This document shows positions 1 through 58,684 of a stretch of 58,684 nt of DNA, one piece after another. The notes beneath the pieces were generated by a model that was given only the letters and a program-made list of their open reading frames with translations, had not been told where the DNA came from and did not search any database. A program made the translations under genes and the position numbers. Numbering within the stretch: the stretch's first letter is position 1; each line of letters begins with the position of its first letter. The DNA comes from Rhodoferax sp. OV413 (GTDB taxonomy: Bacteria > Pseudomonadota > Gammaproteobacteria > Burkholderiales > Burkholderiaceae_C), in assembly GCF_900104385.1 (NCBI RefSeq), contig NZ_FNJA01000013.1, positions 1-58,684 on the forward strand, given 5' to 3'.

Positions 1-554
1 GGACCCTTGTCGCCTTCCATGGCCAGCTTAGCCGAGCCGTGGATGATGGGGGTGGAGTCGCCAGGGAAATCGTATTTGTCGAGCAGCTCGCGGACTTCCA
101 TTTCAACGAGTTCGAGCAGTTCGGCGTCGTCGACCATGTCGCACTTGTTCAGGAACACGATGATGTAAGGCACGCCAACTTGGCGGGCCAACAGGATGTG
201 TTCGCGGGTTTGTGGCATAGGGCCGTCAGCAGCGGAACACACCAGAATAGCGCCGTCCATTTGGGCTGCGCCGGTGATCATGTTCTTCACATAGTCGGCG
301 TGGCCTGGGCAGTCCACGTGGGCATAGTGGCGGTTGGCGGTTTCGTATTCGACGTGGGCGGTATTGATGGTAATACCGCGGGCTTTTTCTTCAGGTGCTG
401 CGTCGATTTGGTCGTAGGCCTTGGCCGAACCGCCGAACTTGGCTGCCAGCACGGTGGTGATGGCGGCGGTCAGCGTGGTCTTGCCATGGTCAACGTGGCC
501 GATCGTGCCCACATTGACGTGGGGCTTGGTACGTGTGAACTTTTCTTTTCCCAT
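1..554 (-). CDS. tuf: Elongation factor Tu, N-terminal part (cut by window edge)
   Basis: EF-Tu carries aminoacyl-tRNA to the ribosome as a GTP complex. The frame starts at the ATG at 554 with [20 protein letters not shown] and shows the G1 P-loop (GHVDHGKTT), the switch I region with [13 protein letters not shown], the G3 motif DCPGHADY and the NKCD motif that selects guanine. About 184 residues of a roughly 396-residue family are present; the C-terminus lies beyond position 1. The gene follows three tRNA genes on the same strand with no clear promoter of its own, so co-transcription with them is likely, as in the classic tRNA-tufB arrangement. Identification is essentially certain. Confidence 0.97.
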
Positions 555-631
555 TTTTTCGGCTCCGAAAAAAATAAACCAAATTTACCCAAACATCGGC
601 ACCTACTGGATTCGGCGCGCCTTCGAAATAC

Positions 632-708
632 TGGTGCCCATTCCGGGAATCGGACCCGGGACCTCTCCCTTACCAAGGGAGTGCTCTGCCACTGAGCCAA
701 ATGGGCAC
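632..708 (-). tRNA. tRNA-Thr (anticodon GGT)
   Basis: The minus strand folds into a full cloverleaf with a 7-bp acceptor stem (GTGCCCA/TGGGCAC), the anticodon arm CTCCC-TTGGTAA-GGGAG with anticodon GGT, the T-loop sequence GGTCCGATTCC and an encoded 3' CCA. It is the last tRNA before tuf, 77 bases upstream of the tuf start. Confidence 0.96.
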
Positions 709-772
709 TTGTTACATTGCTACGAAAGGCTCGCAGCAATACAACCTAAACTTACCTACTGACAAGCGCCTT

Positions 773-846
773 TGGAGCGGGAGACGGGAATCGAACCCGC
801 GTCATTAGCTTGGAAGGCTAGGGTTCTACCATTGAACTACTCCCGC
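773..846 (-). tRNA. tRNA-Gly (anticodon TCC)
   Basis: The minus strand gives a 74-nt tRNA with acceptor stem GCGGGAG/CTCCCGC, anticodon loop CTTCCAA (anticodon TCC), the T-loop GGTTCGATTCC and an encoded CCA. It is the middle member of the Tyr-Gly-Thr-tuf block. Confidence 0.96.
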
Positions 847-933
847 ACTTGCTTGCTTTAATGCACTCAAGGCGAAACATTCACGCCAAACCCAAAACCC
901 GCTTGTCAATACTTTCAAAAATCAGCACATCGC

Positions 934-1019
934 TGGTGGAGAGGGCTGGATTCGAACCAGCGTACTCGTAAGAGGGCAGATTTACAGTCTGCTGCCATTA
1001 ACCACTCGGCCACCTCTCC
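934..1019 (-). tRNA. tRNA-Tyr (anticodon GTA)
   Basis: The minus strand gives an 86-nt class II tRNA with a long variable arm, acceptor stem GGAGAGG/CCTCTCC, anticodon stem-loop GCAGA-CTGTAAA-TCTGC (anticodon GTA), T-loop GGTTCGAATCC and an encoded CCA. It is the first gene of the tRNA-tuf transcription unit, directly below the promoter. Confidence 0.96.
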
Positions 1020-1032
1020 GGCGAAGCCTCAA

Positions 1033-1041
1033 ATTATAGCA
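1033..1041 (-). promoter_or_regulatory. Extended -10 promoter of the tRNA-tuf unit
   Basis: On the minus strand the sequence TGCTATAAT is a consensus TATAAT preceded by the TGn extended -10 element. It is followed by a GC-rich stretch (GAGGCTTCGCC) just before tRNA-Tyr, which resembles the discriminator of stringently controlled stable-RNA promoters. A good -35 hexamer is not obvious, which fits an extended -10 promoter. Confidence 0.7.
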
Positions 1042-1179
1042 TAGAACTATAGTTTGAAACTAATGTCTTCATTTGCGACAGCCCTCAATCATAGCCTGAT
1101 TGCGGGCAATGTTCGATCGGCCTGTGTAAAAAGGCGTGAATTGATCTTTGCGGATGCCGGTTTGGGTAACACCCGACCA

Positions 1180-1920
1180 CTATGAGAGGCGAGCCCAGTC
1201 AATTGGGTTGAGGCCGGCTTGGGCCAGAAAATCGTTGGCTTCTCGAAAGTGCCCACAGCCGATGAATGGCACGGGCGGGCGCAAGGCAGACAAGGGCGAG
1301 GGGTGGTTGGCTTGCAGGACCAGGGCTTGGTGCTGGTGGGCCTGTGCTGTTTGCTGGATCAGCGGTGCTTTGCTTTGCGCATGGGCGCCCCACAACAGGT
1401 AGACGCAGGCCGGCGCAGTTTGGGCCACCCGCATGACGGCGGCATCGGTCAGTGCTTCCCATCCTTGCTTGGCGTGGCTTGCGGGGCTGCCATCTTCGAC
1501 GGTCAGGCTGGTGTTGAGTAGCAAAACCCCTTGGCGTGCCCAGGCTGCTAAGGAGCCGCCGGGAGTGCTGGGGGCCATGTCTTCGCGCTGCAATTCTTTG
1601 AAAATATTGCGCAAAGACGGCGGTGGCTGGATGCCGGGAGCGACCGAGAAGGCCAGCCCTTCTGCCTGACCGGGGCCGTGGTAGGGGTCCTGCCCCAGGA
1701 TCACCACCTTGACCGTATGCAGCGGTGTCAGCTCCAGCGCGCGGAATGGCTGGGGCGGATAGATGGTGGCGTGCGCCGCCAGGCGCTGATGCAGCAGCTG
1801 GCTGATGCGCTGGCCAGCTGGGCTGGCGAGGAAGTCAGCGACGGTGGGCTGCCAATCTGGCGCAACCGCCGTAATCGCCGGTGGCCAGGTCTCCAGCCGG
1901 TCATGGGACCACAGTGACAC
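1180..1920 (-). CDS. ung: Uracil-DNA glycosylase
   Basis: Removes uracil from DNA to start base-excision repair. The 246-residue product has the family-1 water-activating motif GQDPYHGPGQAEGLAFSV at about residues 76-93 (catalytic Asp78) and the minor-groove loop HPSPLSA at about 206-212. Length is a little above the usual 225-230. The start is the GTG at 1920 (coding M-S-L-W-S-H-D); no better start is visible. It lies downstream of trpC with a 27-bp gap and may be read from the same transcript. Confidence 0.95.
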   Translation of the reverse strand: MSLWSHDRLETWPPAITAVAPDWQPTVADFLASPAGQRISQLLHQRLAAHATIYPPQPFRALELTPLHTVKVVILGQDPYHGPGQAEGLAFSVAPGIQPPPSLRNIFKELQREDMAPSTPGGSLAAWARQGVLLLNTSLTVEDGSPASHAKQGWEALTDAAVMRVAQTAPACVYLLWGAHAQSKAPLIQQTAQAHQHQALVLQANHPSPLSALRPPVPFIGCGHFREANDFLAQAGLNPIDWARLS

Positions 1921-1947
1921 GACCTTGTGCTCTCTTTTAGCTAGGCA

Positions 1948-2742
1948 TCAGCCTGCATCGAACAGGCTGGCCAGCGCCTCGCCGGGGTCGGCTGCGCGCA
2001 TGAAGGCTTCGCCTATCAGGAAGGCGTCCACCTTGGCATCCCGCATGCGCTGCACATCGGCCTTGCTCAGGATGCCGCTTTCCGTCACCAGTAGGCGGTC
2101 GGCTGGAACGTCTTTTTTTAAGGCCAGGGTAGTGTCCAGGCTGACTTCAAAACTGCGCAGATTCCGGTTGTTGATACCGATCAGCGGAGTTTTGAGCTTC
2201 AAAGCGCGTTGCAGCTCTGCTGCATCGTGCACCTCTACCAGCACCGCCATATCGAGTGAGCGGGCGATAGCTTCCAGCTCGGCCATGTGGCCATCTTCCA
2301 GTACCGCTGCGATCAACAGAATGCAGTCGGCGCCCATGGCACGCGATTCATACACCTGGTAGGCATCGACCAGGAAGTCTTTGCGCAGCACCGGCAGCTG
2401 GCAGGACGCCCGGGCTTGCTTCAAATAATCCACCTGGCCCTGGAAAAACTGTCGGTCTGTCAGCACCGACAGGCAGGCGGCGCCATGTTCGGCATAGCTT
2501 TGGGCAATATCGGCGGGGATGAAGTCTTCGCGCAGCACGCCTTTGGAGGGGCTGGCTTTTTTGATTTCCGCAATCACCGCGGCCTGGCCAGCGGCGATTT
2601 TGCTGCGCATGGCGCCCACAAAGTCGCGGGTCAGTACCCGTGATTCGGCGTCAGCGCGCACTTCCGACAAGGGTTTGCGCTTCAGCGCGGTGGCGATTTC
2701 TTCGCGTTTGACGGCGATGATTTTTTCTAGGATGTCAGACAT
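1948..2742 (-). CDS. trpC: Indole-3-glycerol phosphate synthase
   Basis: Closes the indole ring of CdRP in tryptophan synthesis. The 264-residue protein is a single-domain (beta/alpha)8 enzyme; the signature KKASPSKG at about residues 61-68 holds catalytic and phosphate-contacting lysines, and GINNRNL and TESGI lie further on, as in the family. It is not fused to trpF. In many betaproteobacteria trpC follows trpE-trpG-trpD; those genes are not upstream here. The neighbours are mtgA and ung, so the trp genes are split or lie elsewhere. Confidence 0.96.
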
Positions 2743-2799
2743 GGGGTGGCTCAGGCGGATTCAGCGGGAATGCGGCCCACATTATCCACCGCCCCCTGC

Positions 2800-3546
2800 T
2801 CAGGGCAGTTCTGCGCTGCCCATGCGGGCCACGATGGTTGAGGCCCGGCTCGAAAGGTAGCCCGAGTTGGGCAGTTTCTCAAAATACTTGGGGCGCGGCA
2901 GCATCACCGCCAGCCGGGCCGCCTCAAAGGCCGAAAGGCGGGCCGCGGGCTTGCGGAAGTAGTGCTGGGCCGCGGCTTCGGCGCCAAACACGCCTTCGCC
3001 CCATTCCACGTTGTTGAGGTAGATTTCCAGGATGCGCTGCTTGTCCAGCAGCAGCTCCAGCAGCATGGTCAGCACGAATTCCTGCCCCTTGCGCAGCAGC
3101 GTGCGTTCACCGGACAAGAGCAGGTTTTTCGCCAATTGCTGGGTGATGGTGGAGCCGCCAATCACCTTGGGCGGACGCGGCGTGGTCGGTGTTTTGGCCT
3201 TGGTCGGGGCAGCCAGCTTGGCGGCGCGTTCCTGGGCTTTTTCGTTCTTTTGCCAGGCTTTTTCCAGTGCTTCCCAATCCACGCCTTCGTGGTTGGTGAA
3301 GCTGCCGTCTTCGGAGGCAATCACTGCGCGTTTCAGGTTGTCCGAAATCTGGCTGTACGGCAGCCATTGCTGGCGCCAGCGCATGCGGGTGTCGGCGCTG
3401 GTCAGCAGCCGCCAGGCCTCCGAGCGTTCAAATGCAGTGGATTGCGGGTCAACGGCCGCCATCATGGCGATACGGCCGACAAAAAACAGTTGCAGCGCCA
3501 GCGTGGCAAACGCCACCAGCAGCAGCCAGCGCAAGACGGAGCGCAT
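2800..3546 (-). CDS. mtgA: Monofunctional peptidoglycan glycosyltransferase
   Basis: Polymerises lipid II into glycan strands at the outer face of the inner membrane. About 248 residues with one N-terminal membrane anchor (about residues 5-28). The GT51 motif EDGSFTNHEG holds the catalytic Glu at about residue 79, and GGSTITQQLAKNL follows at about 130-142. Between these two motifs sits a Lys/Ala/Pro/Thr-rich insertion of about 25 residues (about 101-127) that is longer than in typical MtgA. I chose the ATG at 3546, four bases after the aroE stop, rather than an upstream in-frame ATG inside aroE, because the membrane anchor starts directly after it. Confidence 0.93.
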   Translation of the reverse strand: MRSVLRWLLLVAFATLALQLFFVGRIAMMAAVDPQSTAFERSEAWRLLTSADTRMRWRQQWLPYSQISDNLKRAVIASEDGSFTNHEGVDWEALEKAWQKNEKAQERAAKLAAPTKAKTPTTPRPPKVIGGSTITQQLAKNLLLSGERTLLRKGQEFVLTMLLELLLDKQRILEIYLNNVEWGEGVFGAEAAAQHYFRKPAARLSAFEAARLAVMLPRPKYFEKLPNSGYLSSRASTIVARMGSAELP

Positions 3547-3550
3547 GGCG

Positions 3551-4378
3551 TCAGGCCAGAGTGGAGCGCAGTTCGGCCAGCACCCGGGCCGATGGCGGGC
3601 GCACGCCGCGCCACAGCAAGAAGGCCTCGGCCGCCTGCTCGACCAGCATGCCCAGGCCATCGCGGGGCACGGCCTGGTGCGCGCGGGCCCAGTCCATAAA
3701 GCCGGCGGCGGCCGGGCCGTACATCATGTCCAGCGCCAGGGCGCCGGGTTTCAGCACCTGGGGGGACACTGGCACGCCTGCGCCGCTCAGGCTGCTGGCG
3801 GTGGCGTTGACGACCACGTCGTACGGGCTCTGCACCGCGGCCAGCTCGGAGCTGTCGACGCGCACGCCGTGTTGCCGAGCCAGCGCGGCGTGGCGTTCCA
3901 CCAGCGCCCGGGCCTTGTCCAGCGTGCGGTTGGCAACGGTGATGCGGCCCACCTGGGCTTCGATCAGCGGCCCCAGCACCCCGGCGGACGCGCCGCCGGC
4001 GCCGATCAGCAGCACATCGCGCCCCGCCAGGGCGACGCCGGCGTTGGACTGGATGTCGTTGACCAGGCCGGCGCCATCGGTGTTGTCGGCATAGATACCG
4101 TCGCTGCGGAAGTGCAGGAAATTGCTGGCTCCTGCCAGGCGGGCACGCGCAGATTCGTGCTGGGCCAGCCGGGCGGCTTCAAACTTGAAGGGCACGGTGA
4201 TATTGCACCCCAGGCCGCCCTCGGCGCGCAGCTCGGCCACGGCCTGGACGAAGCCATCCAAGGGCACCAGGCGCTTGCCGTACTGCAGGCTGTGGCCGGT
4301 CAGCTCGGCAAAGCGGGCATGGATCCACGGCGATTTGCTGTGCTCTACCGGGTTGCCCATCACGCAATAGCGGTCCAT
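3551..4378 (-). CDS. aroE: Shikimate dehydrogenase (NADP+)
   Basis: Reduces 3-dehydroshikimate to shikimate in the chorismate pathway. The 275-residue product shows the substrate-binding SKSP motif near residue 14-17, NITVPFK at about 59-65 with catalytic Lys65, YADNTDG with the partner Asp, and the Rossmann motif GAGGASAG near residue 127. It is closely followed by mtgA (4-bp gap) and preceded by the tonB-like gene, so these genes look like one minus-strand operon. Confidence 0.95.
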   Translation of the reverse strand: MDRYCVMGNPVEHSKSPWIHARFAELTGHSLQYGKRLVPLDGFVQAVAELRAEGGLGCNITVPFKFEAARLAQHESARARLAGASNFLHFRSDGIYADNTDGAGLVNDIQSNAGVALAGRDVLLIGAGGASAGVLGPLIEAQVGRITVANRTLDKARALVERHAALARQHGVRVDSSELAAVQSPYDVVVNATASSLSGAGVPVSPQVLKPGALALDMMYGPAAAGFMDWARAHQAVPRDGLGMLVEQAAEAFLLWRGVRPPSARVLAELRSTLA

Positions 4379-4404
4379 AAAAACTCTTTTCGAAAATGAG
4401 AGGG

Positions 4405-5271
4405 TCAGGGCGTGGCGCCGACTTTGGTTTCCAGCGTTTGGTCGCGGGTGAAGCGGAAGCGCGACACCACCACCAGCTGGTCCACCTTGGCCCGCATGGC
4501 GTCGCTGAACTGGCCAAATGGGCCAGCGCTGCGGACGATGGCCTCGGCGCGCCGGTCCAGCGTGCGGTTGCCCGAGCTTTCGGCGATCTGGGTGGCCAGC
4601 ACCTGCCCGTCGTAGTTAACCGTGACGATCATGGTCAATGCGCCGTAGAGCTTCTTGCCCGCGTATTCGGGGAAGTTCTCGGTGCCCCGGTCTTCGACCC
4701 GGCGGCGCAGGCCGTCGTAGTACACCGCGTACACCTCTTCGCGGGTGGCGGGGCTGACGTAGCGGCGCTTGGGGCGAGAATTTTCCTGGTTGATGCGCCG
4801 CTCGATTTCGGCCAGCAGGTTCAGCAGCTGGCGGCGTTTTTCCTCCTGGGCCGCAGCTTCGGGTGAATTGCTGGCCTGCTTCGGGTCGGGCAGCGGCATG
4901 CTGGCCAGCTGCTGGCTGACCTGCGCCAGCAGCATGGTTTGCTGCTGCTGCATCGCGTCCATCTTGCGCTGGGTTTCCTCCATGGTCTCGCCCAGGTCGG
5001 TCAAGGCCGAGGGCGGCAACGGCGAGGTGGCGCGGCCTTGCTCAGCCTCGCCGCCGCCGGCCAGCGATGCCTGGGCGATGGCGGTCGCGCGGTCGGGCGG
5101 GGTGGCAGACTTGGCGTTCACCAGAATCACCTCCAGCGGCGTGTCCTGGAACACCCGGTTGAAGCTTTCCGGGTCTACAAAGCGCAGCGTCAGCAGCACC
5201 GCGTGCAGGCCGATGGAGAACCCCAGCGCAAGCTGCAGGGGGCTGAAGCTGGGGAGAAAACGCAGGTTCAC
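4405..5271 (-). CDS. TonB-family energy transducer
   Basis: TonB proteins couple the proton-motive force to outer-membrane transporters. The 288-residue product has one N-terminal membrane span (about 13-33), a middle region rich in Gln, Glu and Ala with predicted coiled-coil character (MDAMQQQQTMLLAQVSQQL), and a C-terminal TonB-like domain with MIVTVNYDGQV and RRAEAIVRSAGPFGQF. The classic Pro-rich spacer is weak. No exbB or exbD is nearby, so its partner complex is unknown. The start is a GTG at 5271 overlapping the stop of the upstream exonuclease gene (GTGA), which suggests translational coupling. Confidence 0.82.
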   Translation of the reverse strand: MNLRFLPSFSPLQLALGFSIGLHAVLLTLRFVDPESFNRVFQDTPLEVILVNAKSATPPDRATAIAQASLAGGGEAEQGRATSPLPPSALTDLGETMEETQRKMDAMQQQQTMLLAQVSQQLASMPLPDPKQASNSPEAAAQEEKRRQLLNLLAEIERRINQENSRPKRRYVSPATREEVYAVYYDGLRRRVEDRGTENFPEYAGKKLYGALTMIVTVNYDGQVLATQIAESSGNRTLDRRAEAIVRSAGPFGQFSDAMRAKVDQLVVVSRFRFTRDQTLETKVGATP

Positions 5272-7316
5272 GGTGCTACATCAGTGGCCGGGGCCGCTTC
5301 GGCTTCGTTCATGTCGACGGCAATGGCGATCGGGCCGGCCGTGGTGTCGTCGTCTTCTTCCTCGGCCGGTGCGTCTTCCGCGGTTTCGACCGGGGTGTCG
5401 AGCCGCTCGACCACGGTGCCGCTGATGTCCAGCGTGATCTCGTCGATTTCACCCAGCTTGACCCGCACCTTGGCGCCGCGCGGCGCGTCGCCTAGCACCG
5501 GCAGCACCAGCGGCAGGCTGTCGGCCCGCACCATGCCATCCTTGAAGACGCTGCCAATGATTTCGGTAATGCCGTTCTGCTGCAGGTACTTCAGCGTCCA
5601 GAAGCGCTCCATCGCGCCCTGGTAGCCGTTGTAGGTGGCGTAGGCCGCGTCAAACATCGAAATGATGGAGAACAGGTCGGCGTCCTTGGGCTTGAACGGC
5701 GCGGCCAGCGCGGCGGTCTTGCCGTGGCGCGCGCAGGCGATGATCTGCCACTGGTTCACCAGGTCGGTGTAGCGGCGTAAGGGCGAGGTGCTCCAGGCAT
5801 AGCTTTTGACGCCGATGCCCGCGTGCGGCAGCGCTTTGGTACCCATGCGCACTTTCACGCCGGGCAGCAGGCTGGCCTGGCTGCGGTAGATGCCGGGCAC
5901 GCCGTTCTCGGCCATCCACTGGCCCCAGGTGCTGTTGGCCAGGATCATGGCCTCGGCCACCATCAAGTCCAGGGGGGCGCCGCGCTGGCGGGTGGTGATC
6001 TGCACCTGCTCGGTACCGGCGGGTTCGTTGCCTTCCTTGCCGACCAGCTTGAAGTTGTAGTCGGGCCGGTTGAAGTTCTCCGGCTTGCCGCGCACCACTT
6101 CGCGCTGGGCTTTCAGGTGTTTTGCCAAGCGGTATAAAAATGATAGCTGCTCGCGCTCCATTGGTATGCTTGAAGTGCCGTTTTCATGCTCAAAAGCTGG
6201 ATTCTCCAGCCATTCGGCCGTCACCAGGGTGTCGAGCTGGTCGTGGCGCAGGTTGGCCGCGATGCGGACCCGCTCCAGTCGGGTTTCGGTGGCGCTGATC
6301 TCCAGCGTCGCCTCGTCCAGCGTGACGTACAGCGACACGGCCGGACAGTCGCGGCCCTCTTGCAGCGTGTAGTGCTGCACCACGGCATCAGGCAGCATGG
6401 TCAGTTTGTAGCCCGGCATGTAAACGGTGGACAGGCGGGCCCGGCCCAACTGGTCGATGGCGCTGCCGGGGCTGACGGCCAGGCCGGGCGCGGCGATGTG
6501 GATGCCCAGCGTGACAGTGCCGCTACCCAGGCCCTGCACCGACAGCGCGTCGTCGATCTCGGTGGTTTGCGAATCGTCGATGGAGAAGGCCTGCGCCGTG
6601 GACAGCGGCAAATCGTCGAGGATTTGCGGCGCCTCCAGTGCGGGGAAGCCCGTGCCCTTGGGGAAGTTCTCCAGCAGGAAGCGCCTCCAGTGGAACTGGT
6701 AGGGCGAGTCGATGGCGCCGGCGTGCTGCAGCAGCACCAGCGGCGCCTTGTGGGTGGCGCGCGAGGCTTCGACCACGGCCTTGTACTCGGGGCCGTTTTT
6801 ATCGGGTTTAAAGAGTATTTTGTATAGCTGCTCACGCACAGCGGGCGGGCACGAACCTTGACTTAGCTCCTCCGCCCAGGCCGCAATTTGTATAGCAATC
6901 TGCTGCTTCTTTTCGATCGCGGCCAGCGCCAATTGCAGGATCTCGGCCGAAGCCTTGCGGAAGCGCCCCTTGCCCGCGCGGCGAAAGTAATGCGGCGCCT
7001 CGAACAGACGCAGCAGCATGGCTGTTTGCTGCTCCAGCGTGGCTTTGTCGCTGAAATAGTCGCGCGCCAGGTCGGCAAAGCCGAAATCGTCCTCGGGCGC
7101 GAACTCCCAGGCCATTTCCAGCTCGATATCGGCGGCTACCTGCTGGGCGTCGCGCAGCAGGACCGCGGGAGTCGGCTTGTCGAACTTCAGCAGCAGGTTG
7201 GCGGCCTTGACCTTGACCCGCTTGCCGCTGTCGAGCTCGACCTGGGCGGACGACTCCGCTTCGGACAAGATGCGCCCGGCCATGAATTTTCCGGCTTCTT
7301 CAAATAATGCAAACAT
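5268..7316 (-). CDS. RNase II/RNB-family 3'-5' exoribonuclease
   Basis: Degrades RNA processively from the 3' end. The start at 7316 (MFALFEEAGKFMAGRILSE) gives about 682 residues; upstream codons lack family similarity. The RNB catalytic domain is recognised by FSIDDSQTTEIDDALSV with its Asp cluster, followed by GIHIAAP, STVYMPGYKLTMLPD and, near the C-terminus, an S1-like region. Two linker stretches, about residues 151-170 and 374-395, are encoded by copies of the dispersed palindrome described separately. The acidic tail (AEDAPAEEEDDD) is non-conserved. I am sure of the family but not whether it is the orthologue of rnb or of rnr. Confidence 0.9.
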   Translation of the reverse strand: MFALFEEAGKFMAGRILSEAESSAQVELDSGKRVKVKAANLLLKFDKPTPAVLLRDAQQVAADIELEMAWEFAPEDDFGFADLARDYFSDKATLEQQTAMLLRLFEAPHYFRRAGKGRFRKASAEILQLALAAIEKKQQIAIQIAAWAEELSQGSCPPAVREQLYKILFKPDKNGPEYKAVVEASRATHKAPLVLLQHAGAIDSPYQFHWRRFLLENFPKGTGFPALEAPQILDDLPLSTAQAFSIDDSQTTEIDDALSVQGLGSGTVTLGIHIAAPGLAVSPGSAIDQLGRARLSTVYMPGYKLTMLPDAVVQHYTLQEGRDCPAVSLYVTLDEATLEISATETRLERVRIAANLRHDQLDTLVTAEWLENPAFEHENGTSSIPMEREQLSFLYRLAKHLKAQREVVRGKPENFNRPDYNFKLVGKEGNEPAGTEQVQITTRQRGAPLDLMVAEAMILANSTWGQWMAENGVPGIYRSQASLLPGVKVRMGTKALPHAGIGVKSYAWSTSPLRRYTDLVNQWQIIACARHGKTAALAAPFKPKDADLFSIISMFDAAYATYNGYQGAMERFWTLKYLQQNGITEIIGSVFKDGMVRADSLPLVLPVLGDAPRGAKVRVKLGEIDEITLDISGTVVERLDTPVETAEDAPAEEEDDDTTAGPIAIAVDMNEAEAAPATDVAP
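6131..6195 (-). repeat. Dispersed palindrome copy inside the RNB exonuclease gene (copy B)
   Basis: Read on the minus strand, this segment ends in GCGCGAGCAGCTATCATTTT, which matches GCGCCAGCAGCTATTACTTT of the intergenic copy at 14,643-14,706, and begins with an A-rich arm at the same distance. It keeps the reading frame open and encodes a linker (ENGTSSIPMEREQLSFLY) of about 22 residues. Confidence 0.6.
6806..6866 (-). repeat. Dispersed palindrome copy inside the RNB exonuclease gene (copy C)
   Basis: On the minus strand it contains GCGTGAGCAGCTATACAAAAT, close to the right arm of the intergenic copies. It stays in frame and encodes part of the linker QGSCPPAVREQLYKILF. The left arm is degraded, so this copy is less certain than copy B. 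Confidence 0.45.
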
Positions 7317-7359
7317 GGGCCGAATTCTCCCATGCGGCGCGGCCGGTCCGACCTGGCTG

Positions 7360-7950
7360 TCAGTTTTTGAGCAGGTCGAGAAACGCAAATATGCCGTCGA
7401 TGTGCGCTTCGAAGTCGCTCAGGGCGTGGTCGCCACCCTCCAGCAGCAAAGGCTGGGCGCTGGCGTAGCGGGCCGCCATCTCGCGCCAGTCCAGTACCTC
7501 GTCGCCCTTGGCGATGATGGCCCGGCAACGCTCGGGTGGGGGCTGGTTGTGCAGGGTCAGGGCCTGCAATTCACCAATAAAGGCGGGTTCGAAGAAAAAC
7601 CGCTCTTCGGGGTTCTGCCAGCTGGTCTGCTCGCCGATGTAGCGGGCCAGGTCCCGCGCCGGGTCTACCGCGGGATTCAGCAGCACCGACTTGCAGCCGG
7701 TGTGCTCGGCGACCCAGGTGGCATAAAAGCCGCCGAGCGAAGAACCTATGACCGCCATGGTTTGCCGCGGCCAGTCGGCAATGCCTTGCTGGACCAGGGC
7801 CATGGCTGCCTGCGGGGACGGCGGCAGCTGCGGGCACCACCAGGTGACGGCGGGGTACTGGTTGCGTACCCGTTCTGCCACCTGCTGGGCCTTGGCTGAT
7901 TGGGGCGATGAGCGAAAGCCGTGGAGGTACAGCAAATGGGTGACAGGCAT
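7360..7950 (-). CDS. YqiA-like alpha/beta-hydrolase (esterase)
   Basis: A 196-residue alpha/beta hydrolase of the UPF0227/YqiA type, which in characterised members hydrolyses short acyl esters; its natural substrate is unknown. Visible features are the oxyanion-side LYLHGFRSSPQS, the nucleophile elbow GSSLGG (Ser about 71), an acid residue in AKGDEVLDW and the catalytic His in GGDHALSDF. It ends 43 bp before the exonuclease start and reads on the same strand, so they may share a transcript; it is divergent from the GGDEF gene. Confidence 0.85.
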   Translation of the reverse strand: MPVTHLLYLHGFRSSPQSAKAQQVAERVRNQYPAVTWWCPQLPPSPQAAMALVQQGIADWPRQTMAVIGSSLGGFYATWVAEHTGCKSVLLNPAVDPARDLARYIGEQTSWQNPEERFFFEPAFIGELQALTLHNQPPPERCRAIIAKGDEVLDWREMAARYASAQPLLLEGGDHALSDFEAHIDGIFAFLDLLKN

Positions 7951-8038
7951 AAGCTTATGCTAGCAAACATAAGCGGTTTCTTGCCTTGGATTTGCCGGGT
8001 TTACCAGATACGATCAACCTCTTTGGGGGCTACTGCCC

Positions 8039-9604
8039 ATGACAGATTTAACTGCGAGTCCCATGGCTGATCGATCTCCAAGTGAAATTGCGCGTGAAAC
8101 ATTCAAGCAGCTGAGTCTCAAGAAGCTGGCGCCTACGCCTGAGAACTACCAAACCCTGTACCACGAGGTGGCTGGCACCCTGCCGCCCGCGCATTTCCCG
8201 TTTGACCGCCTGCGCCAAATTTCCGCCGCCCTGCCGGCCAAGAACCCGGGCCAGCAAAAGCAATGCGGCCTGCTGGAGTCGGCCATTTCCCAGCGCAGCT
8301 GGGAGGGCGTGCAAAACGCCTTGGTGGGCTACGCCGGCTTTGGCATGGTGGCGCCCACGGTATCGGACAGCGGGCTGACGCCCCTGGCTGCCAGCCCGCA
8401 TAGCAACCCGGCGCTGACCCCCGAATTCATGGAGCAGATCGCGCGTCTGATCGACAACGCCTTGCCAGCCCTGGGCACCGACGACGACCGCTTTCTGGAG
8501 CAGGCCCGCGAGCTGCTGGCCTTCATCCGCCAGCCGGTGCCTGATTTGCCGCGCACCAAGACCATGCTGGCCAACTTCAGCCACCGCCTGTCGTTTACCG
8601 CCGAGGACCAGGCTGAAATCAAGATCGTGCTGCTGCAGCTCTTGCACCTGGTGTTCACCAACATCGGCGAACTCTGCATAGACGACCAGTGGCTCAAGGG
8701 TCAGATCGACGCGCTGATGGAAGCCTCGACTCCGCCTTTGAGCTTGCGCCGGCTCGACGACGTGCAGCGGCGCCTGGTCGATGTGATTGCCAAGCAGGCC
8801 GAGGCCAAGACCCGGGCGCACGAGGCCCAGACCCAGATGCGCGAGCTGCTGGTGGCGTTTGTCGACCGGCTGTCCCTGATGGGCGAGTCCAGCGGCGTCT
8901 ACCAGGTGCGGATCGAGGAGTGCGCGCGCCAGATCGAGCAGGTCACCTCCATAGAAGAACTGGCGCCGGTGCTGCAAACAGCGCTCAGCGCCACCCGCAG
9001 CATGGCGCTGGATACTCAGAATTCGCGTGACCAGCTGCAGTTCATGCGCGAGAAGACCGAACAAGCCGAGGCTGAAATCAGCAAGCTGCACCTGGAGCTA
9101 GACCGGGTCAGCGCCCAAGCGCGGCACGACCCCTTGACCGGCGCCTTGAATCGCCGCGGCCTGGACGAAGCCATCCAGCGCGAGATATCCCGGGCCTCGC
9201 GCAAGGGCACGCCGCTGTGCCTGGCGCTGCTGGACATCGACAACTTCAAGAAGCTCAACGACGACCTGGGCCACGAGGCCGGCGATGCCGCGCTGACCCA
9301 CCTGGCCGACGTCACCCGTGTCTCGATGCGGCCCCAGGACACCCTGGCCCGGTTTGGCGGCGAAGAGTTTGTGATCGTGCTGCCCGATACCGGGCTGGAG
9401 CTGGGTGTCGGCGCCTTGACCCGCTTGCAGCGCGAGCTGACCAAGAAATTCTTTCTGCGCGACAACCAGAAGGTGCTGATCACCTTCAGCGCCGGCGTGG
9501 CGCAGTTGGCAGCCGGCGAATCGGGCGTGGACTGCATCAAGCGCGCCGACCAAGCCATGTACCTGGCCAAGCGCAGCGGCAAGAACCGGGTACTGGCCGG
9601 GTAG
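8039..9604 (+). CDS. Diguanylate cyclase (GGDEF domain)
   Basis: Predicted to make the second messenger c-di-GMP. The 521-residue protein has no membrane span: about 330 residues of helical N-terminal region, a coiled-coil linker (REKTEQAEAEISKLHLELDRVSAQ), then the GGDEF domain starting at DPLTGALNRRGLDEAI. The active-site signature is intact as GGEEF and is preceded at the right distance by an RxxD inhibitory site (RPQD), so both synthesis and product feedback inhibition are expected. The N-terminal region (SPSEIARETFKQLSLKKLAPTPENYQ) is a conserved but unassigned sensory part. The gene is divergent from the esterase gene. Confidence 0.92.
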   Translation: MTDLTASPMADRSPSEIARETFKQLSLKKLAPTPENYQTLYHEVAGTLPPAHFPFDRLRQISAALPAKNPGQQKQCGLLESAISQRSWEGVQNALVGYAGFGMVAPTVSDSGLTPLAASPHSNPALTPEFMEQIARLIDNALPALGTDDDRFLEQARELLAFIRQPVPDLPRTKTMLANFSHRLSFTAEDQAEIKIVLLQLLHLVFTNIGELCIDDQWLKGQIDALMEASTPPLSLRRLDDVQRRLVDVIAKQAEAKTRAHEAQTQMRELLVAFVDRLSLMGESSGVYQVRIEECARQIEQVTSIEELAPVLQTALSATRSMALDTQNSRDQLQFMREKTEQAEAEISKLHLELDRVSAQARHDPLTGALNRRGLDEAIQREISRASRKGTPLCLALLDIDNFKKLNDDLGHEAGDAALTHLADVTRVSMRPQDTLARFGGEEFVIVLPDTGLELGVGALTRLQRELTKKFFLRDNQKVLITFSAGVAQLAAGESGVDCIKRADQAMYLAKRSGKNRVLAG

Positions 9605-9656
9605 TTTTTCCCGCTCAACCTTGGGGGCTGATTCGTGGCCAGCGCGATAATCGGGT

Positions 9657-10811
9657 ATGTCTGTAGTTTTTGAAAAATCCCCGCTGTGGCAGCGCGTCAC
9701 GCCCATGTTCCGTGGCTTTGACGGGCCGTTGGCGTTTGCGGTGTTCATGCTGGTCTGCGCGGGCCTGCTCACCATGTATTCGTCGGGCTACGACCATGGC
9801 ACGCGCTTCGTGGACCATGGCCGCAACATGCTGCTGGCCGGCACCATTCTGTTCGTGGTGGCGCAAATTCCGCCGCAACGCCTGATGGCGCTGGCGGTGC
9901 CCATGTACACCCTGGGCGTGGCCTTGCTGATTGCGGTGGCCATCTTTGGCATCACCAAAAAGGGCGCGCGACGCTGGCTGAACCTGGGCATCATCATCCA
10001 GCCCAGCGAGATTTTGAAGATCGCCATGCCCTTGATGCTGGCCTGGTGGTTCCAGCGGCGCGAAGGCCAGCTGCGGCCGTTGGACTTTCTGGTCGGGGGC
10101 TTGCTGCTGGCCTTGCCGGTGGCGCTGATCGTCAAGCAGCCCGATCTGGGCACGGCGATTCTGGTCATGACCACCGGCTTGTCGGTGCTGTTCTTTGCCG
10201 GCCTGAGCTGGAAGCTAATCGTGCCGCCGGTGCTGCTGGGGTTGGTGGGCATAGGCCTGCTGGTCTGGAACGAGCCGGCGCTATGTGCCGACGGCATGCG
10301 CTGGGTGGTACTGCACGATTACCAACAGCAGCGCATCTGCACGCTGCTGGACCCGAGCCGCGACCCGCTGGGTAAGGGCTTCCACATCATCCAGGGCATG
10401 ATCGCCATCGGATCGGGAGGGGTCACGGGCAAGGGCTTTATGCAAGGCACGCAAACCCATCTGGAATTCATCCCCGAGCGGACGACTGACTTCATCTTTG
10501 CCGCGTTTTCCGAAGAATTCGGCCTGATCGGCAACCTGCTGCTGATTGCCGGCTTTCTGTTTCTGGTGCTGCGCGGGCTGGTGATCGCGATGGACGCGCC
10601 CACCATGTTCTCGCGTCTGCTGGCGGGCAGCGTGACGCTGATCTTTTTTACCTATGCCTTCGTCAACATGGGCATGGTCAGCGGTATCTTGCCGGTGGTC
10701 GGCGTGCCCTTGCCCTTCATCAGCTATGGCGGCACCGCCATGGTCACGTTGGGGCTGGGGCTGGGCATTCTGATGTCGATTGCCAAGGCGCGGCGCCTGG
10801 TCCAATCCTGA
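9657..10811 (+). CDS. rodA: SEDS glycosyltransferase RodA
   Basis: Polymerises peptidoglycan for cell elongation with a class B PBP. The 384-residue protein has about ten membrane spans and the SEDS-family stretches KKGARRWLNLGIIIQPSE, KQPDLGTAIL, GFMQGTQTHLEFIPERTTDF and the C-terminal GVPLPFISYGGTAM. Length fits RodA rather than the longer FtsW of the division cluster. The usual mreBCD-pbp2 neighbours are not upstream here; the preceding gene is the GGDEF protein, 52 bp away, so the two could be co-transcribed. Confidence 0.94.
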   Translation: MSVVFEKSPLWQRVTPMFRGFDGPLAFAVFMLVCAGLLTMYSSGYDHGTRFVDHGRNMLLAGTILFVVAQIPPQRLMALAVPMYTLGVALLIAVAIFGITKKGARRWLNLGIIIQPSEILKIAMPLMLAWWFQRREGQLRPLDFLVGGLLLALPVALIVKQPDLGTAILVMTTGLSVLFFAGLSWKLIVPPVLLGLVGIGLLVWNEPALCADGMRWVVLHDYQQQRICTLLDPSRDPLGKGFHIIQGMIAIGSGGVTGKGFMQGTQTHLEFIPERTTDFIFAAFSEEFGLIGNLLLIAGFLFLVLRGLVIAMDAPTMFSRLLAGSVTLIFFTYAFVNMGMVSGILPVVGVPLPFISYGGTAMVTLGLGLGILMSIAKARRLVQS

Positions 10812-10872
10812 GTCCTGGCGGGGTATGGCCGGCGGCACAGCGGCGGCCGCGGGCCAAGCCTAAAATGATTGA

Positions 10873-12345
10873 ATGATCTCTCGCGAACCCACACTCGAAC
10901 GCCTCGCCATTGCCCAATCGCTCCTGCTGGAGCCCTTTGGCCTGACGCCCGCCCACCTCAGCCGCGCGCTGGCCGAAATCACCGCCCACAAAGTGGACGA
11001 TGCCGACCTGTACTTCCAGTACACGCGCAGCGAAGGCTGGAGCCTGGAGGAGGGCATCGTCAAAACCGGTTCCTTCAGCATCGACCAGGGCGTGGGTGTG
11101 CGGGCCGTCAGCGGCGAGAAAACCGCCTTCGCCTATTCCGACGATATTTCTGAGGCTTCGCTACTGGATGCCGCCCGCACTGTGCGGTCTATTTCGGCTG
11201 CAGCGCAGACAAAACGTGCGAAGGTAGCTGCACAAAAGGTAGCAAAAGGACGCAGCCTGTACCCCGGCGTCGATCCCATCGCCTCGCTGGACAGCACGGC
11301 CAAGGTCAAGCTGCTGGAGCGGGTGGAAAAGCTGGCCCGAGCCAAAGACCCGCGCGTCGCCCAGGTGATGGCCGGTCTGGCCGCGGAATACGATGTGGTG
11401 ATGGTGGCGCGGGCCGACGGCACGCTGGCTGCCGATGTGCGCCCACTGGTGCGCCTGAGCGTCACGGTGATTGCCGAGGCCACGGTCAAGGGCGTGGTGC
11501 GCCGCGAGATGGGCTCGGGCGGCGGCGGTGGCCGTTTCGGCCTGGCGTATTTTGACGACGCCATGCTCAACGAATACGTGGATGCCGCCGTGCATGCGGC
11601 CATGACCAATCTCGAGTCCCGCCCCGCCCCGGCTGGCGTGATGACGGTGGTGCTGGGCTCGGGCTGGCCCGGCATCCTGTTGCACGAAGCCATCGGCCAT
11701 GGGCTGGAAGGTGACTTCAACCGCAAGGGTTCCAGCGCCTTCAGCGGTCGCATTGGGCAGCGCGTTGCCGCCAAGGGCGTGACCGTCCTCGACGATGGCA
11801 CGATTGCCGACCGCCGCGGCTCGCTGAACGTGGACGATGAAGGCTGCGCCAGCCAGCGCAATGTGCTGATCGAAGACGGCATTTTGAAGGGCTACATCCA
11901 GGACGCGATGAATGCGCGCCTGATGGGCGTCAAGCCCACCGGCAATGGCCGGCGTGAGAGCTACGCGCACATCCCGATGCCGCGCATGACCAATACCTAC
12001 ATGCTGGGCGGCGACAAGGACCCGCAGGAAATCATTGCCAGCATCAAGAAGGGCTTGTACGCTAGCAACTTCGGCGGCGGCCAGGTGGACATTACCTCGG
12101 GCAAGTTTGTGTTCTCCGCCAGCGAAGCCTATTGGGTGGAAAACGGCAAGATCCAGTACCCGGTGAAGGGCGCGACCATCGTCGGCAGCGGCCCCGAATG
12201 CCTGAAGAAAGTCAGCATGATCGGCAACGACATGAAGCTCGACCCCGGTGTCGGCACCTGCGGCAAAGAAGGCCAGAGCGTGCCCGTGGGCGTGGGCCAG
12301 CCCACCCTGCGCATCGACGGCTTGACGGTAGGCGGCACGGCCTGA
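10873..12345 (+). CDS. tldD: TldD metalloprotease
   Basis: TldD with TldE/PmbA forms a heterodimeric zinc protease that processes small peptides and, in E. coli, CcdA and microcin precursor. The 490-residue product has the zinc motif HEAIGHGLEGDF and the flanking conserved NRKGSSAFSGRIGQ and RRGSLNVDDEG blocks. Length is near the usual 480. PmbA is not in the window. Residues about 108-126 (AAAQTKRAKVAAQKVAKG) are encoded by a stretch that resembles the dispersed palindrome and look like a surface insertion. Confidence 0.94.
   Translation: MISREPTLERLAIAQSLLLEPFGLTPAHLSRALAEITAHKVDDADLYFQYTRSEGWSLEEGIVKTGSFSIDQGVGVRAVSGEKTAFAYSDDISEASLLDAARTVRSISAAAQTKRAKVAAQKVAKGRSLYPGVDPIASLDSTAKVKLLERVEKLARAKDPRVAQVMAGLAAEYDVVMVARADGTLAADVRPLVRLSVTVIAEATVKGVVRREMGSGGGGGRFGLAYFDDAMLNEYVDAAVHAAMTNLESRPAPAGVMTVVLGSGWPGILLHEAIGHGLEGDFNRKGSSAFSGRIGQRVAAKGVTVLDDGTIADRRGSLNVDDEGCASQRNVLIEDGILKGYIQDAMNARLMGVKPTGNGRRESYAHIPMPRMTNTYMLGGDKDPQEIIASIKKGLYASNFGGGQVDITSGKFVFSASEAYWVENGKIQYPVKGATIVGSGPECLKKVSMIGNDMKLDPGVGTCGKEGQSVPVGVGQPTLRIDGLTVGGTA
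11191..11247 (+). repeat. Possible degenerate dispersed palindrome inside tldD (copy G)
   Basis: The segment has the spacing of the intergenic copies: GGCTGCAGCGCA as left arm, then ACGTGCGAAGGTAGCTGCACA and AAAGGTAGC as right arm with an A-rich end. Identity is lower than in copies A, B, D and H. Confidence 0.35.
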
Positions 12346-12359
12346 GGGCTTACCCGGTT

Positions 12360-12387
12360 TTGCCCCCGCCTATCTCTGTGTTACATT
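12360..12387 (+). promoter_or_regulatory. Candidate promoter for the aromatic leader and DAHP synthase gene
   Basis: TTGCCC (12360-12365) and TACATT (12382-12387) are 16 bp apart, and TACATT is preceded by TGT, an extended -10 element. Transcription would begin near 12394, almost at the leader ATG, which would make the leader peptide nearly leaderless. Both hexamers are imperfect. Confidence 0.4.
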
Positions 12388-12395
12388 GAAACGCT

Positions 12396-12452
12396 ATGCA
12401 GCAGCACGTATTTGCCTACTTTTACTTTTGGTTCTCGGTCCCCGGCGGATGA
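12396..12452 (+). CDS. Aromatic-residue leader peptide of the DAHP synthase attenuator
   Basis: An 18-codon ORF, MQQHVFAYFYFWFSVPGG, stops with TGA 34 bases before a strong terminator and 123 bases before the DAHP synthase start. Seven of nine consecutive codons are Phe, Tyr or Trp, exactly the end products of the pathway that the following gene begins. This is the hallmark of ribosome-mediated attenuation, as in pheL or trpL. No clear Shine-Dalgarno sequence precedes the ATG. The last codons (CCC GGC GGA) contain CCGGCGG, which is the exact complement of the 5' arm of the terminator, so the ribosome's position would decide whether this arm is free. Confidence 0.82.
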   Translation: MQQHVFAYFYFWFSVPGG

Positions 12453-12485
12453 GAGGCGTGTCTGTAAGCAAATAAAGCCCTTCAT

Positions 12486-12525
12486 AAAAACCGCCGGAGT
12501 TTCACCACTCCGGCGGTTTTTTTTT
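12486..12525 (+). terminator. Rho-independent terminator of the attenuator
   Basis: A perfect stem (AAAAACCGCCGGAGT, 12486-12500, with ACTCCGGCGGTTTTT, 12507-12521) with a 6-nt loop TTCACC is followed by a run of nine T. It lies between the leader peptide and the DAHP synthase gene. An alternative antiterminator is visible: CCGGCGG at 12442-12448 pairs with CCGCCGG at 12491-12497. Confidence 0.9.
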
Positions 12526-12575
12526 GCCCCACCGTTTTTCTCAACTTATTTTTAATACCCACAGGAGCACAGCCC

Positions 12576-13697
12576 ATGAATGCCAAAGCCCACCCCACCA
12601 GCGACAGCTGGTATGCGAGCGTCGAAAAAACCAGCCAAACCGACGACGAACGCATCAAGGACATTACCGTGCTACCTCCTCCAGAACATCTGATCCGCTT
12701 CTTCCCCATCCGCGGCACACCCGTGGAGTCGCTGATCACCACCACCCGCAAGAACATCCACAACATCATCGCCGGCACCGACGACCGGCTGCTGGTGGTG
12801 ATTGGCCCGTGCTCCATCCATGATCCGATGGCGGCACTGGAATACGCGCGCCGCCTGAAGGAGCAGCGTGAGAAATACGCCGACACGCTGGAGATCGTGA
12901 TGCGCGTCTACTTCGAAAAGCCCCGCACCACCGTGGGCTGGAAGGGCCTGATCAACGACCCCTACCTGGACGAAACCTACCGCATCGACGAAGGCCTGCG
13001 CATCGCCCGCCAGCTGCTGATCGACATCAACCGCCTGGGCTTGCCCGCCGGCAGCGAGTTCCTGGACGTGATTTCGCCGCAGTACATCGGCGATCTGATT
13101 GCCTGGGGCGCGATTGGCGCGCGCACCACCGAGAGCCAGGTGCATCGCGAGCTGGCATCCGGCCTGTCGGCACCCATCGGCTTCAAGAACGGCACCGACG
13201 GCAATATCCGTATCGCCACCGACGCCATTCAGGCGGCGGCGCGCGGTCACCACTTTTTGTCGGTGCACAAGAATGGCCAGGTCGCCATCGTGCAGACCAA
13301 TGGCAACAAGGACTGCCACGTGATCCTGCGCGGCGGTAAAGCGCCGAACTACGACGCCGCCAGCGTTGCTGCGGCCTGCGCCGAACTCAGCGCTGCCAAG
13401 ATGCCGGCCACCTTGATGGTCGACTGCAGCCACGCCAACAGTAGCAAGCAGCACGAGAAGCAAATCGAGGTGGCGCGCGATATCGCTGGGCAAGTCGCCG
13501 GTGGTTCGCGCCAGGTTTTCGGCCTGATGGTGGAAAGCCACCTGGTCGAAGGTGCACAAAAGTTCACTCCTGGCAAAACAGACCAGCAATCCTTGGAATA
13601 TGGCCGTAGCATTACAGATGCCTGCCTGGGTTGGGACCAATCCCTGCAGACGCTGGATATCCTGTCCGAGGCGGTGAAAGCACGCCGGGCAGGATGA
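12576..13697 (+). CDS. 3-Deoxy-7-phosphoheptulonate (DAHP) synthase, class I
   Basis: Condenses PEP and erythrose 4-phosphate, the first step of aromatic amino acid synthesis. The 373-residue product is a class I (AroF/G/H) enzyme with VIGPCSIHD, RVYFEKPRTTVGWKG, the ESQVHRELASGLSAPIGFKNGTDG block split over residues about 183-206, the metal His of SVHKNG and VDCSHANSSKQ. Which amino acid inhibits it cannot be told from the sequence. The leader peptide and terminator directly upstream imply control by charged tRNA-Phe, tRNA-Tyr and possibly tRNA-Trp. The start ATG follows ACAGGAGCACAGCCC, which has a good ribosome-binding site. Confidence 0.95.
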   Translation: MNAKAHPTSDSWYASVEKTSQTDDERIKDITVLPPPEHLIRFFPIRGTPVESLITTTRKNIHNIIAGTDDRLLVVIGPCSIHDPMAALEYARRLKEQREKYADTLEIVMRVYFEKPRTTVGWKGLINDPYLDETYRIDEGLRIARQLLIDINRLGLPAGSEFLDVISPQYIGDLIAWGAIGARTTESQVHRELASGLSAPIGFKNGTDGNIRIATDAIQAAARGHHFLSVHKNGQVAIVQTNGNKDCHVILRGGKAPNYDAASVAAACAELSAAKMPATLMVDCSHANSSKQHEKQIEVARDIAGQVAGGSRQVFGLMVESHLVEGAQKFTPGKTDQQSLEYGRSITDACLGWDQSLQTLDILSEAVKARRAG

Positions 13698-13719
13698 ACC
13701 TCAACATCGGAGGAACGCT

Positions 13720-14643
13720 ATGGCATTGGATCGACCTATATTTTGGCTAGGGGTGGCGGGCCTCTCGCCACCGCAAAGGGCGGCATTGCTGGGCTTCCTA
13801 CCCTATGAACCGGGCAGTCTGCCGGCCTGGCGTGTGGCCCGGTTCGAAGAGGCCGATGCCTGGTGCGTGAGTGGCCAGGCCGCCCAGTTGCAAGACGATG
13901 GCGTGCTGGCGATTCCCGACAGCCGGCGGGCCGCACCGCCGTTGCAACTGCAGCTGGAGGCGGTAGACCGCCCGATGGCCTTCACCACACCGCTGGCCTC
14001 GCAAGAGATTGAGCCTTTGACCACCTTTGACCCCGAGTCCGAGCGTGCGGTGCAGATGGTGTTGAAGAAGTTTGAGGTCTGGCTGCAGCCTTTGCGGGCC
14101 CAGTATTTCCTGGGGGCGCTGCTGTACCAGACCCTGGGTGGGCTGCGGCATGCGGTCTATGAGGTGGTGCACCAGTCGGTGCTGCTAGCCGTGGTCGACT
14201 TGCCCCGGCGCCGCGTCGACTACCGTGTGGATGCCAGCCCGGTGCAGCTGGAGCAAGCCAGTTGGACGCAGCGCGCGGCCTCGACCGACGGCTTGCCGCC
14301 GCGCTTCAAGCGCGCAGGCCTGGTCGAGGTGATGTGGCAATTTGCCCAGCATTCGGCCGTCGATCTGCTGCCTGCGGTCTACCACACCGAATTGATCCGC
14401 CTGGTGCGTCCCCCCCAGGTGCCCGCCTCCTGGCTGAAAGAGTCTTTGCGTACGGTGCTGCAGGCCCTGGGGGCTGGCCCCACCAGCATGGCACAGCTGC
14501 AGAAAAGCGGCTTGAATCCCGGCCAGTTGGCGCGGGATCTGGCCGGTTTGTATTTTGACGGCGCCATCACCACCGCAGCTGGCGACATGGCTTGGTTACC
14601 CTCGGCCAATGTGCTGCTATCCGATCGCGGCCTGCTCTTCTGA
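13720..14643 (+). CDS. Conserved hypothetical protein, 307 aa
   Basis: I do not recognise this protein. It has 307 residues, no signal peptide and no clear membrane span. It has hydrophobic and Pro-rich N-terminal sequence (PIFWLGVAGLSPPQRAALLGFLPY), a central mixed region with an MVLKKFEVWLQPL helix, and a C-terminal part (TSMAQLQKSGLNPGQLARDLAGLYFDGAIT) that could be a winged-helix-like or helical module. The ATG at 13720 is preceded by GGAGGAAC, a strong ribosome-binding site, 22 bp after the DAHP synthase gene, so the two are likely co-transcribed. It ends in the palindrome copy A. Confidence 0.8.
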   Translation: MALDRPIFWLGVAGLSPPQRAALLGFLPYEPGSLPAWRVARFEEADAWCVSGQAAQLQDDGVLAIPDSRRAAPPLQLQLEAVDRPMAFTTPLASQEIEPLTTFDPESERAVQMVLKKFEVWLQPLRAQYFLGALLYQTLGGLRHAVYEVVHQSVLLAVVDLPRRRVDYRVDASPVQLEQASWTQRAASTDGLPPRFKRAGLVEVMWQFAQHSAVDLLPAVYHTELIRLVRPPQVPASWLKESLRTVLQALGAGPTSMAQLQKSGLNPGQLARDLAGLYFDGAITTAAGDMAWLPSANVLLSDRGLLF

Positions 14644-14706
14644 AATTTAAGTAAAAAGTGCTGCTGGCGCATATTTCATAAGCGCCAGCAGCTATTACTT
14701 TTGTAG
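14643..14706. repeat. Dispersed palindrome, intergenic copy A
   Basis: A 64-bp element with inverted arms GCTGCTGGCGC (14660-14670) and GCGCCAGCAGC (14682-14692), an 11-nt loop and A/T-rich ends. It lies between two convergent genes and can serve as a bidirectional terminator, with A-rich and T-rich flanks on both sides. Its right end encodes the last codons and stop of mpl. It is the best copy of the family found also at 6131, 6806, 28348, 41561, 48496 and 52848. Confidence 0.8.
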
Positions 14707-16065
14707 TGCCCGCAGCAGCTTGGCGTGGATGCCGCCAAAGCCGCCGTTGCTCATGCACAGAATATGGTCGCCCGGCTGTGCGGCTGCCAGTACCTGGTCT
14801 ACCAGCGCGTCAATGCTGTCGGCAACCTGGGCCTTGGCGCCCATAGGCTCCAGGGCGCTGCGCGCATCCCAGCCCAGCCCGCCCGCATGGCAGAACGCCA
14901 GGTCTGCATCTTCCAGGCTCCAGGGCAGCTGGGCCTTCATGGCGCCCAGTTTCATGGTGTTGCTGCGCGGCTCGAACACCGCCAGGATGCGCTGCGTGGG
15001 GCCGACCCGGCGGCGCAGGCCGTCCACCGTGGTGCGGATGGCCGTGGGGTGGTGGGCAAAATCGTCGTACACCGTGATGCCGCGCACCGTGCCCAGCACT
15101 TCCATGCGCCGCTTGACGTTCTGGAATTCACCCAGTGCGCGGGCTGCGATGGCCGGGGTTACGCCTAGATGGTCGGCGGCGGCGATGGCGGCCAGCGCGT
15201 TGAGCTGGTTGTGGACCCCGCCCAGCGCCCATTCCACCGTGGCCACGCGCTCGCCGCGCTGCAGAACTTCGAAATGGTGGGGTTCGCCCCGGGCGGTGAA
15301 GTCGCTGACGGCCGCGCCAAAGCTGCGTACCTCGCTCCAGCAGCCCTGGTGCAGCACGCGTGCCAGGCTTTCCTCCAGGCCGTTCACCACCACCCGCCCG
15401 GTGGCGGGCACGGTGCGCAGCAGATGGTGGAACTGCCGTTCGATGGCGGCCAGGTCGTCAAAAATATCGGCGTGGTCGAATTCCAGGTTGTTCAGCACAG
15501 CCGTGCGCGGGCGGTAGTGGACGAACTTGCTGCGCTTGTCGAAAAACGCGGTGTCGTACTCGTCCGCTTCGATCACAAAGCTGCTGCCCGCGCCCAGGCG
15601 GGCCGACACGCCAAAGTTCAAAGGCACGCCGCCGACCAAGAATCCCGGCTGCTGGCCCGCATATTCCAGAATCCAGGCCAGCATCGCGGTGGTGGTGGTT
15701 TTGCCGTGGGTGCCGGCCACCGCCATTACGTGCCGGCCCTGCAGCACGTGCTCGGCCAGCCATTGCGGTCCGCTGGTGTAGGGTAGGCCGGCGTCCAGGA
15801 TCGCTTCCATCAAAGGGAACTTGGGGCTGCCGTCGGCCAGCCTGGCCCGGGATACCACGTTGCCCACCACGAACATATCGGGCTTGAGCGCCAGCTGGTC
15901 GGCCGAGAAGCCTTCGATCAGGCCTATGTCCAGCGCCCGCAACTGGTCGCTCATGGGTGGGTACACCCCCGCATCGCAACCGGTGACGCGGTGGCCGGCC
16001 TCCCGCGCCAAAGCTGCCAAACCGCCCATGAAGGTGCCGCAAATACCCAGAATATGAATGTGCAT
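14695..16065 (-). CDS. mpl: UDP-N-acetylmuramate:L-Ala-gamma-D-Glu-meso-DAP ligase
   Basis: Reattaches the recycled murein tripeptide to UDP-MurNAc. The 456-residue product has the N-terminal UDP-binding motif HILGICGTFMGGLA, the ATP P-loop GTHGKTTTT at about 118-126, and the Mur-ligase metal site near EADEYDTAFFDKRSKF; the DDFAHHP segment is present near residue 333. Residues after the N-terminus are those of Mpl, not MurC (ICGTFMGG rather than GIGGAGM). It fits with ampD elsewhere in the window as a murein-recycling function. The last codons lie in the palindrome copy A. Confidence 0.95.
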   Translation of the reverse strand: MHIHILGICGTFMGGLAALAREAGHRVTGCDAGVYPPMSDQLRALDIGLIEGFSADQLALKPDMFVVGNVVSRARLADGSPKFPLMEAILDAGLPYTSGPQWLAEHVLQGRHVMAVAGTHGKTTTTAMLAWILEYAGQQPGFLVGGVPLNFGVSARLGAGSSFVIEADEYDTAFFDKRSKFVHYRPRTAVLNNLEFDHADIFDDLAAIERQFHHLLRTVPATGRVVVNGLEESLARVLHQGCWSEVRSFGAAVSDFTARGEPHHFEVLQRGERVATVEWALGGVHNQLNALAAIAAADHLGVTPAIAARALGEFQNVKRRMEVLGTVRGITVYDDFAHHPTAIRTTVDGLRRRVGPTQRILAVFEPRSNTMKLGAMKAQLPWSLEDADLAFCHAGGLGWDARSALEPMGAKAQVADSIDALVDQVLAAAQPGDHILCMSNGGFGGIHAKLLRALQK

Positions 16066-16129
16066 GCGCAGATTTTAGAGGGCGGGGCAGTGGCTGGGCC
16101 GGGCCGGCAAAAGGTGCAAAATCCGGGGC

Positions 16130-16720
16130 ATGGATGCAATGACTTCTGAAATTGCCGCAACCGCCGCCCGCTTGGTTGTGGAGGAGGGGCTGGAATACGG
16201 CCCCGCCAAGCGCCGTGCCGTGGCCCAGTTGGGCATGGGCCGCGCGCCGTTGCCCGGCAATGACGTGCTGGAAGACGCGGTGCGTGAATATATAGAGCTG
16301 TTCTGCGGCGACACCCAGCCCGAGGAGCTGCGTGCGCTGCGGGTGCTGGCGCTGACCTGGATGGAGCGCATGGCCCATTTCAGGCCACATTTATGCGGCG
16401 CCGTATGGTTTGGTACAGCAACCCGGTTGTCCGACATCAGCATCCAGATGTTTTGCGATGACCCCAAATCGGCAGAGATCGCGCTGATTGACCACCGTGT
16501 GCCCTACGAGCCGACAACCGTGACCGGGTTTCGCGGCGACGCGGTCGAGGCACTGAGCTTTGCCAGCCGCAGCCCCGAACTGGGCGTGGTGGTGGGTGTG
16601 CACCTTATGGTGTATGACCTGGACGACTTGCGCGGGGCTTTGAAGCCCGACAGCAAAGGCCGTACGCCGCGCGGGGACATCGCCGCGGTGCGCCGTTTGC
16701 TGCAGGATACGGCGACATGA
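16130..16720 (+). CDS. Conserved hypothetical protein, 196 aa
   Basis: Function unknown. A 196-residue soluble protein divergent from mpl and overlapping the following TlpA-like gene by 4 bp (ATGA). The N-terminal half is helical (EIAATAARLVVEEGLEYGPAK). A central strand-turn segment GTATRLSDISIQMF resembles the glycine-serine/aspartate strand of minimal nucleotidyltransferases, but the second Asp of the usual GS-DxD pattern is replaced, so activity is doubtful. The start could be the ATG at 16130 or the one at 16139. Confidence 0.75.
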   Translation: MDAMTSEIAATAARLVVEEGLEYGPAKRRAVAQLGMGRAPLPGNDVLEDAVREYIELFCGDTQPEELRALRVLALTWMERMAHFRPHLCGAVWFGTATRLSDISIQMFCDDPKSAEIALIDHRVPYEPTTVTGFRGDAVEALSFASRSPELGVVVGVHLMVYDLDDLRGALKPDSKGRTPRGDIAAVRRLLQDTAT

Positions 16721-17265
16721 ACACTGTTATTTCTCCTCCGGCTGTGCCCCAGCGTCGTCGCCTGCTGGCTGCCGTGGCCGCTACTGCCGGTCTGGCCGGT
16801 ACGGGCCTGGCGTGGTGGCATCACCAGCCTGGCCCAGTGCTGGCCGATGCCGAAGAGGCACTGTGGCGTCTGCGCCTGGACAGTCCAACCGGTAGTCCAC
16901 TGGAGATGCAGGCTTTTCGCGGGCGACCCGTGTTGCTGAACTTTTGGGCCACTTGGTGTCCACCGTGTGTGGAAGAGCTGCCCTTGATTGATCGCTTCTT
17001 CAAGGATCATGCGGCCAACGGCTGGCAAGTGGTGGGCTTGGCGGTTGACCAATTGCCTGCAGTGCAGGGCTTTTTGCAGAAAACACCGGTTAGTTTCCCG
17101 GTCGGGATGGCCGGTTTGGGCGGTACCGAGCTCGGCCGCTCCCTAGGCAATCTGACCGGCGGCCTGCCTTTTACGGTGGTGTTGGGTGCCAGCGGCGCAG
17201 TGCTTCATCGTAAAATGGGCAAGCTAAGCGCGGCCGACTTGCAAGTCTGGGCCGCCTTGAAATAG
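16717..17265 (+). CDS. TlpA-like thiol:disulfide oxidoreductase
   Basis: A 182-residue membrane-anchored thioredoxin-fold protein, probably facing the periplasm. A hydrophobic N-terminal segment with a preceding RRR (about residues 13-34) is a signal anchor. The redox motif WCPPC is at Cys81-Cys84 and the cis-Pro loop is GGLPFTVV. Such proteins reduce disulfides in cytochrome c maturation or other periplasmic partners; the partner is not identifiable here. It overlaps the upstream gene (ATGA) and likely shares its transcript. Confidence is high for fold, moderate for role. Confidence 0.88.
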   Translation: MNTVISPPAVPQRRRLLAAVAATAGLAGTGLAWWHHQPGPVLADAEEALWRLRLDSPTGSPLEMQAFRGRPVLLNFWATWCPPCVEELPLIDRFFKDHAANGWQVVGLAVDQLPAVQGFLQKTPVSFPVGMAGLGGTELGRSLGNLTGGLPFTVVLGASGAVLHRKMGKLSAADLQVWAALK

Positions 17266-17290
17266 GCAGTTTGATCCTTTCCAAGCCCTT

Positions 17291-17321
17291 TTGACAGAGG
17301 CCTTGGAAGGCGATTTACAAA
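17291..17321 (+). promoter_or_regulatory. Candidate promoter of accB-accC-prmA
   Basis: A consensus -35 TTGACA (17291-17296) is followed by weak -10 choices: TTTACA at 17-bp spacing or TACAAA at 19 bp. It lies 80 bp upstream of accB in a 137-bp gap. Confidence 0.45.
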
Positions 17322-17402
17322 TGAAATACAAGAAATAAGCGACCGTTCGGCGGAATTGAGGTAGATTCCACCTCTTTTTGGTTGGTCGTGGCTGGAGGTT
17401 TT

Positions 17403-17858
17403 ATGGATTTGCGCAAACTCAAAACGTTGATCGACTTGGTGTCTGATTCCAACGTGTCGGAACTCGAAATTACCGAAGCTGAAGGCAAGGTACGCATCGT
17501 CAAGGGCGGTGGTGCCATGGTGTACCAGGCCGCACCGCCTGCCATGATGGCAGCGCCCGTGGTCGATGTGGCCGCCCAGGCTGCAGCTGCGCCAGTGGCT
17601 GCACCGGCCGTAGAGGCTCCTACGGGCCACGTGGTCAAGTCCCCGATGGTGGGTACGTTCTACCGCTCGTCCAGCCCAGGCGCCAAGGCTTTTGTGGAAG
17701 TCGGCAGCCAGGTCAAGGAAGGCGAGACCATCTGCATCATCGAAGCGATGAAGATCTTGAATGAAATCGAAGCCGACAAGGCCGGTACCGTGGTGCAGAT
17801 GCTGTGTGAAAACGGCCAGGCTGTGGAATACGGCCAGCCCTTGTTCGTGATTGAGTGA
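17403..17858 (+). CDS. accB: Biotin carboxyl carrier protein of acetyl-CoA carboxylase
   Basis: Carries carboxyl-biotin between AccC and the carboxyltransferase in malonyl-CoA formation. The ATG at 17403, preceded by GGAGG, gives 151 residues: an N-terminal helical part ([13 protein letters not shown]), a flexible Ala/Pro linker (about 41-75) and the biotinyl domain with EAMKIL, biotinylated Lys117, and the thumb-like region. An in-frame upstream ATG at 17382 lacks a ribosome-binding site. It is the first gene of accB-accC-prmA. Confidence 0.96.
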
Positions 17859-17879
17859 ACCCACAGAGTTTGGTGGCGC

Positions 17880-19229
17880 ATGTTTAAAAAAATACTGGTA
17901 GCAAATCGAGGCGAGATCGCCCTGCGTATCCAGCGGGCTTGCCGCGAGATGGGTATCAAGGCGGTCATGGTGTATTCCGAGGCGGATCGCGAAGCCAAGT
18001 ACGTCAAGCTGGCGGACGAAGCCGTGTGTATCGGTCCCGCCCCATCGGGTTTGAGTTACCTGAATATGCCCGCGCTGATTTCCGCGGCAGAGGTGACGGA
18101 TGCCGAAGCCATCCACCCCGGTTACGGTTTCCTGAGCGAAAACGCAGATTTTGCCGAGCGCGTGGAAAAGAGTGGCTTCCAGTTCATCGGACCTACGCCT
18201 GAGAACATCCGCATGATGGGCGACAAGGTGTCGGCCAAGCAGGCGATGATCAAAGCGGGTGTGCCTTGCGTTCCAGGCTCTGAAGGCGAATTGCCGGACG
18301 ATGCCGCCACGATTCGGCGCACGGCCAAGGCCGTCGGTTATCCGGTGATCATCAAAGCCGCTGGCGGCGGTGGCGGCCGGGGTATGCGCGTGGTGCACAC
18401 CGAAGCGGCGTTGATCAATGCCGTGCAAATGACCAAGGCAGAGGCCAAGGCGGCATTCGGTAATGGTGCGGTCTATATGGAGAAGTACCTCCAGAATCCG
18501 CGCCATATCGAAATCCAGATCCTGGCCGACAAATTTAAGAACGTGGTGTATCTGGGTGAGCGCGACTGCTCAATGCAGCGCCGCCACCAGAAGGTGCTGG
18601 AAGAAGCGCCGGCTCCAGGTATTCCGCGCAAACTGATCGAGCGGATCGGCGAGCGCTGCGCGGCGGCCTGCAAAAAGATCGGCTACCGTGGCGCGGGCAC
18701 CTTCGAGTTCCTGTATGAAAACGGCGAGTTCTACTTTATTGAAATGAACACCCGTGTGCAGGTCGAACATCCGGTGACGGAGCTGATCACCGGCGTGGAT
18801 ATCGTCCGGACCCAGATCATGGTGGCCGCGGGTGAGAAGCTGCCATTTGCGCAACGCCAGATCACCATCAGTGGCCATGCGATTGAATGCCGCGTGAATG
18901 CGGAAGATCCGTACAAATTTACGCCGTCACCGGGCCGCATCACGATGTGGCACCCACCAGGTGGCCCTGGCGTGCGCGTCGATTCGCACGTCTACACCAA
19001 TTACTACGTGCCGCCGAATTACGACTCCATGGTCGGCAAGATCATCGTGCACGGTGACACGCGTGAGCAAGCCATGGCGCGCATGCGTACCGCGTTGCTG
19101 GAAACGGTGATTGAGGGTATCAACACCAATATCCCGCTGCACCGCGAGTTGATGGTGGATGCCAAGTTCATGGCGGGAGGCACCAACATCCATTATTTGG
19201 AAGAGTGGCTCTCGCAGCACAAACGTTAA
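17880..19229 (+). CDS. accC: Biotin carboxylase of acetyl-CoA carboxylase
   Basis: ATP-dependent carboxylation of biotin on AccB. The 449-residue product begins [20 protein letters not shown] and shows the ATP-grasp glycine loop GGGGGRGM, the HIEIQILAD and [13 protein letters not shown] segments, and [14 protein letters not shown] with metal-binding Glu and Asn. The length matches E. coli AccC (449). It starts 21 bp after accB, so co-translation from one mRNA is expected. Confidence 0.97.
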
Positions 19230-19242
19230 GAGCGCGTCGCAC

Positions 19243-20127
19243 ATGTTTGAAATCAGCCTGATGTGCCCGCAAGACAGGGTAGAGACGCTCAGCGATGCGC
19301 TGGATGCCTTGGATGCCTTGAGTGTCAGCGTAGAAGACGCAGACGCGCAGACCGATGCCGAGCAAGCCTTGTTCGGCGAGCCTGGCATGCCGCCGCCGCA
19401 AGACGGCTGGCAGCGTTCGCGCATCCAGGCGCTGTTTGCTTCCGAAGACTTGGCCCAGGACGCTCTGTCGGTGCTCAAGCTGCAGGATTTTTTTGCCGGT
19501 TGTGATGTACTGGGGCTTTCCGTGGTGCCAGAGCAAGACTGGGTGCGGCTCACCCAGTCGCAGTTTGCGCCGGTGGAGATTACCTCTGATTTCTGGATCG
19601 TTCCCACCTGGCACGAGCCTCCTGCGCAAGCGACCAAAGTCATCCGGCTAGATCCGGGCCTGGCTTTTGGCACGGGCACACACCCCACAACCCGTATGTG
19701 CTTGCGCTGGATTGCTCGGCAGGACGCCAGCAGCTTCACGCGCGTGCTCGACTACGGCTGTGGCTCGGGTATCTTGGCGATTGGGGCGGCCAAATATGGT
19801 GCGACGGATATCGACGCGGTGGATATCGACGAAGCGGCTGTGCAATCCACTTTGCTCAATGCCGAGGCCAACCAGGTGCAGCTCAAAGCGGGCTTGCCAG
19901 ACCAGGCGGTGGGCGGTTACCAGACGGTGCTGGCCAATATCCTAGCCACTCCCCTGAAGGTGTTGGCGCCATTGCTGTGCGCGCATGTTGCGCCCGGCGG
20001 CAGCTTGGTCTTGGCAGGTATCCTGGAGCGCCAAGTGGAGGAGCTGAAATCCGCCTATGCGCCCTGGGCGGTGCTGGACGTAGCCGACCGTGAAGATGGC
20101 TGGGTCCTCATGACAGCCCAGATATAG
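19243..20127 (+). CDS. prmA: Ribosomal protein L11 methyltransferase
   Basis: Trimethylates lysines and the N-terminus of ribosomal protein L11 using S-adenosylmethionine. The start at 19243 (MFEISLMCPQDRVE) is chosen because it begins the conserved N-terminal L11-recognition domain and lies 13 bp after the accC stop; an upstream frame runs into accC. The product has 294 residues, like E. coli PrmA. The SAM motif is VLDYGCGSGILAIGAAKYG and the preceding block is DPGLAFGTGTHPTT. It follows accC in the order common in proteobacteria. Confidence 0.95.
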   Translation: MFEISLMCPQDRVETLSDALDALDALSVSVEDADAQTDAEQALFGEPGMPPPQDGWQRSRIQALFASEDLAQDALSVLKLQDFFAGCDVLGLSVVPEQDWVRLTQSQFAPVEITSDFWIVPTWHEPPAQATKVIRLDPGLAFGTGTHPTTRMCLRWIARQDASSFTRVLDYGCGSGILAIGAAKYGATDIDAVDIDEAAVQSTLLNAEANQVQLKAGLPDQAVGGYQTVLANILATPLKVLAPLLCAHVAPGGSLVLAGILERQVEELKSAYAPWAVLDVADREDGWVLMTAQI

Positions 20128-20166
20128 GGCGTTTGCCGTGTCAGGCTTGAACCAGCACGATAGCCC

Positions 20167-21201
20167 ATGGCATTGATAACCCGTTGCCCGGTGTGTGGGA
20201 CGCTGTTCAAGGTTGTCCCTGATCAGCTGCGCATTTCGGAAGGCTGGGTTCGCTGTGGACACTGTGCCGAGATTTTCGATGCATCGGGTGACTTGCAGCA
20301 AAGCGACGCGGAACACCACAGTGTCTATGCTGCAGATGCTGTGCCGGAGTCTGCAGAGCCAGACGTTCCAGCGCACATACCTGAGCCCGCGCCTGAGCCC
20401 CTGGCAGATTCGCAGGAGCTAGCGCCAGAGCCGGAGCTTACGGTTCATACAGAGATACCTGTGTCCTCAGAGCCTGAGTTGGCTGTGTGGAACGCTGCGC
20501 CATTTCCGCCACCAGAAGCCATTCCAGAAACTGAAATCCCCGCCGATTCGGAGCCGCAGATGCTGGCGGCGGAAGACATTGCTGGCGTAGATGAGGGTGC
20601 CTCTACCGAGGAAGATACTCTGAGTCCAGTCGTTGCTGTGGAGCCGGAGCCACCTCAGGCGGATGCTGAGGCAGGCGCCTACTCTTTTGTTCGTGATGCG
20701 GTTCCGAGCGAGGTAGCGTCCCGACCTGCGCTGTATTGGCTGGGAGTCTGTTCCGCCTGTGTATTGCTGGTGCTGCTCGGTTTGCAGGTGGTGGTCAATC
20801 AGCGTAACCGGTTGGCGGCGAACTGGCCTGAGAGCCGGCCCGGATTGTTGGCTTTATGCCAGCCCCTGGGCTGCACCATCGATCCACTACAGGAAATTGA
20901 ATCCATTGTGATTGATAGCTCTACCTTGAGCAGCTTGCAAAATGGTGAGGCTTATCGCTTGAGCTTGGTGCTGAAGAACCAAGCCCGGGTGGACCTCGCC
21001 ATGCCGGCCATCGAATTTGTGTTGACCGATAGCGATGAGCAAGCAGTATCCAAGCGTGTGCTGTCGCCGGTTGAATTGGGGGCTGCATCCAGGGTTTTGT
21101 TTGCGGGCCGGGAGTGGGCGACGTCGGTGGATTTACGTGTTACCGATAAGGCTGGTAAGGCCCGTGTCGTGGGCTATCGCTTGCTGGCGTTTTACCCTTA
21201 G
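20167..21201 (+). CDS. Zinc-ribbon/DUF3426 membrane protein
   Basis: Function unknown, but the domain pair is conserved near prmA in betaproteobacteria. The 344-residue protein has an N-terminal MJ0042-type zinc ribbon (Cys7, Cys10, Cys30, Cys33), a long acidic linker rich in Glu, Pro and Ala (about 55-175), one membrane span (about 195-216, LYWLGVCSACVLLVLLGLQV) and a C-terminal DUF3426 domain outside the cytoplasm, with LAMPAIEFVLTD and RREWATSVDLRV-like segments. The linker is low in complexity. It follows prmA by 39 bp and probably shares its transcript. Confidence 0.85.
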   Translation: MALITRCPVCGTLFKVVPDQLRISEGWVRCGHCAEIFDASGDLQQSDAEHHSVYAADAVPESAEPDVPAHIPEPAPEPLADSQELAPEPELTVHTEIPVSSEPELAVWNAAPFPPPEAIPETEIPADSEPQMLAAEDIAGVDEGASTEEDTLSPVVAVEPEPPQADAEAGAYSFVRDAVPSEVASRPALYWLGVCSACVLLVLLGLQVVVNQRNRLAANWPESRPGLLALCQPLGCTIDPLQEIESIVIDSSTLSSLQNGEAYRLSLVLKNQARVDLAMPAIEFVLTDSDEQAVSKRVLSPVELGAASRVLFAGREWATSVDLRVTDKAGKARVVGYRLLAFYP

Positions 21202-21204
21202 CTA

Positions 21205-21238
21205 TAAAAAAGGCCTGGCATCTTGCGATGCCAGGCCT
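21205..21238 (-). terminator. Terminator downstream of the H1-like gene
   Basis: Stem AGGCCTGGCATC (21211-21222) and GATGCCAGGCCT (21227-21238), loop TTGC, with a T-run on the minus strand (complement of AAAAAA at 21206-21211). It terminates the minus-strand H1-like gene and may also stop plus-strand readthrough. Confidence 0.85.
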
Positions 21239-21260
21239 GATGCGGACCGCAGTCGTCCGG

Positions 21261-21866
21261 TCAGGGCTTGCTGGCCGTCGGAAATGGCCACGCTGCCTGA
21301 GGGTTCAGCGTGGTTTGTGCCGATGCAGCGGCTGGAGCCGATGCAGGCTTTGCTGCAGGCGCCTTGGTTGCCTTTTTTGCAGCGGCCTTGGGAGCAGCTG
21401 CTTTCTTGGCAGGGGCGGCCTTCACGGCAACTGCAGCCTTCTTGGCAGGAGCTGCCTTTTTGGCTGGTGCTGCAGCTTTGGTAGCAGCCTTTTTCGCGGG
21501 AGCGGCAGCCTTCTTGGCGGGTGCAGCTTTCACGGGTGCGGCTTTGGCAGCAGCTTTTTTCGCTGGAGCGGCGGCCTTCTTGGCGGGTGCTGCCTTTTTG
21601 GCTGGTGCCGCTTTGACAGCTGCTTTCTTGGCTGGAGCGGCTTTCACTGCGACGGCTTTCTTGGCCGGAGCAGCTTTTTTCGCTGGAGCAGCCTTTGCCG
21701 CGGCTTTGACGGGCGCGGCCTTTTTGGCGGGAGCTGCTTTGACGGGGGCAGCCTTCTTTGCGGCAGGTTTAGCCGGAGCTACTTTCTTTGCTGCGACAGC
21801 CTTTACGGGAGCCGCTTTCTTTGCTGGAACGGCCTTTTTTGCGGCCGGTTTTTTTGCAGTTGCCAT
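21261..21866 (-). CDS. Histone H1-like Ala/Lys-rich DNA-binding protein
   Basis: A 201-residue protein made largely of repeats of the type AAPAKKAA, with Val and Pro spacers, ending in [21 protein letters not shown]. This composition matches bacterial H1-like or AlgP/HctB-type proteins that bind DNA non-specifically through a disordered Lys-rich chain. The start ATG follows AAGGAGAAAATA, an excellent ribosome-binding site. The repetitive gene makes the sequence prone to length variation. It is monocistronic, with its own terminator. Confidence 0.88.
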
Positions 21867-22042
21867 TATTTTCTCCTTGATCTGTTTACAAAGAGCACTT
21901 TATACCGATTGTTAGGCATAGAGCGATGCATGGTGTTGGGCGAATGCCCAGCACCATGGACTCGGAAGCGCAAACGCGGCCATGCACTGTAGTAGTACAG
22001 GCTGGGGTTTGCGCGGTAGTGGATGGCATGGATCTGACGGGT
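21867..22042 (-). other. Gap between nrdB and the H1-like gene, with inverted repeats
   Basis: No gene seen. It holds the H1-like gene's ribosome-binding site, one hairpin GGTGTTGGGC-gaat-GCCCAGCACC near 21932-21957 (one G-T mismatch) and a larger fold with arms GCGCAAAC (21968-21975) and GTTTGCGC (22007-22014) around an inner CTGTA...TACAG. The hairpins lie downstream of nrdB and could be mRNA ends, but neither has a T-run. Confidence 0.4.
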
Positions 22043-23245
22043 TTAATCCCAAGAAAGCGCGCCGCCCGATTGGTACTCAATCACGCGGGTTTCGAAGAAA
22101 TTGCGCTCTTTCTTCAGGTCGATCATTTCGCTCATCCACGGGAACGGATTTTCTTCGTGTGGGAAGCAGGCTTCCAGGCCGATCTGGGTGGCCCGGCGGT
22201 TGGCGATATAGCGCAGGTAGCCCTTGAACATGGAAGCGTTCATGCCCAGCACGCCACGCGGCATGGTGTCTTCGGCGTACTGGTACTCCAGTTCTACCGC
22301 GCGCATGAACAGGTCTTTGATTTCGGTCTTGAACTCGGCCGTCCACAGGTGTGGGTTTTCCAGCTTGAGCTGGTTGATCAGATCGATGCCGAAGTTGCAG
22401 TGCATGGACTCGTCGCGCAGGATGTACTGGTACTGCTCGGCGGCACCAGTCATCTTGTTCTGACGGCCTAGCGCCAGAATCTGCGTGAAGCCGACGTAGA
22501 AGAACAGGCCTTCCATCAGGCAGGCAAAAACGATCAGCGACTTGAGCAGCGTTTGGTCGTTCTCGGGCGTGCCGGTGTGGAAGTTGGGGTCCATGATCGC
22601 TTCGATGAAGGGGATCAGGAACTGGTCTTTGTTGCGGATCGATGCGACTTCGTTGTAGGCGTTGAAGATCTCGCTCTCATCCAGGCCCAGCGACTCCACG
22701 ATGTACTGGTAGGCATGGGTGTGGATGGCTTCTTCAAATGCCTGGCGCAGCAGGAACTGGCGGCACTCAGGGGCCGTGATGTGGCGATAGGTGCCCAGCA
22801 CGATGTTGTTGGCGGCCAGCGAGTCGGCCGTGACAAAGAAGCCGAGGTTGCGCTTGACGATGCGACGCTCGTCTTCGGTCAGTCCGTTCGGGTCCTTCCA
22901 GAGCGCGATGTCGCGGGTCATGTTGACCTCTTGCGGCATCCAGTGGTTAGCGCACGAAGCCAGGTATTTTTCCCAGGCCCATTTGTATTTGAACGGCACC
23001 AGCTGGTTGACGTCGGTCTGGCCGTTGATGATGCGCTTGTCTGCAGCGTTGACGCGGCGTGCGGCCGTGGCTTGCACGGCAACGTGGGCAGCGGCTACAG
23101 CGATGGCTGGTTGGGCTGCAACAGGTGCGGTGGTCGATGGGGCTGCTGCAGAAAAAGCAGTGTGTTGCTCCTCCCGGTTGATGGGTAAACCGAGGGTGGC
23201 TGCAGATGGCGGTGAGGGCTTGACTTCTTCGTCCCAGGTCAACAT
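22043..23245 (-). CDS. nrdB: Class Ia ribonucleotide reductase, beta subunit
   Basis: Provides the di-iron tyrosyl radical for ribonucleotide reduction by NrdA. The 400-residue product has carboxylate and His ligand segments characteristic of the family (NWMPQEVNM-like [30 protein letters not shown]) and a C-terminal tail ESGGALSWD-type ([10 protein letters not shown]) that docks into NrdA. The first about 65 residues are an Ala/Pro-rich extension not present in the compact E. coli protein. The ATG at 23245 follows GGAAAATCT. It lies 143 bp after nrdA on the same strand. Confidence 0.95.
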
Positions 23246-23336
23246 AGATTTTCCAATGCTAGGATTATGAGAGCGGCGCAGCGAAATGAAAAGTGCTCAT
23301 TTTCAACACCGCAAATTTGTAGGGTTTGTGTTGCTC

Positions 23337-23373
23337 ATGTGCATCGCGAAAAACCGGTTTTCGCGATGCACAT
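23337..23373. other. Long intercistronic palindrome between nrdA and nrdB
   Basis: A perfect 16-bp stem, ATGTGCATCGCGAAAA with TTTTCGCGATGCACAT (23358-23373), around a 5-nt loop. It begins 16 bp downstream of the nrdA stop and 91 bp before nrdB. There is no T-run on either strand, so it is not a typical rho-independent terminator. It may stabilise the nrdA mRNA or set the nrdA:nrdB ratio. Confidence 0.7.
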
Positions 23374-23388
23374 CGGTCGGTCTGCGCT

Positions 23389-26328
23389 TTATTGGCAGGC
23401 TTCGCAACCAGGGTCGTCAATCGCGCAGAATTTGATGTCGGTCGCAGGGCTTGCGCTCAGTGCGTCGGCATTCATTTGCTGGCGTGCAGCCATCGCAGCG
23501 GTGTCGATGGCGCTCATTTGCTGGCTCGGTGCCTGGCCCGATGACACAGCATTCATACGGCCTGCCGCCACGGTGGATTTCTCCACGTGGGTGGCGCTGC
23601 GGGTACGCAGGTAGTAGGTGGTTTTCAGACCACGCGTCCACGCAAGCTTGTAGGTGTCGTCGAGCTTCTTGCCCGAGGCGCCTGCCATGTAGATATTCAG
23701 CGACTGGGCCTGGTCGATCCACTTCTGGCGGCGCGACGCGGCTTCTACCAGCCAGGTGGTTTCGACTTCGAACGCGGTGCGGTACAGCGCCTTGATCTCG
23801 TTCGGCACGCGGTCGATGGATTGCAGCGAACCGTCGAAGTGCTTCAGGTCCATCAGCATCACGTTGTCCCACAGGCCCAGGCGCTTCAAGTCATGCACCA
23901 GATAGCTGTTGATGACCGTGAACTCGCCCGACAAATTGGATTTGACCGACAGGTTGCCGAAGCAGGGTTCGATCGACGCATCCACCCCAATGATGTTGGA
24001 GATGGTGGCCGTGGGCGCGATGGCAACGCAGTTGGAGTTGCGCATGCCATCTAACTGGATCTTCTGGCGCAACGAGCCCCAGTCCAGGGTGGCCGAGCGG
24101 TCCACATCGACATAGCCGCCGCGGGCTTTGGCCAGCATGTCCAGGGTGTCCAGCGGCAGGATGCCCTGGTCCCACAGCGAGCCCTTGTAGCTGGAATACT
24201 GGCCCCGTTCCTTGGCCAGCTCGCTGGACGCCCAGTAGGCGTAGTAGCAGATGGCTTCCATCGAGGTGTCGGCAAATGCCACGGCGGCTTCGCTGGCGTA
24301 GGGAATGCGCAGCGCGTACAGGCTGTCCTGGAAGCCCATCAGGCCCAGGCCGACCGGGCGGTGCAGCAGGTTGGAGTCACGCGCTTTGTTGACGGCGTAG
24401 TAGTTGATGTCGATCACGTTGTCCAGCATGCGCATGGCCGTGGTGATGGTCTTCTTTAGCTTGTCATGGTTCAGCGTCTTGCTGCCATCGGCACCGGTCA
24501 CAATGTGTTGCAGCAGGTTGACGGAGCCCAGGTTGCAGACTGCGGTTTCGGTGTCACTGGTGTTCAGGGTGATTTCGGTGCACAGATTGCTAGAGTGCAC
24601 CACGCCTGCGTGTTGTTGCGGGCTGCGCACATTGCAGGCGTCCTTGAAGGTGATCCAGGGATGGCCGGTTTCGAACAGCATGGTCAGCATCTTGCGCCAC
24701 AGGTCGCTGGCAGGCAGGGTGCGGGATGGGGTAATTTCACCGCGCTGGGCTTTGGCTTCGTAGGCCACATAGGCGGTTTCGAAGTCGGCGCCAAACTTGT
24801 CGTGCAAGTCGGGGGTGTTGTTGGGCGAGAACAGGGTCCAGCTACCGCCTTCCATGACACGGCGCATGAACAGGTCCGGCACCCAGTTGGCGGTGTTCAT
24901 GTCGTGGGTACGGCGGCGGTCGTCGCCGGTGTTCTTGCGCAACTCCAGGAACTCTTCGATGTCCAGATGCCAGGTTTCCAGGTAGGTGCAGACCGCGCCC
25001 TTGCGCTTGCCGCCCTGGTTGACTGCCACAGCGGTGTCGTTGACGACTTTCAGGAACGGCACCACGCCTTGGGATTCGCCATTCGTGCCCTTGATATGGC
25101 TGCCCAGGGCGCGCACACGGGTCCAGTCATTGCCCAGGCCGCCGGCAAACTTGGACAGCAAGGCGTTTTCCTTGATGGATTCGTAGATGCCGTCCAGATC
25201 GTCGGGCACCGTGGTCAGGTAGCAGCTGGAGAGTTGGGGCCGTAGCGTGCCGCTGTTGAACAGCGTGGGCGTGCTGGACATGAAGTCGAACGAGGACATG
25301 ACTTCATAGAACTCGATGGCGCGGGCTTCGCGGTCGGTCTCGTTCAGCGCCAGGCCCATGGCGACGCGCATGAAGAAAGCCTGTGGAAGCTCGATGCGGG
25401 TCTTGCGGATGTGCAGGAAGTAGCGGTCGTACAGGGTCTGCAGGCCCAGGTAGTCAAACTGCAGATCGCGCTGGGGCTTGAGGGCAGCGCCCAGTTTTTT
25501 CAGGTCGTAGCCCAACAGCTTGGCGTCCAGCAGTTCGGCGTCCACACCCTTCTGGATGTACTGGGGGAAGTAATCGGCGTAGCGCTCGGCCAGTTCGGCT
25601 TGGGTGACATCCAGGCCTAGGACCTCTTTGGCGATCGTATGCAGCAACAGGCGGGCGGTGGCGTAGGTGTAGTCGGGGTCGGTTTCAATCAGGGTCCGGG
25701 CAGCCAGGATGGCGGCTTTGTAGACCTCTTCCATGGGCACACCGTCGTACAGGTTGCGCATGGTCTCGGCCACGATGGGGGCGGCGGTGACTTCGCTGCC
25801 CAGACCGGCACAAGCCTGTTCGATCAACTGCTGCAAGCGTGCCGTGTCGAGGGCTACGCGCTGGCCGCCGTCCAGTACATGCAGCACGGGTGCTGCAGGC
25901 GCTTGTTCGATGGTTTGCTTGGCGCGTTCCTGGGTGTGGCGTTCGCGGTACAGCACGTAGGCGCGGGCGATTTCGTGGTGGCCGCCACGCATCAGGCCCA
26001 GTTCCACATGGTCTTGCACGTCTTCGATATGGAAGGTGCCGCCACCGGGACGCGAACGCACCAGAGCCCGAATAACACCTTGCGTCAGCGTGTCCACCAC
26101 TTCGCGCACGCTGGCCGAAGCCGCACCCTGCGTTCCATGCACGGCCAGAAAGGCCTTCATCATGGCGATGGCGATCTTGCCCGGCTCGAACGGCACCACC
26201 GCGCCGTTGCGGCGGATGATTTGGTAGTGCGCCAGCATCTCGGGGGTGCTGGATTCGCTGCGGTCGGTGCTGCGGGGTGCAGGTTGCAACGGCAGGGTAG
26301 CGGACGGGGTGTTCAATGCTGTTTGCAT
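23389..26328 (-). CDS. nrdA: Class Ia ribonucleotide reductase, alpha subunit
   Basis: Reduces ribonucleoside diphosphates. The ATG at 26328 follows AGGAAACC and gives 979 residues; the longer upstream frame runs into the promoter. The N-terminus has an ATP-cone (YQIIRRNGAVVPFEPGKIA) and a second cone-like region follows (about 140-230), as in the longer NrdA of pseudomonads. Catalytic landmarks are SSNLCTEI and AVCNLGSVNL, NTANW, and the C-terminal redox pair in GCEACQ. Transcription starts from a promoter overlapped by two NrdR boxes. Confidence 0.96.
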   Translation of the reverse strand: MQTALNTPSATLPLQPAPRSTDRSESSTPEMLAHYQIIRRNGAVVPFEPGKIAIAMMKAFLAVHGTQGAASASVREVVDTLTQGVIRALVRSRPGGGTFHIEDVQDHVELGLMRGGHHEIARAYVLYRERHTQERAKQTIEQAPAAPVLHVLDGGQRVALDTARLQQLIEQACAGLGSEVTAAPIVAETMRNLYDGVPMEEVYKAAILAARTLIETDPDYTYATARLLLHTIAKEVLGLDVTQAELAERYADYFPQYIQKGVDAELLDAKLLGYDLKKLGAALKPQRDLQFDYLGLQTLYDRYFLHIRKTRIELPQAFFMRVAMGLALNETDREARAIEFYEVMSSFDFMSSTPTLFNSGTLRPQLSSCYLTTVPDDLDGIYESIKENALLSKFAGGLGNDWTRVRALGSHIKGTNGESQGVVPFLKVVNDTAVAVNQGGKRKGAVCTYLETWHLDIEEFLELRKNTGDDRRRTHDMNTANWVPDLFMRRVMEGGSWTLFSPNNTPDLHDKFGADFETAYVAYEAKAQRGEITPSRTLPASDLWRKMLTMLFETGHPWITFKDACNVRSPQQHAGVVHSSNLCTEITLNTSDTETAVCNLGSVNLLQHIVTGADGSKTLNHDKLKKTITTAMRMLDNVIDINYYAVNKARDSNLLHRPVGLGLMGFQDSLYALRIPYASEAAVAFADTSMEAICYYAYWASSELAKERGQYSSYKGSLWDQGILPLDTLDMLAKARGGYVDVDRSATLDWGSLRQKIQLDGMRNSNCVAIAPTATISNIIGVDASIEPCFGNLSVKSNLSGEFTVINSYLVHDLKRLGLWDNVMLMDLKHFDGSLQSIDRVPNEIKALYRTAFEVETTWLVEAASRRQKWIDQAQSLNIYMAGASGKKLDDTYKLAWTRGLKTTYYLRTRSATHVEKSTVAAGRMNAVSSGQAPSQQMSAIDTAAMAARQQMNADALSASPATDIKFCAIDDPGCEACQ

Positions 26329-26472
26329 GGTTTCCTTGGTTCTATCGGTGTAAGGACGGTGGACGGTATGGGGGGCTGAAACTGGCGGTGGGCAGAGGCT
26401 AAAAATACGTTGCAAGTACTTTGACTACCACGCCGATGCAGTGGAATTGATCTGGCTTGCAGCACAAGTCAG

Positions 26473-26488
26473 ACACTATATATAGGGT
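26473..26488. promoter_or_regulatory. NrdR box 1
   Basis: ACACTATATATAGGGT closely fits the NrdR consensus (ACACWATATATWGTGT-like), with one half imperfect. It contains the nrdA -10 element. Its start is 32 bp from that of box 2, about three helical turns, the usual paired arrangement. NrdR represses class I reductase genes when dATP is high; nrdR is not in this window. Confidence 0.82.
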
Positions 26489-26503
26489 CTGAAATCAATT
26501 CAA
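26475..26503 (-). promoter_or_regulatory. nrdA promoter
   Basis: On the minus strand TTGAAT (26503-26498) and TATAGT (26480-26475) are separated by exactly 17 bp, a good sigma-70 promoter. The -10 lies in NrdR box 1 and box 2 is just upstream of the -35. Confidence 0.75.
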
Positions 26504-26504
26504 G

Positions 26505-26520
26505 CCACTACCGGTAGTGT
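26505..26520. promoter_or_regulatory. NrdR box 2
   Basis: CCACTACCGGTAGTGT is a near-perfect palindrome matching the outer ACACTA...TAGTGT of an NrdR box; the centre (CCGG) is GC-rich, unlike box 1. It lies directly upstream of the nrdA -35 element. Confidence 0.7.
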
Positions 26521-26726
26521 ATCTCGACTGAAGTTGTAGCTCTTTGGCCCAGTCTTTGGAGGCGGTTGCTGGTCAACTGGGCGGCAGGCTTTGTTCCATC
26601 AGGGCTGGTGCATTTAAACGCAGCAAGCATGCGGCTTTGCAGGGGTTTTGCCTGGCATTGCGGCGTAACGACTGGCTTGGCGCAGATAACTGGGGTTCCG
26701 GATGAATCTGCCTACCGTCTGCACTG
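26521..26726. other. Gap between ampD and the nrdA promoter
   Basis: Together with the promoter region this is a 398-bp gap. I see no gene with good codon use, no strong hairpin with a T-run and no further NrdR box in this part. Confidence 0.5.
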
Positions 26727-27353
26727 TTACATTTTTTCTGCGTGGAGGCTACTTTGTACAGATGGGGGGAAACACCGGGTTTTCCAGCCCGTGCCGCGCT
26801 GCACCGCCTGCCAGTCCAATCCCGCGCCTGGGTCATGCTTGCGGTTCGGCGCAATGTGCTCATGGCCGGCGACATGGCGGATCGGATAGGCCTGGGCGAT
26901 GGCGGGCAGCAGGCTGGCCAGGGTTTCGTACTGGGCGGGCTCGAAGCTATCGCCCTCCAGTCCTTCCAGCTCGATGCCGATCGAGTCGTTATTGCAGTTG
27001 CTGCGGCCTCGGTAGTGCGAAGCGCCGGCATGCCAGGCGCGGTCGTCTGCGCTGACGAACTGCCATAGCTCGCCATTGCGACGGATATAGAAGTGCGCCG
27101 ATACCTGCAGGCCGCGAATGCTTTCGAAATAGGGGTGGGCGCTCCAGTCCAGGGTATTGCCGAACAGCGCCATGACCTCCTCTCCGCCATATTGGCCAGG
27201 CGGCAGGCTGATGGAATGCAGCACCACCAGGTCGGTGTGCGCGCCCTCCGGGCGTGGGCCAAAATTTGGCGACCGCTGCTGGTGGGCAAACCGGTACCAG
27301 CCGCCAGACCACAAAGCGGCAGGGGACGGGGCTTCAGGCGTCATGGGGTTCAT
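26727..27353 (-). CDS. ampD: 1,6-Anhydro-N-acetylmuramyl-L-alanine amidase
   Basis: Cytosolic zinc amidase of murein recycling; loss in other bacteria derepresses AmpC beta-lactamase. The 208-residue product has the zinc ligands His in VVLHSISLP and HIAPNRKHDPG (His and Asp of the C-terminal side) and the AmpD hallmark RRNGELWQFV, HAGASHYRGRSNCNNDSIGIELEG. A second in-frame ATG at 27344 is possible. The gene starts inside the end of pilR (overlap 20 bp), so they may be translated from one transcript. Together with mpl it indicates active recycling. Confidence 0.94.
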   Translation of the reverse strand: MNPMTPEAPSPAALWSGGWYRFAHQQRSPNFGPRPEGAHTDLVVLHSISLPPGQYGGEEVMALFGNTLDWSAHPYFESIRGLQVSAHFYIRRNGELWQFVSADDRAWHAGASHYRGRSNCNNDSIGIELEGLEGDSFEPAQYETLASLLPAIAQAYPIRHVAGHEHIAPNRKHDPGAGLDWQAVQRGTGWKTRCFPPSVQSSLHAEKM

Positions 27354-28812
27354 TGTCTTGCGGGGTTGCGATGTTCAGCCGTTCGATGCGGTAGCGGATC
27401 TGGCGCAGGCTCAGGCCCAGCCGGCTCGCGGTGGCCGTGCGGTTGAAGCCGGTTTCATGCAGCACCTTGACCAGGATTTCGCGCTCCTGCTGGTCCAGGT
27501 AGGCTTGCAGATCGGTGGGAATGGCGCCAGCGGGGGGCGGTACTTGTTCCGGGCGGGCTTCGTCCAGCGGCATGGGCGGCACGGGTGGAATTTGTGGCAT
27601 CAGCGGTGCGGGTTCCTGCGTGGGCTCGAAGTCCACGTGCAAGGCATCGCCATCGCCCATGGCCACAGCCCGGTGCAGCAGGTTCTCCAGCTCCCGCACA
27701 TTGCCGCTCAGCGGGTGGCAGGCCAGTTGTTCCAACAGTTCGGGCGACAGCCGGGGCAGCGGCATGCCGGACTCGTGGGCAATCCGCGCCAACAGTGCCT
27801 CGCACAGGGCCGGCAGGTCGCCACGGCGCTCGCGCAGCGGCGGGATGGCGATCTCGATCACATTCAAGCGGTAGTACAAATCCTGGCGGAAGCGTCCGGC
27901 CTTGACGTCGGCCGCCAGGTCCTTGTGGGTGGCGCTGACGATACGCACGTCCACAGCGTCTTCCTGGGTCGAGCCCAGCGGGCGTACGCTGCGCTCCTGG
28001 ATGGCACGCAGCAGCTTGGATTGCATGGCCAGCGGCAGATCGCCGATTTCATCGAGGAACAAGGTGCCGTCACGGGCCGCCTGGAAGTAGCCGGGTCGGT
28101 CTTGCACCGCGCCGGTGTAAGAGCCTTTCTTGGCGCCAAAGAACTCGGCTTCCAGCAGGTTCTCGGGGATCGCGCTGCAGTTCACCGCCACCAGCGGGCC
28201 AGCGGCGCGGTGGCTGTTGGCGTGCAGAGCCTGGGCCACCAGTTCCTTGCCGGTGCCGGATTCGCCGCGCACCAGCACCGGGGCCATGCTGCGCGCCACC
28301 TTGACGATGCGCTGCTTGACCAACTGCATGGCCTCAGAGTCGCCTACCAATTTTTGTAGCGCCTCCTGCCCGCCAGATATGCGCTGCGAGGGCTTTTCGG
28401 CATTAATGGATGCGCGGGGGGCCTTGCCGTTGTCCTGGATGGCGGACGCCACTACTGCACGAAACTGCTTCAGATCCACCGGTTTGGTCAGGTAGTCAAA
28501 GGCGCCGGCCTTGAGCGCTTCCACCGCGTTTTCGGCCGAGCCGTAGGCCGTCATGACGATCACCCGCTCGGGCCGTTGCTGGGCTTTCAGCGCCTGCAAC
28601 AACTCCAGCCCCAGCCCGTCGGGTAGGCGCATATCGGTGATCACCACGTCGAAGCGGCTGTGCTGCAGCAGTTGCCGCGCCTCCTGCAGGTCGCCGGCGG
28701 TCTCGATGCGGTAGCCCTCGCGCAGCAATGTCAGCTCATACAGCGTGCGCAGGTCGGGCTCGTCGTCAACGACCAGAACGGTGGCAGCAGGGTTGGAAAG
28801 AGGCTGGGCCAT
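27334..28812 (-). CDS. pilR: Sigma-54-dependent response regulator, PilR type
   Basis: Activates type IV pilin transcription with PilS in known systems. The 492-residue protein has a REC domain (phospho-acceptor Asp60 in VVITDMRLPDG), a linker, the AAA+ domain with Walker A GESGTGKELV, the sigma-54 contact loop GSYTGA and Walker B LFLDEIGDLP, and a C-terminal Fis-type helix-turn-helix (ETGFNRTATASRLGLSLRQIRYRIERL). The linker residues about 136-155 coincide with palindrome copy F. It follows the sensor gene by 3 bp. The PilR name rests on its partner and order; NtrC-family relatives are possible. Confidence 0.85.
   Translation of the reverse strand: MAQPLSNPAATVLVVDDEPDLRTLYELTLLREGYRIETAGDLQEARQLLQHSRFDVVITDMRLPDGLGLELLQALKAQQRPERVIVMTAYGSAENAVEALKAGAFDYLTKPVDLKQFRAVVASAIQDNGKAPRASINAEKPSQRISGGQEALQKLVGDSEAMQLVKQRIVKVARSMAPVLVRGESGTGKELVAQALHANSHRAAGPLVAVNCSAIPENLLEAEFFGAKKGSYTGAVQDRPGYFQAARDGTLFLDEIGDLPLAMQSKLLRAIQERSVRPLGSTQEDAVDVRIVSATHKDLAADVKAGRFRQDLYYRLNVIEIAIPPLRERRGDLPALCEALLARIAHESGMPLPRLSPELLEQLACHPLSGNVRELENLLHRAVAMGDGDALHVDFEPTQEPAPLMPQIPPVPPMPLDEARPEQVPPPAGAIPTDLQAYLDQQEREILVKVLHETGFNRTATASRLGLSLRQIRYRIERLNIATPQDNEPHDA
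28348..28408 (-). repeat. Dispersed palindrome copy inside pilR (copy F)
   Basis: On the minus strand it reads an A-rich left arm, GCAGCGCATAT in the centre and GGAGGCGCTACAAAAATTGG at the right end, matching the layout of copies A and D. It encodes NAEKPSQRISGGQEALQKL between the REC and AAA+ domains, in frame. Confidence 0.5.
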
Positions 28813-28815
28813 GGG

Positions 28816-30540
28816 TTAAACCAGTTGGATGTCTTCAGGATGCGCGGGGCGCGTCGGTGGTTTGGGGGGCCTGAACTGCACAAAAAACTCGTTGCCTTGC
28901 ACCGCCAAGCCGTCCCGCATGCGGGACGCACGCTGGTAGCCGATGGTGGCGCGGTGGCGCTCACACAGTTCCCTGCAAATATACAGACCCAGGCCACTGG
29001 AGCGGCTCTCCGAGCTGAAAAAAGGCTCAAACAAATGCTGTTCTACCGCCTGCTCCATGGGCGGGCCGTCACTCCAGACCTGCAGACCGGACTGGCGGTT
29101 GGCGGCCAGGTGGGTGCTGACCTGGATCGCATCGGCCTGGTTGCTGGCATAGCGCAAGGCGTTGTCCAGCAGGTTCACCAGCACGCGCCGCAGGTGCTCG
29201 GGGTCGAAGTCGACCGGCAGTCCGAGTGTGCCCAGAGATACCTGGACCTGCCGGCGGGCTCTGTCGTGCAGCGACCAGTCGCGGCAGATGCTTTCAGTGG
29301 CTTCGTCGAGCTGGGTTTGCATGGGTGTGCTGCGCTGGATGGCGTGTTGCGGCACCCGGGCGATCTCTAGCACCTCGTCGACGATCTTGGACAGCCGCAA
29401 GGCGTTTTGCCGCACCATGGCGGTCAGCCGCTGCTGGGCCGGATCGCTCAGGTCTTCTTCCAGCAAGGCATTGGCCTGGCTGATGGCGGCCAGGGGATTG
29501 CGGATTTCATGCGCCACGGCCGCAGACATGCGGCCCATCGCAGCCATCTTTTCGGTGCGGAGCCGGGCCTCCATTTCGCGCAGATCGTGCAGGAACATCA
29601 CACACAGGCTTTCGGCCTGCACCTCGTGGGCCACCGTCAGCTTGGTTCGCACCCGCACGCGGCGCGGGCTTTTCCCCGGGTACTGCACGCGGATGTCGGC
29701 CTGCTGTGCTGTTTCTTCGCCAAAGGTTTTCTGGGCTAAGGCCAGCAGCGCCCGCCAGCCGGGTTCGCTGCCCAGCTGCAGCGGCGCGCGGTCGGCGCCT
29801 CCATCGGTGCCCAGCAGCAGCCGGGCGGCGGGGTTGGCGGCCCGGGTGGCGCCGCTGCCGTCCACGACCAGCACGCCATCGGTCAATGCCTCGATCACCA
29901 GCTCGTTGACATGGGTTTGCAGCCGGACATCCATCTGGCTGCGCCGGGCCAGCTGTTCCTCCCGAACCAACCGGGCTGCCAGCTGGTTGACCAGAAAGGC
30001 CAGGATGAAGTAACCCATGCCGGTGAAGCCGCTTTGCACCAGCAGAGTGGTTTCGTCGCCCACTTGGTGGGTCGAAATGCGCCAGGTGTCGAGCAGTAGC
30101 AGCAGCAACGTCATGCCCGCAGCGGTGCCCAGCGCCATGATGCGCGAGCCCAGTACCGCGGCCAGCAAGACCGGCAGACCCAGCAAAGGGCTGTAGTTGA
30201 TGCCACCCAACTGCAGCAGTTGCAGGGTGGAGAACACCACCGCATCGATGCCCACTGTGCCGATCCAGAATTTGGCCGAAGGGCGTTCGGTCTGGCTAGG
30301 GCGGGTGCTGAGCCGCAGTAATAAGGCGCTGGCAAAGTAGCCCAGGCAAAACAGCAGCAACCAGGGGGAAATAGGCTGGCCTAGTGCCAGCAGGGAGCTG
30401 TGCAGCAGCAAGATCGCGAGGGCAATCGTGACCCGGGCGGTCATAAATCCGTACCAGACCCGGGCCAGCGCCATCGGGTCGGCTTCTGGGTCGGTAGGCA
30501 GCAGGGGCTGCTCCGTGGAGCGAGCCAGACCCGGTATCAC
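28816..30540 (-). CDS. pilS: Sensor histidine kinase, PilS type
   Basis: Membrane sensor that phosphorylates PilR. From the GTG at 30540 the product has 574 residues: about six membrane spans in the first 200 residues, a PAS-like region (VIEALTDGVLVVDGSGATRAANPAARLLLG), then the HisKA block with VAHEIRNPLAAISQAN (phospho-acceptor His) and the HATPase N, G1 and G2 boxes (RRVLVNLLDNALRYA, SGLGLYICREL). The GTG overlaps the stop of the PP0621-like gene (GTGA); longer frames run into that gene. Confidence 0.87.
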   Translation of the reverse strand: MIPGLARSTEQPLLPTDPEADPMALARVWYGFMTARVTIALAILLLHSSLLALGQPISPWLLLFCLGYFASALLLRLSTRPSQTERPSAKFWIGTVGIDAVVFSTLQLLQLGGINYSPLLGLPVLLAAVLGSRIMALGTAAGMTLLLLLLDTWRISTHQVGDETTLLVQSGFTGMGYFILAFLVNQLAARLVREEQLARRSQMDVRLQTHVNELVIEALTDGVLVVDGSGATRAANPAARLLLGTDGGADRAPLQLGSEPGWRALLALAQKTFGEETAQQADIRVQYPGKSPRRVRVRTKLTVAHEVQAESLCVMFLHDLREMEARLRTEKMAAMGRMSAAVAHEIRNPLAAISQANALLEEDLSDPAQQRLTAMVRQNALRLSKIVDEVLEIARVPQHAIQRSTPMQTQLDEATESICRDWSLHDRARRQVQVSLGTLGLPVDFDPEHLRRVLVNLLDNALRYASNQADAIQVSTHLAANRQSGLQVWSDGPPMEQAVEQHLFEPFFSSESRSSGLGLYICRELCERHRATIGYQRASRMRDGLAVQGNEFFVQFRPPKPPTRPAHPEDIQLV

Positions 30541-30755
30541 TGCTTGGCCTGCTGCTGGTGTTGTGGGCTGCAGTACACGCCGCGTTCGGTCACCAGAGCT
30601 TCGGTCTGGGGCAGATGCAGGCCGCAAACTTCGCAGGTCACCATGCTGGGCAGCACTTTGGGGGGGCGCGGTGGTACCGGTTTGTTCGCTATCCGCCGCG
30701 AGCGCCAGAGCCACACGCCAAACAGCAGCACCACCAAGACGAGCAACAGCTTCAT
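30537..30755 (-). CDS. PP0621-family small membrane protein with Cys pairs
   Basis: A 72-residue protein beginning MKLLLVLVVLLFGVWLWRSRR with one N-terminal membrane span, then a C-terminal domain with CEVCGLHLP and YCSPQH; the Cys/His set (CxxC ... C..H) is likely a metal site. It matches the uncharacterised PP0621 family commonly found before pilS. The ATG at 30755 overlaps the end of the upstream ccsA-like gene. Function unknown. Confidence 0.82.
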   Translation of the reverse strand: MKLLLVLVVLLFGVWLWRSRRIANKPVPPRPPKVLPSMVTCEVCGLHLPQTEALVTERGVYCSPQHQQQAKQ

Positions 30756-31552
30756 GCGATGCGCTCCAGTACCACTTCCAGCACAAAGCGCGAGCCCACA
30801 TAGCCCAGCAGCAGCAGGCCGGCGCCAGCGTACAGCACCCGCACGGCGGTACGGCCGCGCCAGCCAAACCGGCTGCGCCCGATCAGCAGCACCGCAAATG
30901 TCAGCCACGACAGTACCGAGAACACCGTCTTGTGGCTCCACTTCCAGCCACTCACGCCGTACAGCTGCTCGCCGAACAGCCAGCCCGCCAGCAAGGTGGC
31001 CGACAGCAGTACAAAGCCCGCGCTGACCAGTCTAAACGTCAGCCGTTCCAGGGTCAGCAGCGGGATACCGCTGGGCGAGTCGGCGGCCAGGCGCATTTGT
31101 TGTTCGGCCCGGGTCATCAGCCAGGCATGTACTACTGCCGCGGCAAACAAGCCATACGAGGCAATCCCCAGCGCCCAGTGCAAGGGCAGCCAGGGCGAGG
31201 CCATGGCATGCAGCGGGCTCCCCGGGAACAGCAATGCCAGCAGCACCGCGACTGCGCCCAATCCGGCCAAGGTCCAGCGCGCCTTGAGTTGGGGAAATAA
31301 GTGGCTTTCCACCGCGTAGACCGTCAACACCAGCCAAGCCGTGACCGACAGCGCCGGCGCAAAGCCAAAGCGTGCGGGCTTGTCAAACAGGCCGATGCAG
31401 AGCACCAGGGCATGCAGCAGCCAGGCCAGCCACAAGGCCGACCGACTGGCGCGCATGCTCAAGTGCGCGGCACCCAGCGCGGGCACCGCGTAGGCCAGCG
31501 CCGTAGCCGTGAACAGCAGCACGGTGGCAAGAGGCGCAGTCGTTAAAATCAT
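30752..31552 (-). CDS. YpjD/CcsA-like inner-membrane protein
   Basis: A 266-residue protein with about eight membrane spans and the haem-handling CcsA/HemX architecture; the region with WLPLHWALGIASYGLFAAAVVHAWL carries His residues, and the end has VSGWKWSHKTVFSVLSWLTF with the conserved W..HK pair. E. coli ypjD lies next to ffh, as here (the ffh gene is divergent and adjacent). Whether it acts in cytochrome c biogenesis is not established; the name is by family. Confidence 0.85.
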   Translation of the reverse strand: MILTTAPLATVLLFTATALAYAVPALGAAHLSMRASRSALWLAWLLHALVLCIGLFDKPARFGFAPALSVTAWLVLTVYAVESHLFPQLKARWTLAGLGAVAVLLALLFPGSPLHAMASPWLPLHWALGIASYGLFAAAVVHAWLMTRAEQQMRLAADSPSGIPLLTLERLTFRLVSAGFVLLSATLLAGWLFGEQLYGVSGWKWSHKTVFSVLSWLTFAVLLIGRSRFGWRGRTAVRVLYAGAGLLLLGYVGSRFVLEVVLERIA

Positions 31553-31574
31553 GTCCGCAGTTTAACTATTAGTG

Positions 31575-31690
31575 GCTCACCCCCAGGCTCTAGTGCTGCG
31601 CACTTTTCGCCAACCCCCTTGCAGGGGGCAACACCAGCAGCCTGGCGTAGCCAGTTCTGCGGTGTTTCTGGCGGGTTTATGTTCTGGCCT
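31575..31690. repeat. GC-rich intergenic repeat-like element before ffh
   Basis: The gap holds a strong short hairpin CCCCCTTGCAGGGGG, followed by GCAACACCAGCAGCCTGGCGTAGCC with further pairing. This layout resembles a dispersed intergenic element I recall from Comamonadaceae genomes (recall only; no other copy in this window). It fills the space between the divergent ypjD-like and ffh genes. Confidence 0.45.
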
Positions 31691-31747
31691 CTCTGGGGGC
31701 TGAATCCGAGTTTCGCCTGGCAATACAACCTTCTTCGGAAACTTCTT

Positions 31748-33112
31748 ATGGCCTCCGCCCTTACCGACAAACTCTCCCGCCTGGTCAAAGAAATCCGTGG
31801 TCAGGCCCGTATTACCGAGTCGAACGTGGCCGACATGCTGCGCGAAGTGCGCATGGCCTTGCTGGAAGCCGACGTGGCCTTGCCGGTGGTGCGCGACTTC
31901 ATCGCACGGGTAAAGGAAAAAGCCCTGGGCCAGGAGGTGATGGGCTCGCTGTCGCCTGGCCAGGCGCTGGTCGGCATCGTCAACCGTGAGCTCAGCCGCA
32001 CCATGGGTGAGGGCGTCAGCGACATCAATCTGGCGGCCCAGCCGCCCGCGGTGATCTTGATGGCTGGCCTGCAAGGTGCGGGTAAGACCACCACCACCGC
32101 CAAGCTGGCCAAGCACCTGATCGAAAAGCGCAAGAAGAAGGTCTTGACCGTGTCGGGTGACGTGTACCGCCCGGCTGCCATTGAGCAGCTGAAGACGGTG
32201 ACCAAGCAGGCGGGCGCCGAGTGGTTCCCCAGCACGGCCGACCAAAAGCCGGCCGACATCGCCGCCGCCGCGCTCGACTATGCGCGCAAGCACTACTTTG
32301 ACGTGCTGCTGGTCGACACCGCCGGTCGCCTGGCGATTGACGAAGTGCTGATGAACGAAATCAAGGGCCTGCATGCGCTGTTGAAGCCGGTGGAAACCTT
32401 GTTTGTGGTCGATGCCATGCAAGGTCAGGACGCTATCAACACCGCCAAGGCTTTCTCCGATGCCCTGCCGCTGACCGGCATCATTCTGACCAAGACCGAT
32501 GGCGATTCGCGCGGCGGTGCGGCGCTGTCGGTGCGCCACGTGACCGGCGTGCCGATCAAGTTTGCCGGCACCAGCGAAAAGATCGACGGCCTGGAAGTCT
32601 TTGACGCCGAGCGCCATGCAGGCCGTGTGCTGGGCATGGGCGACATCCTCGCGCTGGTCGAGCAAGTCACCTCCGGGGTGGACATGGCAGCTGCGCAAAA
32701 GCTGGCAGCCAAGGTCAAAAGCGGCGAAAGCTTCGACCTGAACGACTTCCTGGGCCAGATCCAGCAGATGAAGCAGATGGGCGGCCTGTCCAGCCTGATG
32801 GACAAATTGCCCGCCCAAATGGCCGCCAAGGCCGGAACCATGGACATGGACAAGGCCGAGCGCGACATCCGCCGCAAAGAAGGCATCATCTACAGCATGA
32901 CCCCGCTGGAGCGTCGCAAGCCCGAGCTCATCAAAGCCACCCGCAAGCGCCGTATTGCCGCCGGCGCCGGCGTGCAGGTGCAAGAGGTCAACCGCATGCT
33001 CAACGAGTTCGGCCAGATGCAGGACATGATGAAGAAGATGAAGGGCGGCGGCATGATGAAGATGCTCAAGCGCATGGGCGGCATGAAGGGCATGCCGAAG
33101 ATGCCCTTCTAA
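31748..33112 (+). CDS. ffh: Signal recognition particle GTPase Ffh
   Basis: Binds 4.5S RNA and targets membrane proteins to the translocon with FtsY. The ATG at 31748 (MASALTDKLSRLVKEIRG) gives 454 residues: N-domain, G-domain with GLQGAGKTTTTAKLAKHL (G1), DTAGRL (G3) and TKTDGDSRGG (G4), and the Met-rich M-domain ending KMKGGGMMKMLKRMGGMKGM. Length is as in E. coli. The 4.5S RNA gene is not seen. Divergent from the ypjD-like gene. Confidence 0.97.
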   Translation: MASALTDKLSRLVKEIRGQARITESNVADMLREVRMALLEADVALPVVRDFIARVKEKALGQEVMGSLSPGQALVGIVNRELSRTMGEGVSDINLAAQPPAVILMAGLQGAGKTTTTAKLAKHLIEKRKKKVLTVSGDVYRPAAIEQLKTVTKQAGAEWFPSTADQKPADIAAAALDYARKHYFDVLLVDTAGRLAIDEVLMNEIKGLHALLKPVETLFVVDAMQGQDAINTAKAFSDALPLTGIILTKTDGDSRGGAALSVRHVTGVPIKFAGTSEKIDGLEVFDAERHAGRVLGMGDILALVEQVTSGVDMAAAQKLAAKVKSGESFDLNDFLGQIQQMKQMGGLSSLMDKLPAQMAAKAGTMDMDKAERDIRRKEGIIYSMTPLERRKPELIKATRKRRIAAGAGVQVQEVNRMLNEFGQMQDMMKKMKGGGMMKMLKRMGGMKGMPKMPF

Positions 33113-33282
33113 AGCATCGGACGCTTGCGCCACCGCGATACCTAAATGGCAATCGCTGGCGGTTAAAAAACCTATCCGGCTTTACCCTGGTGTGCCAGCC
33201 ATAGGCGCGGTTTGCGGCGGAAATGCCCCATTGGTTCGGTTACCCTGCACATTTGCTTACAAGTGGCTGCAGGTAATCGCGC

Positions 33283-34824
33283 ATGAAAAACTTCAAGATA
33301 TCCACCCGTCTGCTGGTACTGGTGGGCGTGCTGTCGGCTTTGCTGGTGGCGATTGGCGCGCTGGGCCTGTTTGGCATCGCCAAGTCGAATGCCGCCATGG
33401 CATCGATGTACCAGGACCGCATGCAGGCCCAGGCCTCGGTGGCCGACTTCCAGTTTTTGACCACCCGCAACCGGCAGCTCATCTCCAACGCGCTGCTGTC
33501 CCCCGCGCCAGAAAAAGTCGCCAAGGCCATCGCCGAGGCCGAGGCGAATATCCTGAAGAGCAACAAAGTCTGGGAATCCCTGGTGGCCGTTGAGATGAGC
33601 CCGGACGGCGAGAAGCTGGTGCAGGTGATCGCCGGCAAACACCAGCGCATCATGAAAGACGGGCTGAGCCCCGCGCTCGCCGCCTTGAAGGACTCTGACG
33701 TGGCCACTGCCCGGGTGCTGGTGGTGCGCAAATTCGACGATCTGTTCGACCCCATCGCCGAGGACATCAGTGCCTTGCTGGCCTTGACCAAGCAAGAGGC
33801 GGCCCTGGCTTACGAGGACTCTGCGGCCCGCTACCAGACCATCCGCAATATCTTCGTCGCCTCGATTGCCGGCGGCGTGCTGTTTGCCGTGCTGTTCGGC
33901 CTGGCGCTGATGCGCGGCATTACCCAGCCGCTGCTGCAGGCCGGCGAGGTGGCCAACGCTGTGGCCCGCGGCGACTTGAGCCAGAGCATCGATACCACCG
34001 GCACGGACGAAGTCGCCACGGTGATGCAGGCTCTGGCCGCGATGCAGATCAGCCTGTCCCAAGTGGTGGCCACCGTGCGCCAGGGCTCTGAAAATGTGGC
34101 CACCGCCAGCGCCGAAATCGCCCAGGGCAACCACGACCTCAGCGCCCGCACCGAACACCAGGCCAGCGCGCTGGAGGAAACGGCGGCGTCCACCGAGGAA
34201 CTGAATAGCACCGTACGGCAAAACGCCGATAGCGCCACGCAGGCCAACCAGTTGGCCCTCAGCGCCAGCAGGGTCGCCGCCGAGGGCGGGGCCGTGGTGG
34301 CCGACGTGGTGGAAACCATGAAGGGCATCAACGACAGCTCGCAGAAGATCGCCGACATCATCGGCGTGATCGACGGCATCGCTTTCCAGACCAATATCCT
34401 GGCACTCAACGCCGCGGTCGAAGCCGCCCGCGCCGGCGAACAGGGCCGCGGCTTCGCCGTGGTGGCCAGCGAAGTGCGCAGCCTGGCCGGCCGCTCGGCC
34501 GACGCGGCCAAGGAAATCAAGCAGCTGATCTCCACCAGCGTCGAGCGGGTCGCGCGCGGCACCGCCCAGGTGGACAAAGCTGGCGCCACCATGACCGAGG
34601 TGGTCAACGCCATCCGCCGCGTCACCGGCATCGTGGGCGAGATCACCGCCGCCAGCAGCGAGCAAAGCTCGGGCGTAGCCCAGATCGGCGAAGCCGTGAC
34701 CCAGATCGACCAGGCCACCCAGCAGAATGCCGCCCTGGTCGAGCAAATGGCAGCCGCCGCCAGCAGCATGCGCGCCCAGGCGCAGGACCTGGTGGACGCA
34801 GTGGCGGTCTTCAAGCTCGCCTAG
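33283..34824 (+). CDS. Methyl-accepting chemotaxis protein
   Basis: Transmembrane chemoreceptor. The 513-residue protein has an N-terminal span (about 10-32), a periplasmic four-helix-bundle-like domain (about 33-190), a second span (about 191-212), a HAMP domain, and a long cytoplasmic signalling hairpin whose tip is [34 protein letters not shown]. The ligand is unknown. It lacks a C-terminal NWETF-type pentapeptide for CheR/CheB docking. The ATG at 33283 lies in a 170-bp gap after ffh. No che gene is near. Confidence 0.93.
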
Positions 34825-34840
34825 CGCTGCGCGCAAACTT

Positions 34841-34857
34841 CAAGCCTTTTAGGCTTG
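34841..34857. other. Short hairpin after the chemoreceptor gene
   Basis: CAAGCCT-TTT-AGGCTTG forms a 7-bp stem, extended with one mismatch by ACT/AGT. It has no T-run and may mark the end of the mcp message or be a small repeat. Confidence 0.3.
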
Positions 34858-34926
34858 TAGTGCACATGCGGTAAGCGGAGGCAGCTCTTGAATCCATAGC
34901 GATTGCCGCCTGGGCCACAATCGCGT

Positions 34927-35274
34927 ATGCCCCATTCCCCAGCGTCCGAATGGCAGGTGCTGCACATCCATCCTGCTGCACCGGCCAAACCTGTGGTCGG
35001 CGCGCCCTGCAATGGCTGCGGCGTGTGCTGCCTGTCGGCACCATGCCCACTGGGCATACTGTTGTCGCGCCGCCGCACGGGGGCCTGCGCGGCTCTGCGC
35101 TGGGATGGTGAGCACAGCCGCTATTTGTGTGGCGCCATCAGCCAGCCCGCCGATGTTCTTGCCCCGCGCTGGCGCTGGGCGGCGCCGCTGCTAAGTCGTT
35201 GGGCGCGGCGCTGGATCGCGGCGGGTGTGGGCTGTGATTCGAGCTTGCAGGTCGAACCGCCGCCCCCGGTTTAG
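34927..35274 (+). CDS. Small Cys-cluster protein
   Basis: A 115-residue protein with seven Cys: CNGCGVCC (Cys28, 31, 34, 35), CPLG (Cys40), Cys54 and Cys68, a layout that resembles the YkgJ-type iron-sulfur or zinc cluster family. A short C-terminal hydrophobic helix (about 82-100) ends the protein. Function unknown. I chose the ATG at 34927; an upstream in-frame ATG at 34903 is possible. Its stop overlaps that of prfC by 4 bp on the other strand. Confidence 0.6.
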   Translation: MPHSPASEWQVLHIHPAAPAKPVVGAPCNGCGVCCLSAPCPLGILLSRRRTGACAALRWDGEHSRYLCGAISQPADVLAPRWRWAAPLLSRWARRWIAAGVGCDSSLQVEPPPPV

Positions 35275-36899
35275 CCCGCGCTCTGCAGCGCCAACCCCGC
35301 ATGCTCGCGCAGCGGGTGGAAATGGATCTTCGGAAAGCGCTCTTGCGCCAGCCGCACGTCGTAGGGCGAGGTGCAGAGGTAGGCCAGGGTTTCTGCCGCG
35401 TCGTTGGCCATGCGCATCGGATACGCGTCGGTAAACGCGCGTAGCTCGGCCGGGGTGTCGGCGGTGATCCAGCGCGCGCCGGTGTACTGGCAGCCTTCCA
35501 GGCGGACATCGGCGTCGTACTCGGCTTTCAGGCGGTGCTGTACCACTTCAAACTGCAGCTGGCCCACGGCGCCCAGCAGCATTGGGCCGCCGACGTTGGG
35601 GCGGAACACCTGGATCGCGCCTTCTTCGCCCAGCTGGGCCAGGCCCTGCTGCAGCTGCTTGGTGCGCAGTGGGTTCTTCAAGATCACCGTCATGAACAGC
35701 TCGGGCGCGAAGAAAGGCAGGCCGGTAAACTGAAGGCTGGCGCCGTCGGTGATGGTGTCGCCGAGCTGCACGCCGCCGTGGGTGGTAAAGCCGATGATGT
35801 CGCCCGCATAGGCCTCGTCCACGGCTTCGCGGCGCTGGCTCAGGAAGGTCACCACGCTGGTCGGGCGCAGCTCTTTGGCAGTGCGTTGCACCTTGAGCTT
35901 CATGCCCGGCGTGTACTTGCCGGAGGCCATGCGCACAAAGGCGATGCGGTCGCGGTGCGCGGGGTCCATATTCGCCTGCACCTTGAAGACTACGCCGGCG
36001 AAGGCTTTGTCTTCGGGCTGAATTTCCTTGACCACCGGCTGGCGGTTCACCAGAGTGGTGCTAGTACGTGGCTGCGGCGCGGGTGCCAGGTCGACCAGAG
36101 CGTCCAGCACTTCCATCACCCCGAAGTTGTTTACGCCGGAGCCGAAGAACACCGGCGTCTGCTTGCCGGCCAGAAAGGCCTGCAGGTCCCAGGCGGGCGA
36201 GGCACCGGCAGCCAGTTCCATGCTTTGTTCGGCGGTTTCGAATTCGTGGCCGAAGCGCTTCAGTAGCTCATCGCGGTTGTCCAGGGCGATGGTTTCAAAT
36301 TCCTGCGGCAGGCGTTCCTTGCCGGAGTCGAACACCGTCATGGTTTGCGTGCGCAGGTTCATGATGCCGCCGAAGGTCTTGCCTTGGCCGACCGGCCAGG
36401 TCATGGGTACGCAAGGCATGCCGAGTTCGCGTTCGATCTCGTCCAGGATGTCCAGCGGCTCGCGCACTTCGCGGTCCATCTTGTTGACGAAGGTGATGAT
36501 GGGCGTGTCGCGTTGGCGGCAGACCTCGATCAGGCGGCGTGTTTGCGCTTCCACGCCGTTGGCCGCGTCAATCACCATCAGTGCCGAGTCCACTGCGGTC
36601 AGCACGCGGTAGGTGTCTTCCGAGAAGTCCTTGTGGCCCGGGGTGTCCAGCAGGTTGATCACGTGGTCGCGGTACAGCATCTGCATCACCGACGAGGCCA
36701 CCGAGATACCGCGCTGCTTTTCGATTTCCATCCAGTCGCTGGTGGCGTGGCGGGTCGCCTTGCGGGCCTTCACCGATCCTGCGATCTGGATCGCGCCCGA
36801 GAACAGCAACAGCTTTTCGGTCAGCGTGGTTTTACCCGCATCCGGGTGGGAAATGATCGCAAACGTGCGGCGGCGGCGGGTTTCGGAGGCGTAGGACAA
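35271..36899 (-). CDS. prfC: Peptide chain release factor 3
   Basis: GTPase that recycles RF1/RF2 from the ribosome after termination. The gene is read from the TTG at 36899 (coding MSYASETRRRRTFA) because the family's conserved N-terminus begins there and no ATG or GTG lies nearby; a second TTG at 36911 is possible. The product has 542 residues with the P-loop HPDAGKTT, DTPGHKDFSEDTYR (G3) and FVNKMDR (G4). The frame is open far upstream of the start, but that part has no family similarity. Confidence 0.93.
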   Translation of the reverse strand: MSYASETRRRRTFAIISHPDAGKTTLTEKLLLFSGAIQIAGSVKARKATRHATSDWMEIEKQRGISVASSVMQMLYRDHVINLLDTPGHKDFSEDTYRVLTAVDSALMVIDAANGVEAQTRRLIEVCRQRDTPIITFVNKMDREVREPLDILDEIERELGMPCVPMTWPVGQGKTFGGIMNLRTQTMTVFDSGKERLPQEFETIALDNRDELLKRFGHEFETAEQSMELAAGASPAWDLQAFLAGKQTPVFFGSGVNNFGVMEVLDALVDLAPAPQPRTSTTLVNRQPVVKEIQPEDKAFAGVVFKVQANMDPAHRDRIAFVRMASGKYTPGMKLKVQRTAKELRPTSVVTFLSQRREAVDEAYAGDIIGFTTHGGVQLGDTITDGASLQFTGLPFFAPELFMTVILKNPLRTKQLQQGLAQLGEEGAIQVFRPNVGGPMLLGAVGQLQFEVVQHRLKAEYDADVRLEGCQYTGARWITADTPAELRAFTDAYPMRMANDAAETLAYLCTSPYDVRLAQERFPKIHFHPLREHAGLALQSAG

Positions 36900-37015
36900 G
36901 GTGGTTTCCAAGGCAAGAGCGGGGCACTGCCGGGTGGGCAGGCAACCCGCAATTTTAACCAGCGACCCCCGCCGTGCAGCGTCGCGCCCTTGCCAGGGAG
37001 TTTTGCAGAGCGTCC

Positions 37016-38734
37016 CTAGACCTTGGCGCCCGCCTTGATCAGCGCAGCCCGTACCTCTTGTTGATCGCCGGAGGTTGCCAGGATCAGCGCGCTGATGCTC
37101 CTTTGTCCGGGGTCGACCGCATTGGGGCTCGCGCCCGCCTTGAGCAGCGGGCCCACGGCAGCACTGTTGTAGTGCTTGATGGCGTCGATCAAGGCTGCGT
37201 CGAGTTCCTTGCGCCCTGAGAAGGCGTTGGAGTCGAGCCGAAACTGGACCTGTCCTTCGCAATGGGCGCGCACCGCTTCGCCCAAGGAGCCCACCCGGTC
37301 GCATGGGTCCATCACGTTATCGCCTGCGGGGCCGGCCGCGCGCAGCGCCAGTTGCAAGCCCATGTAGTTGCCGTTCGACGCATACGTCGTGTCATCCGAG
37401 AGCAGAAAGGTGGAGTGCCCATCGGCGTTCGCCGTTTGCACCACCAACTGCAAGCGTACATCCTGGTCGCCTGCCAGGCTCTGCGGCAGCGTGAGTTGAA
37501 AGATGCCATCGCTGCGCAGGGCCACGGGGTCTTTTGCCAGATCGACCACCCAGGGCAGGGGCTCGCTTTGCGCCAAGGTGGCGGTGGTGCCGTCGCTGGC
37601 GGCCTGGCTCAGCACCAGACGAATGCTTTCCACCCGGCAGTTGACAGCCGGTTTACAGGCACTCGCTGGCGCGAGCGCCAGCTGCTGAATGCGCATGCGC
37701 AACTCCCCGCGGTTCACTTGTGCCTGGCCTTGCAGGTGGGCGCGCAAGTGCCCATCGTCGAGTAACCAGTTGCTTAGCAGCACTCCAAACTCCGGTGTGC
37801 GCACGCGCGTGCTCAGGCGCCAGGAGGCATCGGTTTCGTCCACGCCCCGCGCGCGTTCCACCCCCGCTACCGATGCGTCATCGACCGCCACGCTGTCCTC
37901 CGACATGGTCATGACCGGCCAGTCCTCGGGCTGCGCATCTGAGGACCACATGGGCATTAGCCAACTCCACGCGACCCAGCCCACCACACCGAGCGACATT
38001 GCGAACGCGCCGCGCCGGACCCAGCGAAGGCCACTTCGGACGCGTGCTGGAGACGGCAATCGAGACCCGGTGTCTGGTGCGGGCAGGCTCGACGGCTGCG
38101 GCGGCGCGTCAGTCGCCGGCTGAGATGCATCCCAGGCGTCGTGCCCGCTGTCTAAACCCGTTGCGCCGGACGTTGCGGGGCGGGTCGCAATTTCAAATGG
38201 CCATACGTCGTTCTCGCCCTGGAGCACCAGGGAAACGTACCAGAAGTCGTTCTGCGTACTTGGCAGATCGGTAGGGAGCGTGAATTCCGCCGTGACCGAC
38301 TGCACCATGAGCTCGCCGGCCACCAGCATGGGGACGGGGCTAGCGACAAACTTGCGCTCCCAGACGCTCCCAAAGCCACTCAGATCTTCGTCCGGCGAGT
38401 CAATGGTCGCCAGCAGCGTCCATGCCTGCGCCTTCAGAGGCCGGGTCAGGTTGAACGTCGCCCTTGTGGGGACGCCGTGGGGCACCGGGTCCTGCGAGAG
38501 ATGCAGCGTGACGCCAGTGCCCCGCAGACGACCGAACCAGAGCAGCAGGGCGCCGGCCGCAATCCCCATACCCGCGAGCACCGCCAAGCCCTTGAACCAT
38601 TCAGCGGTTCCGGGGTGGGGCATAACCAGCCCCCAGGCCAGCGCGTTCCAGACGATGGCGATCACTGTCAACATCGGTGCGCTAGTGCCGGGCGAGGTTT
38701 TGCGGTGGGACATCGTGTTTTTCATATGGGGCAT
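37016..38734 (-). CDS. Membrane protein with ankyrin-like C-terminus, unknown function
   Basis: I do not recognise the family. About 572 residues: two hydrophobic segments near the N-terminus (MLTVIAIVWNALAWGLVM and KGLAVLAGMGIAAGALLLWFG), a region predicted to be beta-rich (about 75-170), a Pro/Ser-rich stretch, a further membrane span (about 255-275, FAMSLGVVGWVAWSWLM), a second beta-rich domain and, at the end, two ankyrin-like helices (DAALIDAIKHYNSAAVGPLLKAGASPNAVD, split over two repeats). The start could be 38734 or 38725. It is divergent from the cyanurate cluster. The last helices hint at protein binding. Confidence 0.7.
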   Translation of the reverse strand: MPHMKNTMSHRKTSPGTSAPMLTVIAIVWNALAWGLVMPHPGTAEWFKGLAVLAGMGIAAGALLLWFGRLRGTGVTLHLSQDPVPHGVPTRATFNLTRPLKAQAWTLLATIDSPDEDLSGFGSVWERKFVASPVPMLVAGELMVQSVTAEFTLPTDLPSTQNDFWYVSLVLQGENDVWPFEIATRPATSGATGLDSGHDAWDASQPATDAPPQPSSLPAPDTGSRLPSPARVRSGLRWVRRGAFAMSLGVVGWVAWSWLMPMWSSDAQPEDWPVMTMSEDSVAVDDASVAGVERARGVDETDASWRLSTRVRTPEFGVLLSNWLLDDGHLRAHLQGQAQVNRGELRMRIQQLALAPASACKPAVNCRVESIRLVLSQAASDGTTATLAQSEPLPWVVDLAKDPVALRSDGIFQLTLPQSLAGDQDVRLQLVVQTANADGHSTFLLSDDTTYASNGNYMGLQLALRAAGPAGDNVMDPCDRVGSLGEAVRAHCEGQVQFRLDSNAFSGRKELDAALIDAIKHYNSAAVGPLLKAGASPNAVDPGQRSISALILATSGDQQEVRAALIKAGAKV

Positions 38735-38871
38735 TTTTACAGCACCCGCACACCCCTCAGACTTTGCCCTTATTCGCGTTGCGGGCCACGATGCGACCCA
38801 GAACACACAGCGCTTGAGGCGCTCGGCCCGATGCCCATTGTGATCGTTCAAACTGGCACAGTGTTTGCATC

Positions 38872-38891
38872 TCATCTTGGATACAAGTTGG
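38872..38891. promoter_or_regulatory. Candidate GntR operator before atzF
   Basis: TCATCTTGGATACAAGTTGG is a palindrome with half-sites CATCTTG and CAAGTTG around a 4-bp centre. It lies 12 bp before the atzF start. The same 20-bp pattern recurs before the transporter genes (43,828). CTTGNATNCAAG fits the TTGTATACAA-like sites of GntR/FCD regulators, one of which is encoded at 50,038. Confidence 0.7.
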
Positions 38892-38902
38892 GATGCTTAA
38901 AA

Positions 38903-40621
38903 ATGGTGCGAACCGAAATCCTGGAAGCTGGTGAAACCTTAGGCCCTCCTGCCGGCCATGCGGCTACGGCCTGGCTGTCGCGGTGCGATCCGCCCTTGGC
39001 GGGCATGCCGGAGGGCGCTTTGTCGGGCCTCCGGTTTGCGGTGAAAGACAACCTGGACGTACAGGGCCTGCCCACCACGGCGGCCTGTCCGGCCTTTGCC
39101 TACGCGCCTACAGCCCACGCCGCTGTGGTGCAAAAGCTGCTCAAGGCTGGTGCGTCGCTACAGGGCAAGACCAATCTGGACCAGTTTGCGTGCGGCTTGA
39201 ACGGCACCCGGTCCCCGTATGGCGCGGTGCCGAATGCCTTTGATCCAGCCTATGTGTCCGGCGGCTCCAGCTCCGGCTCGGCCTATGTGGTGGCCACGGG
39301 GCAGGTGGATTTCGCTCTGGGTACCGACACTGCTGGCTCGGGCCGGGTGCCGGCTGGGCTGAACAATATTGTTGGCATCAAGCCGTCCAAGGGCTTGATC
39401 AGCACGCGCGGACTGGTGCCGGCCGCGCAGAGCGTCGATTGCGTGTCCATCTTTGCCCGCACTGTGGCCACCGCCGCCAGCGTGCTGCAAGCCGCTATCG
39501 GCTACGACCCGCTGGACCCGTATTCGCGCGCGCTGAACCTCGCAAGCCAGGCTTTGCCGGCGCAGTTCCGCTTTGGTGTGCCGTCTGAGTTGGCATTCTT
39601 CGGTGACAGTCTGGCCGAGGCGGCCTTCCAGCAAGCCATCCAGCGGCTGCGCGATATGGGCGGCACGCCCGTTGCCATTGACTACGCCCCGCTGGCCGGC
39701 GCTGCGGCGCTGCTGTACGACAGCGCGCTGGTGACAGAGCGTTACGCCGCGGTGCGCAGCTTCTTTGATGCGCATGCCGACCAGGTGGTCGAGCCCGTGC
39801 GCAGCATTCTGGCGGCCGGCCGAGGCTATAGCGCGGCCGATGTGTACGAGGCCCAGGTCAAGCTGCGCGCCTACGGCCAGCAGGCCGCTGCCATGTGGAG
39901 TGGCATCGACCTGCTGCTGGTGCCCACCGCGCCCACCCACTACACGATTGCGGCCATGCAGGCCGACCCGGTGGTGCTGAACCGCAATCTGGGTGCGTAC
40001 ACCAATTTTGTGAATTTGCTGGACTACGCGGCTATCTCCGTGCCCAGCAGCATCCGGCCCGACGGCTTGCCGTTTGGCATCACCTTGATTGGACCCTGTG
40101 GCAGCGACTGGCAGCTGGCCGAGTTGGGCCAGCGCTACCACCATGCGACGGGCCTGCTGCAAGGCGCGCTGGATCTGCCTTTGCCTGCGCCGCAACCCGT
40201 GCCGGGCCTGCTCCCCGCGGTGGTGGTGCGCGTGGCCGTGGTCGGCGCCCACCTGTCCGGCATGCCGCTGAACGGCCAGTTGACCGAACGCCAGGCCACC
40301 TTGGTCGCCAGCACCACTACTGCATCGGACTACCAGCTGTACGCCTTGCCCGGCACCGTGCCGCCCAAGCCCGGCCTGCTGCGCGTCGCCCCCGGCGCGG
40401 GCACGCAGATTGCGGTCGAGGTGTGGGAGATGCCGCTGGCGCACTACGGTTCGTTCGTTGCGCTCATTCCTGCGCCATTGGGTATCGGCAGCTTGACCCT
40501 GTCCGATGGCAGCACGGTGCAGGGCTTTATCTGCGAGCCGCAGGCTTTGCACGGGGCTACGGACATCTCGCATTTCGGCGGGTGGCGTGCGTACATGGCC
40601 GGTGGCAGCCATGCCGGGTGA
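38903..40621 (+). CDS. atzF: Allophanate hydrolase (amidase-signature family)
   Basis: Hydrolyses allophanate to ammonia and CO2, the last step of cyanuric acid use. The ATG at 38903 gives 572 residues; the frame upstream runs into other genes. The amidase-signature domain has Lys48 in FAVKDNLDVQG, the cis-Ser in VSGGSSSGSA and the nucleophile Ser146 in GTDTAGSGRVPAG. The C-terminal domain (about 430-572, ending FGGWRAYMAGGSHAG) is the extra domain of AtzF-type enzymes. The family assignment is strong, and the neighbours atzG, atzE, atzH and atzD fix the pathway. Confidence 0.93.
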   Translation: MVRTEILEAGETLGPPAGHAATAWLSRCDPPLAGMPEGALSGLRFAVKDNLDVQGLPTTAACPAFAYAPTAHAAVVQKLLKAGASLQGKTNLDQFACGLNGTRSPYGAVPNAFDPAYVSGGSSSGSAYVVATGQVDFALGTDTAGSGRVPAGLNNIVGIKPSKGLISTRGLVPAAQSVDCVSIFARTVATAASVLQAAIGYDPLDPYSRALNLASQALPAQFRFGVPSELAFFGDSLAEAAFQQAIQRLRDMGGTPVAIDYAPLAGAAALLYDSALVTERYAAVRSFFDAHADQVVEPVRSILAAGRGYSAADVYEAQVKLRAYGQQAAAMWSGIDLLLVPTAPTHYTIAAMQADPVVLNRNLGAYTNFVNLLDYAAISVPSSIRPDGLPFGITLIGPCGSDWQLAELGQRYHHATGLLQGALDLPLPAPQPVPGLLPAVVVRVAVVGAHLSGMPLNGQLTERQATLVASTTTASDYQLYALPGTVPPKPGLLRVAPGAGTQIAVEVWEMPLAHYGSFVALIPAPLGIGSLTLSDGSTVQGFICEPQALHGATDISHFGGWRAYMAGGSHAG

Positions 40622-40643
40622 TTTTTCAGCGAAAGGCGCGGTG

Positions 40644-40853
40644 ATGACGGAGCAGCAAATGGAAACCTATGTCGATGCGGCCGCCACCGCGCTGGGCCTG
40701 GCGCTGGGCGATGCGCGCCCTGGCGTGCTGCGCTATTTCGCGCTGGCTGCGGGCATGGCCGAGCTGGTGCAGGCCGTGCCCTTGACGGTGCAGGACGAGT
40801 CGCCCATGGCCTTCATCCCCGTTTCGCCAGTTGTGCCCGGAGACGCGCCATGA
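40644..40853 (+). CDS. atzG: AtzG, small subunit of 1-carboxybiuret hydrolase
   Basis: A 69-residue DUF4089 protein (MTEQQMETYVDAAATALGLA) that in Pseudomonas sp. ADP binds and stabilises AtzE in a heterotetramer, related in role to GatC with GatA. It overlaps atzE by 4 bp (ATGA), as in that strain, so translation is coupled. Small enough to be missed by automatic tools; the coding start at 40644 fits the family. Confidence 0.88.
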   Translation: MTEQQMETYVDAAATALGLALGDARPGVLRYFALAAGMAELVQAVPLTVQDESPMAFIPVSPVVPGDAP

Positions 40854-42271
40854 CGCCCACTAAGGCATGGTGGCAGCAGGACGCAACCCGCATGGCCTAT
40901 GCCGTGGCAGCCCGCGAAGTAACGGCTACGCAGCTGGTACAAGCCTGCCTAAACCGGATTGCGGCCACCGACCGGCGCGTCAACGCCTTCACCGATCTGG
41001 TCCAGGAGCGAGCCCTGCAGCGTGCGGCGCAGATCGATGCGGGCCTGGCCGACGGTACCCAGGCCGCATTGCCCTTGCTGGGCGTGCCCTTCGCCGTGAA
41101 GAACCTGTTTGACATCGCCGGCCTGCGCACCCTGGCCGGCTCGAAGATCGAGCGCGATAGCGTGCCGGCCACTCAAGACGGCCTGCTGGTGCGGCGCATG
41201 GAGGCGGCTGGCGCCATCCTGGTCGGCGCGCTCAACATGGACGAATACGCCTACGGCTTCACCACCGAGAACAGCCACGAAGGCGCTTGCCACAATCCGC
41301 ACAACCTGGACCTTACGGCCGGCGGCTCCTCGGGCGGAAGTGCTGCCGCTGTGGCAGCTGGCCAGGTGCCTTTGACCCTGGGCTCGGACACCAATGGCTC
41401 GATCCGCGTGCCGTCCTCGCTGTGCGGCATTTTTGGCCTGAAGCCTACGTTCGGGCGCTTGCCGCGCACCGGCAGCTTTCCGTTCGTCACCAGCCTGGAC
41501 CACCTGGGGCCGTTCGCGCGCAGCGTGCGCGACCTCGCACTGGCTTATGACGCGATGCAGGGTTTTGAAGAAAAAGGGCTGCACCGGGATGCAGGATGTG
41601 CGCAGCGCGCTACAGAATTTGTAGTGACTGATGTGAACTTGGGCATCCAGGGTCTGCGCATTGGCGTGCTGGGCGGCTATTTCCACGACAACGCCTTGCC
41701 CGAGGCCCGCACCGCCGTGGCCAAGGTCGCCCAAGCCTTGGGTGCGCGCGATACGGTCGAGCTGCCTCTCGTCGAAGCCGGCCGCGCCGCGGCTTTTCTG
41801 ATCACTAATTCAGAGGGCGCGGCCCTGCACCTGGACAACCTGCGCCAGCGGCCTGGCGACTTTGAACCCCTGTCGCGCGACCGCTTTCTGGCCGGCGCGC
41901 TGATCCCTGCGGCCTGGGTGGCACGGGCCCAACGGGTGCGCGCCCGGTATGCACGGGCCGCCGCCCAGGTGTTTGAAAAGTACGACCTGCTGCTGGCGCC
42001 CGCTACGCCGTGCGCCGCCACGCCCTTGGGCGCAGACCGTTTGAACCTGAATGGCCGCGACCTGCCGTTGCGCCCGAATATGGGTGTGCTGACGCAGCCG
42101 ATTTCCTGCATCGGCCTGCCGGTCTGCGCGGTGCCGGTGTGGGGCGCGCACCCGGTCTTGCCAATAGGCGTGCAGGTGATTGCTGCGCCCTGGCGCGAAG
42201 ACCTGGTGCTGCGCGCCGCCGCGGCGTTGGAGGCGGCTGGCGTGTGCCGCGCTCCGGTAGCCAAACTTTGA
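40850..42271 (+). CDS. atzE: 1-Carboxybiuret hydrolase, amidase-signature subunit
   Basis: Deaminates 1-carboxybiuret to 1,3-dicarboxyurea in the cyanurate pathway. The 473-residue enzyme has Lys84 in FAVKNLFDIAG, the cis-Ser in GGSSGGS (about 158-164) and the nucleophile Ser184 in SDTNGSIRVPSSLCG. GatA paralogues are related, but the atzG partner and pathway neighbours favour AtzE. Residues about 238-259 (GFEEKGLHRDAGCAQRATEF) are encoded by palindrome copy D and fall in a surface loop in family alignments (inference). Confidence 0.9.
   Translation: MTPTKAWWQQDATRMAYAVAAREVTATQLVQACLNRIAATDRRVNAFTDLVQERALQRAAQIDAGLADGTQAALPLLGVPFAVKNLFDIAGLRTLAGSKIERDSVPATQDGLLVRRMEAAGAILVGALNMDEYAYGFTTENSHEGACHNPHNLDLTAGGSSGGSAAAVAAGQVPLTLGSDTNGSIRVPSSLCGIFGLKPTFGRLPRTGSFPFVTSLDHLGPFARSVRDLALAYDAMQGFEEKGLHRDAGCAQRATEFVVTDVNLGIQGLRIGVLGGYFHDNALPEARTAVAKVAQALGARDTVELPLVEAGRAAAFLITNSEGAALHLDNLRQRPGDFEPLSRDRFLAGALIPAAWVARAQRVRARYARAAAQVFEKYDLLLAPATPCAATPLGADRLNLNGRDLPLRPNMGVLTQPISCIGLPVCAVPVWGAHPVLPIGVQVIAAPWREDLVLRAAAALEAAGVCRAPVAKL
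41561..41625 (+). repeat. Dispersed palindrome copy inside atzE (copy D)
   Basis: It has the same length and layout as intergenic copy A: TTTTGAAGAAAAAGGGCTGC, then GCGCAGCGCGCTACAGAATT and TTTGTAG, the last seven bases identical to the end of copy A. It is open in the atzE frame and encodes about 21 residues. Confidence 0.65.
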
Positions 42272-42280
42272 GGGACCACG

Positions 42281-42658
42281 ATGGACCACGCTATCAATTT
42301 GCCCGGAGTGCTGGCCGAGGTGCAGGCCGTGTTCGACCGCTACGAAGATGCCTTGGTGAACAACCGCGTCGAGGTGCTGGACGAACTGTTTTGGCGCAGC
42401 CCGCACACCCTGCGCTACGGCGCGACCGAGAACCTCTATGGTTTCGATGCGATCCAGGCCTTCCGCGCTGGGCGCCCGGCCCAAGGCCTGCAGCGCCAGC
42501 TGCTGAAGACGGTGATCACCACCTATGGGCAAGACTTCGCTACAGCCAACGTGGAGTTCCAACGCGACGGCAGCAGCCAGACCGGCCGCCAGAGCCAGAC
42601 CTGGCTGCGCACACCCGAGGGCTGGCGCGTGGTGGCGGCCCACGTCAGCTTGTTGTGA
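42281..42658 (+). CDS. atzH: AtzH, 1,3-dicarboxyurea decarboxylating hydrolase family
   Basis: A 125-residue DUF3225 (NTF2-like) protein. In Pseudomonas sp. ADP, AtzH converts 1,3-dicarboxyurea to allophanate and so prevents a dead end. The sequence shows [39 protein letters not shown] and [19 protein letters not shown], the usual NTF2-fold blocks. It lies between atzE and atzD with 9- and 16-bp gaps, in the expected place for the pathway. Confidence 0.88.
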
Positions 42659-42674
42659 TGCCGGTGGTGCGCGC

Positions 42675-43793
42675 ATGAACCCCAAGGTCCAACACGTGGA
42701 GGTGCACCGGGTGCTGTGCAGCGGCCCTGGGGATCTGTCGGGTGTGCAGGCCTTGATCACCAGCGGCAGTCTGCACCCAGCGGACATCGTAGCCGTGATG
42801 GGCAAGACCGAGGGCAATGGCTGTGTGAATGACTTCACCCGCGACTTCGCCGCCACCAGCTGGTGCCATTTCCTCGGCCCGCATCTGGCTTGCACGCCCG
42901 CCGAAGTGGGGCAGCGCGTGGCCCTGGTCATGTCGGGCGGCACCGAAGGGGTGCTGTCGCCGCACTGGACGGTCTTCTCGCGCCGCTGGGTCGATGCGGT
43001 GCCGGCCCAAGGCAAGCGCTTGGTGGTGGGTGTCGCCCATACGCGCGACTTCCTGCCCGAGGAGATAGGCCGTGCCGCCCAGATCGCGTGCACGGCCACG
43101 GCGGTGCGGCAGGCCATGCAGGACGCCGGCATATACGACGCGGCCGACGTGCATTTTGTGCAGATCAAATGCCCGTTGCTGACCTCGGCCAAGGTCAATG
43201 CCGCCTTGCAGCGCGGCGCCCAGACGGTCACGCAGGACAGCTACGAGTCCATGGCGTACTCGCGTGGCGCTTCGGCCCTGGCCGTGGCCGTGGCATTGGG
43301 TGAAGTGCCACCGCAGGCTGATGCCGCAGCCGCGCTGCTGAATGATTGGTCGCTGTATTCAGCCCGAGCCTCCGCCTCGGCAGGTATCGAGCTGGAGGGC
43401 AATGTGGTGATCGTGCTGGGCGAGGCCGAAGGCGCACTGTCGCCCTACCGCATCGCCCACACGGTGATGCGCGATGCGGTGGATGCCGCCAGCGTGCGCC
43501 AACTGCTGCGCAGCGCCTTCGGCATGGAGGGTGATGGTGCATCGGCCTTGCCCGGCCTGGTGAATCTGCTGGCCAAGGCCGAGGCTAGCCCGGATGGCCT
43601 GGTGCGCGGCCTGCGCCACACCATGTTGAACGACTCCGACATCAATGCCACACGCCATGCCCGCGCCGCCGTGGGCGCGGTGCTGGCATCGCTGGTGGGC
43701 AGCACCGCGCTGTATGTGTCTGGCGGGGCCGAGCACCAGGGGCCTGCTGGCGGTGGGCCGGTGGCGGCCATCGTGCGGGTGGGTGGGGCTTGA
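42675..43793 (+). CDS. atzD: Cyanuric acid amidohydrolase
   Basis: Opens the s-triazine ring of cyanuric acid to carboxybiuret. The 372-residue product has the three-domain Lys-Ser pattern of the family: Lys44 in MGKTEGNG and Ser87 in MSGGTEGVLSP (43 apart, as reported for AtzD), the second pair in QIKCPLLT and YSRGASA, and the third Ser in VSGGAEHQGPAGGGPVA. Barbiturases share this fold, but the atzE-atzG-atzH-atzF neighbours point to cyanurate. Preceding sequence has no strong start signal; the ATG at 42675 fits the family. Confidence 0.9.
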   Translation: MNPKVQHVEVHRVLCSGPGDLSGVQALITSGSLHPADIVAVMGKTEGNGCVNDFTRDFAATSWCHFLGPHLACTPAEVGQRVALVMSGGTEGVLSPHWTVFSRRWVDAVPAQGKRLVVGVAHTRDFLPEEIGRAAQIACTATAVRQAMQDAGIYDAADVHFVQIKCPLLTSAKVNAALQRGAQTVTQDSYESMAYSRGASALAVAVALGEVPPQADAAAALLNDWSLYSARASASAGIELEGNVVIVLGEAEGALSPYRIAHTVMRDAVDAASVRQLLRSAFGMEGDGASALPGLVNLLAKAEASPDGLVRGLRHTMLNDSDINATRHARAAVGAVLASLVGSTALYVSGGAEHQGPAGGGPVAAIVRVGGA

Positions 43794-43827
43794 GCATGGC
43801 TGAATCCGCAGGCATGCATTTTGCGTC

Positions 43828-43847
43828 CCATCTTGTATCCAAGTTGG
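43828..43847. promoter_or_regulatory. Candidate GntR operator before the transporter genes
   Basis: CCATCTTGTATCCAAGTTGG is a palindrome of half-sites CCANCTTG and CAAGNTGG around TATC. The centre CTTGTATCCAAG is the reverse complement of CTTGGATACAAG at 38,876, and the flanks match in the same direction. It starts 35 bp downstream of the atzD stop and lies 48 bp before the BMP start. Confidence 0.72.
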
Positions 43848-43895
43848 AATATCGTCTTACGCACTATTTTGGTAACCACTCTTCTGGAGAAACGT

Positions 43896-45011
43896 ATGAG
43901 CTCTGACAGCCTGAATCGCCGCAAGTCCCTCCAAACGCTGGCCGCCCTGACGGCTGCGGGCACCCTGGGTAGCTGGGCGCCACGTGCACTGGCCCAAAAG
44001 CCGCTCACCGTGGGCGTGATCTACGTCGGCCCGCGCGACGACTACGGCTACAACCAAGCGCATGCGCAAACCGCGGCCGAAATCAAGAAGCTGCCCGGTG
44101 TGAAGGTGGTGGAAGAAGAGAACGTACCCGAGACCTCGGCCGTGCAAAAAACCATGACCGGGATGATTGCCCAGGATGGTGCGAGCCTGCTGTTCCCTAC
44201 CTCGTTCGGTTACTTCGACCCGCACATCCTGGCACTGGCGCCCAAGTACCCCGATGTGCGCTTCTCGCATTGCGGCGGTATGTGGACCGAAAAGAACCCC
44301 AAGAACGTGGGCAGCTTCTTCGGCTACATCGACGAATGCCAGTTCCTGAACGGCGTGATCGCCGGCCATATGAGCAAGAGCGGCAAGATCGCCTTCGTGG
44401 CGGCCAAACCGATTCCGCAGGTGCTGCGCAACATCAACGCCTTTACGCTGGGGGCACGCTCCGTCAAGCCCGGCATCACCTGCAGCGTGATCTTCACCGG
44501 CGATTGGTCGATGGCGGTGAAAGAAGCCGAGGCCACCAACAGCCTGGCCGACCAGGGCTGCGACGTGTTCACCATGCATGTGGACGGCCCCAAGGTGATC
44601 GTCGAGACCGCCGCCAAGCGCGGCAAGATGGTCTGCGGCTACCACGCCAGCCAGGCCAAGCTGGCACCCAATGCCTACCTCACCGGCGCCGAATGGAACT
44701 GGTTCACCGCCTACAAAACCGCCATCGACGCGGCCCAGGCGGGAAAGCCGCACCCCAACTTCCTGCGCGGCGGTCTGAAAGAGGGCTACGTGAAGATGTC
44801 GCCCTACGGCAGCATGGTTACCGACGCGGCGAAGAAGCAGGCCGATGGCATCAAGGCGCAGATGGTGGCTGGCAGCTTCGACATCTTCAAAGGCCCGCTG
44901 AAGGACAACAAGGGCGCTACCGTGATTGCGGCCGGCAAGGTGCTCAAGCAGACCGATCCGGTTTTGGAAGGAATGAACTACCTGGTGGAAGGCGTGCAAG
45001 GCAGTTTCTAA
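43896..45011 (+). CDS. BMP-family substrate-binding lipoprotein-like protein (AtzT-like)
   Basis: Periplasmic binding component of a basic membrane protein (BMP/PnrA) ABC importer. The ATG at 43896 follows GGAGAAACGT and gives 371 residues, with a twin-arginine-type signal RRKSLQTLAALTAAGTLGSW and a cleavage site near ALAQ. BMP proteins usually bind nucleosides or purines; AtzT of Pseudomonas sp. ADP, of this family, binds hydroxyatrazine-type triazines, so cyanurate or related ureides are likely ligands here (inference from context). It heads a permease-permease-ATPase set. Confidence 0.85.
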   Translation: MSSDSLNRRKSLQTLAALTAAGTLGSWAPRALAQKPLTVGVIYVGPRDDYGYNQAHAQTAAEIKKLPGVKVVEEENVPETSAVQKTMTGMIAQDGASLLFPTSFGYFDPHILALAPKYPDVRFSHCGGMWTEKNPKNVGSFFGYIDECQFLNGVIAGHMSKSGKIAFVAAKPIPQVLRNINAFTLGARSVKPGITCSVIFTGDWSMAVKEAEATNSLADQGCDVFTMHVDGPKVIVETAAKRGKMVCGYHASQAKLAPNAYLTGAEWNWFTAYKTAIDAAQAGKPHPNFLRGGLKEGYVKMSPYGSMVTDAAKKQADGIKAQMVAGSFDIFKGPLKDNKGATVIAAGKVLKQTDPVLEGMNYLVEGVQGSF

Positions 45012-45032
45012 ACCCCGCCCACAGGAGCTCGC

Positions 45033-46103
45033 ATGCACTCCACTGCCAAAGACATCCTGCTGCCGGTCACGGCGATCCTGCTGGCGCTGCTGCTGTTCGG
45101 CGTCTTCGTCTGGTTCGCGGGCGTCAACCCGGTGGACATGTGGTTGACGCTGTTCAAGGGCGCGTTCGGCGACTGGTTCTCCTGGCAGAACACGCTGCAG
45201 CGCTCGGCGCCGCTGATGCTCACCGCCCTGTGCGTGGCGCTGCCGGCGCGCGCTGGCCTGATCATCATCGGAGGCGAGGGGGCTTTGGTGTTGGGCGGCC
45301 TGGCCTGTGCCGCGGTGGGCACGCTGCTACCGCTGCCGGCGAATCTGCTGGGCACCGTGATCGCCTGCGCCGCTGGCGCCTTGGCCGGGGCGCTGTGGAT
45401 CATGCTGGCGGGCTGGCTGCGCCAGGCGCGCGGTATCAATGAGACCATCAGCAGCCTCTTGCTGGCCTATGTGGCGATCGGCATCTTCAAGCACCTGGTC
45501 GAGGGCGCGCTGCGCGACCCGGCCAGCCTGAACAAGCCGGCCACGCACAGCCTGGCCGAGGGCTTGCTGATCACCGGCATTGCCGGTTCGGACGTGCACT
45601 GGGGGCTGGTGCTGGGTGTGCTGGCCTGCGTGGCGCTGGGGCTGTGGCTGCGCTGGACGGCCTCCGGCTTTTCGATTCGTGTGGTTGGCGGCAACCCGCG
45701 GGCCGCGCAACTGGTGGGCTTGCCTGCCACGCAACTGATCTTGACGGCCTGCGCCCTCGGTGGCGCCAGTGCCGGCCTGGCCGGCGCGGTGGAAGTGGCC
45801 GCCGTGCACACCAATGCGAATGCCGCGCTGATCGCCGGCTATGGCTATGCCGGCATCCTGGTGTCCTTCATCGCCCGGCATAACCCGGTCGCCATCGTGC
45901 CGGTGGCCATTTTGTTCGGCGGCTTTGGTGCGGCGGGCAGCCTGCTGCAGCGTCGCCTCGGTTTGCCCGATGCGTCCGTGATGGTGTTGCAGGGCATTGC
46001 CTTCGTGCTGATCCTGGCCAGCGAAGCGCTGCGCGATGTGGACTGGAAGCTGCTGTTTTCCAAGATGCGTAAACCGGCGATTGCTGGCGTGGAGGCAACA
46101 TGA
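45033..46103 (+). CDS. BMP-type ABC transporter permease 1
   Basis: A 356-residue inner-membrane permease with about nine to ten hydrophobic segments, including the family blocks NVVIGGEGALVLGG-like (GLIIIGGEGALVLGG) and GFSIRVVGGNPRAAQLVG. It has about the length of BMP permeases (about 350) and pairs with the next gene, which overlaps it by 4 bp (ATGA). Substrate is probably set by the binding protein. Confidence 0.88.
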   Translation: MHSTAKDILLPVTAILLALLLFGVFVWFAGVNPVDMWLTLFKGAFGDWFSWQNTLQRSAPLMLTALCVALPARAGLIIIGGEGALVLGGLACAAVGTLLPLPANLLGTVIACAAGALAGALWIMLAGWLRQARGINETISSLLLAYVAIGIFKHLVEGALRDPASLNKPATHSLAEGLLITGIAGSDVHWGLVLGVLACVALGLWLRWTASGFSIRVVGGNPRAAQLVGLPATQLILTACALGGASAGLAGAVEVAAVHTNANAALIAGYGYAGILVSFIARHNPVAIVPVAILFGGFGAAGSLLQRRLGLPDASVMVLQGIAFVLILASEALRDVDWKLLFSKMRKPAIAGVEAT

Positions 46104-47020
46104 CCGCTGACCAATGGGTGGCGTTATTCGCTGGGATTGTGGGGGGCGCTTTACGCGTTGGAACGCCCTTCCTATTCGTCAGCCTCGGTGAGTGTTTGAC
46201 AGAAAAATCTGGCCGTATCAACCTGGGTCTGGAAGGCGTTCTCGTGCTGTCGGCCATGAGCGCCTTCGGCGGCGCCTACCTCACCGGATCACCCTGGCTG
46301 GGCGTGCTGGCCGGTGCCTGCGCCGGGGCCTTGCTGGCCGCCTTGCACGGCGTGCTGTGCTCACTGCCGCGGGTGAACGACGTGGCCACCGGCATCGCGC
46401 TGATGCTGCTCGGCACCGGCCTGGCGTTCTACCTGGGCAAGCCGCTGATCCAGCCGCAGGCCCCGCAGATTCCGGCCATTCCCCTCGGCGGCTGGAGCGG
46501 CTCCAGCGTGTTGCAGTCGGCCTTGCAGATCAATGCGCTGCTGCCCATCGGCATCGCGCTGGCGGTGGGGCTGTGGTGGGCTTTCGCCCGCACCCGTTGG
46601 GGGCTGCTGGTGCGACTGGCGGGCGACTCGGCGAATGCCACGCGGGCGCTGGGCTATTCGGTGTCCGGCATCCGCATTGCGGCCACGGCCGCCGGCGGAT
46701 TCATGGCGGGTTTGGGCGGTGCGTCGCTGACCCTGTTCTACCCCGGCAGCTGGAACGAAGGTATCTCCAGCGGCCAAGGCCTGATCGCGGTGGCTCTGGT
46801 GATTTTTGCGCGCTGGAGCCCGCTGCGTTGCGTGGGTGCCGCCATGCTGTTCGGCGGTGCCGGCGCCATCGGTCCGGCGATGCAGTCGGTCGGCATAGGC
46901 TGGGGCTACCACCTGTTCAATACCGTGCCCTATGTGCTGACTTTGGTGATTCTGGTTTTCACCTGCAAGCCCGGCAGCGTGGCTGTCGGCAGCCCGGGCG
47001 AGCTGTCTTCTACAAGGTAA
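46100..47020 (+). CDS. BMP-type ABC transporter permease 2
   Basis: A 306-residue permease with about eight hydrophobic segments ([20 protein letters not shown] at the start), the second transmembrane subunit of the importer. It shows [21 protein letters not shown] and [19 protein letters not shown] as in the CbcB/BMP permease family. The start overlaps the previous stop; the biuret-hydrolase-like gene follows 6 bp on, so all four are one transcript. Confidence 0.88.
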
Positions 47021-47025
47021 ATCTT

Positions 47026-47709
47026 ATGGCCTATGTTGCTGCGAATCCCTACGCCTGGCCCTACAACGGCCAGCTGCGCCCCGACAACACGGCGCTGATC
47101 GTCATCGACATGCAAACCGACTTCTGCGGCGTCGGCGGCTATGTGGATGTGATGGGCTACGACATCAGCCTGACCCGCGCGCCGATTGCGCCGATAGCCT
47201 ATGTGCTGGCGCGGCTGCGCCCCTTGGGCTACCACATCATCCATACCCGTGAAGGTCATAGACCCGACCTCTCAGACCTGCCGGCCAACAAACGCTGGCG
47301 TTCGCGGCAGATCGGCGCTGATGGCGTCGGCATTGGCGACGTCGGCCCCTGCGGGCGCATCCTGGTGCGCGGCGAGCCGGGCTGGGAAATCATTCCCGAG
47401 CTGGTGCCGTTCCCGGGCGAGGTCATCATCGACAAGCCCGGCAAGGGCTCGTTCTACGCCACAGACCTGGACATGGTGCTGCGCCAGCGCGGCGTGCAAA
47501 ACATCATCCTGGCCGGCATCACCACCGATGTCTGCGTGCACACCACCATGCGCGATGCCAACGACCGCGGCTACGAATGCCTGCTGCTGTCCGACTGCAC
47601 CGCGGCCACCGACCCGGCGAACCACCAGGCGGCGCTGAATATGGTGACCATGCAGGGCGGCGTCTTCGGTGCGCACGCGCCATCGGGCGCGCTGCTCGAC
47701 GTTGTCTAA
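47026..47709 (+). CDS. biuH: Biuret hydrolase-like cysteine hydrolase
   Basis: Isochorismatase-superfamily amidohydrolase, probably splitting biuret to allophanate and ammonia. The 227-residue product has the triad Asp28 (VIDMQTDF), Lys137 (DKPGKGSF) and Cys170 (TTDVCVHTT). Blocks such as [16 protein letters not shown] and [14 protein letters not shown]-type ([21 protein letters not shown]) recall known BiuH proteins. Its place in the atz cluster supports the role, since carboxybiuret decarboxylates to biuret. The ATG at 47026 fits the family. Confidence 0.82.
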
Positions 47710-47722
47710 CCCAAGGAATGCC

Positions 47723-49336
47723 ATGGCCCCAGACTCCACCCCCATTGGCGCGCTTCCCGCAGGCACCGGCGCGCTGGCGCTGGAAACCTATCTGCTGACC
47801 AAGCGCTTCGGCAGCTTCACCGCGATGGACAGTGTCTCGATGCGCGTGGAGCCCGGCACCGTGCATGCCTTGCTGGGCGAGAACGGCGCCGGCAAGAGCA
47901 CGCTGGTCAAGTGCGTGGCCGGCTTCCAGCGCGCGGAGGAGGGCAGCATCATGCTCGACGGACGCGAGCAGCTGATCGCCAACCCCATCGTCGCGCGCAC
48001 CCTGGGCATCGGCATGGTCTACCAGCACTTCACCCTGGCGCCGGGCATGACGGTGGCCGAGAACCTGCTGCTGGCCGGCGGCACCCTGCCGGCGGTGATC
48101 GACTGGACGGCTAAGCGCGCCGAGCTGAAAGCCTTCCTGGCCACCACGCCATTCAGCCTGGACCTGGACGCACGCCCGGCCGAGCTGGCCGCCGGTGAAA
48201 AGCAGAAGCTGGAGTTGCTGAAGCAGCTGTACCTGAAGCCGCGCCTGCTGATCCTGGACGAACCTACTTCGGTGCTGACGCCGCAAGAGGCCGACGAGGT
48301 ACTGGGCCATGTGCGCGCCTTCGCCCAGAGCGGTCAGTGCAGCGTGCTGATCATCACCCACAAGTTCCGCGAGGTACTGGCCTATGCCGATGGCGTGACG
48401 GTGCTGCGCCGCGGCAAGGCGGTGCACCACGGCCGCGTCGCCGGCACCGCGCCGCAGCGGCTGACGCAAACCCTGGCGCAGGCGATGATGGGCGAAAGTT
48501 TAGAGCCGAATAGTGCTCTGGCGCAGGAAGCACCTGCGCAACGTGCTACACAAAGTGCAGCAAACGACGGCCCCATCGCTTTGCAGGTAGACGGCCTGAA
48601 AGCCCAGGGCGACCGCGGCACCCTGGCGCTGCACGGCCTGAGCTTGGCGGTGCGCAAGGGCGAGGTGCTGGGCGTGGCCGGGGTTTCGGGCAACGGCCAG
48701 CGCGAGCTGGTCGAGGCGCTGGTGGGCCAGCGGGCACGCCTGGGCGGCCGGGTGCAGGTGATGGGCGAAGACTACGCGGCGCGGCGCGCAGACAACCACC
48801 GCCTGAAGGTGCGCAGCCTGCCGGAAGAGCCGCTGCGCAACGCCTGCGTCGGCGATCTGTCGGTAGCCGAGAACATGGCGCTGCGCGACTTTGACCAGCC
48901 GCCGTTGAACGTCGGCGGGCTGCTGCGCTTTTCCACCTGGCGCAACCGGGCACGCGACTGGATCAAGGAATACGGCGTGAAGACGCAGGGCGAGGGCGCG
49001 CCGATACGCAGCCTGTCCGGCGGCAATGTGCAGCGCGCGGTGTTGGCGCGCGAGCTGGCCGGCGACATCAATGTGCTGATCGCCGCCAACCCGGTGTTCG
49101 GCCTGGACTTTGCCGCCGTGGCCGAAATCCACAGCCGCATCCTCGGCGTGCGGGATCGCGGCGGCGCGGTGCTGCTGATCAGCGAAGACCTGGACGAACT
49201 GCTGGAGTTGGCCGACCGCATCGTGGTGATGAGCGAAGGCCGCATCGTGTTTGAAACCCCCGCCGCCACCGCCGAGCGCCACGTACTCGGTGCCCACATG
49301 GGCGGTGGGCATGACGACCACAAGGAGGCCGCATGA
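47723..49336 (+). CDS. BMP-type ABC transporter ATPase
   Basis: A 537-residue tandem ATPase with two ABC domains. The first has Walker [10 protein letters not shown] and an ABC signature-like [13 protein letters not shown]; the second has [16 protein letters not shown] in place of a canonical Walker A and [13 protein letters not shown], typical of BMP/sugar importers where the second site is degenerate. The ATG at 47723 follows AAGGAATGCC. The linker at residues about 258-280 lies in palindrome copy E. It sits between the two cysteine hydrolase genes. Confidence 0.9.
48496..48562 (+). repeat. Dispersed palindrome copy inside the ABC ATPase gene (copy E)
   Basis: GTTTAGAGCC, GTGCTCTGGCGCAGG and TGCGCAACGTGCTACACAAAG reproduce the left arm, centre and right arm spacing of copy A. 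It encodes [21 protein letters not shown], an in-frame linker between the two ABC domains. Confidence 0.55.
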
Positions 49337-50004
49337 GCCTGAATATCTCCGCGCTGCCGTTCGACTACCCGCTGGATGTGGCCCGTGCCGCCCTGGTCAT
49401 CATCGACATGCAGCGCGACTTCATCGAACCCGGCGGCTTTGGCGAGACCCTGGGCAACAACGTGGCCTTGCTGGAGGCCATCGTGCCGGCCAGCCAGGCG
49501 ATGCTGGCGGCCTGGCGCCAGGCCGGTGGCCTGGTGGTGCACACCCGTGAGGCGCACAAGCCGGATCTGTCCGACTGCCCGCCGGCTAAGCTGAACCGCG
49601 GCAACCCGGCGCTGCGCATCGGCGATGTAGGGAATATGGGCCGCATCCTGATCGCGGGCGAACCGGGCAACCAGATCATCGATGCACTGGCGCCGGTGGA
49701 TGGCGAGATCGTCATCGACAAGCCCGGCAAGGGCGCGTTTTACGCCACCGGCTTGCACGAGATGCTGCAAGAGCACGGCATCCAGCAGCTGTTGTTTATG
49801 GGAGTGACCACCGAGGTCTGCGTGCAGACCAGCATGCGCGAGGCCAATGACCGCGGCTACGACGGTCTGCTGCTGGAGGACTGCACCGAGAGCTACTTTC
49901 CGCAGTTCAAGGCCGCCACGCTGGAGATGGTGCGGGCCCAGGGCGGCATCGTTGGATGGACGGCGCCGTCCACGGTGGTGCTGCAGGCATTGGCCTCGCT
50001 GTGA
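49333..50004 (+). CDS. Second isochorismatase-family cysteine hydrolase (biuret or triuret type)
   Basis: A 223-residue amidohydrolase related to the upstream biuret-hydrolase-like protein, with the triad Asp25 (IIDMQRDF), Lys130 (DKPGKGAF) and Cys163 (TTEVCVQTS); the Lys-Cys spacing of 33 matches. It may act on triuret (triuret hydrolases are in this family and yield carboxybiuret and ammonia), on biuret or on another ureide such as ureidoacrylate. It overlaps the ATPase gene by 4 bp. Confidence 0.75.
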
Positions 50005-50037
50005 GCCCGCTGCATTGCAGCTGCTAAAGTTTGCCCT

Positions 50038-50790
50038 GTGCACTCCTTGACCCCATCCCCCATATCCCCTGTAGAACCCGCCGTATACCGCTCGCGCGCC
50101 GAAGAGGTGTACGCCCAGCTGAAGCGCGACGTTGCCGAGTTCAAGCTCGTGCCCGGCGACCGCTTTACCGAAAACGAGATCAGCGAGCGCCTGGGCGTGT
50201 CGCGCACCCCCGTGCGCCAGGCGCTGACCCGGCTGCAGCAAGAGGGCTATGTGGAGGTGCTGTTCCGCAGCGGCTGGCGTGTGCTGCCGTTCGACTTTGA
50301 CCAGTTCGAGCAGCTGTACGACCTGCGCATGGTGCTGGAAACCACCGCCGCCCACCGCCTATGCGAATGTGGCGCGGGTGCGGCAGCGCCGCATATCCAG
50401 ATCGACCACCGCTTGCTCGACGAGCTGCTCGCCATTTGGTTGGTGCCTGTGGCCCAGCGCAGCACCGACACCTTGCAGGTTGCGCAGTGGGACGAGGAAT
50501 TCCATTGCGCCCTGGTGCGGGCTGCCGGCAATACCGAGATGGCCCGCGTGCACAGCGACGTCACCGAGCGCATCCGCATCATCCGCCGGCTGGATTTCAC
50601 CAAGCAGGCGCGCATCACCGCCACCTACGACGAGCACGCGAAGATTCTGAAAGCCATCCGCAGCCGGCGCGGTGACCAGGCGGCGATGCTGCTGCGTGCC
50701 CACATCCAGGCCAGCCAGGCCGAGGTGCGCAAGATCACGCTGCACCAGGTGCACGTGGCCCGGCAGGTGGGCCAAAGCCCGGCGACCTAA
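50038..50790 (+). CDS. GntR/FCD-family transcriptional regulator
   Basis: A 250-residue regulator with an N-terminal winged helix-turn-helix (ENEISERLGVSRTPVRQALTRLQQEGYVEV) and a C-terminal all-helical FCD effector domain with DEEFHCALVRAAGN and DEHAKILKAI carrying Asp/His metal-ligand candidates. The start is the GTG at 50038, 34 bp after the hydrolase gene. It ends the cluster and most likely controls it through the two 20-bp palindromes; a ureide or cyanurate may be the effector. Its stop overlaps that of fadD. Confidence 0.88.
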   Translation: MHSLTPSPISPVEPAVYRSRAEEVYAQLKRDVAEFKLVPGDRFTENEISERLGVSRTPVRQALTRLQQEGYVEVLFRSGWRVLPFDFDQFEQLYDLRMVLETTAAHRLCECGAGAAAPHIQIDHRLLDELLAIWLVPVAQRSTDTLQVAQWDEEFHCALVRAAGNTEMARVHSDVTERIRIIRRLDFTKQARITATYDEHAKILKAIRSRRGDQAAMLLRAHIQASQAEVRKITLHQVHVARQVGQSPAT

Positions 50791-52475
50791 GTCGTCGGCG
50801 AACGCAACTCGCGGCGCAGGATCTTGCCCACGTTGGACTTGGGCAGCTCTTTGCGGAACTCTATGGACTTGGGTAGCTTGTAGCCGGTGAGCTGCTGTTT
50901 GCAGAACAGCATCACATCGGCCTCGGTGAGGGCCGGGTCGCGCTTGACCACAAACACCTTGATGGCCTCGCCCTGTTTTTCGTCGGGCACGCCGATGGCC
51001 GCGCATTCGACTACGCCGGGGCAAAGCGAAATCACGTTTTCCAGCTCGTTCGGGAACACGTTGAAGCCGCTGACCAGGATCATGTCCTTCTTGCGGTCGA
51101 CGATGCGGGTGTAGCCGCGCTCGTCCATCATGCCGATGTCGCCGGTGCGCAGATAGCCGTCGGCGGTGAACGAGCGGGCGGTTTCCTCCGGCTGGTTGTA
51201 GTAGCCCACGGTGACGTTCGGGCCTTTGATGCAGATCTCGCCGGCTGCTCCCAGGGGCAGGTCGGTGCCGTCGTCGTCCTTGATCGCCAGAGTTATGCTG
51301 GGCAGGGGCAGGCCGATGGTGCCGCTGAAGGTCTTGGCCAGTACCGGGTTGTTGGTGCCGATGGCACAGGTTTCGCTCATGCCCCAACCTTCGACCATGG
51401 GGCAACCGGTGGCTTCCAGCCAGCGCTGGGCCGTGCCCTCCGAGGCCGCCATGCCGCCGGCCTGCGACACGTAGAGCTGCGAGAAATCGATGGTCTTGAA
51501 GTCCGGCTGCAGCAGCAGGGCGTTGAACAAGGTGTTGACCGCCGGCAGCAGATGGAAGGGGCGCTTTTTGAGCGTAGCGATGAACTTGCTGAAGTCGCGC
51601 GGATTCGGGATCAGCGTCATGTGCGAGCCCAGGCGTATGCCCATCAGGCACAGGGTCAGCGCGAAGATGTGGTACAGCGGCAGGGCGGCAATGCAGTTGA
51701 CCTTGTGCGGATCGCCGACCCGCGCCAGCGCCGGCTTGAACCAGGCTTCGGCCTGCAGCACGGCGGCCACGATGTTGCGGTGCGTGAGGATCGCGCCCTT
51801 GGACAGGCCGGTGGTGCCGCCGGTGTACTGCAGAAAGGCCACCGAATCCAGCGTGCTGGCGGTGCGTTGCAACTGGCGACCGCGGCCGTCGGCCAGGGCG
51901 GCGTTGAAGTGGGTGATCTTCAGCCGGGCGCTGCCGCCCAGGTTGAAGGCGGGCACCATCTTCTTCACGTGGCGGACCATGAAGTTGACCACCGTGCCAA
52001 AGACTGCGCCCAGCAGGTCGCCCATGCTGGCCAGCACCACATGCTGGATCTGGGTGCGGTCTACCACTTCTTCCAGGGTGCGGGCAAAGTTCTCCAGGAT
52101 CACGATGGCGGTGGCGCCCGAGTCCTTCAGCTGGTGCTCCAGCTCGCGCGGGGTGTACAGCGGATTCACGTTCACGCAGGTATAGCCGGCGCGCAGCACG
52201 GCGGCCATGGTGACGGCAAACTGCGGGATGTTCGGCAGCATGATGGCGACCCGGGCACCGGGAGCCAAGCCCTGGGCCTGCAGCCAGGCGCCGAGCGCGG
52301 TGGACAGCTGGTCGAGCTCGCGATAGGACATCCAGCGCTCCATGCAGACCGAGAACGGGTTGTCGGCGTGCTTGGCGAACGACTCGTCCAGCAGCTGCGT
52401 CAAGGAGCCATAGGCATTGACATCGATCTCGTGCGCTACGTCGGCGGGGTAGTTCTTCAGCCAGGGTTTGTCCAT
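50787..52475 (-). CDS. AMP-binding acyl-CoA synthetase (FadD-like)
   Basis: Activates a fatty acid as its CoA thioester. The ATG at 52475, after GGAGA, gives 562 residues with the AMP-binding core YTGGTTGLSKGAILTHRN, EGWGMSETC, RTGDIGMMDE and RIVDRKKDMILVSGFNVFPNE, the last block giving the lid hinge. Length and blocks are those of E. coli FadD. It is convergent with the GntR gene (4-bp overlap) and so is probably not part of the cyanurate cluster. Confidence 0.92.
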   Translation of the reverse strand: MDKPWLKNYPADVAHEIDVNAYGSLTQLLDESFAKHADNPFSVCMERWMSYRELDQLSTALGAWLQAQGLAPGARVAIMLPNIPQFAVTMAAVLRAGYTCVNVNPLYTPRELEHQLKDSGATAIVILENFARTLEEVVDRTQIQHVVLASMGDLLGAVFGTVVNFMVRHVKKMVPAFNLGGSARLKITHFNAALADGRGRQLQRTASTLDSVAFLQYTGGTTGLSKGAILTHRNIVAAVLQAEAWFKPALARVGDPHKVNCIAALPLYHIFALTLCLMGIRLGSHMTLIPNPRDFSKFIATLKKRPFHLLPAVNTLFNALLLQPDFKTIDFSQLYVSQAGGMAASEGTAQRWLEATGCPMVEGWGMSETCAIGTNNPVLAKTFSGTIGLPLPSITLAIKDDDGTDLPLGAAGEICIKGPNVTVGYYNQPEETARSFTADGYLRTGDIGMMDERGYTRIVDRKKDMILVSGFNVFPNELENVISLCPGVVECAAIGVPDEKQGEAIKVFVVKRDPALTEADVMLFCKQQLTGYKLPKSIEFRKELPKSNVGKILRRELRSPTT

Positions 52476-52618
52476 GCGGTGTCTCCGTCGGTTGTCAGTT
52501 GGGGCCATTCTGGGAGGGGAGTGTCAGCAGGTGTTACCGGGCAAGCCCCTAGGGCCAGCAGGCTGCGGTCGCTTGGGGGACATAGTTGGCAGGCTGAGAC
52601 CACTGAGACAATAGGGCG

Positions 52619-52837
52619 ATGGAACACCCGCACGACACCGACCAGCGCCTGACTGCGCTGGAGATCAAGGCCAGCTTCAGCGAAGACCTGCTGGAGCAGC
52701 TGGAACAGATCATCATCCGCCAGCAACAACAGATCGACTTGCTGCTGCGCCAAGTGGCCCGACTGGACCAGCCTTCTACCGACGGCGGCCTGGGTGCGCC
52801 GCGCAGCCTGCGCGACGAGCTGCCACCGCATTATTGA
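52619..52837 (+). CDS. slyX: SlyX family protein
   Basis: A 72-residue coiled-coil protein with LTALEIKASFSEDLLEQLEQII and the conserved C-terminal tail DELPPHY. Function is not known in the family. It is divergent from the fadD-like gene and followed by a palindrome copy and a terminator of the opposite operon. Confidence 0.85.
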   Translation: MEHPHDTDQRLTALEIKASFSEDLLEQLEQIIIRQQQQIDLLLRQVARLDQPSTDGGLGAPRSLRDELPPHY

Positions 52838-52847
52838 ACCTACATAA

Positions 52848-52905
52848 GAAAAAGGCCGCAAGCGCAGGTATTGATTGCGCAAGCAGCTCTTTATTTGATA
52901 GCGAA
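52848..52905. repeat. Dispersed palindrome, intergenic copy H
   Basis: AGAAAAAGGCCGCAAGCGCA, then TGCGCAAGCAGCTCTTTATTTGATAG in two parts, resembles copy A arm for arm. It lies between slyX and the sugar-operon terminator, with convergent transcription. Confidence 0.6.
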
Positions 52906-52907
52906 AT

Positions 52908-52939
52908 GCAAAAGGCGGATGCTTCGGTCCGCCTTTTGC
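52908..52939 (-). terminator. Terminator of the sugar ABC operon
   Basis: Stem GCAAAAGGCGGA (52908-52919) with TCCGCCTTTTGC (52928-52939) and an 8-nt loop, 10 bp after the stop of the binding-protein gene. On the minus strand a TTTT stretch closes the stem. Confidence 0.75.
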
Positions 52940-52949
52940 CCGGTGCCGC

Positions 52950-54059
52950 TTACTTGCCCCAGATCGCCTTGTACTGGGCGCGGTAGCCGTTGTCGGGGTC
53001 GAAGATGTTCTTCGGGCCGCCGTCCTTGCCCACGTTCTCCGGCGTCACCAGATGCACCTTGGGCGAGTAGCCCGACCAGGCGACCTTGGCCATCGCGCGG
53101 TTCAGTTCGTCCACCAGCTGCCAGCCTTGCATGTTCAGTGGCTCGGGAACGGTACCGGCCTGGTAGCGCTTGGTGCGGATGCGCTGGTAGGCGGCCTCGG
53201 AGCCATCGCCGGCCGACACGGCCTTGGGCGCGCCGTCGCCCTTCTTGCCGCCGGCTTGCAGCGTCGGCCCCATGAAGTCGAAGTACAGGTCGTTGATGGC
53301 CAGCGAATGCGTCCACTTGTCGCCAAAGCGCTGCAGCAGCGAGGTGGTCAGCTGGGGCATGCGGGTCGAGCTCTCAGAAATCGGGCTGTCTTCAAAGCTC
53401 AGCACCGTGCAGCCGCCGCACTTCTTGATCACCGCTTCCATGGCGCGGGCCTTGAACAGCGCAATCGCGTACTGCGAGTCGGTGAAGATCACCACGCCGG
53501 CCTTGCCACCCGAGTCGGCCACCACCCAGGAGGCGGCGGTTTCGGATACGTCGGCGGGCAGGGTGGTCACGTTGGCAAACAGGCCTGCGGCCGGGTTGGG
53601 GCCGGGTTGCTCGCCCGAATGCCAGCCGACCAGCGGAATGCCTGCCTTGGCCGCGGCTTCGAAAGCCACCTTCTGCTCAGAGGTATCAAAGCCGCCGACC
53701 ACGATACCCGCCGGCTTGAGCGCCAGCGCCTGGTTCAGCGCGGCGGTGCGGCCGCTGACCGAGCCCTGGCCGTCGATGACGCGCACCGTCCAGCCGATCA
53801 CCTTGCCGGCTTCTTCCACGCCCTGCGAGGTGCCGAGGTGGCCGCCGTTCTTCAGGTCGCCAGCGACATAGACGATGGTTTTGCCCACGGCGGCTTTGGG
53901 GCCGGTGGTGGGGCCATCCCATTTGTCGGCCGGCGCGGTGGCCACGGTCACGCGCTTTTTAGCGGCGTCCAGAAAGTCGTCGGCCAGCACGTGGCCCGCT
54001 ACGCCAAAGGCGGCTGCGGCCAGCACGATGGCGCGCAGTGGAAAGGAAAATTTAGCCAT
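52950..54059 (-). CDS. Periplasmic sugar-binding protein (RbsB-like)
   Basis: A 369-residue binding protein with a Sec signal peptide (MAKFSFPLRAIVLAAAAFGVAGHVLA, in two parts). It belongs to the periplasmic-binding-protein type 1 family of sugar importers: VVGGFDTSEQKVAF and AGVVIFTDSQYAIA blocks, ending at GYRAQYKAIWGK. The start ATG follows GGAGACAAAAAA. It is the last gene of the minus-strand operon after the permease (19-bp gap). The sugar is not evident; upstream genes suggest a sugar acid or pentose. Confidence 0.85.
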   Translation of the reverse strand: MAKFSFPLRAIVLAAAAFGVAGHVLADDFLDAAKKRVTVATAPADKWDGPTTGPKAAVGKTIVYVAGDLKNGGHLGTSQGVEEAGKVIGWTVRVIDGQGSVSGRTAALNQALALKPAGIVVGGFDTSEQKVAFEAAAKAGIPLVGWHSGEQPGPNPAAGLFANVTTLPADVSETAASWVVADSGGKAGVVIFTDSQYAIALFKARAMEAVIKKCGGCTVLSFEDSPISESSTRMPQLTTSLLQRFGDKWTHSLAINDLYFDFMGPTLQAGGKKGDGAPKAVSAGDGSEAAYQRIRTKRYQAGTVPEPLNMQGWQLVDELNRAMAKVAWSGYSPKVHLVTPENVGKDGGPKNIFDPDNGYRAQYKAIWGK

Positions 54060-54078
54060 TTTTTTGTCTCCTGATAAT

Positions 54079-55188
54079 TTAGTTGGAATGGACTTTGAGA
54101 GGTGCACCGTCGGGTGACGGCGCGGCGGGAGCAACCGCCATATGCAGCTCGGCAATACGGCGTTTGATGGATTGGCCACGCTTGCGCTGTGCGTAGCCGG
54201 CGATACCGATGGAGACCAGCAAGGTCAGTCCATTGAACAGCGGTTCGACGAAGAAGGCGCCGCCAAATTGCTGGATGCCGGAGATGCCTACCGCCAGAAT
54301 CGCCACGCCCACCAGGCTGCCCCAGACGTTAACGCGACCGGGCCGGATGGTGGTCGAGCCCAGGAAGGCGCCGACCAGGGCTGGCAGCAAGAACTCCAGA
54401 CCCACGCCGGCCTGGCCGATCTGCAGGCGCGATGCCAGCACCACACCGGCAAAGGCCGACAAGGTGCCCGAGGCGACGAAGGCGCCCATCACGCATTTCT
54501 CCAGCGCAATACCGTTCAGCACGGCCGCCTTGGGGTTGGAGCCGATCACATACAGCGCCCGGCCAATGGGGGTGTGCTCACTCACCAGCCACAGCACCAC
54601 CGCAATCGCCAGCACGTAGAAGGCGGTGATGGGCAGGCCCAGGAAGTCCGATCCTGCTATGTTCAAGAAGCCATCCGGCAGCTCGCCCAGCACCTGGCGG
54701 CCACCGCTGTGCCACAGCGCGACCGCGTACAGCACGGTACCGGTGCCCAGGGTGGCGATGAAGGAGTCGATCTGCGCCTGCTCCACCAGAATGCCGTTCA
54801 GCAGGCCGAACAGCGCGCCGCACAGCAACACCACCAGCACCGCGGCCGGCCAGGGCAGGCCGAACTTGGTCTGCAGGCTGATCGCCAGGATGTGCCACAG
54901 CACGATGCCGTAGCCCACGGTCAGGTCGATCTTGCCGGTCATCATCGGGATGGTGGCGGCCAGCGCCAGGATGGCGATCACCGACTTGTCGCTGAGGATG
55001 GAGCGCAGGTTGAACAGTGTCGGAAAGCTGTCGGGCAGCAGCACTGAGAACAGCAGGATCAGGCCCAGCGTCAGCGCGGGCAGGCCGTAGACGGGAATCA
55101 GCTGGCTGATGCCGGCCAGCAAGCCTCTCTGCTGGTTGTCGAAAGATGGGTCCGGCTCTAGCGCCGTGGCTTTGATGGAACTGCTCAT
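54079..55188 (-). CDS. RbsC-type sugar ABC permease
   Basis: A 369-residue protein with about ten hydrophobic segments, including GILVEQAQIDSFIATLGTGT and GSNPKAAVLNGIALEKC, the loop that contacts the ATPase. It belongs to the ribose/xylose permease family. The ATG overlaps the ATPase stop (ATGA), so translation is coupled. Confidence 0.9.
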   Translation of the reverse strand: MSSSIKATALEPDPSFDNQQRGLLAGISQLIPVYGLPALTLGLILLFSVLLPDSFPTLFNLRSILSDKSVIAILALAATIPMMTGKIDLTVGYGIVLWHILAISLQTKFGLPWPAAVLVVLLCGALFGLLNGILVEQAQIDSFIATLGTGTVLYAVALWHSGGRQVLGELPDGFLNIAGSDFLGLPITAFYVLAIAVVLWLVSEHTPIGRALYVIGSNPKAAVLNGIALEKCVMGAFVASGTLSAFAGVVLASRLQIGQAGVGLEFLLPALVGAFLGSTTIRPGRVNVWGSLVGVAILAVGISGIQQFGGAFFVEPLFNGLTLLVSIGIAGYAQRKRGQSIKRRIAELHMAVAPAAPSPDGAPLKVHSN

Positions 55189-56711
55189 GGTGTGTTTGTC
55201 TCCGTTAACTTGTTTGTTGTGTTTTGCTGGCCCGATGCCGCGACCAGCAGGCCGGCTACGCTGAGAGCATCGCCGCTGAGTTCGGTGGCGACCTGGCCGT
55301 CGCGGAACACCAGGGCGCGGGTGCAGACGTTGGCCACCTCTTCGAAGTCGGTGGACACCACCAGCACGCAGACGCCGGCATTCGCCTGCTCGCGCAGGAT
55401 GTCGTAGATCTGGCGCTTGGCGCCCACGTCCACGCCGGCGGTGGGCTCCTCCAAAATCAAGAGCGGCAACTGCAGGTTGATCCAGCGCGCCAGCACCACT
55501 TTTTGCTGGTTGCCGCCGCTGAGGTTCTGCACATCGGCCTGGGGCGCGGGCGGGTTCACGTCAAACTGCTTGATCAGCGCGCGGGCCTGCTTCTCCTCGG
55601 TGGTGCGACGCAAGCGGGCCAGCAGCGAGCCCAGCACCAGGGCTGGATTGGGGAACAGGTTCTCCTGCACGCTCAGGTTCGCACCCAGGTTTTCTTCCAG
55701 CCGGTCCGCCGCCACCAGGCCCACGCCCAGCGCAATCGCATGCGCGGGGTTGCGCGGCGCGATGGCCTTGCCACCTAGCAGCATGCGACCTTGCGACACC
55801 TCGGCCAGGCCGAAAAGCGCGCGGCTGATGGCCTCGTGGCCGGCGCCGCGCAGGCCGATCAGGCCCAGCACCTCGCCCTTGCGCGCATCCAGGCTCACCG
55901 GGCCTGCGTTGGCCGAATACACCTGGTCCAGCTGCAGCACCACCTCGCGGCTGCGCGCATCGGCCTTGGCCAGAGTGCCGGAAAATTTGCGGCCCACGAT
56001 CAGCTCCACCAGCTCGGTATCGGTGGTCTCGGCCGTGGTGCGGGTACCGACCAGCTTGCCGTCGCGCATTACCGCGGCACGGTCGGAGATGTCCATGATC
56101 TCGTCGAGCCGGTGTGACACGTAAATCATCGCCACGCCCTGGCTTTTCAGCTGGCGCAGCAGCTCGAACATGCGCTGCACATCGGCCATCGGCAGGCTGG
56201 CCGTGGGCTCGTCCAGCACCAGCACCTTAGCCTGGGTGTCCAGTGCGCGGCCGATGGCCAGTAACGACTTCTCGGCGCGGGTCAGGGTGAAGACGCGTCG
56301 CCGCGGGTCGATGTCGCAGCCTACATGGCTTAACACGCGGGCGGCATTCACCTCGGCCTGCTTCCAGTCGATAAAGCCGCGGCGCTTGGGGAAGCCCATG
56401 CCCAGGGCCACGTTCTCGGCCACCGTCATCCATTCCACCAGGCCCAGGTCCTGGTGGATGAAGGCGATGCCTTGCTTGTCCTTGGGCCGGGCGCGCCACA
56501 CGGATTCGGCCTCGCCCTGCAGCGTGATGCTGCCCACGTCTTGCGCATACACCCCGGCCAGGATCTTGATCAGCGTGGACTTGCCCGCGCCGTTCTCGCC
56601 CAGCAGCGCCAGGATCTCGCCCTGGAACAGGTCTATGGACACGCCATCCACCGCCTGGGTGCCGCCGAAGCGCTTGCCCAGGTTCTGGATGCTGACAACC
56701 GGCGCGTTCAC
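55185..56711 (-). CDS. RbsA-type sugar ABC ATPase
   Basis: A 508-residue tandem ATPase: the first domain has Walker [10 protein letters not shown] and signature LTRAEKSLLAIGRAL, and the second a degenerate Walker A (GLRGAGHEAI) and LSGGNQQKVVLARW, as in the ribose/xylose importers. It is preceded directly by the beta-propeller gene (ATGA overlap). Confidence 0.91.
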   Translation of the reverse strand: MNAPVVSIQNLGKRFGGTQAVDGVSIDLFQGEILALLGENGAGKSTLIKILAGVYAQDVGSITLQGEAESVWRARPKDKQGIAFIHQDLGLVEWMTVAENVALGMGFPKRRGFIDWKQAEVNAARVLSHVGCDIDPRRRVFTLTRAEKSLLAIGRALDTQAKVLVLDEPTASLPMADVQRMFELLRQLKSQGVAMIYVSHRLDEIMDISDRAAVMRDGKLVGTRTTAETTDTELVELIVGRKFSGTLAKADARSREVVLQLDQVYSANAGPVSLDARKGEVLGLIGLRGAGHEAISRALFGLAEVSQGRMLLGGKAIAPRNPAHAIALGVGLVAADRLEENLGANLSVQENLFPNPALVLGSLLARLRRTTEEKQARALIKQFDVNPPAPQADVQNLSGGNQQKVVLARWINLQLPLLILEEPTAGVDVGAKRQIYDILREQANAGVCVLVVSTDFEEVANVCTRALVFRDGQVATELSGDALSVAGLLVAASGQQNTTNKLTETNTP

Positions 56712-57637
56712 AGGATCACCACCCGCGACACATCGGGTTCGCGCTGGGTGGCGATGAAGCGCTCGAACTTCAGCGTCTCCATGTTGAAGTAGCCCAGCTT
56801 GTCGTTGTCCTGGCTCACGAAGGCCAGCGGCTTGGTCGGGTGGTAGCTGAGTGCGATGGCACGGGCCTCCATGGGGATGTGGGCCAGCTCCTTCAGAGTG
56901 ACTGGGTCCACCACGCTCAGCGAGCGCTCGCCGTAGTTGGTCACCACGATGCGGCCATCGCGGTACAGGTACAAACGGGTCGCATCGTCGCGGCTCGGTG
57001 CGGTGCGCAGCACCTGCATGGTCGCGGTGTCGATGGCGGCCAGGGTGTTGCTCCAGCGGCAGGTGACGAACAAGGTTTTTTCGTCTTCGCTCAGTGCATA
57101 GCCTTCGGGCTTGTCGCCGGGCGCGCAGGCCTGTGGGGCAAAGGTCGCGTCATAGGGTTTGATCTTGGTCACGGTGTGCGACAGCAGGTTCATCGCATAC
57201 GCGGTTTGCCCGTCGCGGCTTAGCGCGAACAGGTGCGACTTGATGCCGCCGGTGGGCACGGCGCGGCGGGGTGCGGTGTCGGTGGCGGGGTGGTCCATCA
57301 CCACCAGCTGGGCGCGGTCTTCGCTCAGCGCGTAGAGCCGATCTTGGTCGTCGATCTGCATGCCGTGCAGGCGGTTGAACGGCGCGATGTCGATGGTGCG
57401 CGCCAGGCGTTTTTCGGCGATGTCGATCTGGAAGATGCTGGTGCCGCCATGGCCCAGATGGCCCGAGGTCTCCACGCCGTAATGGCCTATGTAGGCATAG
57501 CGCTGCGCCGCGTCCACCACAAATTCATGCGGAAACTCAGGTAGCTGCACGCTGTGCAAGCGTGTGCCGCTATCAATATCGTAGTAACTGAAGCAGTGGC
57601 TGCATTTTTCTACCAGCAGCAGGATTTCTTTGGACAT
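56708..57637 (-). CDS. Cytosolic beta-propeller protein, unknown function
   Basis: About 309 residues with no signal peptide and about six WD/YVTN-like blades (ALSEDRAQLVVMDHP, ALSRDGQTAYAMNL, ALSEDEKTLFVTCRW, ALSYHPTKPLAFVSQ). The N-terminus holds CSHC (Cys13-Cys16). It resembles YncE or lactonase-like seven-bladed propellers, but I cannot fix an activity. The start ATG at 57637 lies 5 bp after the lactonase gene stop. In this operon it could be a second lactonase or a sensor. Confidence 0.72.
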   Translation of the reverse strand: MSKEILLLVEKCSHCFSYYDIDSGTRLHSVQLPEFPHEFVVDAAQRYAYIGHYGVETSGHLGHGGTSIFQIDIAEKRLARTIDIAPFNRLHGMQIDDQDRLYALSEDRAQLVVMDHPATDTAPRRAVPTGGIKSHLFALSRDGQTAYAMNLLSHTVTKIKPYDATFAPQACAPGDKPEGYALSEDEKTLFVTCRWSNTLAAIDTATMQVLRTAPSRDDATRLYLYRDGRIVVTNYGERSLSVVDPVTLKELAHIPMEARAIALSYHPTKPLAFVSQDNDKLGYFNMETLKFERFIATQREPDVSRVVIL

Positions 57638-57642
57638 GGTTT

Positions 57643-58557
57643 TCAGTTTCCTCGGGTGTGGAGGGTGATGCGGTACAGCGAGGTACTGGCCGCGATGAAG
57701 AGCTGGTTGCCTTGCGGGCCACCAAAGCACAGGTTGCCAATCTTTTCCGGCACCGCAATCTTGCCCAACTGCGTGCCGTCCGGGTGGTAGACCTGCACGC
57801 TGTCTTCGCTGCTGGTGTAGATCCAGCCCTGGGTGTCCAGGCGAAAGCCATCCGACAGGCCAGGGCTGACTACGGCGAAGACACGTGGGTTGTGCAAACT
57901 GTTGTCGGCCGCCACATTGAACACGGCAATGTGGTGGTGGCCCTGGCCTGCAGGCGCCAGAGCGGCGGAGGTGTCGGACACGTACAGCAGCGATTCATCG
58001 GGCGAGAACGCCAGGCCGTTCGGTTCCTGCACCCAGGCGCTGGCGGCGGTCAGTACCCCGGTGGCCGGGTTGAAGCAGAACACATGGTTCGCGGCCTGCT
58101 CCGGCACCGCTTTGTGCCCTTCGCGGTCGCTCAGGATGCCGTAGGGCGGGTCGCTGAACCAGATCGTGCCGTCGCGCTTGACGACGATGTCGTTGGGCGA
58201 ATTCAGGCGCTTGCCCTGGTAGCGGTCGACCACCATCGTGTCTGGCGTATCCGCCTGGATGCGCCTATCGCGTAGTGGCGTGCGCACAATCGCACGCTGA
58301 CCGTGCGAGCAGTGCAGCAGGTCGCCATTCAGGTCCCGCGTGTGGCCGTTGGTGAACTCCACGCCATCGCGCCACACCGACATGCCGTCGGCGGCGGACC
58401 AGCGCAGCATGCGGTTGTTGGGGATGTCGCTCCACAGCACAGAGTCGTCCTCGCGCAGCCACACCGGGCCTTCGCTCCAGATGGCGCCGGTACACAGCTT
58501 TTCCAGCCGGGCGTCCTGCACCACGGGCGCGAGTCGGGGGTCGAAGATTTCGATCAT
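57643..58557 (-). CDS. SMP-30/gluconolactonase-type lactonase
   Basis: A 304-residue six-bladed propeller with the SMP-30 family metal-site pattern: Glu in IWSEGPVWLRED, Asn in NSPNDIVVKRDGTIWFSDPPYG and Asp in SDGFRLDTQGWIY. It hydrolyses a sugar lactone to the acid, as between sugar dehydrogenase and dehydratase. The ATG at 58557 is preferred; a TTG two codons earlier (58563) is also in frame. It follows the aldehyde dehydrogenase end by 13 bp. Confidence 0.88.
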   Translation of the reverse strand: MIEIFDPRLAPVVQDARLEKLCTGAIWSEGPVWLREDDSVLWSDIPNNRMLRWSAADGMSVWRDGVEFTNGHTRDLNGDLLHCSHGQRAIVRTPLRDRRIQADTPDTMVVDRYQGKRLNSPNDIVVKRDGTIWFSDPPYGILSDREGHKAVPEQAANHVFCFNPATGVLTAASAWVQEPNGLAFSPDESLLYVSDTSAALAPAGQGHHHIAVFNVAADNSLHNPRVFAVVSPGLSDGFRLDTQGWIYTSSEDSVQVYHPDGTQLGKIAVPEKIGNLCFGGPQGNQLFIAASTSLYRITLHTRGN

Positions 58558-58570
58558 GGTCAAGCCCCGC

Positions 58571-58684
58571 CTATGCGCCGGTATAAGCCGTTTTCACCGT
58601 AGTGAAGAACTCCTGCGCATACCGCCCCTGCTCGCGCGAACCGTAGCTGGAGCCCTTGCGCCCACCAAACGGCACGTGGTAGTC
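58571..58684 (-). CDS. Aldehyde dehydrogenase, C-terminal end (cut by window edge)
   Basis: The minus strand encodes the last 37 residues, starting VPFGGRKGSSYGSREQGRYA and ending FFTTVKTAYTGA, then TAG. This C-terminal end matches aldehyde dehydrogenases of the 2-oxoglutarate semialdehyde type, which end oxidative pentose or sugar-acid pathways. It is the first visible gene of the operon with the lactonase and importer; the rest lies past the window. Confidence 0.82.
   Translation of the reverse strand, partial: DYHVPFGGRKGSSYGSREQGRYAQEFFTTVKTAYTGA

Follow-up and report, generated by a model that had tools for sequence, protein, structure and literature searches.

A Burkholderiales cluster for predicted triuret and biuret use that carries atzD at the end of the first of its two probable transcription units in Rhodoferax sp. 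OV413

Why does a gene for a cyanuric acid hydrolase stand among genes resembling those for triuret and biuret use, and under whose control is such a set placed? The question is raised by the window analyzed here, i.e., the whole stretch of 58,684 nucleotides from Rhodoferax sp. OV413 (contig NZ_FNJA01000013.1). According to the ORF list and coordinates, twelve open ORFs, all on the + strand, span 38903–50790 in the order atzF-atzG-atzE-atzH-atzD, then bmp-perm1-perm2-biuH-abc-trtA-gntR. The twelve-gene single-strand cluster proposed in a first-pass annotation of this DNA is borne out by these ORFs, and its gene names are upheld by family matches. The layout is looser than the “largely 4-bp overlaps” claimed there: such overlaps occur at three of the 11 gene junctions (atzG/atzE, perm1/perm2, and abc/trtA), the other eight being gaps of 5–102 bp. 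Because the 102-bp gap 5′ of the binding-protein gene holds a promoter-like element of its own, the genes are more likely to be transcribed as two predicted units (atzF-G-E-H-D and bmp-perm1-perm2-biuH-abc-trtA-gntR) than in one piece, and the single transcript-like block suggested earlier is rejected. As a whole, the locus is likely a Burkholderiales triuret/biuret nitrogen cluster with an added atzD, organized in two sigma54 units under a GntR regulator.

The first unit opens with atzF (38903..40621, +), assigned to allophanate hydrolases by family matches, with a short N-terminus (about 50 residues shorter than that of the Pseudomonas sp. ADP AtzF in the alignment). It is followed by the contiguous atzG, atzE, and atzH. 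The small partner subunit of AtzE is represented by atzG (40644..40853, +; AtzG-like, 38.2 bits vs. a cut-off of 24, and alignment), and the carboxybiuret amidohydrolase by atzE (40850..42271, +; PRK09201, 689.6 bits vs. a cut-off of 461), whose product is 56% identical to the ADP AtzE and has AtzE (6c62) as its nearest solved chain. The product of atzH (42281..42658, +) belongs to the dicarboxyurea decarboxylase family (AtzH-like/HpxZ), and its best solved match is AtzH (6bjt). Of the “both carboxybiuret routes” announced earlier, the block encodes the one by deamination (AtzEG, AtzH). No further TrtB-type decarboxylase ORF was seen in the ORF list of the block, an AtzH-like TrtB being conceivable. 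Since no separate TrtB gene was seen, the route through biuret would depend on carboxybiuret losing CO2 spontaneously and on BiuH.

The last gene of this unit, atzD (42675..43793, +), encodes a protein that scores 532.4 bits on the cyanuric acid amidohydrolase family against a curated equivalog cut-off of 360 and resembles cyanuric acid hydrolases more closely than it does barbiturase. The residues described as separating the two types are Arg195, Thr321, Arg325, Gly345, and Gly346 in the former and Asn, His, Lys, Val, and Ser in the latter (PMC3758960). All five cyanurate-type residues, and no barbiturase-type set, are present in the window AtzD, the numbering being a one-position shift on the RefSeq ADP protein that fits positions 195–346 and misfits 42–162, which were left unscored. 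The barbiturase reading is rejected on these five residues, and a cyanurate-type specificity is predicted. The window and ADP AtzD proteins share 63% identity and fall on separate branches of a tree from which three partial AtzDs (L036, L053, L055) were omitted.

Two cysteine hydrolases are encoded in the second unit. That of biuH (47026..47709, +) reaches 416.2 bits on the BiuH family model (cut-off 370) and is BiuH-like by its best solved match; that of trtA (49333..50004, +) matches the isochorismatase-fold family, falls below the BiuH cut-off, and has TrtA as its best solved match. TrtA and BiuH are described as differing at positions 35, 41, 160, and 205 (PMC7948467). The window TrtA carries F/N/E/I there, as do 48, 48, 48, and 47 of the 48 TrtA rows, respectively, and the window BiuH carries Y/Y/D/V, as do all 55 BiuH rows (L011 and L009 were left out of this count). 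The window TrtA also has Gln202 along with the catalytic Asp24 and Cys162. Accordingly resolved by its best solved match and the four positions, the second enzyme is a predicted triuret hydrolase; triuret input had been considered possible in the first-pass annotation. The pathway assignment of that annotation gains support from the AtzD specificity residues and the BiuH-like and TrtA-like hydrolases, a combination suggesting something other than the barbiturate-preferring AtzD with ureidoacrylate or nicotinamide hydrolases named there as a refuting outcome.

The same unit encodes a putative importer comprising a BMP-family periplasmic binding protein (bmp, 43896..45011, +; family match), permease 1 (45033..46103, +; BPD_transp_2), permease 2 (46100..47020, +; placed by tblastn synteny only, its Ideonella counterpart at L058 being annotated as an ABC permease), and an ATPase with two ABC stretches (abc, 47723..49336, +; family matches). 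The binding protein is AtzT-like with altered ligand contacts: the guanine contacts Glu165, Asn218, and Asn220 of AtzT are not kept; the window protein, like those of nine relatives, has Gln, His, and Asp instead. The substrate is probably a small planar compound, either a ureide or cyanurate.

Both predicted units open with a sigma54 -24/-12-like element followed exactly 7 nt further by the palindrome CTTGNATNCAAG. Before atzF, the element GGCAC-N5-TTGC (38855..38868, +) precedes the palindrome CTTGGATACAAG (38876..38887, no strand assigned), the proposed GntR site 1, which covers the position where transcription of the atzF unit is predicted to begin; before the importer unit, GGCAT-N5-TTGC (43811..43824, +) precedes CTTGTATCCAAG (43832..43843, no strand assigned), the proposed GntR site 2. 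The place of both elements is conserved in relatives. The candidate repressor of both units is the product of gntR (50038..50790, +), an FCD-domain GntR-family regulator (GntR+FCD family match); rpoN and NtrC genes are present. Of the 399 family genomes, 58 carry the combined pattern (vs. 0 for the reversed control), in most cases close to trtA or 5′ of atzF; it is found in 49 of the 102 genomes with TrtA vs. 9 of the 297 others. When operators in relatives were chosen blind to sigma54, 29 of 36 had GG-N10-GC at exactly 7 nt, the other spacings counting 0 or 1 (L011, L008, and L009 excluded); the fixed element was missing at seven sites. No palindrome core within one mismatch was found in 31 of 67 promoter regions of relatives. 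At the 20 loci bearing the 29 sites, gntR is 67–91% identical to that of the window. No sigma70-like promoters were found in 38400–51000, where the shuffle mean itself was just 1.8.

The distribution of the enzymes places the block in a wider context. Among the 399 family genomes, TrtA is found in 102, AtzE in 90, and AtzD in 15. In 67 of the 90 AtzE genomes, no more than 20 kb separates AtzE from TrtA, and in four the same holds for AtzE and AtzD; TrtA is absent from 14 of the 90, so triuret is not the sole context of AtzE. Of the 39 family TrtA loci fetched, 19 match the window in the order of the genes flanking TrtA and include gntR; one of these (G002, into which L008, L011, and L096 were merged as one genome) has atzD, and 14 have an extra ABC importer after atzF. 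L023/G405 is apparently identical with G027, the contig and coordinates being the same. Since this order without atzD, together with a similar gntR, is common in the family, the earlier view that the arrangement and its GntR control are unusual is not supported; the uncommon part is atzD within the block. Placement of AtzD between AtzE and TrtA was seen among the 399 genomes in the window and G002 only (split contigs might hide more) and, beyond these, in one MAG (L015/G401). The sister genomes G004 and G006 have atzH leading directly into the importer promoter; in the window and G002, atzD is placed exactly between the two. The possibility that atzD is a one-off of the window is rejected, given its presence at the same place in G002.

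How far do other explanations account for these observations? The palindrome might belong to another regulator, or GGCAY-N5-TTGC might be a part of one long operator without a sigma54 promoter, with GntR acting elsewhere. Within the window, each half of the pattern is indeed at chance level (five sigma54 patterns vs. a shuffle mean of 3.22; two 12-nt palindrome cores vs. 1.52, one mismatch allowed), and three pattern places precede unrelated GntR genes. Clear NtrC sites are lacking as well: in the 300 bp 5′ of 46 promoters, scanned with an NtrC consensus and plain shuffles as the control, 21, 18, and 6 promoters scored 8, 9, and 10 of 12 vs. 25.5, 15.9, and 2.1 expected, with no common position, and the whole window had fewer NtrC-like sites (48) than the shuffle mean of 62.8. 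With no clear enrichment above shuffles, these sites were set aside as evidence for NtrC control. Against this explanation stand the 7-nt spacing, the similar gntR at all 20 loci with the element, and the resemblance of GGCAY-N5-TTGC to the sigma54 consensus, so we regard it as unlikely, if the least unlikely of the alternatives. A point against the explanation preferred here is that an ntrC mutant of Burkholderia cenocepacia is described as growing better, not worse, on biuret (PMC5491218).

Slightly less probable still is a dedicated cyanuric acid mineralization cluster with atzD as the key gene and the importer, BiuH, and TrtA serving cyanurate use. It would fit the AtzD score, the ADP system with the same enzymes and a BMP importer, and the tree in which the atzH-atzD pair forms a single clade in four loci; it conflicts with the atzD-free block of G004 and G006 and the rarity of AtzD relative to TrtA, and TrtA would stand idle on cyanurate. 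AtzG-AtzE-AtzH could also be an HpxXYZ-like system for another amide, e.g., an oxalurate-related one, with no carboxybiuret route. The AtzH score on the HpxZ model (211 bits vs. a cut-off of 135), the AtzE genomes without TrtA, and the atzF-ABC-atzGEH-gntR clusters without TrtA, BiuH, and bmp (L135, L136, L137, L141) point in this direction. Still, the ADP atzH is likewise annotated as HpxZ, so this name cannot separate AtzH from HpxZ systems, and the best solved matches and the strong linkage of AtzE to TrtA leave such a system quite improbable. A pyrimidine/barbiturate pathway, in which AtzD is a barbiturase and both hydrolases are ureidoacrylate hydrolases, is by far the least credible: the RutB model matches both (121.7 and 90.3 bits), and an AtzD relative at L057 adjoins RutB-like and allantoinase-like genes, but the RutB cut-off is 377.95 bits, the BiuH and TrtA chains are far better matches, and the AtzD residues are of the cyanurate type.

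Among the known systems, Esquirol et al. 2018 (PMC6219798) described clusters of Rhodoferax, Variovorax, and other Burkholderiales in which atzG-atzE-atzH are accompanied by genes for allophanate hydrolase, ABC transporters, and amidases. These clusters share with the window the host group, atzF 5′ of atzG-atzE-atzH on the same strand, and ABC/amidase genes 3′; as described there, they are without atzD, their hydrolases are not called TrtA/BiuH, and no promoter/operator is given. Pseudomonas sp. ADP (atzDGEHF, atzR, atzSTUVW) shares AtzD, AtzG, AtzE, AtzH, AtzF, and a BMP-family ABC importer, which adjoins atzDGEHF on pADP-1, and its atz promoters are reported as sigma54-dependent (PMC6834077). 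Unlike the window, with its GntR regulator and atzF-G-E-H-D order, ADP has the LysR regulator AtzR, divergent operons, and atzD first (atzD-G-E-H-F), and its stretch is without BiuH or TrtA. The triuret clusters of Herbaspirillum and nitrifiers share TrtA, BiuH, AtzF, and the BMP importer (PMC7948467, PMC12625717); the nitrifier clusters are given as trtA-biuH-atzF-trtB-bmpA-nupABC, with gntR in the figure legend (PMC12625717). In contrast to the window, both groups use the decarboxylase TrtB, and the nitrifier clusters, as described, have neither the AtzGE route nor atzD (PMC7948467, PMC12625717). The Rhizobium leguminosarum cluster resembles the window in encoding a cyanuric acid hydrolase together with BiuH, but the AtzEG-AtzH route is not part of the pathway described for it (PMC5806882).

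The explanation we prefer, a triuret/biuret cluster with added atzD, would operate as follows. The BMP-type importer would take up a small planar compound; triuret would be hydrolyzed by TrtA and cyanuric acid opened by AtzD. Known TrtA and AtzD both yield carboxybiuret, so atzD has probably been plugged into a pre-existing triuret node. Carboxybiuret would be deaminated by AtzEG to 1,3-dicarboxyurea, which AtzH would decarboxylate to allophanate, the latter being converted by AtzF into ammonia and CO2; carboxybiuret decarboxylating by itself would give biuret, to be turned into allophanate by BiuH. Each unit would start at a sigma54 promoter with its start region covered by a palindrome bound by the cluster GntR, nitrogen limitation supplying activation and some pathway compound freeing the promoters of GntR.

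To our knowledge, the atzG-atzE-atzH module has been characterized in cyanurate degradation only. A broader joint reading, evenly balanced in our view between being right and wrong, would have it serve in Burkholderiales chiefly to deaminate carboxybiuret during the breakdown of triuret (TrtA→AtzEG→AtzH→AtzF), with a GntR repressor on sigma54 start sites and with cyanurate degradation arisen at least two times via atzD insertion into this carboxybiuret node. The role of atzG-atzE-atzH in the many genomes without atzD was left open in 2018 (PMC6219798), and a testable answer is offered here. The proposed promoter–operator element may serve as a handle for finding pathway genes across the family, and comparing sister genomes that have atzD at one and the same place with those that lack it there may reveal how a pollutant-degrading step joins an older nitrogen pathway.

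Around this place, several further features were seen. In L015 (G401), atzE-atzH-atzD is followed by 5.5 kb of other ORFs and then by bmp-perm1-perm2-biuH, with a TrtA match, one stop reported within it, on the same contig; in L013 (G402), the contig ends about 2.3 kb beyond atzE-atzH-atzD, and the best TrtA match is 41%. Identity between G002 and G004 is 80.8–84% at atzH vs. 85–96% across atzF and atzE, and the G002 atzH, unlike most other cluster genes, is closer to the window (89.6%) than to G004 (83.2%), a pattern suggestive of recombination around atzD.

The cluster comprises 12 open reading frames, all on the plus strand between 38903 and 50790 (window ORF survey), in the order atzF, atzG, atzE, atzH, atzD, the gene of a BMP-family binding protein (bmp), two permease genes, biuH, an ABC ATPase gene, trtA, and gntR. 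Family models support the names of 11 of the 12 genes; the second permease was identified by comparison with relatives. The genes were initially described as linked largely by 4-bp overlaps, which are found at only 3 of the 11 junctions. An AMP-binding enzyme gene (50790–52508) lies between gntR and a sugar-type ABC importer (Peripla_BP_4, BPD_transp_2, ABC ATPase) accompanied by an SMP-30/gluconolactonase-like gene (52953–58563, minus strand).

The earlier assignment of AtzD to the cyanurate rather than the barbiturate type appears to hold: the equivalog score (532 bits on cyanuric acid hydrolase, cut-off 360), the closest solved chain (cyanuric acid hydrolase 4bvq, 453.5 bits vs. 276.5 bits for barbiturase), and the presence of all five cyanurate-type specificity residues named in PMC3758960 agree. 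These residues are common to all 50 AtzD rows examined (with a gap at 195 in one row); therefore, they split AtzD from barbiturase and not AtzD into subgroups. The two cysteine hydrolases, proposed to be of biuret/triuret type, are likewise predicted from solved chains and four positions to be BiuH-like (biuH product) and TrtA-like (trtA product). The former exceeds the BiuH cut-off and has BiuH as its top solved chains; the latter falls below it (246 vs. 370 bits), with TrtA 6xix on top (299.7 bits vs. 205.4 bits for biuret hydrolase 6xjm). At the positions reported to separate triuret from biuret use (PMC7948467, in part), TrtA has Phe35, Asn41, Glu160, and Ile205, and the BiuH counterparts are Tyr, Tyr, Asp, and Val; the trtA product carries the former pattern and the biuH product the latter. 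At positions 35, 41, 160, and 205, the TrtA pattern is kept in 48, 48, 48, and 47 of 48 TrtA rows, and the BiuH pattern in 55/55 BiuH rows at each. The top solved chains of AtzE and AtzH are 6c62, whose letters agree with AtzE of Pseudomonas sp. ADP, and 6bjt (AtzH), respectively. TrtA clusters without an AtzE match (loci L058, L059, L060, L113, L115, L116, L127, and L128) harbor an AtzH-like gene, 41–51% identical to the window's and annotated as HpxZ in L058 and L060, which may encode the decarboxylase TrtB.

The closest solved relative of the window's binding protein is AtzT (6pi5), in which guanine is stacked between Tyr45 and Trp194 and contacted by Ser97, Glu165, Asn218, and Asn220 (PMC6834077, in part). 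The Tyr, Ser, and Trp of this site are kept in the window protein and nine relatives, with Glu165, Asn218, and Asn220 replaced by Gln, His, and Asp in 10/10; such a site would accord with a ligand that is planar but is not guanine.

Carboxybiuret is the product of known TrtA (from triuret) and known AtzD (from cyanurate), as stated in PMC7948467. Going beyond sequence and position, we infer that triuret via TrtA and cyanurate via AtzD would converge on carboxybiuret, to be converted to allophanate by AtzEG and AtzH; AtzF would complete the breakdown, and spontaneously formed biuret would pass to BiuH. Nitrogen limitation would open two sigma54 promoters, from both of which GntR would be released by a pathway compound.

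The putative promoters are represented by sigma54-like elements (GGCAY-N5-TTGC) before atzF (38855–38868) and bmp (43811–43824), each followed after 7 nt by the palindrome CTTGNATNCAAG (38876–38887 and 43832–43843, respectively). Given the usual sigma54 geometry, transcription would be expected to start close to the palindrome's midpoint. Each half alone occurs at chance level in the window; a longer 19-nt operator is above chance (4 strand matches vs. 0.11 expected). The 12-nt core is met at 6 places in the genome, and the whole pattern only at the two cluster sites. With up to one mismatch, the combined pattern was found at 71 places in 58/399 genomes of the family (34 genera), and a reversed control at none; it is present in 49/102 genomes with TrtA vs. 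9/297 others (Fisher p 4e-25, relatedness ignored). Fifty-six of the 71 places lie within 20 kb of TrtA; the other 15, all fetched, include 11 just before atzF, one before bmp, and three near GntR genes (L139, L145, and L146 of genomes G104, G224, and G149; 0 or 1 mismatch), whose products are 29–34% like the window's GntR and which possibly represent a second regulon sharing the same site.

In a sigma54-independent check, operators alone were picked from 67 promoter regions of relatives: the core was present within one mismatch in 36 and absent in 31. GG-N10-GC stood at exactly 7 nt in 29 of the 36 core sites, every other spacing from 0 to 19 being met at most once. In the 20 loci holding these 29 sites, gntR is 67–91% identical to the window's; for six of the other seven sites, it is at most 53% identical or was not seen, and for the seventh (L118), 68% identical. 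Clusters of the atzF-ABC-atzE-atzH-gntR type in L135, L136, L137, and L141 (G264, G086, G174, and G105) carry the same element, and two of them, L137 and L141, gave a match to atzG as well; TrtA, BiuH, and bmp were not found in their fetched stretches.

As to the activator, rpoN and NtrC genes are present, and a scan of the 300 bp upstream of 46 promoters found no clear NtrC sites; an ntrC mutant of Burkholderia cenocepacia grows better on biuret (PMC5491218, in part). A sigma54 activator with a response-regulator domain, NtrC-like but scoring below the NtrC cut-off, adjoins a histidine kinase at 27337–30867 (minus strand); no evidence linking it to the cluster was seen.

Many of these features are familiar. 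AtzD, AtzG, AtzE, AtzH, AtzF, and a BMP importer are known from Pseudomonas sp. ADP, as are sigma54 promoters (PMC6834077, in part), and published triuret clusters, like the window's, possess BMP importers and gntR (PMC12625717, in part). No report of atzGEH–trtA linkage or of the GntR–sigma54 element was found in the literature searched, mostly open-access papers. In the 399-genome survey (E up to 1e-60 for TrtA and 1e-110 for AtzE), TrtA was detected in 102 genomes (57/141 genera), AtzE in 90 (55 genera), and AtzD in 15 (11 genera). Of the 90 AtzE genomes, 67 have TrtA no more than 20 kb away, nine further ones hold both genes farther apart or on different contigs, and 14 lack TrtA. The order atzF-ABC-(atzG)-atzE-atzH-bmp-perm1-perm2-biuH-abc-trtA-gntR is shared by 14/39 fetched TrtA loci of the family; five show the window-like order, minus the extra ABC importer (one of them, from genome G002, with atzD), and in 20 the order differs or the locus is cut. 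Since the order is thus common to 19/39 loci and was partly put in words before (PMC6219798, in part), the block is a typical example of its kind, and the unusual arrangement claimed in the first-pass annotation narrows to the atzD inside it. AtzE and AtzD are at most 20 kb apart in four genomes (the window's own, G002, G085, and G350), and AtzD and TrtA in 7 of the 15 AtzD genomes; among the AtzD genomes surveyed, only the window's and G002, of the same genus, have AtzD between AtzE and TrtA. In the host genus, AtzD occurs in 2/8 genomes, and TrtA with AtzE in 5/6 drawn in the survey.

In the sister genomes G004 and G006, the importer unit's sigma54-like element follows the atzH stop by about 10 nt at most; in the window and G002, atzD sits exactly between the two. 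In the tree of ten cluster proteins from eight genomes, (window,(G002,(G004,G006))), the local supports are 1.000 and 0.998; this topology implies loss of atzD on the G004/G006 branch, two gains, or an exchange. On a wider scale, the atzH-adjacent AtzDs of the window, L011, L013, and L015 form one clade (99/92), and the ADP AtzD is sister to that of L038 (100/100); hence, two separate origins of the atzD–atzGEH association are the simplest reading. The L038 locus (3468–9700), from an Aquabacterium MAG, holds atzD-atzF-atzE-atzH and a distant BMP gene and may be related to the source from which the ADP operon derived. In G002 (L011:8170–8760), atzE matches start only at residue 161, so the gene is interrupted in that MAG, by sequence error or in reality.

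A different AtzD context is found in L057 (5706–12002), where an AtzD above the cyanuric acid hydrolase cut-off is accompanied by an allantoinase-like gene, a taurine-type ABC ATPase, and a RutB/BiuH-like hydrolase that passes neither the RutB nor the BiuH cut-off. A possible link of purine products with cyanurate in such clusters would merit a look. By tblastn, they occur in 15 loci, L057 (the one scanned with family models) and L014, L017–L020, L025–L027, L029, L031, L036, L039, L054, and L056.
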